64,000 bases of DNA, taken from assembly GCA_037576215.1 (NCBI GenBank), contig JBANDB010000019.1:1580803-1644802 (forward strand), written 5' to 3'. A model generated the notes under the pieces. That model did not search any database. It saw nothing but the letters and a program-made list of their open reading frames with translations, and was not told the origin of the DNA. Below are positions 1 to 64,000 of the stretch, piece by piece (within the stretch, counting starts at the first letter, position 1; every line of letters starts with the position of its first letter). This DNA comes from Armillaria gallica (taxonomy: Eukaryota; Basidiomycota; Agaricomycetes; Agaricales; Physalacriaceae). A program made the translations under genes and the position numbers.

Positions 1-959
1 GTGCTGCATATCATCCTGTTCATTGCGAACACTATCTCCTCCGTCTCTCCAGATTCTTTGTTCCTTTGTATGACGCGCCATATGAAGCCCGTGTCCCCGT
101 TGTCGAGAATGACATTCGCTAGCGCTCCTTCCTGTAGCATCTTGTAAGTATCTTTTTCTTAACGTATACCGTAATTCTCACCTTGAGTACGCTGTTCAGG
201 TGAAGTCTATTCCTTTTTGCACTCTCCATCGCGTACCGTTCCAGTGCGTTTCCTATCTGTTGTTAATATTGTATATTTATATTGCTAAAATGCTTACTGG
301 CTTCCATCACATTGTAGAATTCGTTCATTTTTTCTGCATGGTATGAGTTCTGTTCTCGATAAGTTCGGGCTATTGTCGACTGTCCTTGCACTTTCTGTTT
401 TGGTTTGACTCTGACCGTTCCAGTCGTATTTGCCTGTCCTCGTGGTGTGTGATCGTTGTATTGGCTCGAGCTCGGTTCGTGTTACACGTCTTGATCAGTA
501 CATGATCGTCTCTTGTCTGCTTGCCCCCATGATGTCACTGTCTCGTGCTGGTTCGTGTCCAGTCAGTTCATTTTGCGCATCTTGTCCATGACATGATCAT
601 CTAGACGTCTGACATGATGGATGCTGGCTGGGATCCGTGGCGGTCCAGTTCATTTTCAATTGAAATTGTCGTGTGGACTATGACGTGTCCGCTCTGAGCT
701 GGCTTTTTTCTTTCTCCTCCCATGTCTGCTCTTTCCTTGAGCATGCTTGCCTCTGTGGTCGAAATACTACTTAAGCGACATGGAATTCGATGTCTTTCTA
801 TCTATCCGCCCTCTTCCCATAGTTCAGAAACTCTTATTTGTTAATCATTGCCTTGTATCTGTTAAATTTCCGATCCATGTCTACATCTAAAAAAGGGTAC
901 GCAGATTCCTCATTCCATGCTGCCTTTCATGCTTATGTTGTATTTGCCCATTCTGCAGT
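1..959. other. No gene recognised
   Basis: This stretch is T-rich on the + strand and has no long open frame on either strand. It may hold 5' exons or the promoter of the gene that follows, but I could not fix any splice pair with confidence. No RNA gene or mobile-element end was seen. Confidence 0.4.
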
Positions 960-3900
960 TCTGCTCACAAGTGCAAGCTCGCATCGGCCGCCTCTGTTCG
1001 TGGAAGTTCTCCCGTCAATGCGGCAGTTGAGGCTGGTTCTGAGTGTGGACCTGCCCTTCTTGGCACCGATGAGTAAGCTTTCTTCTGCTCCCTTTTGTTC
1101 ACCTTCTGATGCCAAATACACAGACATCCTCCGAAACGTGCAAAAACTACTGCCCGCATTTCTGCTGGTGGATGTACGCGTCAGAAAGAGTTGCTCCCTC
1201 CGGTCACCATTACGTACTATGTTTTACTTTCTGTCTCTGTTTTCAGTTGTCTAACTCCCCTTTAGAGCTTCTTCTGTTTCTGTCGCCGCTCGGCGTGGTG
1301 TGATGCGGAAGGCCATGTCCATCGGGGATCTCTCCGGTGATGACATAGATGCGATTGTGTCTGCTGACTGCAGTCGCGCTGCTTCCCCTGTCGTGGAACG
1401 CGATGCTCGAGTAACTAAGGACCTCCTCGACCTCGAGGCAGTAGAATCAGGTGCGGAATATGAGTAGGTGTCTCCTGGTCCCTTACAGCGTTTGTTCTCA
1501 TTTTATGTCAGTGCCGCCGATACATCTGCCCACTCAGCCTGTGGTGATGTTTCCTGTTCTGAAGATGGGCATGGTAACCAGTCCGATGATTCCTTTATCA
1601 TCTCAGATAGTGTTGATGTCCTCGGTGCTGACCGTGAAGCCCATATGCTGTCCAACTCCGATGACGCCACGATTGAAGCTCCTGTTCATACCTTGAAGAA
1701 AAGTCCATCGAGGTTTTCGGGGTGATTATTGCTTTGCTGGTGTGGCTGCTGTGTTGCCTTACTGACACTTCTGTTTTTTAAGCCGTGGAAGGGTACCTGT
1801 TGATATGGAGAAAGGCAATTATGTCGCATCTTTGTATGTCTCCTCTCGTTGGTCTATCTGCTGTTATTGATTAGATGCAGGTTGGAGTCCAGTAAACAGG
1901 AAGAAGTTGCTGATTCTGACAATGACGATCAGGATCCCTCTGTCATGGTGTGAGTTTAATGGTTTGCATTCACATCCGCGTACTTACTCAATCGATCAGG
2001 TCTCCTCGGTCTGCTCAACTTTCTAAGGGTGGTCGCGCTGTCGTGCCTACGACGTCGCCTGAGGTGTTCTTGGATGACCTGTATCCGGAGCAGATCATGC
2101 GATCCCATGGTACCCCCAAGAAGGCCGTCGCCGGTCGTGGTAATAAAGCATCCCCCAAGAAAGGTTCAAAGACCGATCCACCTGTAGGGAACAAGGTCAT
2201 GACCGTTGAGCTTGACATCGACCCTGTAACTTCGTCGCTCCGGAAAACCGTTGGCTTGGGGATGCCAAAGTCTAAGGGTGGGTTTTTTCTTATATCATTT
2301 CGTATGCTTATTCTGCTTCCTCAGATCCAGAGCACGATGCGCATCCCCGCACTCCATCCAAGTCTGTCTCCGGTTCTCGTATTATAAGTATCTGTATCTA
2401 TTTCGTTCTTGTATATTCATGTCTGAATGAATGCTGTTTTAACAGGGTCATCTGCAGCGGCTGCTGTAGGCACTAAGTCCTCTAACGATTCTATTCCCGC
2501 CTCTCCCATCAAGGGTGCCAGGCATGCTTCTGATCGTACGGCTGATATGTCGAGCCAACTAGCGTTTGCTGGATCCAATGCCCACGGTTTTGAGTCTGAT
2601 GGAGACGCAGTGGAACGTGTCTCTCCTCGAAAAGCTGATGGGAAGAAGGTTGTCCGAGAAACTGAATCTGTTTCTGTTCCTTCGGAAAAGGCACGTGGTA
2701 AGCAACCGGACCGGGCTCCTTCACGTAAAGTCGAAATCGAGGACGTCGGTGTGTGTGACATTGTTGACTTATGATTGATATACTAATGCCCATGATTGCC
2801 AGTCGATGAGGACGATGAATCCGAGTACATCTCGTGTAGTCTCCATGAAAAGCTCAGCAAGCTTCTCAGGTATTATTCACATTTGAGCTTGCGTTTGTTA
2901 TCGCTGACTTTTTTTGACTGTTCAGATCGTCCGCTAGGGAAAGTTCCCCCAAAGGGGAGACGTCTGGACCTGTATTGTGTCTTGGTTCTGTATCAAGGTT
3001 AGTGTATGAAAGGTGTTTCTTTCGCTTCCAGTTTTGATGTCAAGAGTTAGGGTGATACCAACTGTATTGGCTCTCAACATGTCTGAGCCAGAAGACGAAA
3101 CATTGTGGGTCATGCAAGGGCATCTCATGGAAGAGCATTTGATTGTGTTGCAGATCTATGAGCGTCTGCCTCCCTTGGGGTATGTTCGATCCGTGTTATA
3201 ATCCGTGTTATTGACTTTTTAGTTCGTTCCGGCCCGTCGTACCAATTGGCTTGGATCTGGACTCTTATGATGCTCCCATGTTCTTCACATTTGATGATGT
3301 GAAGGAGATCTACTCCGTCAGTGCTCTGACATGCATGTACATTTCACTCATATTTGCGTTCCTGTACTTATGGCATCATCTTAGGGCTTTGTTGGAATGT
3401 TTCAAGTTCACGAACTTTGGGTGCTACGTCAATCCCGCTACTCTACCTCCCATCATATTGTCTTTACATAACCGGAAGGCGTGCATCGACATGGAAACAG
3501 CTGTCTGTATCATGCCTGGCGTTGTGTCAGAGTGTCTGTTGTTCGACTCCACGGTACAAGGTTTGAGTGTTTGTTTTTTTCTTCGTACTCTGATGCTGAC
3601 TTGTCTGATTCACAGGCAGATATCAGGGTGCCACCAGTGTCCACGGCGGTAAATGGAGCCATCGGATTCAGATCAAGCCCCTTCAGCAAATGTGGCGCCA
3701 TGACCAGACTGCGTGGTCTGTTATTCTGGATTTGGCTTATGGAGAGTCTTTGGCAGTATCAGACTCTGGGGTGTCCTTCCCTATGCGCGTCGAGGACCTT
3801 TCTGGTAAAACTAACAAGAACTCTTGCTGTATGTAACGTGTCTTCTATTTGATCATATTGCGCTGACAGAATGGATTATAGACCCATCGGTGCCGTCTAG

Positions 3901-4316
3901 TCCATCCAAGTGGTGGTCTTCAGGTAAGCCATCTGGCAAACCCTTGAAGTCGACTATTCCTCCTAGGGTTGGTGCTGGTTATCCAAGCTTGATGGGCTTT
4001 GGAGATGAAGGTACGTGACGGTGGTCTGCAGCACTCCAGTCGCTTACTCTGTTTAGTTCCCATCTACGATGGTCGTGAAAGGGCCAGCTCGCATTTTCTT
4101 TTTAGGCCTATGGATTTTAGTATGTTGAAGCTGATGCCCCGATATACCGAGGAACGTGATCTGGATGCATTCACTCTCGTAGCCATCAGATACTTGTTGG
4201 GTGTTTGGTCAGGTTATAATGACCAGCCCCGTGTATCTACCAATGTGTTGTTTGTGATCGTGCTTGGTTCAGCACCTCCTGCTCGTACTTTGGCAGCTCG
4301 TAACCTGTTAGTTTAG
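960..4316 (+). CDS. Multi-exon hypothetical protein (disordered basic N-terminal half, globular C-terminal half)
   Basis: I do not recognise the family. Coding is inferred from a chain of short open segments joined by good GT..AG introns in consistent phase. Clear examples are introns 2749-2802 (with a TACTAAT branch-point-like motif) and 2870-2925. The N-terminal half is rich in Ser, Ala, Lys and acidic residues with NLS-like basic patches (KRAK near 1140, SPKKGSK near 2155) and looks disordered. From about 3060 the segments look globular; one reads DSYDAPMFFTFDDVKEI near 3258 and another, near 3700, contains AWSVILDLAYGESLA. The last exon ends in LAARNLLV and a stop at 4314-4316. The true start is uncertain: an ATG at 1302 is in frame but coding probably begins upstream. 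A nuclear role is only a guess from the basic patches. Confidence 0.45.
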
Positions 4317-4733
4317 TTATCATCATGTACTGAATATCTGTGTCCGTGTGCGGTGTATACATGTGTTGGCGAGATCTGTCGCATTTATTTCGTCTTACTT
4401 TCTCTGTGTTAAGACGATCTCATCTGAATGGTTGGTGGCTGTACATCTATCTTTGTTGCTTGCGTTGTGTGTTTGTATCTTGGTGATGTACTTAGTTTTT
4501 ATTTTCGTTATGTATAGTACCTCCGTTTTGGTGCCCTTTCTACAAACATGTACTGTCTTTTCGAGTTCTTGTACTGTCGTCGATACCATTTGCGCTATCG
4601 GGAACCTTATTGTGTTACTTGTGTATGTACTACATACAATTTCTGTAACTAATGACAATATTAGATCGCTGCCCAGTTTCTGTCTCACTCCAGTATGATG
4701 TGAATCTCAATTGCTTTGGCTACGTAAATCTTA
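4317..4733. other. Convergent intergenic stretch, nothing recognised
   Basis: T-rich sequence between the 3' end of the + strand gene and the 3' end of the - strand gene. It presumably holds both 3' UTRs. No repeat or RNA gene is visible. Confidence 0.4.
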
Positions 4734-5640
4734 TCAATGTTTGTCAGCTTGCATCGCCTGTATCTGCTTATTGCTCACATCATGTTCCATGCATGCCTTT
4801 CGCATTCTGTGCAGTTTCATTTTGATGAGCACCGGGTGGGTTGTGGCCATCTGAAGAATAACGTCTTGTTGCTGCTCTGGTCCTATAGGTATCATCCCAT
4901 CTGGACCATCGCCCCATGGAGCATACAATGTCTGTAATGGTGCACCATTAGCATTTTTTCCCCTTACAATATGTTTCTATACTCACCGTCCTCTCAAAGT
5001 CTATATACACTGACAGACCCCTCGCATCTGCACCCAAAATCCAGCTTATCAGTTTCATCGTATGCTGTCTGGACCTTCAGCGAACGTATATAACATTTAT
5101 TTATGTCATATGCTTACCTCATGTTCATCGTGTCTTATGATGTCTTGTAACAGCCTGATCTGGTTGTCAAATAATATTTTGCTGACTGTAGTTTTTCTGT
5201 TGTGTGTCATGATAAACCAGCCATTCTCTTTGAGTTCCGGTACCTTTCGATGTACGACCCCTTAGTATGCGAATTTCTGGTCAGATGTGGGATACTCACC
5301 ATGACATGCATCATCATTGATGAACCTCGCTCCAATCGACCCGCAAACGAGAAGATGGACTTCCCCCCACCTTTGATCGAGTATGTGTTGTCCTCTTTAA
5401 TCTGAACATCCAGTATGGATGTGGTTGCCAAAGCTACTGCGCCATCAGGATCTTGTAACCACCAAGCTGTGTCGTCCATTCCGTCTGACAGATATGAGGG
5501 TGTACAAGTCCATTTCGCCTTGATATGCATCCTTATGTATTGTCTGGGTCGATGCCAATCTGGTGACGACCGTCGTGGACAGCATCCTTCTGTCACACTC
5601 TTGACTGTATAACGCTCTGGTTTGGATCGGATTGCTCATC
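4734..5640 (-). CDS. Multi-exon hypothetical protein on the minus strand
   Basis: I do not recognise the family, but the coding structure is strong. Reading the - strand from the 3' end, exons 4734-4931, 4987-5064, 5118-5260 and one starting at 5300 join in perfect phase through introns 4932-4986 (GTGAGT..CAG), 5065-5117 (GTAAGC..CAG) and 5261-5299 (GTGAGT..AAG). The predicted C-terminal 140 or so residues include WGEVHLLVCGSIGARFIND, ENGWFIMTHNRKTTVSKILF, KLISWILGADARGLSVYIDF and LYAPWGDGPDGMIPIGPEQQ, and end ADKH. The composition is protein-like, with no low complexity. Upstream exons to about 5640 are less certain because two frames stay open and I could not choose between them. It converges on the upstream unknown gene and is divergent from the first F-box gene at 5845, so those two may share a promoter region around 5650-5840. 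Confidence 0.55.
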
Positions 5641-5844
5641 TAACTCATGTGACCCGATCAGCGATCAGGCTATATTTACACCTGCCGAACCGGTTCTTCC
5701 TCTGTTACTGCATGGTATTGCTCATCGTCGCCTTGCTTCTGAGGATGTCTTTGCTCTTGCTTATTTCTTGTCTGTTGCCTCATGTTCCTCCTGCCCATCT
5801 CTATCTATTGCCTCCTTTATCTTCTGAGTTTTTTCGAATCCTGC

Positions 5845-7806
5845 ATGTCGCTCCCTTCTGGCCATGATGACATTGTGAGTCCGGTAGTTTGCTTGTGGAA
5901 ATATCTTATCTGATTCTATGTAAGAATATGCTTATGTTGAATGCCTTTCTGGAAGGCCATAGGTCTGACACGAGTAGAGATAGACTCCTTGGTTCTGTTG
6001 TGAATGGTTAGTGATATGTCGTCATATAACCAAAGATGAAAGTGTATGCTTATTCCTTTTGACTTCAGGATCGCACCCCTACTATGTTTATCGTGACAGC
6101 ATCGTGTCTGCCGGTTCGGTCCGCGGGAGCAATGTGTATATCTCCCTGCTTGGGAATTTTGCCGCCGTTATCTCCTGTCTGCCTGCACGTGAACTCGTCT
6201 GTCCATCCGTACCATCTCCTACTGTCGCTGAATACAACTGGCATCGCTTGGAAACAGCTGAGGTAGCCCTGTATCCGACCCGCTCTGTGTCCCTATGGCC
6301 TATATCCAGTCCATCCATCTCAGATGAACTTTGGGACCGTGTTTTTTCCTTTCTGAATCAACCGTCTCTCCTAATAGTTCGACTGGTTTGCCACCTCTGG
6401 AGTGTCCTCGCTATCAAATTCTCGCATCACCATATTCGACTACGTCTACCAGTGGATTGGCAGTTTTCTGATCGGGAGGATATGTTCGTCGTCTACTGCA
6501 TGCAGTCAGAATTGGCGCTGTGTATTTTTTTAGTGCAGCATGATATGTTGCATCGTGTTGTTAGCGTCCGGTACTTGCATTGGAGAGTGGGATTCTGTTG
6601 TTTTTTCTTGCATTTGCTGGACACTGTCACCACCGTAGAATTTGACGGTGGGCTCTGCACTGCTTGCAGTGTCATGGAGATTCCGTTTCCATTCCTACTA
6701 CCATCCACTGTTCGGACCCTGTCTTTGGCACGCTGTCATCTATTTGACCACAGCATAGAGGGAATGCTATATGCAGGTACTGCGCTTTCCTTCTTGAGCA
6801 TTAAGGGGATTGGCCATGCCGAAATGGTCTGTGTCTTTATGGTTTTTGGTCATCTACCAGGTGATAACATTGCATTCCGTGTAGATGGTGCCCTTTTACT
6901 CTAACATGTTCGGTTCTATCGACAACAATGAAGCTGGGATCTGGCGAGGCGGCGCAGGACTGACGTTACATCTTAGGAAGGAGGTCCGCAATGTCCCCCC
7001 ACCTTCTCTGACGCGACTTCATTTGGACATGCTGCATATGCCGTTCGGCCGATGACTTCAGTCCAACGATTCATTTCTTTCCGCCTGTGGTGATGACATA
7101 TCTGCATTTCTTAGGCAGCTCTTCACATTGAAGTATTCGACTTCTTGCATCAACAAATTGCTCCTCAGACACGAGGTGTTCCCTGTCCGCCTGCGTTGTG
7201 ATAACCTCACTACTCTAAGTCTTGCTGTCAGCAATGAATTCTATGAGGTGACATCTTGCCTCTTGGTTAGGGTGCAGCATACGCTGCTTGATTTTACCTT
7301 AAGGTTTTGTGAGTCTTATCAAGTCTGGGTTCCCTCTGTTCTATCACTGATTGTGGTGTATATCAGCTGATAATCTCGCGATATGTCGGAGCGCTATGAC
7401 CAACATTCGTATCGATGCGCTCTATCGATTAGTGCGTCTTACCATATGCAGCTTGCCTGGTTTATGGAAATATGCTTCTGTTACAGTGGACACTTGGTTA
7501 TCATCGGCCAAATCAAGCAGGAAGTCGTTTTTTTGCGTTCAATTGTTTTACGATCCTACCTACGATGACTCTCTTGAACTTGTCATGTATAGTCAGCTGC
7601 ATCGTATATTGGTGGGAAGTACAAGGTCAGGCACATTGCCCCTCGGTGGTGTCTTTCATATGGAGATGTTGTTATGTGAGACTGTTCAGATGCTGCCCGA
7701 AGATATTGCACATATGGATACCCTTGTGGAACAGTTGCATCTGGATGTCGACGTCGTGGCTGTAGTAGGTGATTGCAGTATTGTTTCATTGCATACTATA
7801 CTGTAG
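5845..7806 (+). pseudogene. F-box / leucine-rich protein, paralogue 1 of 3 (probably disrupted)
   Basis: Substrate-recognition subunit type of SCF ubiquitin ligases, if functional. Start ATG 5845 (MSLPSGHDDI) is chosen because exon 1 (5845-5874), exon 2 (5925-6006) and exon 3 (from 6069) have the same layout as the two downstream paralogues, and exon 3 opens with the shared motif GSHPYYV. The F-box lies near 6320-6430, around ISDELWDRVFSFLNQPSLL and VRLVCHLW, and is followed by the family signature DWQ. A leucine-rich region follows; a segment near 6750 containing HSIEGML is shared with paralogue 3. The reading frame breaks near 7050: the frame before it hits TGA, while the family-like motif PMTSVQ continues in another frame. 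I could not explain this by an intron, so I call it a probable pseudogene, although a sequencing error is possible. Confidence 0.55.
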
Positions 7807-8082
7807 TGTATCTGCCACTTCCATTGTTAACACTCGTTTGTCCGTGTTAGATTTCTCTATTCGATCATTGTCTTCGTAAGTTTCTTCATTCATACACGTG
7901 ACATATTGTTTGTGTGACATCATATTTATGTGACAATCAACCTTTTTCCCTCTTTCGTTCATGCATGTGCATGTTCATGGTATCCGCTGCAACATCACCA
8001 CTCTGGCTACCTATTTATTCCGCTATGCTTCTTCTTGTCTCCTCGTTCATTCCGGTCGACCTTGACTCGTTTATTGTGCACA
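7807..8082. other. Short intergenic region between F-box paralogues
   Basis: No gene seen. Probably the 3' UTR of paralogue 1 and the promoter of paralogue 2. Confidence 0.35.
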
Positions 8083-9986
8083 ATGAGCGTTCCACTACCT
8101 ACGGTCTACGCTGTATCTGACGTACCCATGATCGATGGACCCGTGGGTTATCATTCTGTTTGTGTCTTTGTGTACTCAGTCTGACCGTATTGCCATTAGT
8201 TCGACCATCAGCGCTTTCTTCATCGTGTGCATAGGGCAGAGAGCCGTCATGGTCCATCTGAGAACGAGGCAGCAGTCATAGATGGTATGTTACACTTGTT
8301 CATTGTGTGCACTGCGCTAGCTGACGTGTGATCACACAGGCTCCCATCCCATTACCGTATTCTTACACGATGTGTTCGTGCTCTCAGTATCCATGTCTAA
8401 ACCCGGTCACACTTCCTTGTTCTACGCTTCTGTTATCCATTTTCTGTATTCGGTGACACACACCTTTCCATCTTTGTTCGCTCCTCTTGCTTGTATCAGT
8501 AGTCGGTTCGATGCTGGTGGCCATTCCCCTCCCTGGCTGTATGGCACCTCTGCCTGCTTTCTTTCCTTACCTGATGAACTCATCGAGGTCATCATGCAGT
8601 TTGTACCTGCTTCCGATCTCCTGGAAAGTCATCCTGTGTCATATCAATGGTGCTGGCCACCCGTTTTACCCATCGGCATTTGAAATTCCGGTTAACACCG
8701 GACTGGCAGGTGGGCCTGGCTCTGGCAGGCACTGCTCCTGACATCATTGATGAGTATGTCATGGTGTTGTATGTGGCCGTAACCTATTTCGTCGCCTGGT
8801 GGGGGATATCCCCCTATGTACGATCCATATCGTACGAGAATTGGCCTTGCCTTATGATTTGTTTTTTCTATCATCTGCTTCCTCGTGTCTCAAGCTTCGA
8901 TTGTAGGAGTGTTCGGTGCAAACCGCAGAACACTTCAAGCATATACTCTCCTTTCACCCTACCTCCTTCTATAACCCATGTTTCAATATGTAAGTGCTCT
9001 GTGGAGGATTACTCGCTCAAGCGCATTATCAGAATGCTGCCCGACTTGCACACCTTGGAACTTTGTGGGATGCTGTTCGGACAGGTGGTGAGTATCCATG
9101 GTCTTTATAATACCCAAATCGTATATTCATATTGTCTTGACATTCGCTCTATAAGCCTCTGCCCAGTACTGACCCGGTTGACTGGGCTGGATTGTTGCAC
9201 TGGTGAAACTGTCATATCGATGGGATGTCCTTTTCCAACCTGCCCTCCATTCGGCGTCTGGTGTTGGACTTTGCTGCCGATGACTTCTTCTCTGCTAACA
9301 TTAGACCTGGTCTAGTTCACCCATATGAATTGCTTTATAGCCAGTTGTTCATGCATCATTCTTTCCGTACGGTTATTGCTAAATGCCTCCTACAATCTGA
9401 AATCTATCCGCGCCATCTACGTTTCGATTTGGTTACTTTGATGGATATTGTGGTGGGGCGTACTATCTTGATGTACGAGCAAACCATGTGGAATAGTCTG
9501 CCTGCACTGGAAAATCTCAATCTGATGCTCTGTGCGTATAAACTGCCTTTGATTGTTGCCTCCTGACCTTTTGATGTAGTGAATACGAGAAGGGATCAAC
9601 GGAATGGTATCATTCTGTCCATCAATCCGCTTCAGAAACTGATGCATCTAACCATCACCGTTGATCTGGACGAAGTCAGCAGGGCAATGCGCATCACGTC
9701 CACTTGGTCTTCCTCATGTAAATCTTCTCCAGATAGCACGCTCGGGCTTCGTCTCGTGTTTGGTAGGCTCTGTTGGGGAGTGATGCCCCATCGGATCAAC
9801 GTGGATACATTATGTCCCATTATAATTGCAACCCCTGACAATGGATCCACCACTTTCAAAGGTTCCTTAACCTTTGATCTGGACAGTGTATGGGAGGAGC
9901 ATCTGTCAGAGGTTGATGTTACCTATGCGAAGAGTTTACTGTCCTCGACCGGTCTCAAAGGAACTGTGCGAGTGAACGATGTCTGA
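8083..9986 (+). pseudogene. F-box / leucine-rich protein, paralogue 2 of 3 (frame broken inside the F-box)
   Basis: Start ATG 8083 (MSVPLPTV) with exon 1 8083-8142, exon 2 8200-8284 and exon 3 from 8340 opening with GSHPITVFLHD; intron phases match those of paralogues 1 and 3. The F-box starts near 8563 (LPDELIEVIMQFVPASDLL). About 20 codons on, the family-like sequence continues in a different frame (VLATRFTHRHLKF, then PDWQ near 8710), so one base appears to have been gained or lost near 8620-8645. The leucine-rich part follows in several open segments, including VSICKCSVEDYSLKRIIRML near 8984 and FRTVIAKCLL near 9364. The last open segment ends at 9986. Given the F-box frameshift, an intact product is unlikely unless an unseen intron is used. 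Confidence 0.55.
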
Positions 9987-10676
9987 TGCATCATGGAATT
10001 TATATTTTTGGTATGTTTCTCATATTGATGGGCTGCATGTGTGTTTACCTCCTTTTCCTATGTAGGTCGACAATGTCCCGAGGGATGAAAGTTGTATATG
10101 TCATGGAGCTACGTATCTCACCGTCATGTCATGTGTCAGAACAATAAACTCCAGCCCCATCTGTGTGGATCGTTGGTGTCGTTAATACTGGTATATCTCC
10201 AAGGATTCGCTGTTGCTATCCTTATGACGTGAGATGCATCTGTTGGATTGCTCGGTTTGTTACCAATAGGATGCTCTCGGATGAATTTGCCTTGTCAGAC
10301 CTTGACAAATCTAAGGGTCCTGCTGAACGGCTCGCATTTCCACCAGTCCGTTCATCTGTGGATCGTCGCTCTTATCGCATCGGCTGGCTCAATGATCCTC
10401 TACGCGTCCTGTTGCCTTTTGTATTGCATGCGCTGCTTCCTTGGGAGTGTAAATCCTGACACACTAACATATATGGTGTTGCGCATTCTCTTGGTTCTTG
10501 TTCTCCTTATTTGTATGTATCACTGCATGCTTCCCATTCTTGCAACCGCATTTCAATGTTGTGCGCTGTTCATTGGGTGGTGCAATCAGAGCTCTAGGGA
10601 CCTCTACAGTGTTATATGTACCTGTACCTGTGTATGCCTTGCGATTCACACTCTCCCGTTGCATTGCTACTTTAGT
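9987..10676. other. Intergenic region between F-box paralogues 2 and 3
   Basis: Several short open frames on both strands, none convincing. No known domain or repeat was recognised. It probably contains the promoter of the third F-box gene. Confidence 0.35.
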
Positions 10677-12826
10677 ATGAGTACGCCTGTCGACCACGAC
10701 ATTGATGTCGTCGGTGTAGCCAAACCAGTATGTGCTGCTGCATGCCTTCTCTTTGGTTGCTAAATCTATTTTATTGTATCTGTTTTGCTTCAGCTTGATA
10801 TCGTGGACCTTCTGGCAGATGTCATGAGTTACGAACGTATAAGCTCTTGTGCCCAGGTCGTGGGTGCTATATTGGATAGTATGCTCATCTTGCTCTGGGT
10901 CTCTCGCTGCTTGTACTGATTGTATTGGTTGCGCAGGATCTCATCCCTACTACGTGTTCGTCCGTGAGGCACAGACCTGGGCGACTAGCACCATGGGTCG
11001 AAGCTACTACTCCAATGTACTGTTGTCTATGGATGACCCCATATCACACCTCGATCCATCTTCTCCTTATCGTACTCTGGGTCGCGACGTCCATGCCCTG
11101 TCTCCGCCTGTGTTGTCCCCTGAGTCTAGTACAACAGCGTCTACCGATGGAACTCTATTTAGCATTGCGTCTGGCACAGTCAACGACCCATCTTCTCCCT
11201 CCAATTCGCTGTTCACCGAATCACCCTCGTCAGATTCCATGTCGCACCACACATTAGACATATTGCCTGCTTGTGCTGTCCCATTTTGCATGAATCATAC
11301 CCCTCATCCTACCTCCTTGAATCCCCTCCATGTGTGGCAGGTCGTACTGAGTGAGCCACGTATCCTGGAACGTGTCTCCTCTTACCTTGAACTCCCCAAT
11401 CTGCTCTGCCTCTGTTTCGTCTCACATTGGTGGGCTTCGGTTGTTACGCGATTGTCGCATCGCACGTTGGTTTTGCATTTGTCAGGTGATTGGCAGCAAT
11501 GACCTGTTGACGCACCTGCAACCGTACTTCGAGCTGCTAAGAAAGAGCTGGCGGTCCTCCTTTTCATTTGTGTCTGGGATATTGCATTGTCCATGCAGAA
11601 GTTTATTCTCATCAACTGGATATTTCGATCTGCTTGCTTTTTCATGCACAGCATACCCTGATTGTGTGATGTCGTTATCATAGGTCGCGACTGCTCTCTG
11701 ATCAACCGTCCTCATATTCCTATTCACTTCATGATCCCTGCGTTGGTTAGGCGGCTTACTCTGCACGGTTGCTCATTATACTGTCACAGCGTTGAGGGGA
11801 TGCTGGCGCCAGGTATTGAGCTGATGGAACTAAATATCGACTGTGTTTATCACGGTTTCATGGTGTGCACTCGTGAACTTTAACGTTGTAGTGAGCTGCT
11901 CATCTGAGGCATCCTTAGTTGACTCCATCAGACCCCGATGAAGAACAGATACGTTACTGGCATGACATGGCAGGGGCAGATTCATATCGCTGGCGTGAAT
12001 TTATGGATCGTGTACCACCTTCCCTGCATTCCCTTCATATCGATTTACCTCCGATGACTTCTGTGATGTCCGTTGCGGACTACTCCCTTCGTCAGTCTCT
12101 GCATTCCATTCCAGCAGACAAGATGCTCCTCGATCAGCTTTTTGACAGCTTATCATTCAAGCTCACAATTGTACCATACCTCATGCCGTGGGAGAGCCTA
12201 CCGAGCACGTCTCGCTATTCCCGCTTAGTTTCATTGGAAATATCGGTAGACAGCAGACTGTATCCTATTTTGGAGCAGTATTGGGAACACATCGGGAATA
12301 CTTTGACAGATTTGAACGTCCGATTGTGTGAGTCGATCTGATTATATACCGTACATTTAAGTGCTCACTTCACCCTTTTTTGCCCATAGACACACCTGAA
12401 TTTGGTAATCATGGTCGGTTGTCGCTGTGTGGGCTCAAGAATCTGACAAATCTCACCATCCACACTGTACCACGGTGCCTCGATAAATCGTTGGAGACCA
12501 TAGCGTCTTGGACCTTGCCCAACAAGACGAATCCAGGTTTGGTTCTCGTGTTGTCCACTGAAATTGATTTGCATAGCGTAGGCTTGTTGTCTCGTTATCT
12601 GGTGTTCGGATTGATGCGCCCATGCATTGCTCCTTCCTATTATAATGGTGGTACTTATCTGGGTGGGGATATGTACGTCGACATAAACAGCTCCCTCACG
12701 ATGGATCAACTCGAATCAGACATGAATGCCATCACCTGCATGTTACATGATCTTATATCTGACCCGTGTGTTGTAGCTAAAATATACCCTATCTGCACCG
12801 TCTATGGGGTCCGTATGATGTCATGA
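10677..12826 (+). pseudogene. F-box / leucine-rich protein, paralogue 3 of 3 (premature TGA)
   Basis: Start ATG 10677 (MSTPVDHDIDVVGVAKP) with exon 1 10677-10727, exon 2 10794-10878 and exon 3 from 10937 beginning SHPYYVFVRE; phases match paralogues 1 and 2. A Ser/Thr/Pro-rich linker precedes an F-box near 11340-11430 (RILERVSSYLELPNLLCLCF), followed by LSHRTLVLHL and the family DWQ motif. Right after DWQQ an in-frame TGA (11500-11502) ends the frame, yet the same frame past it still reads like the paralogues (KKELAVLLFICVWDIAL against QSELALCIFLVQHDML in paralogue 1). That makes a nonsense mutation the simplest reading. Leucine-rich segments continue to about 12826, with introns near 11870-11920 and 12340-12390. 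If expressed, the product would be an F-box protein lacking its repeat domain. Confidence 0.6.
11500..11502 (+). other. In-frame premature stop (TGA) in F-box paralogue 3
   Basis: The stop falls directly after the conserved DWQQ motif. Paralogue-like coding sequence resumes in the same frame without a gap, and no GT..AG pair can remove the stop while keeping DWQ. Confidence 0.5.
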
Positions 12827-13526
12827 AAGGTTGGCATCGTATCCTGGTTGCATTTTTCGCACTGATGACCTTCTACAGTGCGATCAGACATGCGTGTTGT
12901 GCTGTAATCGATGTTACATAAATGTGGCCATAGTTAAATTCATGTTATCTTTTCTTCGTATATTTGTTACTTTTTATTCAGTACACAGTATGATGGCTTC
13001 ATCAAAAGAGGTTGTTACAGAATATATATATGTATCGTGTCTGTACTCTAAACTTTGATTTGCTTCCTTATCTTTATCTAATCGAATACGCACGTGATCC
13101 ACATAGCCATGATTTGTATGGTGTTGTTTGTATCCTGCTCGCCTTTTTCTCTTCATTGCTGCCACGAGCACACCTTTAGCCATCCTCAGCTTCACCTCTC
13201 CTGACATGTTCGTTCGTCCTTCCTGGATAGGGCTGTCAGTATGCATCTGTCTGTACATTTGGCTATTTATTCCAAACATGAACAACACTGTACGTCTGTA
13301 CACCTGTTCTGATATCTCAACTAATAACTCTGCTAGGCCCTGATGGACAATGCTCCTCTAGAGTCCGTGTTTAGAACAGGTGTGCACTGTTCCATCTACC
13401 ATAGCATGCACATATCAAGCTTTGTGCAGGTGTTGTTGCCTCCCACCCTCAGAATGTAGATGATCCACATCATCATATGCATGCGCAGTCGTGAGTGTTG
13501 CCCGCCCAGTATTATAATTGTGCTGA
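12827..13526. other. Boundary region between F-box array and Helitron
   Basis: No convincing gene on the + strand. Two - strand open segments (12974-13303 and 13415-13681) are basic and could be exons, but no supporting splice chain was found. The 5' terminus of the Helitron should lie here or just inside the ORF; I could not identify it. Confidence 0.3.
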
Positions 13527-16500
13527 TTGTGTATCGATGTGCATAGGTTGTTTGTTGTAAGATTCGAGCGTGCATCGGACTGCCTTGCTGTGTATGTTGT
13601 TATTGCTGTTATATTAAGTGTTGACTTACGTGTTTTCAGTCGTCTGGTATCATGTAGTGAAATACTATACTCGCCTGCCATATTGTATACAGACCCTACA
13701 CGTGTGCACAGTGACCCTCTGCATCGTGGCCTGATGTGGCATAGTACACAACTGTCGCTTATTGGCGATGTGTCTATTGGTGTGGTTTCGTGTGCCGCGC
13801 CAAGTGAGGACTTCGTCCATTGTTCAACGTGTCATAACGTGTGTCCATGTATTACCCCCAATCCTATGCGAATGTCGGTCCATATGAGTTTAATTGGTCT
13901 GCTCGAATACTCGTCAGATACTGCTATCAGGGATGCCTACATATTGTGCATCAGGAACAATATGTCCAGAGAAAGACGCATGCTTATGCTATACGGTATG
14001 GAACTTCGCTCGTTATCCAAGACCATAAAAAACAGTCTGGTATGTACTAAATGCATGGGCTATTTGGACCGAGAGTTTATTGTCGCAGGGTTAGAAGTTT
14101 ATGTGCGAATCGTTCGGACGTGTAAACGTAAGGTGTTGTTGACTCCAGCGAGCAACCAAATGCCCGAATGTGATGTAGGTACCGAATCCCTTCGGGTCAA
14201 TCAAGGCTGTGGAGTAAGATACATCCCTCACGATGCTATTGCTAAGTATGTGAAGATGACACAGCACACCGATGTCATTGGTAATACATACAGGTATGTG
14301 TATGTGGATCACTTTGATATGGTATCGACAGCAACGACGTTTCCAGACATAGCAGAAGGACACATTCGATTGAACGTCCCTCTGTCTGCTATATGTGACT
14401 ATATCCCTGTTAAGGAGTTAAAGGAGTTGGTAAAATTGCATCACTTTGATGATGTAAACCCCTTGTATATGAATAAAGCATCGCTCATGCGCTTGTTCTC
14501 TGATCATTATTGCTTCAAATGTGAATCAGCACTCACTACTCTCAAGGTCTGCCCAGTCCTAGGTAAAGGTTCTAATAAAACAGATCACCCCAAACCATCG
14601 TGTCGTGACGATATCCCGGTGGTATTCCCTCCCAAACCTATTGACGAAAGCCTAACCCATTCCATTCTGACAGAAGCATGTAATGCAATGTCGCCCAGTC
14701 GATTCGAAGAAGCAGGGTGCTGCGTGTGTGCGCAGTTGATGCCCATGACACAGCTCAGCTCTAGCCGTCATATGAAGAGGTTTATGTCGGTATTGGAAGT
14801 TCCTGGCATGACTAGGACAGAGAGGCTGTTGCTGGAGCAGCCTGTAACAGATCTACGAGGTCCTGTGATAGACAATTCTTCCCCTTACATCTGCATCAAA
14901 TGCAGAGTGTCTGTCAGGGAAGGTAACATACCCCACTTGGCTCTAGCACAGGGACTTTGGCTGGGCGAAGTACCCGAGGTGTTGACTAGATTGTCGTTCG
15001 CCGAACATATCCTGATCGCAAAGGTCAGGCACAATTGTTGCTTCGTAAAGGTTTCCCTCGCCAATGTGGGTTTTCCTGAGCTTGGGTCTAGAAAAATGAT
15101 ATCACACGTTATTTCTTTCGACACACCGGTTGCCAAAGTGTACGACATACTGCCGCCTCCCAAGGCAGATATAGATGAAGCTTTGGCTGTTTTATTTACT
15201 GGACCAGAGAAACCCACAGAAGAGGATATGAAAAGGACCCCTCTTTTAGTCAGGCACATCAACGTGGTAGAATCCTTGGAATGGTTATGTCTCAACCATC
15301 CTGACTATTCCGATGTGACCATATCAATGGATAACCTGAAGGAATATGCCGACAATACAGTGCCCGTTGAGGTTATATATCAACATAGTCTCACAAACAA
15401 AGTGGTCGAAGGCACCAGTATTAACGACAACGATATTGTGGACGGAACACTGAATGGGTCTTGTCCTATGGTAGTGCATGGCCTCATAGGTGAGGAGCTT
15501 AAAGATCTTCCTTTGCAGACCCAGAAAGTTCTGGCTGCCCATCATTTCAAAGCCAAACAAGGAATGTTGGCTGTCAGTTATGAGGAGCAACCAGAGTCAA
15601 TTTACAATAATCCCCGTCTATACCCATCCATGTTCCCATGGTTGTTCCCGTACGGCCTAGGTGGTATTAGTTCGACCGACCTGTCCAATGCGGAACACAA
15701 ACGGTGGTTACTTATGTACCATGACAAGTGTTTTCAGACTGATCCAAGCTTCCCTTTTGTTGCATTTAGTCACGAGCAAATTAAGTCTAGTACTATGGGA
15801 GGATTTCTGTTAGCCAAGAAGGATAAATTTCATGAGATAACGGATCGTATTATGAGACTGGATGAAAGCACATTGACCAGTATATTGGACCGACTAAAAG
15901 AGGGCATACATGTCATGCCTCAGACGGATAGCGAGAAGGACTGTTACCAGCTGCTGAATGACCTTGATCATGTTGCATATAAAGTATCCGGTTCTCTGAC
16001 ATCAAAAAAATACATGCATAACGAGATCTACTCTTTAATGGCTGCCGAAGGCGCGCCTTCTTGGTATGTCACCTTTGCACCCACAGACCACAAGCATCCG
16101 ATCTCTCTTTATTGGGCCGACAAAGACATAAAATATTCACCTATACCAAAAGCCGAGCATGATTGTATAGTTGCTATTACAAGTAATCCGGTTGCGGCGG
16201 CGAGGTTCTTTGACTTCATGGTCAAGATTTTCGTGGAACATGTCATGCGACCTGATTCGACAGAGCCTGGCATGTACGGTCACGCATCTTCTTACTACGG
16301 TTCTGTAGAGCAGCAGGGTCGACTCACTTTACACCTTCATCTTGTCATGTGGATAAGAAATTCGTTGAGTCCACAAGAGATAAGAGACAGGCTAATGGCT
16401 GGCGATTCTGAATTCCAACAGAGACTGATAGAGTATTTAGAGGCAGCCCATACCAGGGACTATTTCATGGGTTCCCAGGATCAAGTTAAAGAAGATAAAT

Positions 16501-16915
16501 TCAAAGCATCCATGAAAGAGGAATACCTAGATCCTACCGAGGTCCTCCCAGACCCTCCTCCTGCTCGCTGTCCCTGCGTGGATGATCAGTGCAAGCAATG
16601 CAAGAAAAACGAGTCTTGGTGGACCTACTTCCGTAGACTGGTGGATCATTTGATATGTACTGTTAATATACACAAATGTCACGAGAACACGTACGCTGAT
16701 GGCACCTTAAAGAAAGGTTCAGCTGCCAAAGGTTGCAAGGACAATAGATGGGGGAGGTGCAGGGGCAGATTCCCCAGACCCCTTTACACCGAGACCACGG
16801 TCAATCCCACTACTGGGCATATTGACGTCAGAAAATGCGAGGCATGGATAAACACCTTCACGCCTTTGCTCACCTATTTGTTTAGATGCAACACAGACGT
16901 GACTTCACTGCGGTC
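13527..16915 (+). pseudogene. Helitron Rep/helicase, N-terminal part (interrupted)
   Basis: First part of a rolling-circle (Helitron) transposase. The frame is open from 13527; the true ATG is unclear, and 13733 or 13865 are possible. Visible parts in order: Cys-rich segments (CTKC, CFKC, CCVCAQL, CIKC) with the sequence ALAQGLWLGEVPEVLTRLSF, typical of the DUF6570 region; then the Helitron helicase-like N-terminal domain from about residue 700 (YPSMFPWLFPYG, HKRWLLMYHD); then the HUH motif, His codons at 16332 and 16338 within LTLHLHLVMW; then a CxxC-rich stretch (CPCVDDQCKQC). The reading frame runs through SLRSG into the inserted element and stops at TAG 16923-16925. The catalytic tyrosines lie on the other side of the insertion. 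Confidence 0.85.
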
Positions 16916-18001
16916 GGGCACATAGAATTCTGCATTTGCATTTGCATGCGTGCATTTGCATTTTCACACATGCATGAGCATGACATGGATGCGTTTGTTG
17001 GCCGTCTTGTGCGTTTGGGCTTACAAACACCTGTTAAATTATTTTATTAGCTACAGTGTAAGTATGACTTACTGCTTATCAGATTTATACCCAGTATGAC
17101 ATCGACACCAGCCATAATTAACTTTCTGTGTCTTGGTAGAGTCTCTGTACAGCTGAGTCCATTAATGTTCGAGCTGGTATTTTGAATGTAAGAGCATTTG
17201 GAGGTTTTGAGAGTGTTAGTGGCCATGAGGTATGATAACCGTCAGTAAAAACCACGGCACCATTACCATTTTGTTGAGGAACAAGTTGAAGAAACCAAGA
17301 AGAAACTGAGCCAAATCCTGGCTTGAAAACGATGACTTGATGGCAACCTGGCTATGCACGACTAGAATACATCATAAAAATAAAATACCTGCCTAGAATG
17401 AGTGACTAGAAGCAATTATGGGCGGGATAAATTGAAGCGATCATAAGTCAACTAGTTCAACTCAGACTTGAACGCATCAAACGCACCGAACGCAGATTTG
17501 TCACATAACTGTCACACATCTGCGTTTAATCTTGGACGCATGCATTTTCAAAAGGAACGCATGCGTGTGCTATCTGAACGCTTGCGTTCAATGTTTGGAC
17601 GCATGCGTGACTTATTTTTGAGATGCGTGAGTCTTTGCGTTAATTTTAGATGTGCCTGATTCACTCAAAATCGAGAACAGCATAAGTACTTCGACACCAG
17701 AGGGTACTATATTCATTATGATACTAGAACTTACTAACATTCATACATTTATAGTCTTTCCAGACCATTCCACCACATTATTGAGTCATAATAAGTCCTC
17801 CAGGAAATCCGGACAAGTAAGTTTAATTTCAACAGAAAACATAATTACGACGTATTATTGAAATGACATTAGCTATCAGACGACCACACATCTAAACGCA
17901 TCGATCAGGGCACAAGCGCACGCAAGTTGAACTTACGCAAACGCAGACGAACGCAGTTGAACGCACGCACGCAGGGGTCGAACGTAGAATTCTCTTGGCC
18001 C
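16916..18001. mobile_element. TIR element A (non-autonomous, Mutator-like) inserted in the Helitron
   Basis: A 1086-bp insertion. The ends are imperfect inverted repeats: left GGGCACATAGAATTCTGC, right (complement) GGGCCAAGAGAATTCTAC, 14 of 18 matching. The flanks are a 9-bp duplication with one mismatch (16907-16915 and 18002-18010, sharing CTGCGGTC). Arrays of GCGT/ACGC-containing words lie just inside both ends and in the middle (about 17460-17660). No transposase or recognisable gene is inside; the interior is AT-rich. The length plus one TSD (1095 bp) is a multiple of three, so precise removal restores the Helitron frame. The 9-bp TSD and the G-rich terminus fit Mutator-like elements best; the class assignment is inference. 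Confidence 0.75.
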
Positions 18002-21000
18002 GCTGCGGTCTGGCACCGCAATAAAGGCTGTGTTGATATACGTATCCGACTACATCACGAAACCTTCTTTGAAGACGCACGTCTTCTTCGACGTAGTGAA
18101 ATCTGTATTCCAGAAGAGTAAAGATCTTCCCGATAGCACTACCAGATCAGGTAAGGCTAGGAAGTTGATGACTCAAATGGTAAATGCATTGGGCGTGAAA
18201 ATGGAACTTGGGGCCCCGCTTATATGTTCATATTTGCTGGGTTTTCCTGACAGATATACGAACAGAAAATTCGTTACATTGTATTGGCGCGCTTTCGTTG
18301 CAGAGGCGAGAAACGTGTGGAAGGAAGGAGAAGAAAAGCCGGACGAAGTCAAAGTTCACATCAAAAGACACGCGGGAGACATCGTGGGCGTATCGCCTGT
18401 TGAAGACTCTATAAGGAGGCCGGTAGAGCTGAGCCATTTCTCCCTGTATGAATGGATGTGCAGATGTGAGCGATCTCCTAACTCGAAGCTGCCTAAGTCA
18501 CATACCGAATATACGCCGGAATCCGATGCGGACGATTCCACGGATACACTGGTAGACTGGGGTGACAGCTGTACCGAACGATCTTCAGACAAATCACATG
18601 AAGTGGACATAACACATGATGCAGGCTCGCACGGCGACGCAACAGGTGATGCTCCAGCAAACGAGAACGAACAATGGATGGATGCTTCGGGATTGTTACC
18701 CGATTCTTAAAGGATGTTAGTCGAAACCCGCGGTACCGTGCCCGTCAACAACGCGACTCCCAGCCAGAATGGAAAAGGAAGGACCAAACTGCAGCGATTC
18801 GCTTTCACCAATGATCACCCTATGGCTAATACACATCATGTAACATGTCGCCCAGAGAAAGATAGGCACGTACCTAATTTCGTGGGAGGTATGCTCCCGC
18901 GCAGTGATGCAGGAGACAGAGAATTTTATTGTTCAACCATGATGGCGTTCTTCGTTCCGTGGCGGAGCGGGCGGCAGCTCAAGCGGGAAGGGGAATCCTG
19001 GACAGAAGCGTTTGAGTCGCATGTATTTCTGCCTTGGCAACAGCAGATTATGAAGAACTTTAATCTCAGATATGAATGTCTTGATGCGCGAGATGATTAT
19101 CATGCCCAGATGACCAAGGAGGCGTCGAAAGAGCTACATCCCATGTTTTCTATGGACGACACCGGTGACTCCATCATGAAGTTCGATGAGAACGGAAACG
19201 ATCTAGTCGCAGACGATTATGGGATCAGTAACGATGAACATAGCCACATTATACACGGAATATCATACAGGCGTAAAATGTTGAAGGCGGCGAAGATCCA
19301 GAGGATAATGGGAGCGAATGGTTGCAATTGGACTTTACCGGTAGATATTTTAGCGGACAGGAGCAATATATGTTCGGAAACAACAGTGGAACATCAGTCA
19401 GCCGGTCAATGGAAGGACACTATAGCGTCCATGCGACAAGACATTTTGGATCAACGCAAAGCTACTAACAAAAGTGGAACCAGTACGGCGGTCAAATTTA
19501 GCAAGCGATACGTAAACCAAGCAGAGATACTCACCCGTGATCACCTCAATAAAAGGTCTGTACATTCGTCCGATAGCGAGACTGACGCGATAGCTTCAGT
19601 ATCTAGTGAATTCAACTTGAATGCAGAGCAGGAAAGAGCATACAATATTATCGTGCAGCACGCACGGTCCTCGTCGCCCGAGCAGTTGCGGATGTATATA
19701 GGGGGCATGGGTGGCACTGGTAAGACACAGGTTCTCAGAGCTGTGATGAAATATTTCGATAAAATGGAAGAGGGTCATCGTATGATACGAGTGGCTCCTA
19801 CAGGAACGGCGTCATCTCTAGTGAGAGGTTCCACATATCACTACATGTTCGGAATCAACGAGTTCACTGGAGGAGAAGTTAGTAAAAAAACTCTAGGTGA
19901 AGTGAAAGCCAGACTTGAGGGAGTAGAATACGTTTTCTTGGATGAAGTATCGATGCTGTCATGCATCGACTTGTACAAGATCAGTGCGCGGCTCGCTATG
20001 TGCACGAATAACCCGGACCTGCCTTTCGGTGGGATGAACGTCATATTCGCAGGTGATTTTGCTCAATTACCCCCTGTGATAGGTGGCGAGAATGCCACTT
20101 TGTATAGGCCGGATAACGGTATGTATGCGACAAACAAGAAAGCACAAGAGGCGGCGCTGGGCAAAGCGATATGGCATCAGGTCACTACTGTTGTGATCCT
20201 GAGAGAGAACATGCGTCAGAAAACTCAAACAGAAGACGATGCAAAGTTGAGACAAGCGCTAGCTAACATGCGGTACAAAGTGTGCACGGCTGCAGATATT
20301 GGTTTCCTGCGGTCTAGAATATGTACTCGGGCGGAGAACACACCAGATATTACGTTGAAGCAGTTCAGGAATGTATCCATCATCACCGGTCTGAACATCC
20401 ATAAAGACGAATTCAACCGGTTGGGCACCGAACGATTCACAGTAGAAACCGGACAGGAGCTTGTACATTTTTATTCTGAAGATTCAATCACGGACGCTCC
20501 GATCAGCAATGCGAGACGTAAAAATAAATCGAAAGCGATCAAACTTACTGCCAAATTGCAACGCCACCTGTGGAACGCAAGACCGTGTGATAACAATAAA
20601 CATATTCCCGGAAAATTGTCGGTGTGCAAAGGATTACCCATGATGATCAGACTAAACTCAGCCACGGAACTGGCGATGACGAAAGGACAGGAATGTACTG
20701 TCCATTCGTGGGTCGAAGCCACAGGATCTAGAGGCCAAAAAATATTAGAGACCCTGTTCGTAACCTTAAGTTCCCCTCCGCAGGATGTCAAGGTACCTGG
20801 TCTGCCTTTGAATGTCGTCCCTCTGATTCGTACATCACAGGCGATAACTTGCTATCTCTCAGATGATTCGAGCATCAGTATTAATAGGTCCCAAGTCGAG
20901 ATAATCCCTAACTTTGCTATGACGGACTACTGTTCGCAGGGTAAGACCAGACCTATAAATCCGGTGGACCTAACAAACTGTAGGTCTCATCAGTCTTATT

Positions 21001-22418
21001 ACACCGCCCTGTCGAGGAGTGCATCCGCGGCAGGTACCATCCTTTTACCTGATTTCACCGATCCGAAACTGTTTGCGTTCGATCCAAGGAAGATACAGGG
21101 CGGATGTTCGGGTCATCTAAGACAAGAGTTTAGAGAGTTGGAGCTGCTGGATCATATAACCTTACTGCAGTACGACGGCAATCTACCGGTATCCGTAGAC
21201 GGTGAGAGACGATACGACCTTATAGAACGATTCCAGAGGGTTTCCGGTGCGTCTTTCGTCCCTCACCAGGTAGAGAGAGCGTTGCGATGGTCCGCACTCG
21301 ATCCGCTGCAGCCATTTGAATGCTGCAAGTTCGAATGGGACGTCAAGCCGTTCACGCATGCTCCCACCGGCATTGTACCCCAGACCAGCAAAACACAAGA
21401 CGACGATAAAGAGAATAAGCCGGCGAAGTGCAACAACGTAGGATCATCGAAGACACCGCAAGCATGTACCAACGTCGATAGTTCGGCTAGGAAAGTGACA
21501 CCCATGAAGCTACCAGGAAAGAGGAAGGGAAGGGCTTCGGAAGACGGCTTAATGGATGTCGCGGTCAGCAATGTTGGAGTGTTGCGAGCCTCGCAGTCCA
21601 CGGGGTTTGATAAAGCAGTTGCCGGGTGTGTGTGGTCAAGCAACAGCTGTCCCTACGACAGTATCATGTTCATTTTCGCCAATGTATGGAAACGAGATCC
21701 TGCAGTTTGTAGCCCGGGTTTCGCAGATATAAACACGGAGTGGATGGGGACGTTAGCAGACGCGTTAAAAGCACATGAAGAAGGCCGTTACAGCTTGGAA
21801 CAAGTCAGAGACTTCATGAGGAGGAAATTGCATAGGGCTTTCCCAAATGTATTCGTCTATGGTAGAGAGTCGAGTCCGTGTGCGATCATGGAGAGATGGT
21901 TCAGAAGAGACACACCGTCATCCAAAATCAGAAATATATGCAGTGCCGGTCACGATGTAGATGATATTGTTAGCTTATCGTGCGGCATTCATATGCCACC
22001 GAAATTTCCTGCATGGCAATCCATATCGGAGTATCTGTGCTATACACCCAACGACTCGAAATGTGTCTCGTGTCAAAGAAGCACAGTCAGACAGATGACA
22101 TTATTGCATGTCCCACATATACTCCCCGTGTACGTCGAGGGCGTATCGATCACAACAGCAGAACGGACTTTACGAATTCAAACAGTAGACTCAAACGTAA
22201 CTTACTTTATGGTCGGAGCGATATATTATGGCGCACATCATTTCACCGCGAGATATATAGACAAAAACCAAAATGTATGGTACAATGACGGCATCGTACA
22301 TGGTAGATCCTGTATACTAGAGGGTCAAGCAAACACAGTGGGTCTTAGTACACTGCCAGACGGCAGACAATGTACAGCATATATATATGTAAGGCAGTAT
22401 GGCAGTGACGACCGATAG
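18002..22418 (+). pseudogene. Helitron Rep/helicase, C-terminal part: Y2 motif, Pif1 helicase, ubiquitin-protease-like domain
   Basis: Continues the Helitron protein in the same frame from SGTAIKAV. The Rep tyrosine motif YVSDYITK gives Tyr codons at 18039 and 18051. TAA at 18708-18710 is an in-frame stop; coding resumes at once. The Pif1-type helicase follows: Walker A GGMGGTGKT near 19701, APTGTASSLVRGSTYH, Walker B VFLDEVSML near 19931, and GDFAQLPPV near 20052, through to the C-terminal SRSASAAGTILL segment near 21013. After a Lys/Thr-rich linker the C-terminus resembles a ubiquitin-specific-protease-like fold: NSCPYDSIMF with Cys at 21648, and HHFTARYID with His near 22236 followed by WYNDG. 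This Helicase-plus-peptidase layout is known from basidiomycete Helitrons. The protein cannot be made intact because of the insertion and the stop. Confidence 0.85.
18708..18710 (+). other. In-frame nonsense codon (TAA) in the Helitron gene
   Basis: The stop separates two open segments in the same frame (18030-18710 and 18714-22418) with a single intervening codon, so it is a point nonsense change rather than a frameshift or exon end. Confidence 0.75.
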
Positions 22419-22491
22419 ATGACAGTCCACCGAACCCGACATACCACTAGAATAGGACTCGGTTCTGCCACACGCATGTGATGGCCTTCAA

Positions 22492-25400
22492 ATGCTAGTC
22501 TTATACGGCGATCCTCTCGGAAATCCAGTCGATCCAGTCCTTGAAGGAGCGGTACGCTGGTGGCTGAGTGAGCATATTGCCAGTGAGTTATCACTAGGGA
22601 GCTTACCGATGACGCTTCAATTGGATCACCACAACTGCGGTATTCTCTCTGTTAATGGTATCCGAAACCTTACTGCCGTACTTCCATCCCTTGCTAAGGC
22701 CTCAGGTGTTGGCTTGGCATTACTTCGGATATCACTTTTCAATAACATTGCCGAGAGAGTTATGACACGAGTACGTACCGATTAATTAAACTGGGCTTCA
22801 TGCTGATTTGCCATAGCTTGAGACCATCGATTCCGATGACGAGATGCCTGGTGTCCTCAATGTCTGTGATGACTTGATTGATGATGCAGAGGAGAAACAC
22901 AGCGGAGGATGTACGATTGCACCCACAGACATCAGCATGCCTGCACCTCTCCCAACATGTGATTTCACTTTCAAGGTAGCGCCGATGAGCTCAGGACCTA
23001 CATGTGTATCAGAAAGCCTGCTAGAACCTTACATGGATAAAAACATACCTAGGTCTTCGAGCAAGCGCACACTCATTGACTCCGCTGCCCCAACACCAAA
23101 CCCGAGCCCACAGCAGAAAAGAACCCATGTTGTCGCCGATACAAGTATTCCCTTACCCCGCTTTACCTCCCATCCACCCAGCTCTGATCTTGTCGATGAC
23201 TCTATTTACGATGAGGATGATGATCCCCCTCCACTGTCCAGTGTCAACGAGTCTGATGATGAGGATGGCTATAGCGACAGCCCGTCTAAAGTGGGAGGGG
23301 CTGATGATCAGTCTGATGAGGAGGAAGCAGACAATGAAGAGCACATGGTGAAGACTCACAATGTATCCACAACAGAGCCAGCGATGAAGGCAAACATATC
23401 ATCCCCTGCACGACCTCCCACTTCATTGTCAAAAGCTGCATCACGACCGTCGTTGGAGTTGTTCCGGAATCTACGCAAGACGGCGCTTACCGATTTCTTT
23501 CAAGTCAAGACTGCAGAGGAACGGAAGCTTCGCTTTGCACAGGAAGTGGTAATTGCTAGTGAGCGAAGAGAGGAGATATTAGCTCAAGAGGCGCACATAA
23601 AAGAAATGGCACTGCATAAGAAGCAGAAGAACGATAGAGAACGCCAGCAGAAACATCGAGATAACAAGCGAAAGGCAAAGGAAGCTGAAGGATGGATGCC
23701 ACAACCTGGCAATCGTAAAAAGAGGGTAAGCGTGCAATACTGCTCAGAAGAGTGTTACTTACCAATTGATTAGAAAACCCAATACCTCGAAGAGCATGAT
23801 AATATGGGGAATTGTGATGAGAGTCGGACAGCAGAGATGTCGCGTCCACATCGCCAGTTCAAGGAGGATGTTCGGCTGAAGAAGGATACTGTCAGACGGC
23901 CGCGTAAACATGCAAAGACTGATGCTATCCGCACCAATTACTTTCATCCTCTCCTTTGGGATGACGTTGAAGCTGCATGGCGAGCAACCAGTCCTGAAAT
24001 CAGTCCGCGGGCCATTATGAAGTGGCTGAAAGTAAAGTTTCCGAAGCGTTTTGATCGACTGGCAGAGCAGACAGTGGGGGGATGGGTTGATAAGGAGGCA
24101 AAACAGAGGGGTGAATGGCGGTGGAAGGAAAGTGTCCTGAAGCAGGTCAAGAATGGCAATCGTCCCCACGCTGACTCCACGCGAACCGGCATTTTGGTAA
24201 GAATCTTGTTCCGTTATGTTCTCAGTGCCTGATTCATTTGTGGATGCAGAGCGCTTATCCGGAACTGTGTGCGACAATCAATGCTCGGCTATCTTCACTG
24301 CGTGCTGTTGGCATTCCCCTTACAATGACAACAATCCGAGGACTCATGATTGGCTATATCAAGAAACATGCACCCGAAGTCTTTTCAATCAAGCAAAAGG
24401 ACGATACCTCTTTCCGTTGCTCTGAGGCCTTTGTGCGACGCTATCTTTCAAACAAACTCAACTGGAGTCTTCGACGTTCGACGCGTTCTGCCAAGAAAGT
24501 TCCAGAAAACGTTAACGAGATCCTCACTGAGGCGTATCTCCGCGAGGCTTTCCTTGTCCAACAGCATGATATTCCGGCTGAACTACGTGTCAATACAGAC
24601 CAGACACAAGTTGTCTACCAACATGGATCAGAAAAGACTTGGGCAGAGAAGAACTCGAAGCAGGTACCAACAACAGGAAAGGAGGAGAAGCGAGCATTCA
24701 CTCTCGTTCCATCCATCTCGGCTAGTGGCAATGTTCTTCCCATGCAGGCTATTTATACCGGTGACACCAAGCGTTCCTGCCCCAATGCGAAGGCTCCCTT
24801 ATACAAGGAAGCGATGGAATACAGATTACATTGCTTACCTTCCATGTCCGGGACGTACTGGTCGACACAAGCGACAATGCGGGACTTGGTGGAGACCATT
24901 ATCGCTCCCTACTTTGATGAACAGAAGAAGCAGCTTGGACGGGAACCTACACAGTTCTCACTCTGGAAGATCGACTGTTGGAGCGTGCATAAATCGCAGG
25001 AATTTCGCTTGTACATGAAGGAGAACCATCCGTACATCATCCTCTGCTTCGTCCCAGGGAATTGTACTGGTCTTTGGCAGCCATTAGATGCTGGTATTCA
25101 GCGCGTTCTCAAGCTCTCTATGAAGCGTGCGTCTCATCGGGATCTTGTTGATGAGATCAGTGCCCAACTCGACAACGATCCTGATGGTATTCCCCACTTG
25201 GACGTCACTGTCGGAATGCTTCGCAATCGATCTGTTGGTTGGATTGTTGAGGCAATCCGAGACATCAGCAACAAAGACTTTGTGAAGAAGGTACGTCTTA
25301 CTGTTTTATTCTCCATTCCTTATCTTCTTACTTGTTGGGCAGGCATTTGAAATGTGTGCAGTTGGTGAGCTCAGCTGCTCCCAAGCTTCGCTCACATCAC

Positions 25401-25828
25401 CAAGCACGGTCTCTATGCTACTCCGACTGTCACGGACTCATCCCCATTTGCATGCTGAGCTGGTAGGAGACGACAGAGGGCACCGTTTCGGAGCCAGTGA
25501 TACAGATGTGGAAGAATCGCCGTTTGATCAATCTGTGCCGGACGATGACAGCGATATTCCCCTGTCAGTCGTGGCAGATGTTGTCCTTGGTGTTGATTTC
25601 GGATCAACAGCTGATATGAATGGTTTTGTCACCAAGAGCGATGGTGATGGCATTGAGCGGAACGGTATCGCAGAATCTGATCATAACGAGAGCATTGTTC
25701 GGGTGGATGAAGAGTTGACTCTTGCAGATGATGCCGAATCCATCTTTGAGTTGCCAGAGCGGAGTCGTCGAGGCCGCGTCATAAAACCGAATCGCTGGTA
25801 CGACGGAAACATCTGGGAACGCGCATAG
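22492..25828 (+). CDS. Ulp1-fragment/DDE transposase (pogo-like DDE superfamily), 5' truncated
   Basis: Five exons in consistent phase: 22492-22770, 22817-23725, 23774-24196, 24250-25290, 25343-25828 (about 1045 codons), with 46-53-nt GT..AG introns. Exon 1 carries the C-terminal part of a Ulp1-like cysteine protease: LVLYGDPLG, then QLDHHNCG with the catalytic-type Cys at 22636; the expected upstream His region is missing. Exon 2 is acidic and disordered, then coiled-coil-like and Lys/Arg-rich. Exons 3-4 hold a helix-turn-helix-like region and a DDE catalytic domain: Asp in VNTDQT (24598), Asp in KIDCWSVH (24973) and Asp in LWQPLDAG (25087), with spacings of about 125 and 38 residues. Exon 5 is an acidic tail ending GRVIKPNRWYDG. 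The transposase half looks intact. No terminal repeats were identified; the 5' end abuts the Helitron. Confidence 0.8.
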
Positions 25829-26353
25829 ACACTCAGGACATGTGTATTTCGTTATTCCTTGCTTAAAAATGACATTAATTTAGAACTTTCTTTCGACTCT
25901 TCACTGTGAGCTGTGACATGCTATGAGGTATTCATATCTTCGTTTCACAGGCCTCTGTGACACGTTATGTGAACTTAAGGTTGAAATAGTACAGTAACCT
26001 ACGACGTTCATCATGTTCAACGATCTGCTCCCGTTAAATCCCAACAGTCATTCATTGTATGACGTTTAACATTTGTGAGTGTGGCTTCCAAACAAGGGGG
26101 TGGCTGAAATAAAATCGTATGTATGGCATCATTTTCGTATTCCTCGACCCCACGTCCTTGCTCCCAATCCGTCTCGAGAATGATGAATTTTATTACCTTA
26201 AAGAGGACTAGTGCACTGGTAAGCAGATACCTGGGTCCGTATTAACGTATCTGAATCTCCGCAAGACGCTCATATTCTGCCAGATATAAAGGCATTCATT
26301 TTTGAAGGGTCAAGCATCGGATGTGTTGCTCTACAGAAGTACGCCTTTCTGAC
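25829..26353. other. Intergenic region upstream of the caspase gene
   Basis: No gene seen. It should contain the 3' end of the DDE transposon and the promoter of the caspase-like gene. I could not find a matching terminal repeat or a TA-type duplication. Confidence 0.35.
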
Positions 26354-27550
26354 ATGGCCTCTCCTGCCCGGAATCACTCCAATCCTGTAAGTGTATTTCC
26401 GGAGCCATCGACGTGGATGCTATCATACTGACAAACTGCTTTCAAAACGCTAGGTTCTAGGCCGTATTGATACCTCTCGGTTTTGGGCAGTCCTCATCGG
26501 TATTGATGCATATCCAACTAGTCCGTTACGCGGTTGCGTGTCGGATGCCATGGATATGAACAAATATCTAATTGAAGACCTGGGCGTTCCGGAAGGTCAC
26601 ATTCAACGCCTTCTCGGTCCTCGTTCACAGCCACACTCAGAGTCGGATGATGTCCGCGTCCGTTCCGCAAACGATTTCCCCCAAAGTTATCCTAGTGCTG
26701 ATTCCGACGGTATATCCAGTAATTCCAACACCCCCACCCGTGCGAATATCATCCAAACGCTTCTCAATATATCTACCGACTCCAGGATACAGAAGGATGA
26801 CAATATCATTATATATTTCTCTGGACACGGTTCAAGCTACCTTTGTTCGAACTATGTTTGCTGGGACGGGGTTGCAGCCACAGGATCAATCGAGGCTCTG
26901 TGCCCTATGGATCGCACCGCTTCTCATGATAAGGATTCCTCCATCCCCGACATTAGTGACCGAGAGATCAACATTATTCTCACCGAAATCTCTCGCGAGA
27001 AGGGAAATCATATCACCTTTATTCTCGACTGCTGTCATTCCTCGGGTGTCACCAGAGATGCGAGTACAACATGGAAAGGAGTGCGTCGTGCGGACCCGCT
27101 GCCAGCTGCTTCAATTGAAGTTATGTTCAAGGCCGCACACCAAAGACTCAGTGGTTTGAGGAGCTATCGGCCTGTAGATGCAAGATATTGGGAACCTGAT
27201 ATAACGTCGCACGTCATTTTGGCTGCATGCAAAGAGTTTCAGCGTGCGAAAGAGGATAAGGGAGCAAGTGGTTGGAATGGGGTTTTCACGCAGGCACTCA
27301 TTCGTGCTCTCAAATCGGATGTCTTGACAGAACGATCGACATACCGTGATCTCATAATGGCCTTGAGCATGCCTTCCGACACCAAGCAGACACCGCTTGT
27401 CGCTGGAAAACACAAGGATGCACGACTTTGGTATCAGGTATGATGGCATCTTTTGTTAATCCGTTGCAGGATTCCAACCATAGATATATACCATCATCGG
27501 ACAGCAGTCTTGTCAAGAGCCGGTTATCCGAGCATTCAAAAGAAGTTTGA
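26354..27550 (+). CDS. Caspase-domain (metacaspase-like, peptidase C14) protein with intact His/Cys dyad
   Basis: Cysteine protease-like protein of the small Agaricomycete caspase family, likely cytosolic, possibly in regulated cell death. Exons: 26354-26386 (MASPARNHSNP), 26454-27437, and a probable last exon 27470-27550; the last intron is very short (32 nt), so the product may instead end at 27443. Domain start: FWAVLIGIDAYPTSPLRGC. The catalytic His sits in YFSGHGSSY (codon 26826). The catalytic Cys is the second Cys of LDCCHSSG (codon 27033). Later conserved segments are VILAACKEFQRAKE and GVFTQALIRALK. About 330 residues, no signal peptide and no membrane segment. A diverged paralogue lies 10 kb downstream in the same orientation. 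Substrate and activity are not known from sequence. Confidence 0.85.
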
Positions 27551-28271
27551 TGACGGACTTAAACATTTACCTGGATTTAGGGAAAACGGAGACCTGCTTT
27601 AGTTTATAGATAGCCGTATTGATAAAACCTAATGATACGAGATAGGCGAGGAAGTAAACGTAGGCGCGCGTGAATTTTCACAGTAGGAGAAGCGCAAACC
27701 CAAGTCAAACTATTCCTACACGCAAATATTCCGAAATATTGACCGAAATTCCGTACAAGAGGCAAATTTTTTTTTTCAAACGCACGAAATAGCTAAGATG
27801 AAGAATGTTTTCAATGTCATGGAGATGTACCCTCATATCAAGCACCCGGCATCGCATTTTCGTCCTCAATGGCCCACCAATGGGACGAAATATCGAAACC
27901 ACAATGCCTGCGGTCTTGAAGGCAGATACCTCGGATTGGCCCTTGTTCGTCTATGCCTCGTAAAACCCAATACACATATATCGAATTCTACACCAAAGAT
28001 TAGGCCAGATCAGGGGACAGTGCAAGGGGGTACTTTGTAGGCTTGGCGACCTACCGTATAATGTGCCCATTCCATTTATCAGATATAAGAGGGTAGCGGA
28101 AATGGTCAGTATTCGTCGTTTTGCATCCACATGACTCAAACAACCTCACTACTTTGTCCATTCTTAGTGACGCATATAGGAGCCTATGATCCACAACCAG
28201 ACTGGATCTCCTGCGGTATGAGTACGGAACTTCGTACAATGGCACCCGTAGCACTGTCCCGAAACATAGTT
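27551..28271. other. Gene-poor stretch
   Basis: Short open frames only. No domain, RNA gene or element end recognised. Confidence 0.3.
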
Positions 28272-28740
28272 TTAACTGTCAGCCACTCTTCTCTGTACTG
28301 GTTGTAGCCCTCGATGGGACGGTCTGACGGTTTGGAGCTTCAACAAGTCTACCCAGATAGCTTTTGAGGCGGTTTTCAAGCGATAATTGGTTCGTTCGAG
28401 CAAATGAGATGTGTCATTCTTACCAATTGAGAATGCCTTCAGCGTAGGTACATCGGGTGTTATGTTTTCCATCTTCTCTGCTTCATACTCTTCAATAGAG
28501 AGCGGGCCACCGATTACGCCAAGTTTAAAATCATCCATTCTATCAGAGCGCAAACTCTTTCTTCTTCGCGGAGAGGTTCTTCGTCCGGTCCTGTTGCTTC
28601 TGGCTTACCTGTAAGTTGCAGGTGAGTGAGATTCCTGTACTGAAAGTGACCTGGTAGCTTGAAGTTCATAACATTGCGTTAGAAGAATCTTCCTCGATCT
28701 TCCAATTTCAGGGCAAACTTACCGCGTGAATCTTCTGTTA
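28272..28740 (-). pseudogene. Possible minus-strand exon remnants, unknown protein
   Basis: A - strand frame from 28553 reads MRSDRMDDFKLGVIG, then SIEEYEAEKMENI, followed by a GTAAGA donor-like site at about 28425. Upstream on the same strand an open piece contains GHFQYRNLTHLQL near 28655, resembling a leucine-rich repeat of fungal F-box proteins. The two pieces cannot be joined with confidence. It may be a decayed F-box/LRR gene. Low confidence. Confidence 0.25.
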
Positions 28741-29448
28741 CGCGGCTTAGCGCATACCGGACCACTTGTTGCATGCGTTTAGCGCTTCCGACACCAATCC
28801 GAAGACTACGCTAAGTGTCTATCTTCACCTACGGCCTGTAGTAGCTTCGCGCTTCCTGTCATCATATGCCTCACAACCCGGGCCACTCAGACCTCTTCGC
28901 GGACCATCACTGGAATCCATTCTATTCCCTGACAACATATATCTTACTAATTACATCCTATCTCTCGTCAATCATCCTTATTTGACTCAAGCTCCCATGT
29001 CCGGATTCTGGCATATTCCTAACAGTTCGAGAGAGCTTGAGGTATCTTGAACAACGTTTGAAGATTAGCATGAGGCTTAGGGTCCAATGCTTGAGGGCAC
29101 AAAGTGGTTACAGTTCAGGATGGTACGAAGTGAGCATCCAGTACATGTCAAGTAGCTAGTAGCTATGCTTCTATACCAAAGAGTGTTACTAGAAATTTCT
29201 GCAAGCTTATGAGTCGTAACAGGTACATGAAGCTGAATAAGTAAGTGAGGAAAGGGGTTGCAGAAGAAAGAAAAGAGATCAAACCACTGGGAACTTCCAG
29301 AACATTCTGCCAGATTCCATTGATGCAGAAATCCGCAACAGAAATGACGAAACCGGCGAGGCATCAAAACGACGTGACGGCTATATTTCTTGATAAAAAT
29401 AACTTAAAATACGGAATGAAATACGCATTTACACGGAGAAAGATTCTT

Positions 29449-29919
29449 CTAATTGAGTTCCAGCCGGAGACGCAAAAGTGTATCGAGATCGTTTACCTCT
29501 GATATAGACTTGTTGTCCCCGTTGGTCTCCGCCCGCCTTTTTGCCTCTTGGAATACGTCCACAGAGTCAATGGGATCCTCCATCATCCCATATCGTACGG
29601 CAAGCTCGCTCTCGACATTTTCCAAACGTTTGATCTCTTCATCTCTAGGATCTCCCTGGTAGAAAGTGAGAAGAACTTCACATGATATGCAGTAAGGTAC
29701 TTATACCTGTGACACGGCTTCAGTATCACCGGAGAAACTTCGCTGCTTCAAATTCGGACTGTGGTCACAGTGTGGTAGATGTTGACCACGAGAGATGCTG
29801 ATATGATTTGGACATACATCGAAAACGAAGAAGTGAAGTGTCTGTACCGTCGCAAGGATTCGACTGTACATGCGAAGGATCCACGACATAAAAGTGTTCA
29901 AGACTATTATTCGGAACAT
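29449..29919 (-). CDS. Hypothetical two-exon (or longer) protein
   Basis: Family not recognised. The last exon, 29449-29655, is open and charged (EEIKRLENVESELAVRYGMM, then VFQEAKRRAE) and ends in LRLELN plus a stop. It is joined by a good 51-nt intron (29656-29706, GTATAA..CAG on the - strand) to an upstream open segment reaching 29919 that contains CPNHISISRGQHLPHCDHS. The Cys/His spacing hints at a metal site but is too short to assign. The C-terminal exon is amphipathic and helical in appearance. The start is uncertain and further 5' exons are possible. No informative neighbour. Confidence 0.35.
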
Positions 29920-31616
29920 CGTATTGCTGAAGGATAGTCTATGAGTCCAACAATTCTTCGAGAAATTACATGACGCACTTGTGAAGCTCCTTGCTGCTGC
30001 GCTGATGTTTGATTAAAAAGAAATTAAATACTGTACGAGTAGTCGCACCTTGGGAGAGGCCAGGGGTGAATTGGGAGTAGGTTGGAACTCGGCGTCCATC
30101 GATCTCTACTTATATGGATGATTCCACATGGCCCGTCGTGACTTCCGTGCAGATACCACCTGTTCGCTACCTTCCCGAATCATACGTTCGAGGCACGGCC
30201 CGATGTTTCATTAATTGCGCAGGGCCTGGCGACGTCAAATGGCGAGTAAGTGCATTCAATGCCGGTGTTCCTTATGCGTCTAAACTCTAAACTCTGAACT
30301 CTGAACTCTAGGGAGTATGCCGAGAAGCTGGCATGGCAACGTGTCCGGACGCATAAAAACCGGTACGATACAGAGAAGAGAAGACAGCCTTGAACGACGG
30401 AGGTGGGGCAGCAACCATCTCTCTGAGCTGCTATCTGATGGCGTAGCAGGTAGCATGACTTCAGACTTTACTGCGCGAAAGAATCGCTTCAACATGTATC
30501 GTGTTCAGTTGCGGGGTAAATGGAGTACTTGGAAGCATAGCATTTTCATTCGTAAATACAAGACATATCTGATACAGGGTGTCAGCGAAATCCCCGTCAG
30601 GTAAAATGATGATAGCGTACAAAGAGGTAATGAACGCCGGGCAGAATAGAACCTTCATGATACGCTATTCTGGACTGGAATGTCCGGTAGAGAAAGAAGA
30701 ACTTGCCATCTGACAAGCTGCGTGATTGCGTCAAAGACCTAGACTACCATGCTCGATGTCTATCAAAGTCCGTGCAACGGCAGCAGAGGGGAAATACGGG
30801 CGTTCAAAGGCTCGTAACGGAAGCGGTGCTCGATGCTGGCCGTCCGCATCGGTGAATTCCTACAGTGCGTAAAGATGAGAGATTCAACTCGGGATGAAGA
30901 TTTGAGGACGGTATTAAGACTCGCCGGCGCCATCCTAGGCACTATCTTCAATCCTCTCGTGCTAAGAGGGATCGAGAACCAGCCAAATTAAACAGTAATC
31001 CCGACTTGGGCAGGTGATCCAAAAACCAGTAGGAAGCTAAGAGAAAACCGAATCAATAAATAGCGGGCGATACACAACGAGAAGCTCGCGCTCAATTAAC
31101 ACGGTTAGGTAGGCATCCCATTCTCGCCTTCGTACTCATCCCACGCGTCAAACGAGCGGTCGAATAGTGTTCCCGTGCAAAAAAAAAAGGGAAGGCGCGG
31201 AGAAGAGGTGCAGTACCACCCTTAAGATGTAGGACGTCAGGAAGAAAGGGAGGAAAGGAACGCCCGAGTCGGAGCCCCAATCACGGTGGAGTCCCCCAGA
31301 CACCAGGCGTGCACGGACCCTTAACGCGTTGGCGTGGGAAGGCGTGGGAGCCAAATACGAAGGCATCCAATGACGATAAATTAAAGAATATCGCTTGGCC
31401 TGAGGCTGAGATTACTTGTTTGTGGAGAATCCAAGAAAGAAAGCATGAAGGCACACCTGCAAGCGGAAGACTTGCGGAAGACAATCACCGGTGATTAATT
31501 GATTGCTTAACAGTTCGTCTATCCGTACGACGATATTCCGACGGAGTCGCCGTATTTTGGGGGTGTATGTGCAGAAACGGTAAAGCAACCCAAAACTGAG
31601 TATATGCGCCTCGTTA
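29920..31616. other. Gene-poor stretch with short open frames
   Basis: No recognisable protein on either strand. The segment 31397-31630 is a degraded repeat also found at 34140-34335. Confidence 0.3.
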
Positions 31617-31630
31617 GGTGAGTGCGAGCA
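31397..31630 (+). repeat. Degenerate repeat, copy 1 (partner 34140-34335)
   Basis: Shares blocks with 34140-34335, in order: a CACCTGCAAG-containing block, then AAAGCA(A/G)CC, then CTGAGTATATGCGCC followed by TTAGG. Divergent; order and orientation are conserved. The last block recurs elsewhere in the window. Confidence 0.45.
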
Positions 31631-32818
31631 AGTCAGATGAATGTACACGCACGGATAGAGGGTTCATATGTCCGGAGTGGTTGCTCAGCAACTTAATCAT
31701 AAAGGGCCCGCAGAGGGCAGACGCAGCATACCCTGTGGTCCCAGCTACTGGGCTGATCAAAACGATACCCATCATAGTCCGCAGAGGTAGCAGAGCACAT
31801 CTCCCGCCAATTATCCCATGGCGGTTAATGCTTACCCATATAAGCTTTAATACGCTACCAAGCAAGTCAGACCAGACCGTCCAGATATTTGAGGTATAGA
31901 CGAACGCACGCGAGTCATTGAACCAGTCGCCACGCATCCCTGCGTAATCTATCAAACCACGAACTTCAGTCAATTGAAACCCGTACACACCTTATCTTGG
32001 AAGTTCTCCCACAGTGTTTTACGCTCGGCTTGTCGAAATCGACTGTCCAATGTCCGAAAATCCGAAGATTTGTGGGCGCCTAAAAGAAGATCAGACAATA
32101 CGGCATCCTGAACATGAGACCGGACTCACCGGATGATCCACGTCAATGGTACAATACCCTGGCTTCCGAATGCCGAAGCCGTGAATGATAATACTTTTAT
32201 CTTTGCACCACTGCATGCCATCTTCGCCCTTGAGTACGCCCATCAACTGAGCAGAATACTCCCGAGTGCTTAAGCAGAGACATCGTTGCGATGGAGTTAT
32301 GTCAGCTCATGCGAGACCATTGAGTATGAGCTGGTGCCTTTTCTCTTTCGTGGATCGGCCGTGGACATGAAGAGTGAGTGCAAACATGCAAATTACGAAG
32401 GTGGCTATGACCCGAATAACTCTCCTACGAATGTGAAATTAAGCGTTAATAGCACGGAGCAATCATGAGACGTACTTGGAAGGCGGACATGAGTAATTGG
32501 TCCTAACCCAGCAATTATTGTCTATTCAAGATTCAACAAGTATTGACCGACAAGGCGGATGGATGCGAAATTGTCATGGACTCCGAATTAGCTGTACAAA
32601 ACAGCACAATGAGAGTGCACCGTGAAGTGAAAGCTGAGCGGTAGTATACCAGAATACAACTGGCGGCTCTTGTTCGTATTACTCGCTTCGTCGGCGTCGG
32701 TGCTATATGGAGACGGTGGTGGCAGAGTGGAAGAGCTCAGAGAGGTTGTATTTGACCCAAGCGGTGGCGATGGCAATGTCTGCACGCCGTCGCCGCTATC
32801 GTTGATGCTCTCAGCCAT
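31617..32818 (-). pseudogene. Multi-exon hypothetical protein, member of a locally duplicated family (probably decayed)
   Basis: Unknown family. The - strand start at 32818 (MAESINDSGDGVQTLPSP) opens a Ser/Pro/Thr-rich, presumably disordered N-terminus. Exon 1 is 32650-32818; intron 32592-32649 (GTATAC..CAG). A middle exon ending at 32130 contains DGMQWCKDKSIIIHGFGI and PGYCTIDV. Intron 32080-32129 is followed by an exon from 32079 with FGHWTVDFD. The 3' region has open frame to 31617, with GLIDYAGMRGDWFNDSRAFV and two hydrophobic stretches. The HWTVDFD frame and the following KTLWENFQDK frame differ, suggesting a one-base lesion. The exon at 32040-32079 recurs at about 38.53, 54.99 and 59.62 kb, so this is the best-preserved copy of a duplicated subtelomeric family. 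Confidence 0.4.
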
Positions 32819-35026
32819 GATGACGGTTGGATACGAAGCCACGGCAGCAGCGTTGGGTTAGGGTTCCGCTATAGGATTTCGGATAGTCGGCCCGAAGCAG
32901 TTCATTCTCGCGACTGTTTAGAGTTGAACGTTGAATGTTCATCAACCATCGCCCTACTTTGCGCCTATAATATACCCATGCGTTTGTCTCATAGCATGCA
33001 TCCAGTGGACGTCTAAACAATCTTGATCAGTAAATTCAAAATCCACCAAGGCTGTGGCCACCGACGCCCAGTAACAATTTACGAAGCTGCGCATATACAA
33101 AATCGCTGACCCTAGGTAGGCTATCCTTCATCATCATTCTTATTAAATCGTTTACATGTTGATCATCTCTTACCGCGTGAGGGAAATTCACACGGAAGGG
33201 GACTTCGTTACTAGTCCTGATGGCAAATTAAAGGCTGTACGATGCAATACGATGTCACCGACAACGGAAATCAACCGTCCTATGCTAGCGCTACAGCATG
33301 AGAAAGGAATCGCCCGTCAAGAACGGTGGAACATTCACGGTGGAGGTCATCTAAAATACTCAGGCGACATTGCGGTATCAGACCGGGAATTCGCGTCCTT
33401 CCAATCCTAATATCTATGGCAATGACAGGTGACGGCAATTTCCTACGCGCTCGAGCGGTACAACCATCTATCCCAAAGAAGATCATAAAATATCGCGAAC
33501 AAGGTTTCTGATGAGAAAAAGATGTACCTTTGAATTAAGCGCCCATCATCGCGTTACGGTCCGTAATCTCAAAATTGCATTTCCAAAGCAGAAGGTTTTC
33601 TGCCATGAGTGCAGGTACCTTGTCCATTGCTCCACCAGGCCTTGCATAAAGAGTGTAAGCTGGAGTCTACATAAAGAAAGAAAGGTCAGAACAGAAGGCA
33701 AGGTAGGAGGGCATTGCCGAAGACACGCCACCTTCAAATAAGCGCCCAATGAATTGATCAATCCCCGGGGAGATGAGAATAAAAGTAATCGCGGTTCTAT
33801 TCTTCCTTTCGCTGCCGTGGTCAAAATTGACTGAGGAAAAGTAAGCCAAGACCTTACAAAGGACTACAATCAATAACGTTACACATTCAGACTAGTGAAG
33901 AACGTGAGTACCGAATCACGTCTTCTCCGAGCTGTTGCATTCGTGTGGCTACTTGGTTGTGTCCGCCCTACGTATATATATTAACTGGATCCAAATATGT
34001 GAGTCTAGTCGCTTCGGAGGCGAAAAGATTCACAAAATGTCGGGAGGCAAAAAACGCTCGGCATAGACCATGAGCAAAGGGGGAAGTGGCGGGCCGGAGT
34101 CGAGCTCTTTGACGACAATGATTTAATGAGTATGACTCGGTCTGAAGCTAAGAATACGCGTTTGCGTGAAATTCGGGAATAAAAGAGCCAAGGCGCACCT
34201 GCAAGTGAAAGAGTTTGCTTCGTTTATTGTCGCTCTTGGCCGTGTACACCCTACGATGCGGCGACTCCATTGAAATGCTGGGTAAAGCAGCCTAAACCTG
34301 AGTGTATGCGCCTCATTAGGCCTGTCAAGGTAGGTCAAATGTTGACTGGCATACCGCTGTTTGATAAGACGGATATGGATATTTCCACCCATGCCCTATC
34401 TTGAAAAAGAGACTTTTGCGTAGTTAATCTCTTGCGACATGGCAGTATTGCAGTCGCGGCATAAGGTCTGCTTGAAAAAATTGAGCAGCACATCCATATC
34501 CGCCTACAATGGCGAAGACACTTACCATGTCAACAAAGCTTCAGTATTCAAATATTCAACATACAACAGCCATTTAACAGCATCCCATGTCCCAGCCCGG
34601 TCCGTATGTGCATTCGATTTGACGTGCTAAACACACCCTGATTGCAACAAAGATATCAGTATTCAATATTGTAGGCAGACTCGATTGGGACAACGCACAA
34701 TATCTTCTTGATTATCTGGGCTCCAAGATATCATATAAACGAGTACCATTTAATGAGAGACAGGACTTGTTTGAAAGGAGCGGAGCTGCAAAATTCGATG
34801 GTGGTGGTAAACGAAAGAGTGGGATCGGTTCCTGAATTTGCCGGAGCCGGTAACTTACCATGGATTACATCGATTTTCGGACCGTGCCTCCGACTAATGT
34901 TAGAATTGAACCTCCTTGGAACCTCCACATCTGTGACAATCGCCTCGCCATCTTTCGGGCTACTCCGCATTTCAGAATCAAAAGTACTCTTATTTTATCT
35001 GTCTTTTTACAACATTTTTACCCGAA
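32819..35026. other. Gene-poor stretch
   Basis: No convincing gene. Short open frames on both strands lack splice support or domains. Contains repeat copy 2 (34140-34335). Confidence 0.3.
34140..34335 (+). repeat. Degenerate repeat, copy 2 (partner 31397-31630)
   Basis: Same order of blocks as the copy at 31.4-31.6 kb, ending in CTGAGTGTATGCGCCTCATT. Origin unknown. Confidence 0.45.
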
Positions 35027-35640
35027 GAATGGATAGATACATATCATAACCCTTCTTCCGTCCTTCCGCCGGAACCTTTCTACGAGATATCCCGCCACTA
35101 TCTCAAGGATCGCAAATACCCCGTGCATTATTTCGATTTTTCCGACGGGATGTGTGTCCTTCGACAAGTCAGCAGCGCTTGGAGGAGGGCTTCCATGTCG
35201 TCATAGTCGCTGTGGTCAAGCATAGAAATCACGGTTGAATATCTTACCTCTGAGGAACCTGGGGCGGTGTCTGCCACCAGCGAACGTGTACTATTTCGGA
35301 TGAATATATCGTCATTCCAAAATATGACTCAGGATCTAGGAACTCGTTCAGTATGCAGTCATATGGCAAGCGAGGTTCTGGCCGAGATCTTTCGTCGGTC
35401 CGGGAATCTTCCCCTTGGCATTCCCACGTCGTACTCAATGCCTGTTGCAGTACACTCGGTTCCTTCGACTTGGAGTCCTTTCGTTTGCTCTCGGGTTTGC
35501 AGAATCGTCAAGTTGACAACTACTCAAATTACGCAGTATTACAGGCTCTCGGTGGCATCTGGGAGAGCGTTATCAAGAAATCTCTTGCTCAATGCCCACT
35601 CCTACGTGATATACACGCCTTCCGTGCATCTGGGTAGAGC
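35027..35640 (+). pseudogene. F-box protein remnant
   Basis: An open + frame from 35027 contains an F-box: LPPE at 35063, FYEISRHYLKDRKYPVHYF, then VLRQVSSAWRRAS. An in-frame TAG at 35204-35206 interrupts it, followed in the same frame by LWSSIEI, the usual continuation of Agaricomycete F-box proteins. Later residues include SEVLAEIFRRSGNLPLG near 35370. The frame decays before 35640. It lies directly upstream of the MLKL-like/caspase gene in the same orientation. Unlike the three F-box genes at 5.8-12.8 kb, it lacks the SHPYYV and DWQ signatures, so it belongs to a different F-box family. Confidence 0.5.
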
Positions 35641-35744
35641 ATCCTCCTTGGTTCAGAAAAGGAATGAGGCAGTGCCTCGTGATGGCATTTCTGCGAAGGG
35701 ATGCTGTTTGGTCCGGGCGCTTACCCACTTCTCTTCCTGCTTCC

Positions 35745-37805
35745 ATGAACCTACCAACTGCATCCAGAGATGAGCCCAAGAAGCCTCATTCCATCTCCAG
35801 AATAGTCCCAGCCTCGATTCAAATCGCAAATATCGTGAAAGGGCTGGGTGGCATGGTGCCTATTGTTGGTGTCTTCGTAAAAGGTGTTGCTGAGACTGCA
35901 GCAGTGCTCTTGGAAAACTTGGAGGTCGGCTTCACATCTTATCCCCTGTTTTCAGTCTCTGATAGTAATTTGGAAGCAATTCCAAAACAATAAACAGGAT
36001 ATTCAAGATCTGACAGACGAGATAATTGATATTGTGATAATCGTTCGCGACGCCGGCATCCAGATATCCGCAACACCTGAGAGCATCAAATATGCGGCAG
36101 GTCTACAAACGACATGTTTGAAGTTCCAAGAGTTGTCATCCATTCGACTACAATTCCATACGCATTACTGATCTTTTGTTTAGATTTCTCTGCGAGCTCT
36201 CGAAGCAAGTGAACGAAATCAGTCGTAAGACAGGGGGGCTTCGAAGGAACATTGTGAAGTACTTGGATCACCAAAACGTCAAGGGGAGCATCACTCGTCA
36301 CAGGAGACTAGTAGAAAATGCCAGAGCAAACTTTCTGGTTCGGCTGTCTCTTCTTCCCGTGACGAATAGCTCTTTGACGACTGTGTTAAAAGGTTGAAGT
36401 TGCTTTAAACTCTAGCGCCTCCCTCTCCCGTCTCAACGAAGAGATATCTTCGGTTCAATCAATCCTAAGTCAGATGATGCTCAGTTTGCCCAATCACCTC
36501 GCGGATAATAGCAGGAGTATAATTCGTGAAGAGGCACAGCTAATGAGGCAGTACAGAATGCCAGGCGGTATGGACTCCTTAAATAACGGCCAAGAGACGA
36601 CTCTCAGTGCACAATTCAGCACAGATGAAAATTCTGTATCAACATTCCAGCTTATTGACTGGTTTTATCAACTTCAGCACCACTTTCTATTGCTTTGGTG
36701 GTGTTTCCATCTCCGGTGGACCTTTTCTCTTAGGTTCGAAATATCTCCTGCACCGGTAAGTCTGTATCAGATGACAGCGTTCCCAATTCTGATGAGCGGC
36801 AACGTAGCCTTCACACTACGGCTTTCGAACTTGGGCTGTTATCATTGGAATTGACGGCTATCCAGGGTCTCCAGTGTGTGGTTGTGTTGCGGAAGCACTT
36901 GCAATGGAAAAATATCTCATTCAGAATATCAACGTGCCAAAGGGGCAGATCCAACTCCTTACTAGCTCCGTTTCCCATTCCGACATCAATTCTTCCATTC
37001 CAAACCGTGAAAACATCGTCGATGCGCTTCTCGGTCTATCTACGAACTCCAAGATACATAACGGCGACAATATTATCATTTACTTCGCTGGACGCGTATC
37101 GAGCTACCTGATTTCGGAATGTCCTCCATACAAGAACTCGATTGCAGGGAATGGATGTATTGAGGCTTTGTGCCCTATTGATCGTGTCGCCCCCAATAAT
37201 GGTCTCACCGGCGTCCCCGACATTAGCGACCGAGAAATCAACACCATTCTCAACGAAGTCTGTCGCACTAAAGGTCGTCAAGTCACCTTCATTCTCGACT
37301 GCTGCCGCTCCGGAAGTCAGACCACAGATGTCAATATACTTGACGGAATGCGCAGCACTGACCCTCTGCCGCCTACATCAATTGAGGCTATGTTCGATGC
37401 TGCAGATCTCAGAATGCGATGGGATATTCCTGGCTATCGACCTATCTCTGCAACTGATTGGCTCCCAAATATGCAGTTCCGTGTTGTATTAGCTGCATGC
37501 ACAGAATATGAGCGTGCGAAAGAGATGGAGAGAGTGAGTGGGTACAATGGGATTTTCACAGAGGCGTTTGTCCATGCTCTGAAGTCGGGTTCCTCGATTG
37601 AAGAATCGATGTATATCGATGTTGACCGACTTTTGGGATTGTCAGACAGGAAGACGCCGGTTGTCGTGGGGAAACATATGGATGAACTACTTTGGTATCC
37701 GGTATGGTAATACGTCTTGATATTCTATAGATGTATATTGAAGTTGTCTTTTTCCTCTAGGAATCTAACAAACACGGTGCATCGCCATCGCAGAACCATT
37801 TGTAA
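35745..37805 (+). pseudogene. MLKL-like N-terminal domain / caspase-like fusion with catalytic His replaced
   Basis: Predicted start ATG 35745 (MNLPTASRDEPKKPH). Exons 35745-35924, 35956-36131 and from 36184 encode a helical domain (VPIVGVFVKGVAETAAVLLE, then NKQDIQDLTDEIIDIVIIV, then VNEISRKTGGLRRNIVKYL) resembling the MLKL N-terminal/HeLo-like four-helix domain of fungal cell-death proteins. A linker with NEEISSVQS follows; its frame link near 36390 is unresolved and may be a frameshift. The caspase-like domain begins with TWAVIIGIDGYP after an intron ending at about 36808 and runs to a final exon 37761-37805. Compared with the 26.35-kb paralogue, the catalytic His is Arg (YFAGRVSSY, CGC at 37093) while the Cys remains (LDCCRSG, codon 37303). 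Either a pseudo-enzyme or a decaying gene. Confidence 0.6.
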
Positions 37806-38039
37806 GCACTGAGTAGACATGTCGATCAAACAATCAAAGGAGTTTGCTGAATGAAAGATGTTATGGACTACTGCCTGTGCCTTTTCTTTCTTCATTGTTA
37901 CCAGTAGTTTCATTCTTGTCTGCTCGGTCCCAGCCAGGAAATCAAGATATAATCGGACGAACGAATGTAGGGGAAGTGCATAGGGATACGAGCGATATAA
38001 CAGTCCTGATACGAGCTTTGCGCACCAAGAACTACACTG

Positions 38040-39610
38040 TCTAGAATCCGTGCGATAGGTAGGCTGCAATTGTTCATGAGTATGATGCATTCACTGTGCA
38101 CCATTAAAAATGATGCTCACGCTTACGGGCGAAGAAGGAGTCTCTAATTCGTTGGGGGGTAATTCAGAGGCATGGTCGCATGCTGCAACTAGCTAAAGGC
38201 TGTCCGGTTCGTCGATTTGTCTGAGGTTTTCGCCTCATCTATCATCAATCATCTCCGACTTTGATGCATGCATTCAATGCTGCTTGACCTTTATCCTAGC
38301 TGAGAGTGAGAATGGCGAAATCAAATGCCCGATACCATCTACTGACCAGGGACGACTTAGGACAAACATGCACGACTCGCTGTGTCTTTCGCTATGGATC
38401 CCTGCATAGTCGATCAGATCCTGGGGCATAGTTCGATTTGATTGGAAACGGAATTCACTTGACCACGGAGATTCACCAATGCTATCTTAAGGATGTACGC
38501 CTTCGACAATTGAGTAACGGTAAATCCGAAGGTTTGTAGACGCCTAAGGAAAGATCAGACCACATGGTAGCCAAGGCATGCCGACGGGGCCACCAAATTA
38601 TCCCCATTCATGGTACAATACCATGACTTCTCTAGTGCGTGACGATGTCCTGATCTTTGCAAGATATAACTGTATGGACATGGAGCAACCATGAAGATGC
38701 ATACCGCGTTATAGCGAGCACGGCTGCCTTCCTTTGCCATTGTTCATCCAGGTGGCCTGGTGCCAATCTGTGCATCATCGAACCAGAAGGGATAGCTCTC
38801 CGTCGCAAATGCTGCTTGAGACGGGCCTGGAAGTCACACATGAGTAAGTTCTAATCGCCAAAGTAAAACAGCAGGAGTGGCATGCCTATAGAAGATCAAG
38901 AATTAATTGAGAAGGTTTGCAGATACCGCTGTCCCGAAAAACTCTGTCTCGTAAATCTGGATATATGCGCCTTTTTGAATGAGTGTAAGCAGGTCGCAGA
39001 CGACACGTACAGTCACGGTCATTCGCTAAATACTGACAGCAGAGAGATGCGTCCTGTCATTGCTTTCAAGTAGGTCGCTTCCATTGACGGTACAGCGAAA
39101 CTTGCTCGCGAGGAGCCGTAATTGAATTTGTTCTGTACGTGCAAAATCCGACTATATGCGCCATTAGGCAAGCCCTGGCTTGCAGAGGAGATTTATGTGA
39201 CCGGTCCTGTTTTCCCAGAGGGATATAAAGGTTGGAATGCTAGCACTATCGCTGTTGTATACGCCGAGGATTTGCGATAAAGATCCCATTATTGAGTATT
39301 GTTGTACTATTGTTGCATCCTAATGGAACAAGTGTCAGCTCTGCCGGCAACGCTCGATCAGCATGCGCACTTCTTCTATATTCTGATATCTACTGTCTCG
39401 TCTTCGATGTCCAGTACGCATCGCGGAAAGGGTGCTAGGTATTGGTGAAAAGTGCGCTGCATGTGGTATTGCAGTTTAATCCGAAAAAACAGCGGACGAG
39501 GTCTTGCTATTGAGGTTTCTTGTTGTTTACTGAGTTGAGGTTTTCCGTCGCAGGTAGATCATTCAGAGGAGGAAAAAATGAACAGCAGGATTCGACGGTG
39601 GAAGTTCCTG
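38040..39610. repeat. Segmental duplication, copy 1 left block
   Basis: Collinear with 54560-55765, diverged and with small indels. Landmark shared strings include TAGGCTG(C/T)AA(T/C)TGTTCATGA at the start, CAGCGGACGAGGTCTTGCTA at 39491, and GTAGATCATTCAGAGGAGGA at 39553. It contains a decayed copy of the 32-kb family exon near 38525-38570. No intact gene. Confidence 0.6.
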
Positions 39611-40322
39611 CTACTTTAGTAGGAGGTTTTATGGTGCGACCTTCGATTTTTGATTTTTGGCAGCCCGATGTCGATCTGCACGAAACAACGGTACACCTTC
39701 CTAATAGCGTAAAGGGTCCTTCTTTATAAGGTGAAGAGCGCTCCTTATATAGTCTAGCGCCAAAAGTCGTTTCGATCATTTCTGAATTTGGTCATTATGA
39801 AACTCGGAATGGCGGCATTGATGCATGCCGCTCTCGGTAACTCGGGCCTTCCGGGACTCGGTCCGAATGTCGATCCCTTGTTTTGGAACCGGTCAGTCAT
39901 CATCTTGACTCCTACCAACGCGTTCCAGTGTACAAGCAAGCACGCCAATCCTTGCACTCAGTCGGAATGTTAATTACGTTGAACAGTATACCCGTCTTCC
40001 TTTTCCTATAATCTCGAACCTTGCTCTCTGTTGTCCTCATCGTCCTTGTTTGCTGCAGGTCACTCTCCTGGGCACAAAATCATCCATTTAGTGTCTGTTT
40101 ATGATGCAGACATTAATTATAGATCTTCCATTTGAGTTCAAGGTCGTCAATCCAATGTCCTGCGAATTTGCCTTCGGGTTTGACTGGCTGGCCTTTTTTT
40201 GTCCTGAATCCAAATGGAGTGTCTACGCCAGGTAGGAGAGGATCATTGTGAACTCTGCAAGTGAGGCTAATGAACTTTCAGAATTAAACCATTTTCTGTG
40301 ACTTTTCCAGTCGGGCTCAGCA

Positions 40323-41202
40323 TTGCAAAGTATCTTATCATCAAGAAAACTGACCTGTATTGACGAATATGTTCCAGGCTCTGTCTCCTCTCCTGTGGGC
40401 TCACCTCATGTGACGCCCTCCAAGCAACAGTCTAGTGCCTCTCATAGCAATGTGGAATCAGCAGGGATGTATACTCCAGGAAATGTTTACCATCCCTCAG
40501 GGACCAATGCCTCCGGGCACATTTATCATCCCTCCGGGATCAACGCCTCCGGGCACATTTACCATCCTTCGAGTATGAACACCTCCGGGTACGAATACAG
40601 ACTATCTGGTATCAACGTCTCCAGACATGTGTACGGAATGGATGGCTACCCAACAGAAAAGAAGTATTCCCTTGAGGATCACCCAGATTTACCGGTGGAT
40701 CTGACAACATGTTACGCATATGAGTTTGCCTTAAAGTTAAGTTCATGTCGACCATTAAATCACACTTTAAGTGTGGCGAAGGATGTTTTATTTACATATT
40801 CACACGAAGGTATCAGATCGAGTCTTTTCATGTCTTCGTGTCGGAAACTGCAGGAAGTACTGGGTTTACATGGTATTGATGCCACATACTATGACGCCTC
40901 TTTGTGTCGACAAATCTATGCTATAATGACTCGAAACACCCGATTCCGTCCTAAGTGCTTCAGACCCAATTCCTCCGGTTCTATCGACTGGCCTCGCACC
41001 AGATTGCCATCGTGAAGAACATGTTTCTACTGGTGTGGGCCATGACGTTGATGAAACAAATCTAGCTTTATATCGTGTCCGGAATCAGAACCGATTGTCA
41101 AAGCAGAAGGAATGTACGAGGGAGATAATTGCTCTGGTGGATAAGTTTGCCAAGGATCTGAAGACTTCGATTGAATGGTTTGGTGCGACTACGTCTACGT
41201 AG
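40323..41202 (+). CDS. Hypothetical protein with 12-residue tandem repeats (possible frameshift)
   Basis: Family not recognised. The open frame 40323-41015 starts after upstream sequence that may hold another exon. It includes a Ser/Pro-rich segment, four 12-residue repeats of the type YHPSGINASGHI (40491-40634), then a globular-looking part (LPVDLTTCYAYEFALKL, ATYYDASLCRQIYAIMTRNT). From about 40960 to the stop at 41200-41202 the +1 frame is open and protein-like (RLSKQKECTREIIALVDKF, FAKDLKTSIEWFG), whereas the first frame runs only to 41015. A one-base change or an unseen intron near 40950 probably joins them. It sits inside the interval that separates the two blocks of segmental-duplication copy 1, so it was probably inserted or retained only in this copy. 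Confidence 0.4.
40491..40634 (+). repeat. 36-bp tandem repeat, 4 units
   Basis: Four 36-bp units in phase with the reading frame, the first two nearly identical and the later ones progressively diverged. They encode a Tyr/His/Ser/Gly-rich 12-residue motif. Confidence 0.8.
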
Positions 41203-41349
41203 GGTTATAATGTTCATTCCTATGTTACCGGTTGTAATGTATGACGGTCTTGTTGCATATTTAGCATGGAATACATATGAACAATTCGACTGCTGTTTGC
41301 TTCGTAAGCCTAAAGTAGCAGGCGTTGCCCCGGAGCGGGCCCTACTGGG

Positions 41350-41525
41350 ATTATAAAAAGAAGAGCCGTGAAGGACCCGGCGCTTCGGTCCGTAACTCCG
41401 AAGATCCTGCACGCGCAACGAGCGCCACACTAGAATCGAACCAGTCACACAAGGCTGTACAGTTACTATTTAGGGGATGAATCGATGAAGTACGCAAGCT
41501 GCTATCGCACAGCTACAAGGCTCCT
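41350..41525 (-). mobile_element. tRNA-related SINE-like element
   Basis: On the - strand a tRNA-like core is visible: D-arm GCTG..CAGC (41498-41513, 8-base loop), T-arm with 5-bp stem ACTGG/CTAGT and loop TTCGATT (41429-41445), which matches a polymerase III B box, followed by a GTGGCGC acceptor-like strand. The 5' acceptor pairs poorly and no good anticodon arm is seen, so it is not a working tRNA. A downstream body of about 70 bp ends in a T-run (TTCTTTTTATAA). The same body with a partial T-arm recurs at 55757-55835. Confidence 0.4.
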
Positions 41526-41686
41526 ACTCTTAATTGGGCCCCAGTACCGCTGACTCACCTTGATTACGAACGTTTTCCTTTTTGATAATTTGGAACATCC
41601 GTCTGTGACACGTTCCGTGGCGGCACAGAACCCCGGCATTCCTTTTTGGGACCTTGTCCGGTTATCTATCTATCTATCTTCCGATC

Positions 41687-42376
41687 ATGAGCTACAACCT
41701 CAACTACTATCATATCGGTAATGGGGTCGCCTGTTGGTATTACAACCATGTTACCTGTACGCGAGGCGTAAACTGCGAGTACTCCCATGCACCGGATATA
41801 AGGAGTGCACGAGATAGCCAGTGACCAAACGAGTTTACTTACTGTAATTGTCTGATGGTCATTTTTAGAGGGAGAAATGTCTGCCTGTATTGCCTACAAG
41901 GCTACTATATGTTCGGGAATTTCCTTGTCAGTACTCCCACGACCGAAGATTTCTTCCTCCGAATCTGTCAAATGGTGCTGCACTTGTACCACCTCCCGCT
42001 GCTCATATCCATATACCTCCCACACCAATTCTTGCGGAGCCTATAAAACCGCAAAAGTCAGCTGCGCGTATTAAATAGTTAGATATGAAGAAGAAGCAGC
42101 AGAGATCGAAGAGGAGAAGAGCGGAGGCGATGGCGAGAAACAGAGGCTTCTATTCGCCTTATGGACGCCCGAAAGGCAAACGTGAAGATGAGAGGGGGGA
42201 GAATTTCGGTTTTCTGAGGGGCGAGGCTGAGGAATTAGTGTGTCAAGGAGTTAAGCTTGGGACGATGACGCTTGGGTCAGTTAAATGGGTTTTATCTCTT
42301 GGATGTCGTTAATGATATTTCTCTTGCAGGCTTTAATGGACGCCCTCTCATCGGGATTCTGCGTAATACTCGCCCC
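41687..42376 (+). pseudogene. CCCH zinc-finger protein, frameshifted
   Basis: RNA-binding-type CCCH zinc-finger family. Exon 1 41687-41820 (MSYNLNYYHIGN) holds a perfect C-x7-C-x5-C-x3-H finger (CWYYNHVTC, then CEYSH). Intron 41821-41868 (GTGACC..TAG). Exon 2 has a second finger that is damaged: its second Cys position is Tyr (CLYCLQGYY) and the remaining CQYSH is in another frame. Downstream are a Lys/Arg-rich stretch (MKKKQQRSKRRRAEAMAR) and a segment near 42250, reading GVK, then one missing base, then WDDDAW, before an intron ending at 42330. At least two frame lesions make a functional product unlikely. Confidence 0.6.
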
Positions 42377-42502
42377 GGTATATGCATAGATCTGTGCTAC
42401 AAAATAATCATCCGAAGTCCTAACTACTGTTTTGTGGACTTGTCGTTTATTTTAGTCACGACTCAACGTGTCCTTGTATTGAATCGGGAACATAGCAGTA
42501 TT

Positions 42503-42769
42503 CTAACCTCGCTGTTCAAAATCCTGCACACTGATCGACAATAGCCCAGTCGTTGGGATCGAAGTTTCTCTCTTCTCTCCAGATATAACAAACTCGAATA
42601 GCATGTCGTCACGAACACCCCTCCGACCCTCTGTAATAACGAAATTAACATCCAAATAGGTCATCTTCTGATAATCCTCGACCAGTATTTCGTGCACCGT
42701 ATACCTGCGTTTCTTCGCACTAGACGTAACGGGGGCCTTCCCCACTAATTCTTCGGTGCTCCTAATCAC
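42503..42769 (-). CDS. Possible hypothetical exon
   Basis: A - strand open frame of 88 codons with globular-looking composition (RRYTVHEILVEDYQKMTYL, DVNFVITEGRRGVRDDMLF). No domain recognised and no supporting splice sites found. May be an exon of a larger or decayed gene. Confidence 0.25.
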   Translation of the reverse strand: MIRSTEELVGKAPVTSSAKKRRYTVHEILVEDYQKMTYLDVNFVITEGRRGVRDDMLFEFVISGEKRETSIPTTGLLSISVQDFEQRG

Positions 42770-42791
42770 GCGGGATTGACGAGCTGTGTGT

Positions 42792-43067
42792 CTACATTAT
42801 GCAGTACAGTGGCACCCCACGAGCAACAGATCTTTGAACGAATTGCATCGTACAGGTTATCCATCTTGAATGAGTCGTCAACATGGAGACAGACCTAAGG
42901 TCAGATGAGAAGAGTGCCGAGGAAGGGAATTCGCAGTTGTAGAAGTTCAAGGAGATTGGGTATTGGGAGGCGTGTGTAGAATATAGGTGAAATAACTGGA
43001 AAGTGAGGTTTCCGCCCGCGAAGTCCGAGGTTCTTGGGTTGAACACTGGCGCTATGAAGGCGGTCAA
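42792..43067 (-). pseudogene. Possible LRR/F-box remnant
   Basis: A - strand open frame with alternating hydrophobic pattern (LTFQLFHLYS, PISLNFYNCEFPSSALF) resembling the leucine-rich part of Agaricomycete F-box proteins. No F-box is present. Low confidence. Confidence 0.25.
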
Positions 43068-43969
43068 GAGCTTGCGTAGCGTCGATTGGCTACTGGGATA
43101 TACAGCGTCTAGTGCTAGCCCTCAAATGGCATTATTATGATTAGAGACCTGAGCAGACAGAACGAGGAAGAACGTACTAAAAACTAGTATTTCGATAAAT
43201 TGTACATATATATGACAAAGATGCATACGACGTGATGTGAATATCGGGTACTTCGAGTTTGAGTTGCAGATGTTGGAAGAATTGCATGGAGGAAAGTCCA
43301 CGGCGGAATGGGTAGGAGAAGCATAGAGCTATCGTCAGCTTGAGTGACTATAGAAAAATGGAATAACATATCGTGTGAGTACACTGGGACCTTTCGACCC
43401 CCTTCTCACCGATCCAACAGAGCTTCGCACAGTTAGGTGGCGTGTCGATGGTAGGAGATAGCCCGGCATGCCTCGTCTATTTAGCGTACATATTGGAGGT
43501 AGGTCCGAATATCAATACGTGGTGCTTCCAAAAGCCAATCGAATACTGCATGGTTGCATACAACGTACCATGCATTTTGTCGTTCGGATATGAGTCGACT
43601 GAGGACATGGAATACTGAGAGGTTTAAATTAGGATTAGAAAGGAAAAAGGGAGAAAATGGAGAGACGTACGGAGAAAAGCGGTGATGGGACTGACTTTGA
43701 GGCATTTATGTACTATCGGGAAAGAAAGAGGTTCTACGCACCTGGCTTCGAATTTATACCCCCTGAGGTGTACCGGGGAAACGACCGGGATAGAAGGGGA
43801 AATCCACGCAGGAAGGTTTAAGGTAGATTCAGCCTGTTGAAGAAAGGTAGCTATCGACAGCAGAAATTCGGCTAACCATAATTGGTTGATAGTTGGATAA
43901 TTGAATCATGGCGGTGGCAGTGTAAGATGGCAGCATTCAACGGGCCGGGCGAAGACTATTTAGACTCCG

Positions 43970-45780
43970 ATGACAACCTTGCCCACAACGACCACCATGC
44001 TGCTCTCGAACTGATGACGAGGAGTCGGCAATGCAACCTATCCATAGTCAATGGAGAACCCCTCAACGTCACCGTAGAGAACGCCCTCGGTACTCCCTCT
44101 GTCCACAGTTTCGCGACGGTCGCATCATTCAAAATCATTCTGGAGTACACGGTCCTTGTTTAATGCGAGACCGTCACATTGAAGCTGGACGACACTTCGA
44201 GGTAGCAGAGGTAGATGATGGTTGACTCTAGGCATTTGCATTTGGATGGTGCGTCAGTGGACATGGACAATGCCGTTTACTCATAGTCAGCCACCAGGTC
44301 GTCTTCAGCTATCGCCTCGTTCCACGGTGGTCGCGATATTGACATAGTCTCGACGACGACGACACAGGAAGAAGTAGAGAGAAATCAACTCTTAGGGCAC
44401 TCATTGGAATAGCGTGAGGTATGTATCATTCTTTTCGGTGTTCTTCATCGCTTACCGAGGTATAGATCATGTCCGGGATGCGCATATAGTCAGGTTATAG
44501 CGACGTTCTTAGCTTGTTAGACGATTTTCAGTGGGCAGATGTCAATTCCCGAGGTATTATGCCGCGTACGTAAATCACACATGCCTCTTTCGCATTCACG
44601 ATGACTGATCCCTGCTTTAGACATCTCGACTTCGTGCTGGTCTATATGGCTGTACTTGATATTACTATGTAGCACTGCGTTGGTTCAATACACCAGTTCT
44701 CGCGCTTTTGACTGTGAACCAAAACGGGAAAGTCAGCAGCTCAGAAACGAACTCACGGCAAGACGTCATTAAGGAAGGTTTTCTTCCACCAGCCTACTGA
44801 TACCTAGTACGGTCGGTGACCAATGACAGACTTTCTGAGGGTACCTGGAAAACTCGGCTTGACCGTTGTGCTGGTGCAATGCGACCCTTTCTTTGCTCGC
44901 ATCGACGCTCAGTTTTGCAACAGTCTAAGCGTTCAACCTCGGCCTCTTTCTGCTTTTAGAGTACCGGAGCATTGCCCCAAAGTTACGCTCTCTCTAATCT
45001 GACACGGCGACCGCTACGACTTCCCAGATAATCTATCTAGCTGGTAAATAGTATGTGATCTCCAGTCTGAGTCTTCCATTCTTTCGTCACGATCGTTTCA
45101 GATTTTACCACTCCGTTTGTCGCTCTTCATGCCCTGGCTCTATTTATGCACTCCCAGTCGCATCAATATCCAGCTCACTGAAGACTTGTACGGACCGTAC
45201 GTCGAGATACGTTATCAGAGTGCTTTCAGTCCGTGTGACTCCACTTGCTCTATCTCTTATTTCGAATGTATGCCTTTCTTCTACGTGGTCGGGAGCGGTA
45301 ATTGTAATACCCGCATTAGATGCCGTGGCTTCTATGTCCTTCCTATGTTATGTCCCTCTCCCACACGTCGATTTCCCTTGCCCACAGGTACGGGAAACCC
45401 GTGGAAGGGGTCGAAAGGTCAGTAACTTGGAATAAGAACGAATTTATCACATCCTCGTACTGTTTAATTGAGAACTGGTGCTCACCGGATGGCGAGAAAC
45501 TGATGATGTCGAAGACGTGTATACAGTCAGCTCGACGATATGCATCACAAGAGACCCGTGTTTTAGGGTACGTATACACACTCTTTCATATCCAGCTGCC
45601 GACTGATCCTCGCATTCGCTTTTTCTGCCGAATTATCATCTTTCGTTCCTGCAGATCACTAACTATCACCTTACCTCGACTTATCTCACCAATATCGGTC
45701 TTGAATGAAAGAAGAATCGGCTGCCAAAAGCTCTCGCTGATGAAACACTTTGAACCTTGACGTCGACGCTGTCTCTTGAC
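43970..45780. repeat. Segmental duplication, copy 1 right block
   Basis: Collinear with 55835-57180. Shared landmarks include CACAACGACCACCATGCTGC (43985), GCAGCTCAGAAACGAA (44736), ATATCCAGCTCACTGAAGAC (45167) and AGAAGAATCGGCTGCC (45709). Several short open frames exist in both copies but none is conserved as a frame, so this looks like non-coding or decayed sequence. Confidence 0.6.
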
Positions 45781-46736
45781 TATCAAAGGGATAATAATGC
45801 TGTCAACAACTGAGGTAAATCATCTCGGAAATCTCTTGGTGATATTCATCTCCCAGTCGTTTAGCCTGTCAAGTACCTTCCCGGGCATGAACCAAGGCTT
45901 CAGACACTGGTGACTTGTTCACTCCTGTTTCCAGCACGACCGACCCAGTCCGTCACAGATTATTCATCGTCTCCGACTCATCTGTGAGGAGGAGAGGCCG
46001 TTGAACGTGAATAAAGTCTATGCTCTCCCGAACGTGTCGCTGAGCTGGATCAGTAAGCTTTCGTTAAGTGGGACTAAAGCGAGGATGTCCAGGCGGCTCC
46101 GGGGGCAGGCTACGAACTAAGTATGCTTTCCCATCTTACAAATCCCAGCTCCACTCGGCAACGACGCGTTAAATTCTCCCTTGATGAAGAGTTGGAGCAA
46201 AGGCAAAGAGAAATTGTACACTACGGGTTCGGCATCGCGTTAAAAGGTCCGCTTCACGAGAGATCGGAGAATGTTACCAGGTGAATTTCTCATTTCTAGT
46301 CGAGAACTGAGGACTGACCGTCGCATACAGTATGTTTTGAATGTTTTGAATGGTGCTAATAGCTCGTAAATCGACGCGCTTACGGGAGCCAAGGAGGCAC
46401 TTTCAAAATTTCCAGGTATCCGCCTTAATATTGAGAGCTCGTCCCTTGATGTCACTGTGTGAAACATCGGGCTCTGACAATGCGTCGGTCAATACTTTCG
46501 GCATCGAGTATAAACTCTCTCAGGAAGGACGAAACAGGGAGGACTATATATTATACGAAACATAGTGGGAACTTTGCTCCACTGTTTAATCGTAGGCGCT
46601 GACGATTTTTATGATCAGAAAAAGAGCACGCCTAAAGCCCGATACGTCAGTCAAAAAGACGTCACTGGAACTGGATGCGAGGACCCCTCCGTCCCTCTGA
46701 AGTAGCAGCAGCGTTTGTCAAACATCCGGCAGAGTT
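45781..46736. other. Gene-poor stretch
   Basis: Short open frames only on both strands; nothing recognisable. Leads up to TIR element B. Confidence 0.3.
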
Positions 46737-46961
46737 TTATGGCTCTGTTACTCGTTCCATACAGAGTGCGCATTTGTAGGTACGCGAGGATTGATGTCTG
46801 ACTGGAGTTCCTGCTCGACCGTTAGCATCGATTTCTGACATTGCAAACTTAACAGCTGGCTCGCTTTTGTCCTCCGATAGCGTGCGAATACTGAAGCTAG
46901 AGTCCCTTGACCGTACGATGACTATCTTTGATTGAATATATGCTATCCGCTCTTCTTGCAT
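46737..46961 (-). CDS. Short hypothetical ORF abutting element B
   Basis: A 74-residue - strand frame (MQEERIAYIQSKIVIV...) whose ATG lies inside the target-site copy next to element B. Protein-like and charged, ending CALCMERVTEP. No family recognised. If real, the insertion removed its native upstream sequence. Confidence 0.25.
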   Translation of the reverse strand: MQEERIAYIQSKIVIVRSRDSSFSIRTLSEDKSEPAVKFAMSEIDANGRAGTPVRHQSSRTYKCALCMERVTEP

Positions 46962-46966
46962 CGATG
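46958..46966. other. Target-site duplication of element B, left copy
   Basis: GCATCGATG, identical to 48854-48862. Eight of its nine bases (CATCGATG) form a palindrome. Confidence 0.8.
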
Positions 46967-48853
46967 GGGCCAGGAGAATTTTGCGAGCGATCCTTGCGAG
47001 CTTGCGTTCATTTGCGTTCTACGTGTGATCACTTGCGTTCCTATCAATGCGTGTTAGTACTTATGAATGCGAGCTAAATTTACCGACCAGACTAACTCAA
47101 AACTTCCTCGATCCTTACGAGGTTTAAACACTGTTCCGGATAGATAATAACATCAAGTAAATAGTTTAAGACTTGATAGACAGTAAATTACCTACATGCG
47201 AGGTCCCCAGGGATGGTCCAGTGGTATGTTTACAGCATACTACCATCACAAAATCAGTGAAAGTCCGAACGCAAGTCTAATCTTATGAACGCACGCAACG
47301 ATCAAGCTAACGCAAGCGTTCTAAAATGACTCGCAAGCGTTCTAGCATTGCTCGCAAGCGTTTAACCAAGCTCGCAAATGAACGCAAGTGTGACAGGTCT
47401 GTCACGTTTGCGTTTGACACCAATTTGACACTCGTTTAAATCAAGTTTAACTCCAGCATCACTACTTTATCTACCTATCACAATCTTGTCTTAGTTATCT
47501 GTGCACTTATTTAGCCATGTTATTACTCAATGTTGGCTCATGGACTTATATTTCCTCCGTAAAACCATACTGACATCATTTTAGTACAGAATCTACTGGC
47601 AGTCTACGAGGTCTGAATCATTTGCGACGACTATAGTCAGCCAGTGGAGCAGAAGGTACCACGGTACTCACTTCATCTTATTGTTCTTCAAGTTGAGTTT
47701 CCGAAGGACGTCCATAAAGAGGATAGACAGTGAGCACCATACCATGCTTGAAACAACCGTCACTGTCAGAAGTGCGGCATGTAACTGACTTGATACCAAG
47801 ACGCGCACGGGACCCTTCGAGAAGGGAATTAGATGCTTATCCGAGGTCCGTTCCAAGTTGAACCTGGGTCAAAACAATCGGGTCGGGGAAATTTTTCTCA
47901 TTCAAGGGGACAAATGTGCTGCCAATACCAAAAATTGTTTCGTCACCACCTCGACCTCGACCTCGAAATATCTATTTTGACTCCGTGAATGCTGCGTGGG
48001 AGAGGCGGCATACGAGATGACTCACCAAGTATGATAGTTTCTCTAAGACTTCATAGCAGATGGACGACTGTTTGCTAGGCCAAACAAGTCGATGGGAAAC
48101 ATGGTGACCCCGTTGTATGCGTTCTGACAATGAGTAAAATTACCAGTCTGTAATGGCTGTCATGGACGGGATCAGAAAAGAGGACGCAATTCTATGTACT
48201 TGATCTGATAGAAATTCCTTCGGCTGAGAGGAACTGAATGCGAGAAGTCTGGAGAGAAGAGGGTGTCGAACCAATATCAAATGAATGGGACTAGCAGACG
48301 GCGCTAAGGCTGCATAGAGGTTGACAGGCCTGTCGGTCGCATATTCCTTGCGAAGGCAGGAGCTGAGGGTGTCAATCTACAGGAAGGGAATGATGAGTTG
48401 GGATAAGGCCAAAGGGAGGGCTGACTTACCTTGGATTGGACAATACCTTTGAGCTTAAGGATATATCAACGAGAGAAGAAAGGTAGGAGCACATATCTTC
48501 GTTTATTTGCGACGGTATGGTCAATAAATCAGAACGAAGACTCATTTTCGGCACAGCAGAAGTAGAAATTTCAGCATAGTGAGAGGTGAAGGAAAATATT
48601 GCTCACGATCGTGACTGTACCTAAGTATTTCCGTGTTCGCATTCATTGAGGAATCGGGAAGGTTCGTAATCTACAACGGACAGAAGTTGACATGTCTGGA
48701 ACACTTTCAAACATCTGGATAGTCAAGCTGAGTTGGCATGGACTCAATCATGTCACGCTCGCAAATGATGTCACACTCACAAACGCAAACGCAAATCGAG
48801 GCTCGCAAGGGAACGCAAGCTCGCAAGGGTCGCTCGTAAAATTCTTCGTGCCC
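46967..48853. mobile_element. TIR element B: Pack-MULE-like transposon carrying P450 gene pieces
   Basis: A 1887-bp element. The terminal inverted repeats match at 38 of 43 positions (left begins GGGCCAGGAGAATTTTGCGA; right complement begins GGGCACGAAGAATTTTACGA) and share the run CTTGCGAGCTTGCGTTC. The flanks are perfect 9-bp duplications GCATCGATG at 46958-46966 and 48854-48862. Subterminal arrays of TTGCGTTC/GAACGCAA words lie at both ends, with an extra array at 47265-47420. There is no transposase inside. The interior holds a - strand cytochrome P450 fragment (separate entry). The terminus, TSD length and captured gene are the hallmarks of non-autonomous Mutator-like elements. Confidence 0.8.
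47665..48520 (-). pseudogene. Captured cytochrome P450 gene fragments inside element B
   Basis: Read on the - strand, N to C: a segment with KRRYVLLPFFSR (matching the P450 motif HxxRRxxLxPFFS), an in-frame TGA at 48467-48469, then ILKLKGIVQSK; intron 48377-48430 (GTAAGT..TAG); exon 48144-48376 with IDTLSSCLRKEYATDRPVNL, typical of the fungal P450 helix C-D region; then a piece near 48030-48120 with SICYEVLEKLSYL before a GTGAGT donor; then 47864-47968 with STFVPLNEKNFPDPI (the pre-heme PERF-type region) and 47800-47835 with HLIPFSKGPVRVLV. The last corresponds to the heme loop FSKGxRxCxG, but the heme-ligand Cys is abs­ent. The I-helix and ExxR regions are not seen. Non-functional as a P450; the identification rests on several collinear motifs. 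Confidence 0.6.
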
Positions 48854-48862
48854 GCATCGATG
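48854..48862. other. Target-site duplication of element B, right copy
   Basis: GCATCGATG, identical to the left copy, directly after the terminal GCCC. Confidence 0.8.
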
Positions 48863-49081
48863 CATCTCCTCCACTTGTTTATCAGTATGGCCATTTTTAT
48901 TATCGGGTGTGGATACTGTGAAATTTGACAGGGTTTCTGGTAGGGTACTAGACATGATGCATAAATGTTAAATATGAGAACGCCCAAATGAGCGTGGAGC
49001 TCGTAACATAGCGATGGATTCAACAGTTGTTCGAGTCAGGTATATAGACTCGTGAAGATTACCACAAAGTGTGTACCCACA

Positions 49082-50945
49082 TTATACTAGAATATTGACT
49101 CGCTGCTCTCCACCTGTGACATCCAACATTCTTTTTGCCGCGTCTCCTGCCATTGTCAACACTGACAGTTTCTCGAAGCTCTCGTCTGACAGTCTTCGCC
49201 CGACTACCCACTGTACCCAGTCCCTGCGATCGATGCTCGCATCGTATTCTTTGTCGGGTCCGATCAGTGTATACGTCTCGTCGGGGATGGCGTACTGATG
49301 CGTTGCAGTAATGTTGAACACATGCTGTATCCCGTGCGTGTCTTCAACAAGCAACTCCCCATATCTATGCGTTCCTGTTGAGCCTAATGCAGCCAACCCC
49401 CGCACAAATCCGTTTTCAACACAGAACCCCTGACACTGATCAACATCGTCCGCTCCATGCTTCCAAACACCCGTATATGTGTCCCACCGTGTATCATGCT
49501 CAGACAGAGACTTCTCCAGGACTTGGTTCCATGATGGTCGCCATTTTGCACCTGCATTACCCAGTTCTGGATACTTAAAGAATAGATCCCCCCACATGAG
49601 GAAACTTGTTGTATTCATGAAGGCTGTCCATGCATCCTCGAGAGACTGGCTCTCGTAATATGCTGGTATTATGTCTGAGCTCAGAAGCATTGCCATCCCC
49701 GCAATCTTATCCACCGGGTTCGTCGACACCCGGCGCCGCATCTCGTCCAGCAAGTCCAAGCGTTTCAGGTCCCGCAGCTTCTGGTGGAATGTCGTCAGAA
49801 CCGCAGTGTCATATTTCCCGTCCTTGTCCGGCTTCGCGTCCAGTGGGCCATCAGGAGTAACTCCGCAAATTTCATAACCCTGGAATCCGATCTCCTGCAG
49901 CGTCCAGGCACGATTAAACCAGCAACGATCACTGTCAAAGTAGCCTTCTGTCACACGGAGAGGCTGCCCCAGCCCACTCAGGTAGCAGTGGGTCTTGTTG
50001 AAGTCATACACCTGTCCAATGGTGGGCACATCTAGCTTCCACTCCTCTGCACGTAGATCTTCCCTTCGCCCTCCTTTCTGCCTTAAACAGAGCACATCCA
50101 ACCACACGTACTCCAAGCCCTTATTGAGCATCTCAATGCGGATCAGGTCGAGGTTGGCATCCTTCGGAATAGGCACGGGCCATTCGCATCCATTGATGGA
50201 CGTCCACACGTCCACACGATCATTTGCGTCCACCCAAGCATGTGATATCGCATGTGGATGTGGTTCGCCAGTAGTCCACATCAGTATGACACGATTGCCG
50301 TACAGATCCCAGACACGCCGAGGATATGTGCGTGAACTGACACTACCGTTTCCATGCACCGCCTTTCGTCGCCTCTCCTGGTCCTCAGCCTCACAACCGT
50401 GTAGTTCGTCCCGGACGGTATTCCAGTCTTCAGTGTACCACACTGCACGAAGACAGCTGTAGGCAGTACCAAAATCATATTTCTTCGTGATGCAATCTTC
50501 AAGAAGGGAGGGTAAGGATGGGGTGTTCATGGTGTACGATGTTCCGAGGATGTAGTTGAGTCGGCGTAAGAGGCGTGGGGCGCCGAACATAGTGCAGGGA
50601 ATGTTGGCGAGGGAGGCAGATATCACAGGTTTTCTGCGAGTGTAGGTTCGTTGTAATGGAACGATGACCTCCTCCTCCGCTTGGTCAATCTCAGTGCGGG
50701 CGGAAATTGTCACCTCGGGGAGCTTTGCATAGTAGAGATGTTATCAAGTGTTCTTTTGCTACTTTATGACATACTTACTACTACTACTATGTACGGCCCG
50801 TCGCGCGGGAGCACGGATGTGCGGTTCTTCATTTTCGTAGCCAGTCCGCCAACCATGAATCGGTGGCCTTCGACTGCAGACTTTCCTTAGTTGAGTTGTA
50901 TGAGCAAAACAAAGGAAATCAATACATACCCTCATCCTTATCCAT
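49082..50945 (-). CDS. HET-domain (heterokaryon incompatibility) protein
   Basis: Member of the HET family, which in filamentous fungi triggers cell death after fusion of unlike individuals; cytosolic. Exons on the - strand: 50930-50945 (MDKDE), 50779-50885 (with HRFMVGGLATKMKNRTSVL), 49082-50722; introns 50886-50929 (GTATGT..AAG) and 50723-50778 (GTAAGT..AAG) are in phase, giving about 587 residues. HET-domain signatures in the large exon: HPHAISHAWVD, then YVWLDVLCLRQKGG, then IGQVYDFNKTHCYLSGLG, then DRCWFNRAWTLQEIG. No NACHT or WD repeats follow. No lesion was seen, so it may be functional. TIR element B ends about 230 bp from its 3' end and a hAT-type MITE lies about 420 bp beyond its start. 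Confidence 0.9.
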
Positions 50946-51358
50946 TTGTGTCATCCTTCAATCGGACTGTCATTCAGACGGTTAACGAGTCACTACTCAA
51001 GGCGTAAGAGCCTTGAATTTGACAGAATATATAGTCATCACACGATAGATTACACTTTTAAGCCGCTGACAGTAGGCCTACGTGCCCTAATCCATATACG
51101 TATCGAACACGAAGCGATTCAAGGGATACCGTAAATTACGGCAGTAACTTGTTGATGGCCGTACTTGGGCGGCAGCGCTTCAAGGGAGTAATCCGCATTT
51201 CTAATAGCTGTCATATCATGTGCACAGAGATCTATTATCACTGGTTATATTAATGTACACGCTTGCAACCAACACAGCCCTGTGACTTCGCTGTACGCTT
51301 GTAATTGTGCTGACCAAAGGCGTCAGCGAAAGGTGGTGTATGGTCAGTAACCGATGGT
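50946..51358. other. Upstream region of the HET gene
   Basis: No gene seen. Presumably the HET promoter, bounded on the far side by the hAT-type MITE. Confidence 0.35.
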
Positions 51359-51366
51359 GGCCCGAT

Positions 51367-51981
51367 TAGTGATTTACAGGGCCCGGCCTGAAGCCCTAAG
51401 CCGAGCCGGGCTGAGCCGGGCCAGGCCCTGAAAAGCCAGGCCCTGGGGGAGGGCTTCATGAAGGCTTGGGCTCAGGCTTCATTTTTTCAAAGCCTGAGCC
51501 TGAGGCTTGAGCCCGGGCTTTTCAAATCTCAAATACCTTGCTTTTTGTGCAGATATGCAAGGAAGAGAGTAGGCTGTCTCTCTCTGATCAATATTCCAGA
51601 CTTGCCTATGCTTCTATGCTTCTTATATCAGCGCAATACGAGACGACACCACCATCATGGCACTTCGAAAGCCAAGCTATTTATGTAACATAGTACTCGG
51701 AGTCCATCTTTCTGGTCTATATGCATGTTACATCATGTATTCATTTTATGCAACATCTATGTATGCTAATAACCTTGTCTTCTGCTCATTCCGATGCATA
51801 ACGAAGCCCTAGTCAAGCCTTAGTTCGTATCACCTACAAAGCCCTGGCCTGAGCCTGAGCCGGGCCCGAGCCCAAGCGGGCTTGGGCTCAAGGCTCGGGC
51901 TTGTGATTTCGAAAGCCTGAGCCTGCCCAAGCCGAGCCCAAGCCCTCAAAGCCGGGCCAGGCCGGGCCCTGTAAATCACTA
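51367..51981. mobile_element. hAT-type miniature inverted-repeat element (MITE)
   Basis: A 615-bp element with 24-bp perfect terminal inverted repeats beginning TAGTGATTTACAGGGCCCGG and flanked by perfect 8-bp duplications GGCCCGAT (51359-51366 and 51982-51989). TAGNG termini plus an 8-bp TSD define hAT elements. Both ends are followed by long runs of GGGC/GCCC and GCCTGAGCC-type subterminal words that can fold extensively, and the middle is AT-rich. No coding capacity. Confidence 0.9.
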
Positions 51982-51989
51982 GGCCCGAT

Positions 51990-54559
51990 CCGATGGTTAG
52001 ACTAGGAGGACTACGTAGGGGGGAATACGGTGTTGACGAGGGAACAGCAGTAAAGGTTCAGATATGACGGCGAGGACTGAGATGGAGAAACCGAATCGAA
52101 AGCAACGTATCTTGCAAACCCCGAATCCTACGGTGATTGGTAATCTGTTCTGGGACGAGGCAAGGTTGAGTGATTCTCGTATAGGTCGCTGACGGATGCC
52201 GTAAATTGACGTTCACCAAAGTACTAAGCTAGAAGTAGCAAAGTAAATGCTGAGATGACTTCTGCACCCCGCCGAACCAGAATTCGAAGCAATGCAAATC
52301 TAGTAGGTGGTCTGTGACGATGCGTAGCACTAAACCAGCGAGTCGGATGTGAACTGTGGCTTTTCCTTATGTGCGGAGCTGCGCGCGCCGTGGAGGTAGT
52401 GAGTACGATCTCGGCGGTGTTGGGTTATGGCGCCCGAATGTTCGGCACGAATCGGTTTCGCACATAAGTAGACCATCTCAAACTGTCGCTGTCGGTAGCA
52501 AAGGCGTGCAGAAAGTTTCGCTGTTATTGCTCTTGGCAATGTTGTTGGAGGAAAGATAGTCGACTTATACAAACACTACGGCAGCATCAGAATTGAATGG
52601 TTCATCAACAAACGCGGGTGCTTACGGTCATCTAAAGATGATGCAGGGAAAATTGCCGTAACAAGCCGGGATCTACTAGGATCAATCCTTCGGACAGCAT
52701 ACAGTCTGGACCCTATGTACTTGATCAATCTCGGAGTCTGAATAGCTATCAGAAACCCGCCATGAAGAAGGTTTCAGATGCCAGGAATATCGTGGTTATA
52801 CTGTACAAAAATTATTAAGTACAGGTAGTGCCGGAACTGGCGTTACGGCAGGTACTTTTTTGACCGCAGTCGGTTGTTTCACCATCTCCAGGTACCTTCT
52901 GACACGGATATAGGCACTACGCCTACGTCTGATATCTAATGGCAATTGTCGCTTCACCACAAGGGCCGTAACAAGCCGCTCACCAGTACTTGTTTTGAAT
53001 AAAAGGTTTCGGCAGATCCGGGAACTGCCACGGCAAGTCCGTAGCTTGAATCAAGCTCGAATGGATAATGTTAGGGCACTCTAATAAGCACAGAATTAAA
53101 GAGTCGTTTGTGAAAGAACCGAAAGGGAGGGGACAAGCACGATTTGAACAAGAAAAATTCGAAAATGTTAGGCTTATGACAGTGACTTGGACAGTTCGTC
53201 ACCTGGCACCATGGGAGATATTAATGCAATGTGAATAAGGACAAACATGGTTAAGGCAGCTGCCTTTCGTGGCCCTACAGGTGGAAATTGTCGGTTAATA
53301 GTGTCCATTGAGGTTGTCCTTGAAGCACTTGAGAATTTGAAGTGAAGTGGTAGAGGGATGTCGTCAGACATCATCAAATAGGAGTTGCAGGAACGGAACA
53401 TGAAGCCAACGCTAGTACCCGGGGAGCAAACACTACATCAAAATAAGTAGTGCGGGAGACCACCAGAAGTAGTGAAGTTGTGCCTACGAAATGAAGGAAT
53501 TTTTGTACACTATTACGCCCATACAGGAACATATCTTTGGACATCACGTTTGCGTCTGTAATGAGAATACACCTACCTCAAAGTCAAGCATGCTGTCATC
53601 AGCACAGACACCTTGGAGTCTGCGAATCCCTTGTTCCTCTGAGCACGGATAACAATGTCTGTACATAAGATATCGTGCAGATCAACAAGGCAAGCGGCTA
53701 AAAGTCATTACGCCTGACTTACGGAAGATACACCCACCCTAAAAATAGGCGCCTCCTAAATTACTCAGCCTTTTACAAAGGACATCAAGCAATACTACAC
53801 TTACAGCTGTACATGAACCGAAGGAAACTGTGCTTCCTTGAGTGGCTGGATGTGCCGTATAATGTCATTTTCATTCGGCCATCTATGCGTTCGAATTGAC
53901 TGCCCATGGTTGGGATATTATCCTGCGCGTCTTTTCCAAGCGGATACAGCTGAAGTCGCTCCACATTGGTGGTCCTCTGGCACCTTACTGCTCTCAGTAG
54001 CTATTCGAGCGGGCTACGAACCACTAAGTGATCAGAACGCTTTAGCTATCCAGGATCCTGTCTCTCAACGGTGGACCTTTATGATAAATTTTAGTCACCG
54101 TACCGGAGCCTTCAATAGCAATACCGCACCTTGATCAACACGTGCACGTGCCCTCGTTTCTCTGGTATTCGCAAAGACAGGCGGACACCAGGATCTTAAC
54201 AACGTTACGTCAGATGAGAAGAAGAGCATACGATACATTCACCACTCAGTATTGAACGGATCTTTGATCGAGCTGTGCACATCTGAGATGCAAGCTGAAT
54301 TCAATCATCAATCAGCATGCTAGATGGAAGAGATCATTTATCAATGTCGTTACAAGCTGGTCAGAGAATGGTTCCCCATGTTCTTGCATGGCGCGCGAGC
54401 ATAGCATTGTAAAGCGAGCTTCGCGTCGAGGGTGGAAGGCCATGAGGTCTTCTCATAACCTAAGATGATAAATCACCAGCAATCATTTACAAAGTATCGG
54501 GCGCACTGTCGCGTAAGGAATTGAATTGCAGGTGTCGACGTTAAGGCAGGAGGTATCCG
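51990..54559. other. Gene-poor, probably decayed sequence
   Basis: No gene accepted. The string GCCGTAACAAGCCG occurs twice (52653 and 52966). A + strand open frame at 53838-54134 (CVRIDCPWLGYYPARLF) and a - strand frame at 53174-53401 with one hydrophobic segment may be relics. Sequence near 52140-52190 resembles 58580-58615, hinting at another old duplication. Confidence 0.3.
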
Positions 54560-55765
54560 TACGATATGTAGGCTGTAACTGTTCATGAACATTAAACATC
54601 CACTGGGAGCTATACGCTCACCCTTAGAGGAGAGTAAACTGTTCCCAATTCCTTGGGTAGTCTAGGGCATGCTCGCACGCTGCAGACGAAGGCGGTACGG
54701 ATTGTCCTTTTGACTAAGCCTTTCTCCTCATCGACTGTCGTTCAGTACCGCATCACAATTATATGCTACTTGTATGTCAGAATGACGAAATCAAAGCATA
54801 TTTATCATCTACCTACCAGTTATATCTCGTCAAGCCATGAATGAACATACGCAACACTCGAGCTCTTCCCTGTGTGTCCCTGTACGGCCTATCAGACTCT
54901 GGAGCATAAAGGAACCGTAAACAGAACGCACTTCATCGAGATTCTCCAAAACTGTCTTACGGCTGCATTCATTTGACGGTCAAATAGCCGTAAGCCCGAA
55001 GGTTCTTAGGCGCCTGAGGAAAGATCATAAGGCACAGTAGCCAGGGAAAACCGACAGGCACACAGAATTACGCTGATTCATGATACAATGCCGTGGCTTC
55101 TCTAGGTCATGACTTCCTCCTGCTCTTTGCCCCACCTAATTGTATGTGTATCTAGAATTGTGGCTTACTTCACGCTAAGTAACAGATGGATACAACAAGG
55201 AAGATGCGTACCGCGGTGTAACGTGCATGGCTAAAACATGTATTTCGTCGCCCACGTATAATTGCATGTGTTCTGTACGTTCGAAAAACTGACTGTATGT
55301 TCTATTAGGCGAGCTCTAGCCTGCGAGGAGAGCAATGTGACTGACTCGTAGTTCGCAGAGGGTTATTAGCGTGGTGACACCAGCACTATCGCAGTTGAAT
55401 GCACCAAGCACTTCCGATAAAAATCCCCACTATCGAGTTGTAGTAATATTACTCCATCCTAATGGGACGAGCGTTAGCGTTGTCAGCAAAGCTCGACTAG
55501 TATGAAACTTGCTTCATCTGACGCATAGTTCTCCTGTACCCTGACGTCTGCTGTCACATCTTTGACCCCTAGTACACGTCTCGCAACAGGCTCCAGGTAT
55601 TGGTGAAAATCATGCTTCATGTAGCTTTGCAGTTGAATCCGACCAAACAGCGGACGAGGTCTTGCTATTGAGTCTTCTTGCCGAACATTGAGCTGAAGTT
55701 TCCGTTGCGGGTAGATCATTCAGAGGAGGAGAAAATGAACGGCATGATTCGATGGTGGGAGTAAA
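54560..55765. repeat. Segmental duplication, copy 2 left block
   Basis: Collinear with 38040-39610, including CAGCGGACGAGGTCTTGCTA (55650) and GTAGATCATTCAGAGGAGGA (55711). Contains a degenerate copy of the 32-kb family exon at 54985-55025. Confidence 0.6.
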
Positions 55766-55835
55766 AGGGAGAGCCGTGAAGGACCCGGTGTTTCGGTCCG
55801 TAACTCCGAAGATCCGCAACGAGCGCCACGCTAGA
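55757..55835 (-). mobile_element. SINE-like element, truncated second copy
   Basis: Shares AGAGCCGTGAAGGACCCGG and TTCGGTCCGTAACTCCGAAG with the element at 41350-41525, and retains a T-arm-like GAGTTCGAGTCTAG on the - strand. The D-arm half is missing. It sits exactly at the junction of the two duplicated blocks. Confidence 0.45.
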
Positions 55836-57180
55836 CTCGAACTCCACAACGACCACCATGCTGCTGCCGATCTAACAAGGAAAAGTCGGCTATGAACCAA
55901 ATCCACGCCAGTCGATGTTGCAACTCATCAGCGTCGCCGTAGAGAACGCCTTCGGTACTCTCTCTGGTACGTACACCACGGATGCGTCCTTCGCATTCCC
56001 GATGACTGATTCGACTGAGTCTTGATCTAGCCATCTCGACTTGGTGCTGGTCTATATGGATATTACTATGTATCACTCCATTGACTGCTCAATACATCGG
56101 TTTTTGTGTTTTTGATTGCGAAACAACACAGGAAATTTAGCAGCTCAGAAACAAATCCACCGTTAGGCTTCATTTTGGACCTTCAACATCCTCAGCGCCC
56201 TCGCCGACATCTCGCCAGTGGCGTATAAAATTTTCGGAAGAAACGGAGGAATATGCTCTTGTATGCTTTGTAGGGAAGGTATTTTTTCACTGGCGCACTG
56301 ATACGGTCGGTCACTGAGGGCTTGTCTGGAAGTCGCGCTCCCTCTAATATCAGGCGTCGACTGCAACTTCCCAGACAGTCCGTCTAAGTGGAACGGTACG
56401 GCGAAAAGTATGGGTTGTCAATTTCAACTCCTCCGTTTTTCGTCATGATCATTCCAGAGCTCACCACTTCATTTGTCGCTCTTGATGCCATGGCTCCGTG
56501 CATGCACACTCGTGTCGCTTCGATATCCAGCTCACTGAAGACTTTTACAGTCCGACCCCGAGATATGTTCTAAGAGTGCATTCAGTTCATGTGACTCCAC
56601 TTCTACTTTCATTTCGAAGGTATGCCTCTGTTCTATGTGGTCGTGATCATTAACGGTAATACCCGCGTTAGATACCAGGAAAACCTGTCTTCTATGTCTT
56701 TCCTATACCATGTTGACTGCTCTGCATAGATTTCTATGGTCCACAGTTCAGGGACGCTCGCAGAATGGTACGAAAGTGATTAACTTGGAATAAGAACAGA
56801 TTTATAACATCCTCATGCCGTTTGTGTTAGACCTGGCGCTCGCTGTTTGGCAAGAAACTGATTGTGTCGAAGAAATGTGTACAGTCAGCTCGTTGATATG
56901 CACTACTAGCAACCCGCGCCTGTTCTATGCAGAGCAGTCAACTAAAGGTACGTGTACACTCTTTTATATCTAGCTGATGGCTGATCGTCGCGTTAGCTAT
57001 TTCCGATCGAACTCTCACCTCTCGTTCCTGTGGATCACTAACTATCACCTTTCCTCGACTCACCTACTCACCTTCCGTTTCGAACGAAAGAAGAATCGGC
57101 TGCCGAAAGTTCTCGCTGATGAAAGACTTCAAATCTTGACGTCGACGCTGTCTTCTGACCATCGAAGGATAGCAACACGT
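55835..57180. repeat. Segmental duplication, copy 2 right block
   Basis: Collinear with 43970-45780, directly adjoining the left block here, whereas copy 1 has 4.3 kb of other sequence between its blocks. No intact gene. Confidence 0.6.
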
Positions 57181-58879
57181 ACAAAAGTTGAGGTATATTA
57201 TCTCAGAGGTTTGTGGTGATGTCAGTAACCGTTTTCTTCTCTCATAGTCTGTTCGCTGCTCACCTACAAACGGATTAAATCTTCTGTGTATCTGACAAAG
57301 CTATCCTCGAAAGAACATTATAGAGCGCCTGCAATATGGTATTTAGTCTCCTTCCATGACATTGTGAGAGCCTTACACGACCGTCTGTCCAGTATTTGCG
57401 TGTCACGCCCATCCAAACCTTAATGGCGTGCTACGCTGCTGTTTCTTTCTAGTCAGTGCAACACACATTGTTTTAGAGGAAGGGATTAGATACCAGCTTT
57501 CAGGTCATCTATGTTTGATGTTTGACTCGGACATGCAGTCAGATATGTGGCGAGTTACGAGCACAAGTGTAAGAGCCGTTGTTCTGGTGTGCCATCCCCG
57601 AACCATAATCCGAATGCGGTACAGCATTTCCTGATGATCAGACGAGAATACAATATTTCATGTTCCTCAGTTTTTTATGTCATGACCAAATTCAAAATCG
57701 TTAATGAACAACTTCCGCCTTCATCTCGATGTTCCACTGAGTATTTTTAAAGAAAGCGTAATAGTCCTGTCTCTTTACTAGCACCTGGAATATACCGGAA
57801 CTACGCGTGCACAGCAAGTATCATCGAGATGCTGTGATAATAGTCAGCGAAGTTCTACCTGGGGCTTACCGCTTTCAAAGCTTGACAGAAAACAACGAAG
57901 ACAGCGTTTGTGGAATTAAAGTTGCCACTGCAGAAGGACAGAATTCATACTGAAATACAACAACTTGGCTACCTTGTACGAAGAAAAGTCCGTCTGTAAT
58001 GGGCTTGTTGACCGAACAAGCGCGTGCTGTAAGTTGATTGGGACACAGAACAGCAATATACTACCCTAAGCTTACATGTGCAGAAACCTTGAGCTAAAAT
58101 AACGGGGTTGTCCCCCGAGTAATTGCTGTCGCGGCTGTAAGGACATCACACTGCATCCATCTTAGCTGCGGCGTTGTATGAGGAACCATTCATCTGAAGC
58201 GGATCGAACCAAGCGCGCGCTACGAGGTAAGCGCTGAGTGTTAAGTGGTACTTCTAACGCTGTGCATGGACATTGCCAATTAAGCCTGATGTCCTGTATT
58301 AGACACAGCCTCTATTCAATCCGTAGCCCCACATCATGATGCATGATGTGCAAAGAATACCAGGTCGAAATGACATCTTATAGGAGTGGAATGCCGAAGG
58401 GCACTCATCGAAGGCTCTACTACAGACGCAGGCACTAATTGCAGCGGACTAGTGGCGCAAGTGAGGAAGGAATGCGATGATGCTTGAAATGAAAAGCTCC
58501 CGAGGACGGTGGATGGACGGCGATCAGGGAAGGGAGAAGCCAGATCGAATGTAAGACGGTGACAATCAGTTTGATATCGGAATGAGGCGATGTTGATTAA
58601 TTCTCGTATAGCCCGCAACATAGGAAATGGGTGTAGAGGCGAGAAGATTGAGGATAGCTTTTGGAAATAAAACCCCGACCAGGATCCAGATCGAACAAGC
58701 GCAAGTGTGGTACTAATTCCCATGAGTTGATTCTTGTCTCAAAAGGCAGGAAGAGAGTCACGCGCTCGTAACAGCGTCTTTGTTCAGAACTGCGACCCAT
58801 TAGAGAGGATTTTGATGGCTGTCGACGATCGGCAAAGTCTTGTGCTCGTCGTCCCTCCTGTTTCCCAAAGTCAGTAAAG
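57181..58879. other. Gene-poor stretch
   Basis: Short open frames on both strands without domain or splice support. Confidence 0.3.
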
Positions 58880-59250
58880 TTCGCTGATCGCAAAGAAGGC
58901 ATACTCACAAAGTCGCAATAAGAAGGAATATTACAATGGATGCAGCGAGGATGATTATCTCCAGCTGATTCAACGAAATGAGGCCAAGATGTCCGCGGTT
59001 TGATTCGTTATCAAGCTATCTCGATACAGAAGATAAGCGTACCTCTCGTGTTTGCATCCTGGCAGAAGGTACATAGGTAGGGACAATTGCACAATCGTAG
59101 CTGAATATATCGGTGTCAGGATATGGGCATCTACGAAGGAGAGATAAATCAAAATCAAGGGACGAAGGATAATGAAGATATACGCGTGAATCCGAAAATT
59201 CATAAACCCGGTAGTACCTTGGCTTCATCCCGACGCCATGTAACATGCTC
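58880..59250 (-). pseudogene. Possible membrane-protein exons
   Basis: A - strand exon-like piece (about 58905-58980) encodes a clear hydrophobic helix (LEIIILAASIVIFLLIATL) followed by a TGAGTA donor-like site. Just upstream is an open segment to 59246 starting MLHGVGMKPRYYRVYEF. They may be the 3' part of the decayed family copy at 59.6-60.1 kb. Not recognised; low confidence. Confidence 0.25.
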
Positions 59251-59589
59251 CATGCATGGGATTGTCAATCTTGTCCTGTAGACACCGCCGGGATGTCTCC
59301 AGATGTCATCTTTGCCGTCAGTATCGCTATCGGGCTTGGTGAGATAGCTGAGGGTTGACATTTTATCTCGCAGTCGAGAAGCGATGCGTGTAAAGTCAGT
59401 CGAAAGGAATCGTGGTATCCTTTGATTTAAGAAAGCACCATCGTTCTACAGTAGACTAGTCAAGGAAAAGAAACGAAAAGTATGATATAGGAGGCGTACC
59501 TATAATACTTCTCCACGCGAGGTGCTTTCGTTAAGGATACGTGATCCTGTAAACCCTCTCGCGGTGCTTTACACCTCCGATACTTTAAT

Positions 59590-60095
59590 TTGACCGTCCT
59601 ATGGACGTAAATACGAAGGTTCGTGGGCGCCTAAAGGAAGATCATATGGTATCTTGGAAATGATACCGGGCTTACTAAAGTATTCATATCAGTACAATAC
59701 CGCACCATCGTAAGCATCTTCGCCTCTGGGTAGCCATCGGTTGAGAAGAGTCCTCCAGAGCCCCGCATCGGAGGCTTCGCTTCGGCGGAGTGAAGTCTAA
59801 AAAAATTTGCTTTGGCTATGAAACATAGAACAAGAGAACACACCATCAAGTGAAATACCAGGAGCATACGGGAATACGAAGGATGGCCCTCAATCAAGTT
59901 CCGCGCTCAATATGCAACGTCTCTAAGCCGGCGCTGGTACTAGATGAAATCTGAAGATTCAAATAAGCTGTACAGTATTTCAGTTCGATGGTGGTAGTCG
60001 TCGTGACCATTGCAAGCCGTCGCCGTTGTCATTCTCGTTTTCAATTATGGTGGCAAAGAGTTGGGTTGGGGTTCCGCCATTGCATTTCGGATGTT
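59590..60095 (-). pseudogene. Decayed copy of the 32-kb gene family
   Basis: Matches the 32-kb gene on the - strand at its 5' end (NGDGLQ-like codons near 60020, corresponding to SGDGVQ) and at the exon boundary with GGGCGCCTAAAGGAAGATCA (59618). The position of the start codon reads ATA instead of ATG and the middle is scrambled. A relic. Confidence 0.4.
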
Positions 60096-62582
60096 CGGCC
60101 CGCAGCGGTAAGTAGTCGGTGCGCTGCGCAACCAATGGTTATGTATCATCTCCTCAATCTGGGACTGTATTATGCGCAATGGGACCGTCTCATAGGATGT
60201 ACCCAGTCGAGCTCTGGAGGGAATGTTGTTTCCTTGAAAGTTAAAAGTTGACGGTCGATCGTTATGAGCTGACTTGACCATGGTGATATCACTGACTGTA
60301 AGTCGTCGTCAAATATTTAAATCCTGGAGATCTCTTACAGATGGCAGGGAATGGGCATACGCTGTAACGATACTTAACTGTATCAGCCTCAGACATGAAG
60401 AGTTCTTCAAGGAAGAAATAAGCGCTTACGGCGGACGTCTCCCAAGATGGCTACTAGCAGCGGCAGTCATCTCTGGTAGTTTCCCAACGTCGAAATCACT
60501 CTGGAAGCAAAATTTGTATATCTTGATGATCACGATAATCGCCGGCACTGAGTTTGAGGATGGAAATGATATAGCTTCTTAGTAAAAGCGGCGGCTATCT
60601 ACATAGACGTAATATCAAGTCCGTTCGTCCCTATAGTTCTGCAAAGAAATAATGTACGGATGCTCAAGTCTGAACAACGGGCAAGTGTATATTAGAGAAT
60701 ATTCTAAGCCGAAAAGACGGACAAGCTTACGGAAGAAACATTACTCTAGAAAGGAGCCGCAACGGAATTGAATAACTATGCTGCACGCCACAGACGGACT
60801 AATACAAAGGTGTCCTATAAGGCAACCACCCAGCGTGCCCACAAATGCGGGCAGTCCAATCTATTGCTGGGGTCATGGACCAAGCAAAGAAATCGGCATT
60901 CGAACCATCGTGGTCAAGGATAGGCCCTATTTGCTTGTATGCTTCGAAAGAGTTGACATCATTAACGGCATAGGCACTGAGAAATAGTTTGCTCTTAAAA
61001 TAACGTCGGTGATTGCAAAGCGACGAACAGAACGGCAGGCTGACTTGGTTGATTTGAAACGTTGTATACGCCTTCCGGGAGCCGTCACAATGGTGGGCTT
61101 CTCCGGTAATTGAGAGCCTTTGTGGACGAATATTCTTTGCCAGTGTCGTCAGGACCTGAAAAACGTTTGGCAAAACAATACTGGAATGATAACTACCAAA
61201 CACGTACAAGCACCGGTGAAATAGCCCTAACGTTGCGCATGTGTTGGCCTTCGCTTCTTCTCCGCCGTTCTCTAAGGTCGAAATCCAGGTACAGGGAGTG
61301 GGGACAGGCGTAGCAGCTCCGGAAGTATGTGGGTATTGAGAGAGGACTTGATACACGCAGATTGAACAAGTGCGTGGACGCATCCAAGATTATCCCTGTG
61401 TCATTTCACTAGAGCAGAAGTCGCCGCCCATTGGGTACATTGAATACAGAGTCCATGTTATCACATCGTGTGTGGCTGTACTTGATTAGGCGGATCTGGA
61501 TTGGTGGTAGATGCGAAGACGCACTAAGTGTCGGCAAACCGTCTACTGTAAAGTTTGGCCATGATCTGGTACGCTCTCGTCGCCGTACGTTTCCGTGATG
61601 AGTCGCCAACGGTGACACAATCCTAGATATATCTGTACTTGAAGATGCTACGTCGAGGCCAGTGAGAAAGGTAGGAGGAAAGATGTGGCGAGGACGTACC
61701 AAGTAGCGCTCCGTGAGGCTGAGCTTTTACTTTGCTTGCCAAAAGGTCAAGGGATAATGCAGCAGCTGTAAAGGAATGAGAAAAATGCTCAGAGATAGCT
61801 GAGTAAACGCCCGAATAATTGATGACTAGTCCCGTCATCGTCCTCTAGGCATACACGTCCCTCAAATTCCTATCCCAGACTGTATCTCACGTCTTTGGAA
61901 TAATTCACTATACACTTTGTCATGCATAGCCCATTGACTCACAAATTACTGTACTATTACGACCGGATATTCACATAACGCGTAACACGGCCTCGTAATA
62001 TGAAGATCTGTGAACATCATAACGCGTAACAGGCCCCTTTGGTGCCTCAAATTACTCAATATAGTGATTTTTTTCGGTCCGGCTCACGCCGGACTGCCTA
62101 TTAAGGTATATGACATCATAATGAAGATGTGGTTCTGTGAAGTGCGTAACGCGAAAAAATAACCCGTGAAGATACGGTCGTAATAGTACAGTAGTTGGAA
62201 CACATACTTTGGTGGTAATGTTGGCGTAGCCCTTTTCCCTTCCACGGCCATCTAACAACGGAGTGTTCCAAGAAGGAGAGACCTATTCAATATCCCTTGC
62301 GCCTTCTCGACAACATGTTCCTTGAAGTTCGATGCTTTTGTGTACACAGTGACTGAAAGTCAGATGTCGCCTATCGGTTCACCCACATGCAGATGCTTCG
62401 AGGTGGGCTCGCATAGTCATTCGGAAGGGTTGCTGCGCAGATATTCGTCGCTGCTGAAAATAGTGAGAGAGGCTGACATGCTAGAGGAGCGCCAAAGTCG
62501 ATCCAAGGATTAGATAGTGGTGGTTGGCATCAGAGTCATCGGACCCTGAAATAATCAGGATGCTCGGCTCTTCTTTTCCGTC
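60096..62582. other. Subtelomeric sequence with unassigned open frames
   Basis: The longest frames are 60274-60582 (+; EEISAYGGRLPRWLLAAAVI) and 60799-61383 (-; 194 codons, Cys-rich in places). Neither has a recognisable domain or a splice chain. Near 61975-62095 there is a duplicated ATAACGCGTAACA motif and a short perfect hairpin. Confidence 0.3.
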
Positions 62583-62777
62583 ATGACGTGCTTAAAAATG
62601 AATTTGCTTTTCACCATGACTGTCCTGGTCTGTGCATTTCAGGTACGCGCTTTGGTGCTCCTAGACGTTGTGTACTCTGACATGACCTTGTCTGCTTTTC
62701 AGTCTCTGCATAATTGCCCTTTGTGCTCACCATTCCACCTCACAGTATACGGTCGAGGAATTGATGGCCGGCTTTGA
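62583..62777 (+). CDS. Candidate small secreted protein
   Basis: ATG 62583, first exon 62583-62642, GT..AG intron 62643-62702 (60 nt, ending TTTTCAG), second exon 62703-62777. The spliced product is about 44 residues: a hydrophobic leader (MNLLFTMTVLVCAF) followed by a short tail with two Cys (HNCPLCSP). Because the intron is a multiple of three without stops, the unspliced frame is also open (64 residues). The leader looks like a signal peptide. The locus is next to the telomere, where small secreted proteins often evolve fast, but the ORF is short and could be chance. Confidence 0.3.
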   Translation: MTCLKMNLLFTMTVLVCAFQVRALVLLDVVYSDMTLSAFQSLHNCPLCSPFHLTVYGRGIDGRL

Positions 62778-63735
62778 ATGACAGAGTGACATTGGAGAGG
62801 TCGTCGTTTAGCACATCAAACCCGCACTGCGAGATGGGAGATACAACTACAAAAACAACCAAGACGGCAGCTTATGCAGGGCTTTGGCACCTGTCTACTA
62901 GCCTGTCTTGACTCGCCTAATGAAGCGCATATACTGAGGTCTTATGTGTTGCGCATATCCAACTCTAAATGAAATCAACCGGTAGCGGAACTTCCTCGAT
63001 CAACAAGGAAAAGCCCACATATATCCTTCGACTGTCGTTTATCCGCAGCAATGGGCATCTAGTAATATGAATAGCAACGGCAAGGCCATCATAACGAGCT
63101 GGTCCATCTCTCGTGCTCGCCTTCATTCCCTGAATCATCTGCATATAGCCAATTGGGAATTATCGAAGAAGGAGATATGGAACAGTCGTAGGAAGGCGAG
63201 CCATATTCATTACTTCCAGTACAGGTGTGTCCATTTATGCTTCTTGTTTGAATTGTGCTGACTTTCGACAGGTTATTTCATTATGAACGAACTGCAGGAC
63301 AAGGTGTCGGATCGACTGGTTGATCATCCATATAAGCTCTCAAGCGCTCAACGGCGAAGCACTTCAGAACATCAGGACCTCATCGTCAATGACAACGAAT
63401 GAACTCCTGGGCCGAGGTAAAGCAGCAAGGGACCATGATGCAACTGCCTCTCTGGGCGTACCATCCTGTGAAGTACAATGCTGGATAGTACACAAATTTC
63501 CTCCCTCACGGCTGATTAAAGGTGACACCAATTCTCCAGGAATTGAAACGTCGCAACGATCCCGTCGCGGTTTTTACTTCCAGGGTAAGTTTGACTTTTG
63601 TCGGCCGTTTGGCTCTAATTTCTCATTTTACAATAGGCATTATTTCAAACGCCTAGAATGCTTCATTGGCCCTGGCGGTAGGCGTGTATTCCTTGTCATC
63701 TATATATTAAGAGAGGTAGTATCAAAGCTGACATA
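62778..63735. other. Subtelomeric sequence, no gene accepted
   Basis: Open frames at 63067-63261 and 63320-63736 (+) have no recognisable domain. I looked for the RecQ-like helicase common near basidiomycete telomeres and saw no helicase motif. Confidence 0.3.
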
Positions 63736-63737
63736 AT

Positions 63738-63870
63738 AAGCTGAGTTTGAATTTTCCGGCCATTGCCATCCCATGGCCTACTCCGACTGAGTTTCAATTC
63801 CATTGCACTGCCATCACTGCTGCCTCTCTATGGTGACGAGCTTCAATTCTACTGTGGTGCTGCTTCTGCA
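63738..63870 (+). repeat. Imperfect subterminal repeats beside the telomere
   Basis: Three diverged units of about 40-50 bp, beginning GAGTTTGAATT, GAGTTTCAATT and GAGCTTCAATT and each followed within 40 bp by CCAT/CTGCC-type words, lie in a row directly before the telomere array. Confidence 0.45.
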
Positions 63871-64000
63871 AGGGTTAGGGTTAGGGTTAGGGTTAGGGTT
63901 AGGGTTAGGGTTAGGGTTAGGGTTAGGGTTAGGGTTAGGGTTAGGGTTAGGGTTAGGGTTAGGGTTAGGTTAGGGTTAGGGTTAGGGTTAGGGTTAGGGT
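63871..64000 (+). repeat. Telomere, TTAGGG repeats
   Basis: About 21-22 tandem TTAGGG units, G-rich strand running 5' to 3' to the window end, as expected for a right chromosome end. One unit near 63965 is TTAGG (one G missing); the rest are exact. Confidence 0.97.

Follow-up and report, generated by a model that had tools for sequence, protein, structure and literature searches.

A non-autonomous transposon of Armillaria gallica carries host cytochrome P450 DNA at four genomic sites

Do transposons of mushroom-forming fungi capture pieces of host genes in the way that Pack-MULEs do? Gene capture by Mutator-like elements is well described for the Pack-MULEs, mainly in plants, and the question is raised for a fungus by a locus in the genome of Armillaria gallica (86 Mb in 28 contigs). 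The locus lies in a 64-kb stretch of DNA at the end of contig C19, hereafter called the window, where an initial annotation had proposed a Mutator-like element carrying a P450 gene captured from the host. We consider it highly probable (about 92%) that this is a fungal Pack-MULE, namely a non-autonomous MuDRF-branch Mutator-like element with a captured fragment of a host P450 gene. The initial proposal is supported by an intact P450 gene related to the captured one, by copies at other sites and by transposase remnants in related elements.

Borders, ends and P450 content of the window element

The window element is a complete transposon of 1,887 bp (46967-48853; Table 1). End-to-end comparison of its inverted ends reveals identity at 38 of 43 and at 43 of 50 positions, and the element is flanked by a perfect 9-bp target site duplication (TSD), GCATCGATG. 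Both the inverted ends and the duplication reported in the initial annotation are thus reproduced. The two end types differ, one being GGGCCAGGAGAATTTTGCG and the other GGGCACGTAGAATTTTGCG; the window copy deviates slightly, and other loci have the same pair. Moreover, the two ends taken together (element positions 1-450 and 1641-1887) contain 19 copies of TTGCG, whereas 1000 two-base-block shuffles average 1.79 and never exceed 8. This enrichment bears out the earlier mention of subterminal arrays. The sequences TTGCGTTC and TTGCGAGC are found six and seven times in the ends, respectively, versus 0.03 times in the shuffles.

Table 1. Features of the window element and its target site, in window coordinates.
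Feature	Position	Strand	Remarks
TSD, left copy GCATCGATG	46958..46966		9/9 versus right copy
Terminal inverted repeat, A end GGGCCAGGAGAATTTTGCG...	46967..47016	+	50 nt, 86%; recurs at many sites
A-side subterminal TTGCG-core array	46967..47416		13 TTGCG in 450 bp, both strands
Backbone, A side (element 1-609)	46967..47575		Common to copies without P450
Captured P450 segment, pseudogene	47651..48570	-	Exon 3 to last intron of C16 relative, internal deletions
P450 exon 7 (NEKNFPDP, HLIPFSKG), exon 8, last intron start	47651..47931	-	Mutated heme site just below 47817
P450 exon 5 end and start of next intron	47985..48085	-	L019 alignment
P450 exon 4 end, intron, I-helix exon start, decayed	48083..48220	-	65% to L019 3162-3296
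P450 exon 3 and exon 4 start, 53-bp intron kept, stop 48531	48222..48570	-	L019 alignment, tblastn
Backbone, B side (element 1641-1887)	48607..48853		Common to copies without P450
Terminal inverted repeat, B end (GGGCACGAAGAATTTTACG... on - strand)	48804..48853	-	50-nt end pairing
TSD, right copy GCATCGATG	48854..48862		9/9 versus left copy

Between these ends, the minus strand carries a decayed, intron-containing piece of a cytochrome P450 gene. A tblastn search of the element with the protein of a P450 gene on contig C16 (L019) yields stretches of 72.8, 55.8 and 46.2 bits, compared to a best score of 25.0 bits in 200 two-base-block shuffles searched singly, and the P450-like motifs previously noted on this strand are thereby confirmed. 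Read in the P450 orientation, the element matches L019 positions 2554-2913, 3162-3296, 3352-3450 and 3633-3930 in that order, with the parts between them missing. The motif KRRYVLLPFFS is found from 48504, and the in-frame TGA that had been claimed is present at 48531-48529. A 53-bp intron kept at 48377-48429 has GT..AG borders.

Because introns are still present, the captured material was DNA and not cDNA. The cargo is a pseudogene, since it has stops and frameshifts and has lost both the ExxR exon and the heme cysteine. The latter loss, already proposed, results from a 1-bp deletion together with a TGT to CGT change. A proposed loss of the I-helix and ExxR region holds only in its second part: the ExxR exon (KESLR) has no match in the window element, whereas the segment that aligns to L019 at 65% still contains a recognizable beginning of the I-helix exon. 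The window copy of the cargo is broken, and any role for the host, such as small-RNA regulation of the related P450 gene, would be hypothetical.

A genome DNA search identified two P450 loci on C16, L019 and L020, that are collinear with element positions 685-1604. L019 is an intact nine-exon gene (one of its eight introns is GC-AG) encoding a protein of 488 amino acids, which matches PF00067 with 230.8 bits and shows 95% identity to Armillaria borealis, 91% to A. novae-zelandiae, 88% to Guyanagaster and 87% to Desarmillaria. The 6 kb examined at each of the two loci contain no element ends. On summed tblastn scores the cargo is nearest to the group of P0001-P0004 and L019, with Guyanagaster P0003 at the top (192 bits) and other P450s at 133 bits or below, and transfer from a distant organism is therefore not needed. 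The translated interior, on which the initial proposal hinged, thus matches P450s of fungi, and an intact relative is present at another place in the genome. The second C16 relative, L020, contains a stop where L019 reads on (2735-3127) and could be a pseudogene. Approximately 3.5 kb from L020 lies L042, an element of the family with a perfect TSD.

The element is subtelomeric, because the contig terminates approximately 15 kb beyond it in TTAGGG telomere repeats (63850-64000), with which the window also finishes. Elsewhere in the window, positions 13527-22418 encode Helitron proteins, comprising DUF6570 and Helitron_like_N (13527-16925) and a PIF1 helicase (18714-22418), and an open reading frame (ORF) with a DDE_1 domain (24238-25350) adjoins this Helitron. 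Two ORFs carry a caspase domain (Peptidase_C14; 26538-27443 and 36874-37710), and another, approximately 230 bp past the element (49082-50713), has a HET-domain match slightly below the cut-off.

The element family and its transposase

A whole-genome search with a 19-base pattern for both ends, allowing up to two mismatches, located 84 and 87 places (171), compared to 1 and 0 for the reversed pattern. From the loci examined, 31 end pairs were assembled, excluding the single-ended L018, L028, L038, L040 and L052 and the second end of L053. A perfect 9-bp TSD flanks 20 of the 31 pairs and none of 930 mismatched pairings. Pairs lacking a perfect TSD number 11, namely L010 (6/9), L016, L017, L021, L026 (8/9), L043, L044 (7/9), L049, L050, L051 and L054/L065; the miss in L017 is a one-base shift at an end lacking one G. 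The main sub-families share approximately 600 bp at the A end and at least 200 bp at the B end, and the middle is variable.

Many other copies therefore exist, as the initial annotation anticipated, but a second host-gene cargo and an intact autonomous copy with these ends, which it also anticipated, were not found among the copies examined. The search for other cargo covered part of the family: the interiors of L021, L022, L011 and L039 and the ORFs of L016 and L046. A high-copy repeat with 78 genome matches makes up the interior of L021, and that of L011 is partly a nested repeat of approximately 500 bp. In a genome search, the interior of L022 matched dispersed places, mostly at 64-82% identity, and no gene was recognized. 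A 178-amino-acid ORF in L039 was rejected as a second captured gene because a short match marks it as a transposase remnant, and one ORF each in L016 and L046 matches no Pfam family above the cut-off.

Three candidates for an autonomous copy were likewise rejected. The interior of L035 (C4:1018699-1027018) consists of nested material including a DUF6570 piece, and L036/L037 (C4:1052451-1068175) and L054/L065 (C15:507174-517650) contain nested LTR-retrotransposon polyproteins with reverse transcriptase, RNase H and integrase domains. L035 (700-9019) is itself an 8.3-kb family copy with a perfect TSD, and the DUF6570 piece it holds is of the Helitron type.

Transposase remnants, either N- or C-terminal only, are present in 5 of 28 family elements (tblastn, E 1e-3), and by the same search the window element has no MuDRF-type protein pieces. 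In relatives of the remnant transposase, a GCM DNA-binding domain is accompanied by conserved residues (D, D, CxxH and E), and full-length relatives are present in other fungi. Foldseek alone recovers only the GCM domain (E <0.001), and hhalign gave no match between the transposase alignment and one MULE protein of the same genome. MuDRF, a branch of MuDR in basidiomycetes, is described as having a 9-bp TSD and one protein with GCM and DDE domains (PMC3164196), and the sister-copy remnants appear to fit this branch of the Mutator superfamily. The original Mutator assignment is thereby backed by GCM-domain, MuDRF-type remnants in sister elements.

There is a small chance that the element belongs to a different superfamily with terminal inverted repeats (TIRs) and is Mutator-like only in look, in which case the capture would be real and the element a Pack-TIR of another kind. 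Consistent with this alternative, the genome holds 169 KDZ transposase domain matches and only three PF10551 MULE matches, and no autonomous copy with the family's ends was found. KDZ was considered as a partner because of these 169 matches. However, the four KDZ loci examined contain no end-like site nearer than five mismatches, and among the end pairs and KDZ matches listed none was bracketed, as judged by eye. Also, TSDs are 8 bp long in Zisupton and Dileera (both KDZ) and in hAT, the latter with variants of 5-7 bp (PMC12730594), whereas the perfect duplications of this family are 9 bp long, which argues against KDZ or hAT membership. The GCM-type transposase pieces in sister copies, moreover, match the published description of MuDRF (PMC3164196).

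The three PF10551 loci (L032-L034) were rejected as autonomous partners because no such ends lie in the 10 kb examined at each. The MULE at L034 (PF10551) is of another kind, its own long inverted repeats (1091-1260 and 6890-7048) being unlike those of this family. Helitrons lack TIRs and TSDs, and the window element, having both, is not a Helitron.

Mobility of the captured segment

The P450 segment resides in at least four elements: the window element (C19), L009 (C4), L010 (C15) and L011/L012 (C5), the last of which is interrupted by approximately 28 kb of other DNA. This count is a lower bound, with 40 of 60 genome-search candidates scored. The start of the cargo is identical to the base in the three carriers that keep that side, and its end falls within five bases in all four. 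Three of the four carriers have perfect, mutually different 9-bp TSDs, that of L010 agreeing at only six of nine positions, and the sequences flanking the four, compared over 0.9-1.0 kb to either side, do not match one another. With unrelated flanks, different perfect TSDs and the same cargo, the cargo must have moved with the element. Host P450 DNA is therefore carried by a non-autonomous element at four sites, three of which have their own 9-bp duplication. The initial annotation had left room for the fragment to be host sequence and not cargo, and these copies answer that point from within this genome.

Sequence divergence gives a similar picture. Over the last 150-156 bp of the cargo, the window copy is 94% identical to L011 and L009, 91% to L010 and 72% to L019. 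K2P distances of its A end are 0.056 to L009 and L011 and 0.085 to L010, compared to 0.256-0.274 to the P450-less elements L014, L015 and L017, and B-end distances among carriers range from 0.067 to 0.150. All four carriers group together in the B-end tree (support 0.913), as do three of them in the A-end tree (0.857), where L010 is unplaced (0.225). These relationships fit one capture followed by several transpositions.

It is very unlikely that a transposon simply inserted into or beside a P450 pseudogene, or that two elements flank a host P450, without capture and movement. The decay of the cargo and the abundance of P450s (107 PF00067 matches) would suit such a history, but the same segment with the same boundaries and ends is found on four contigs, three times with its own perfect TSD, and the approximately 1-kb flanks of the carriers do not match. 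Still less credible is multiplication of the carriers by segmental duplication after P450 entry via ectopic repair. In its favor, the capture mechanism is unreadable from the decayed junctions, L010 lacks a perfect TSD, and gap filling independent of transposition has been proposed as the origin of single-copy animal Pack-TIRs (PMC8277862). Against it, the perfect TSDs of three carriers differ from one another, and the approximately 1-kb flanks on each side of all four are without mutual match.

A model for capture and its relation to known systems

Under the favored reading, capture by a MuDRF element, approximately 1.4 kb of a host P450 gene, introns included, would have been taken up as DNA between element ends. 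The segment may have been copied by template switch or gap repair within the element, two models of capture discussed in PMC8277862. The capturing element had presumably lost its transposase already, and a MuDRF transposase acting in trans would have moved the loaded element to at least four sites, generating 9-bp duplications. The copies would then have decayed, each losing different parts of the cargo.

The features by which Pack-MULEs are recognized are found here: inverted ends with a 9-bp TSD (8-11 bp in Pack-MULEs, PMC6446971), no transposase piece, a relative outside the elements, and a cargo that has transposed. Like its plant counterparts, the element is non-autonomous and multicopy and holds a host-gene fragment with a relative elsewhere. 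It differs in its fungal host, in ends that are tied to the GCM-domain MuDRF branch, and in that a single P450 fragment is carried by a subfamily of at least four copies. The 9-bp TSD and the protein type of the remnants, with GCM domain and conserved D, D and E, are shared with the MuDRF elements of basidiomycetes (PMC3164196). Gene capture is not mentioned in the available part of that report, whereas the members described here are non-autonomous and contain host DNA, with no intact transposase copy found.

Other transposons with captured genes offer partial parallels. Animal Pack-TIRs are also TIR elements with captured host sequence and multicopy carriers with distinct TSDs, but of 370 described most are hAT (208) or Tc/Mariner (115), and the survey states that the animal reference genomes yielded no Pack-MULE (PMC8277862). 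A hAT element of Dothideomycetes has captured and amplified histone H3, and is likewise a fungal cut-and-paste transposon with a host gene; it has an 8-bp TSD and occurs in ascomycetes, unlike the Mutator-like element with an intron-containing P450 fragment described here (PMC6710886). The Helitrons of Pleurotus ostreatus are basidiomycete transposons with cargo genes but are rolling-circle elements (PMC4289320). Among the open-licence PMC literature listed, we found no report of fungal gene capture by a Mutator-like element. Plant Pack-MULEs and fungal capture by a TIR element of the hAT type (PMC6710886) were known already, and capture by a fungal Mutator-like element appears to be new within that literature.

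The capture described here is multicopy, with target duplications that differ between sites, and it is found in a basidiomycete and on a separate GCM-type branch; this suggests that capture may belong to the superfamily and not to plants. The finding also provides a concrete end pair for screening agaricomycete genomes in search of captured genes.

The TTGCG arrays are obvious candidates for sites bound by the transposase. Animal GCM domains favor ATGCGGGT, which contains a TGCG core. The arrays have this core in common with the animal site, and the full octamer is absent from the ends of the window element. We infer that the GCM domain may bind the arrays. A broader proposal, which we regard as tentative and somewhat doubtful, is that MuDRF elements in mushroom-forming fungi behave like plant Pack-MULEs, picking up host genes and spreading them, and that their subterminal TTGCG arrays bind the GCM-type domain of their transposase. 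If so, the preference of animal GCM transcription factors for the TGCG core would show in the recognition sites of a transposon itself. With the element ends described here, binding of a GCM domain to the ends of a transposon could be tested directly.

At locus L068 (1-5022), a relative of the MuDRF-type transposase is followed by ORFs resembling a cysteine-type peptidase (NSCWLDSS motif) and a weak PHD finger, and some fungal members of the transposase group resemble this layout.
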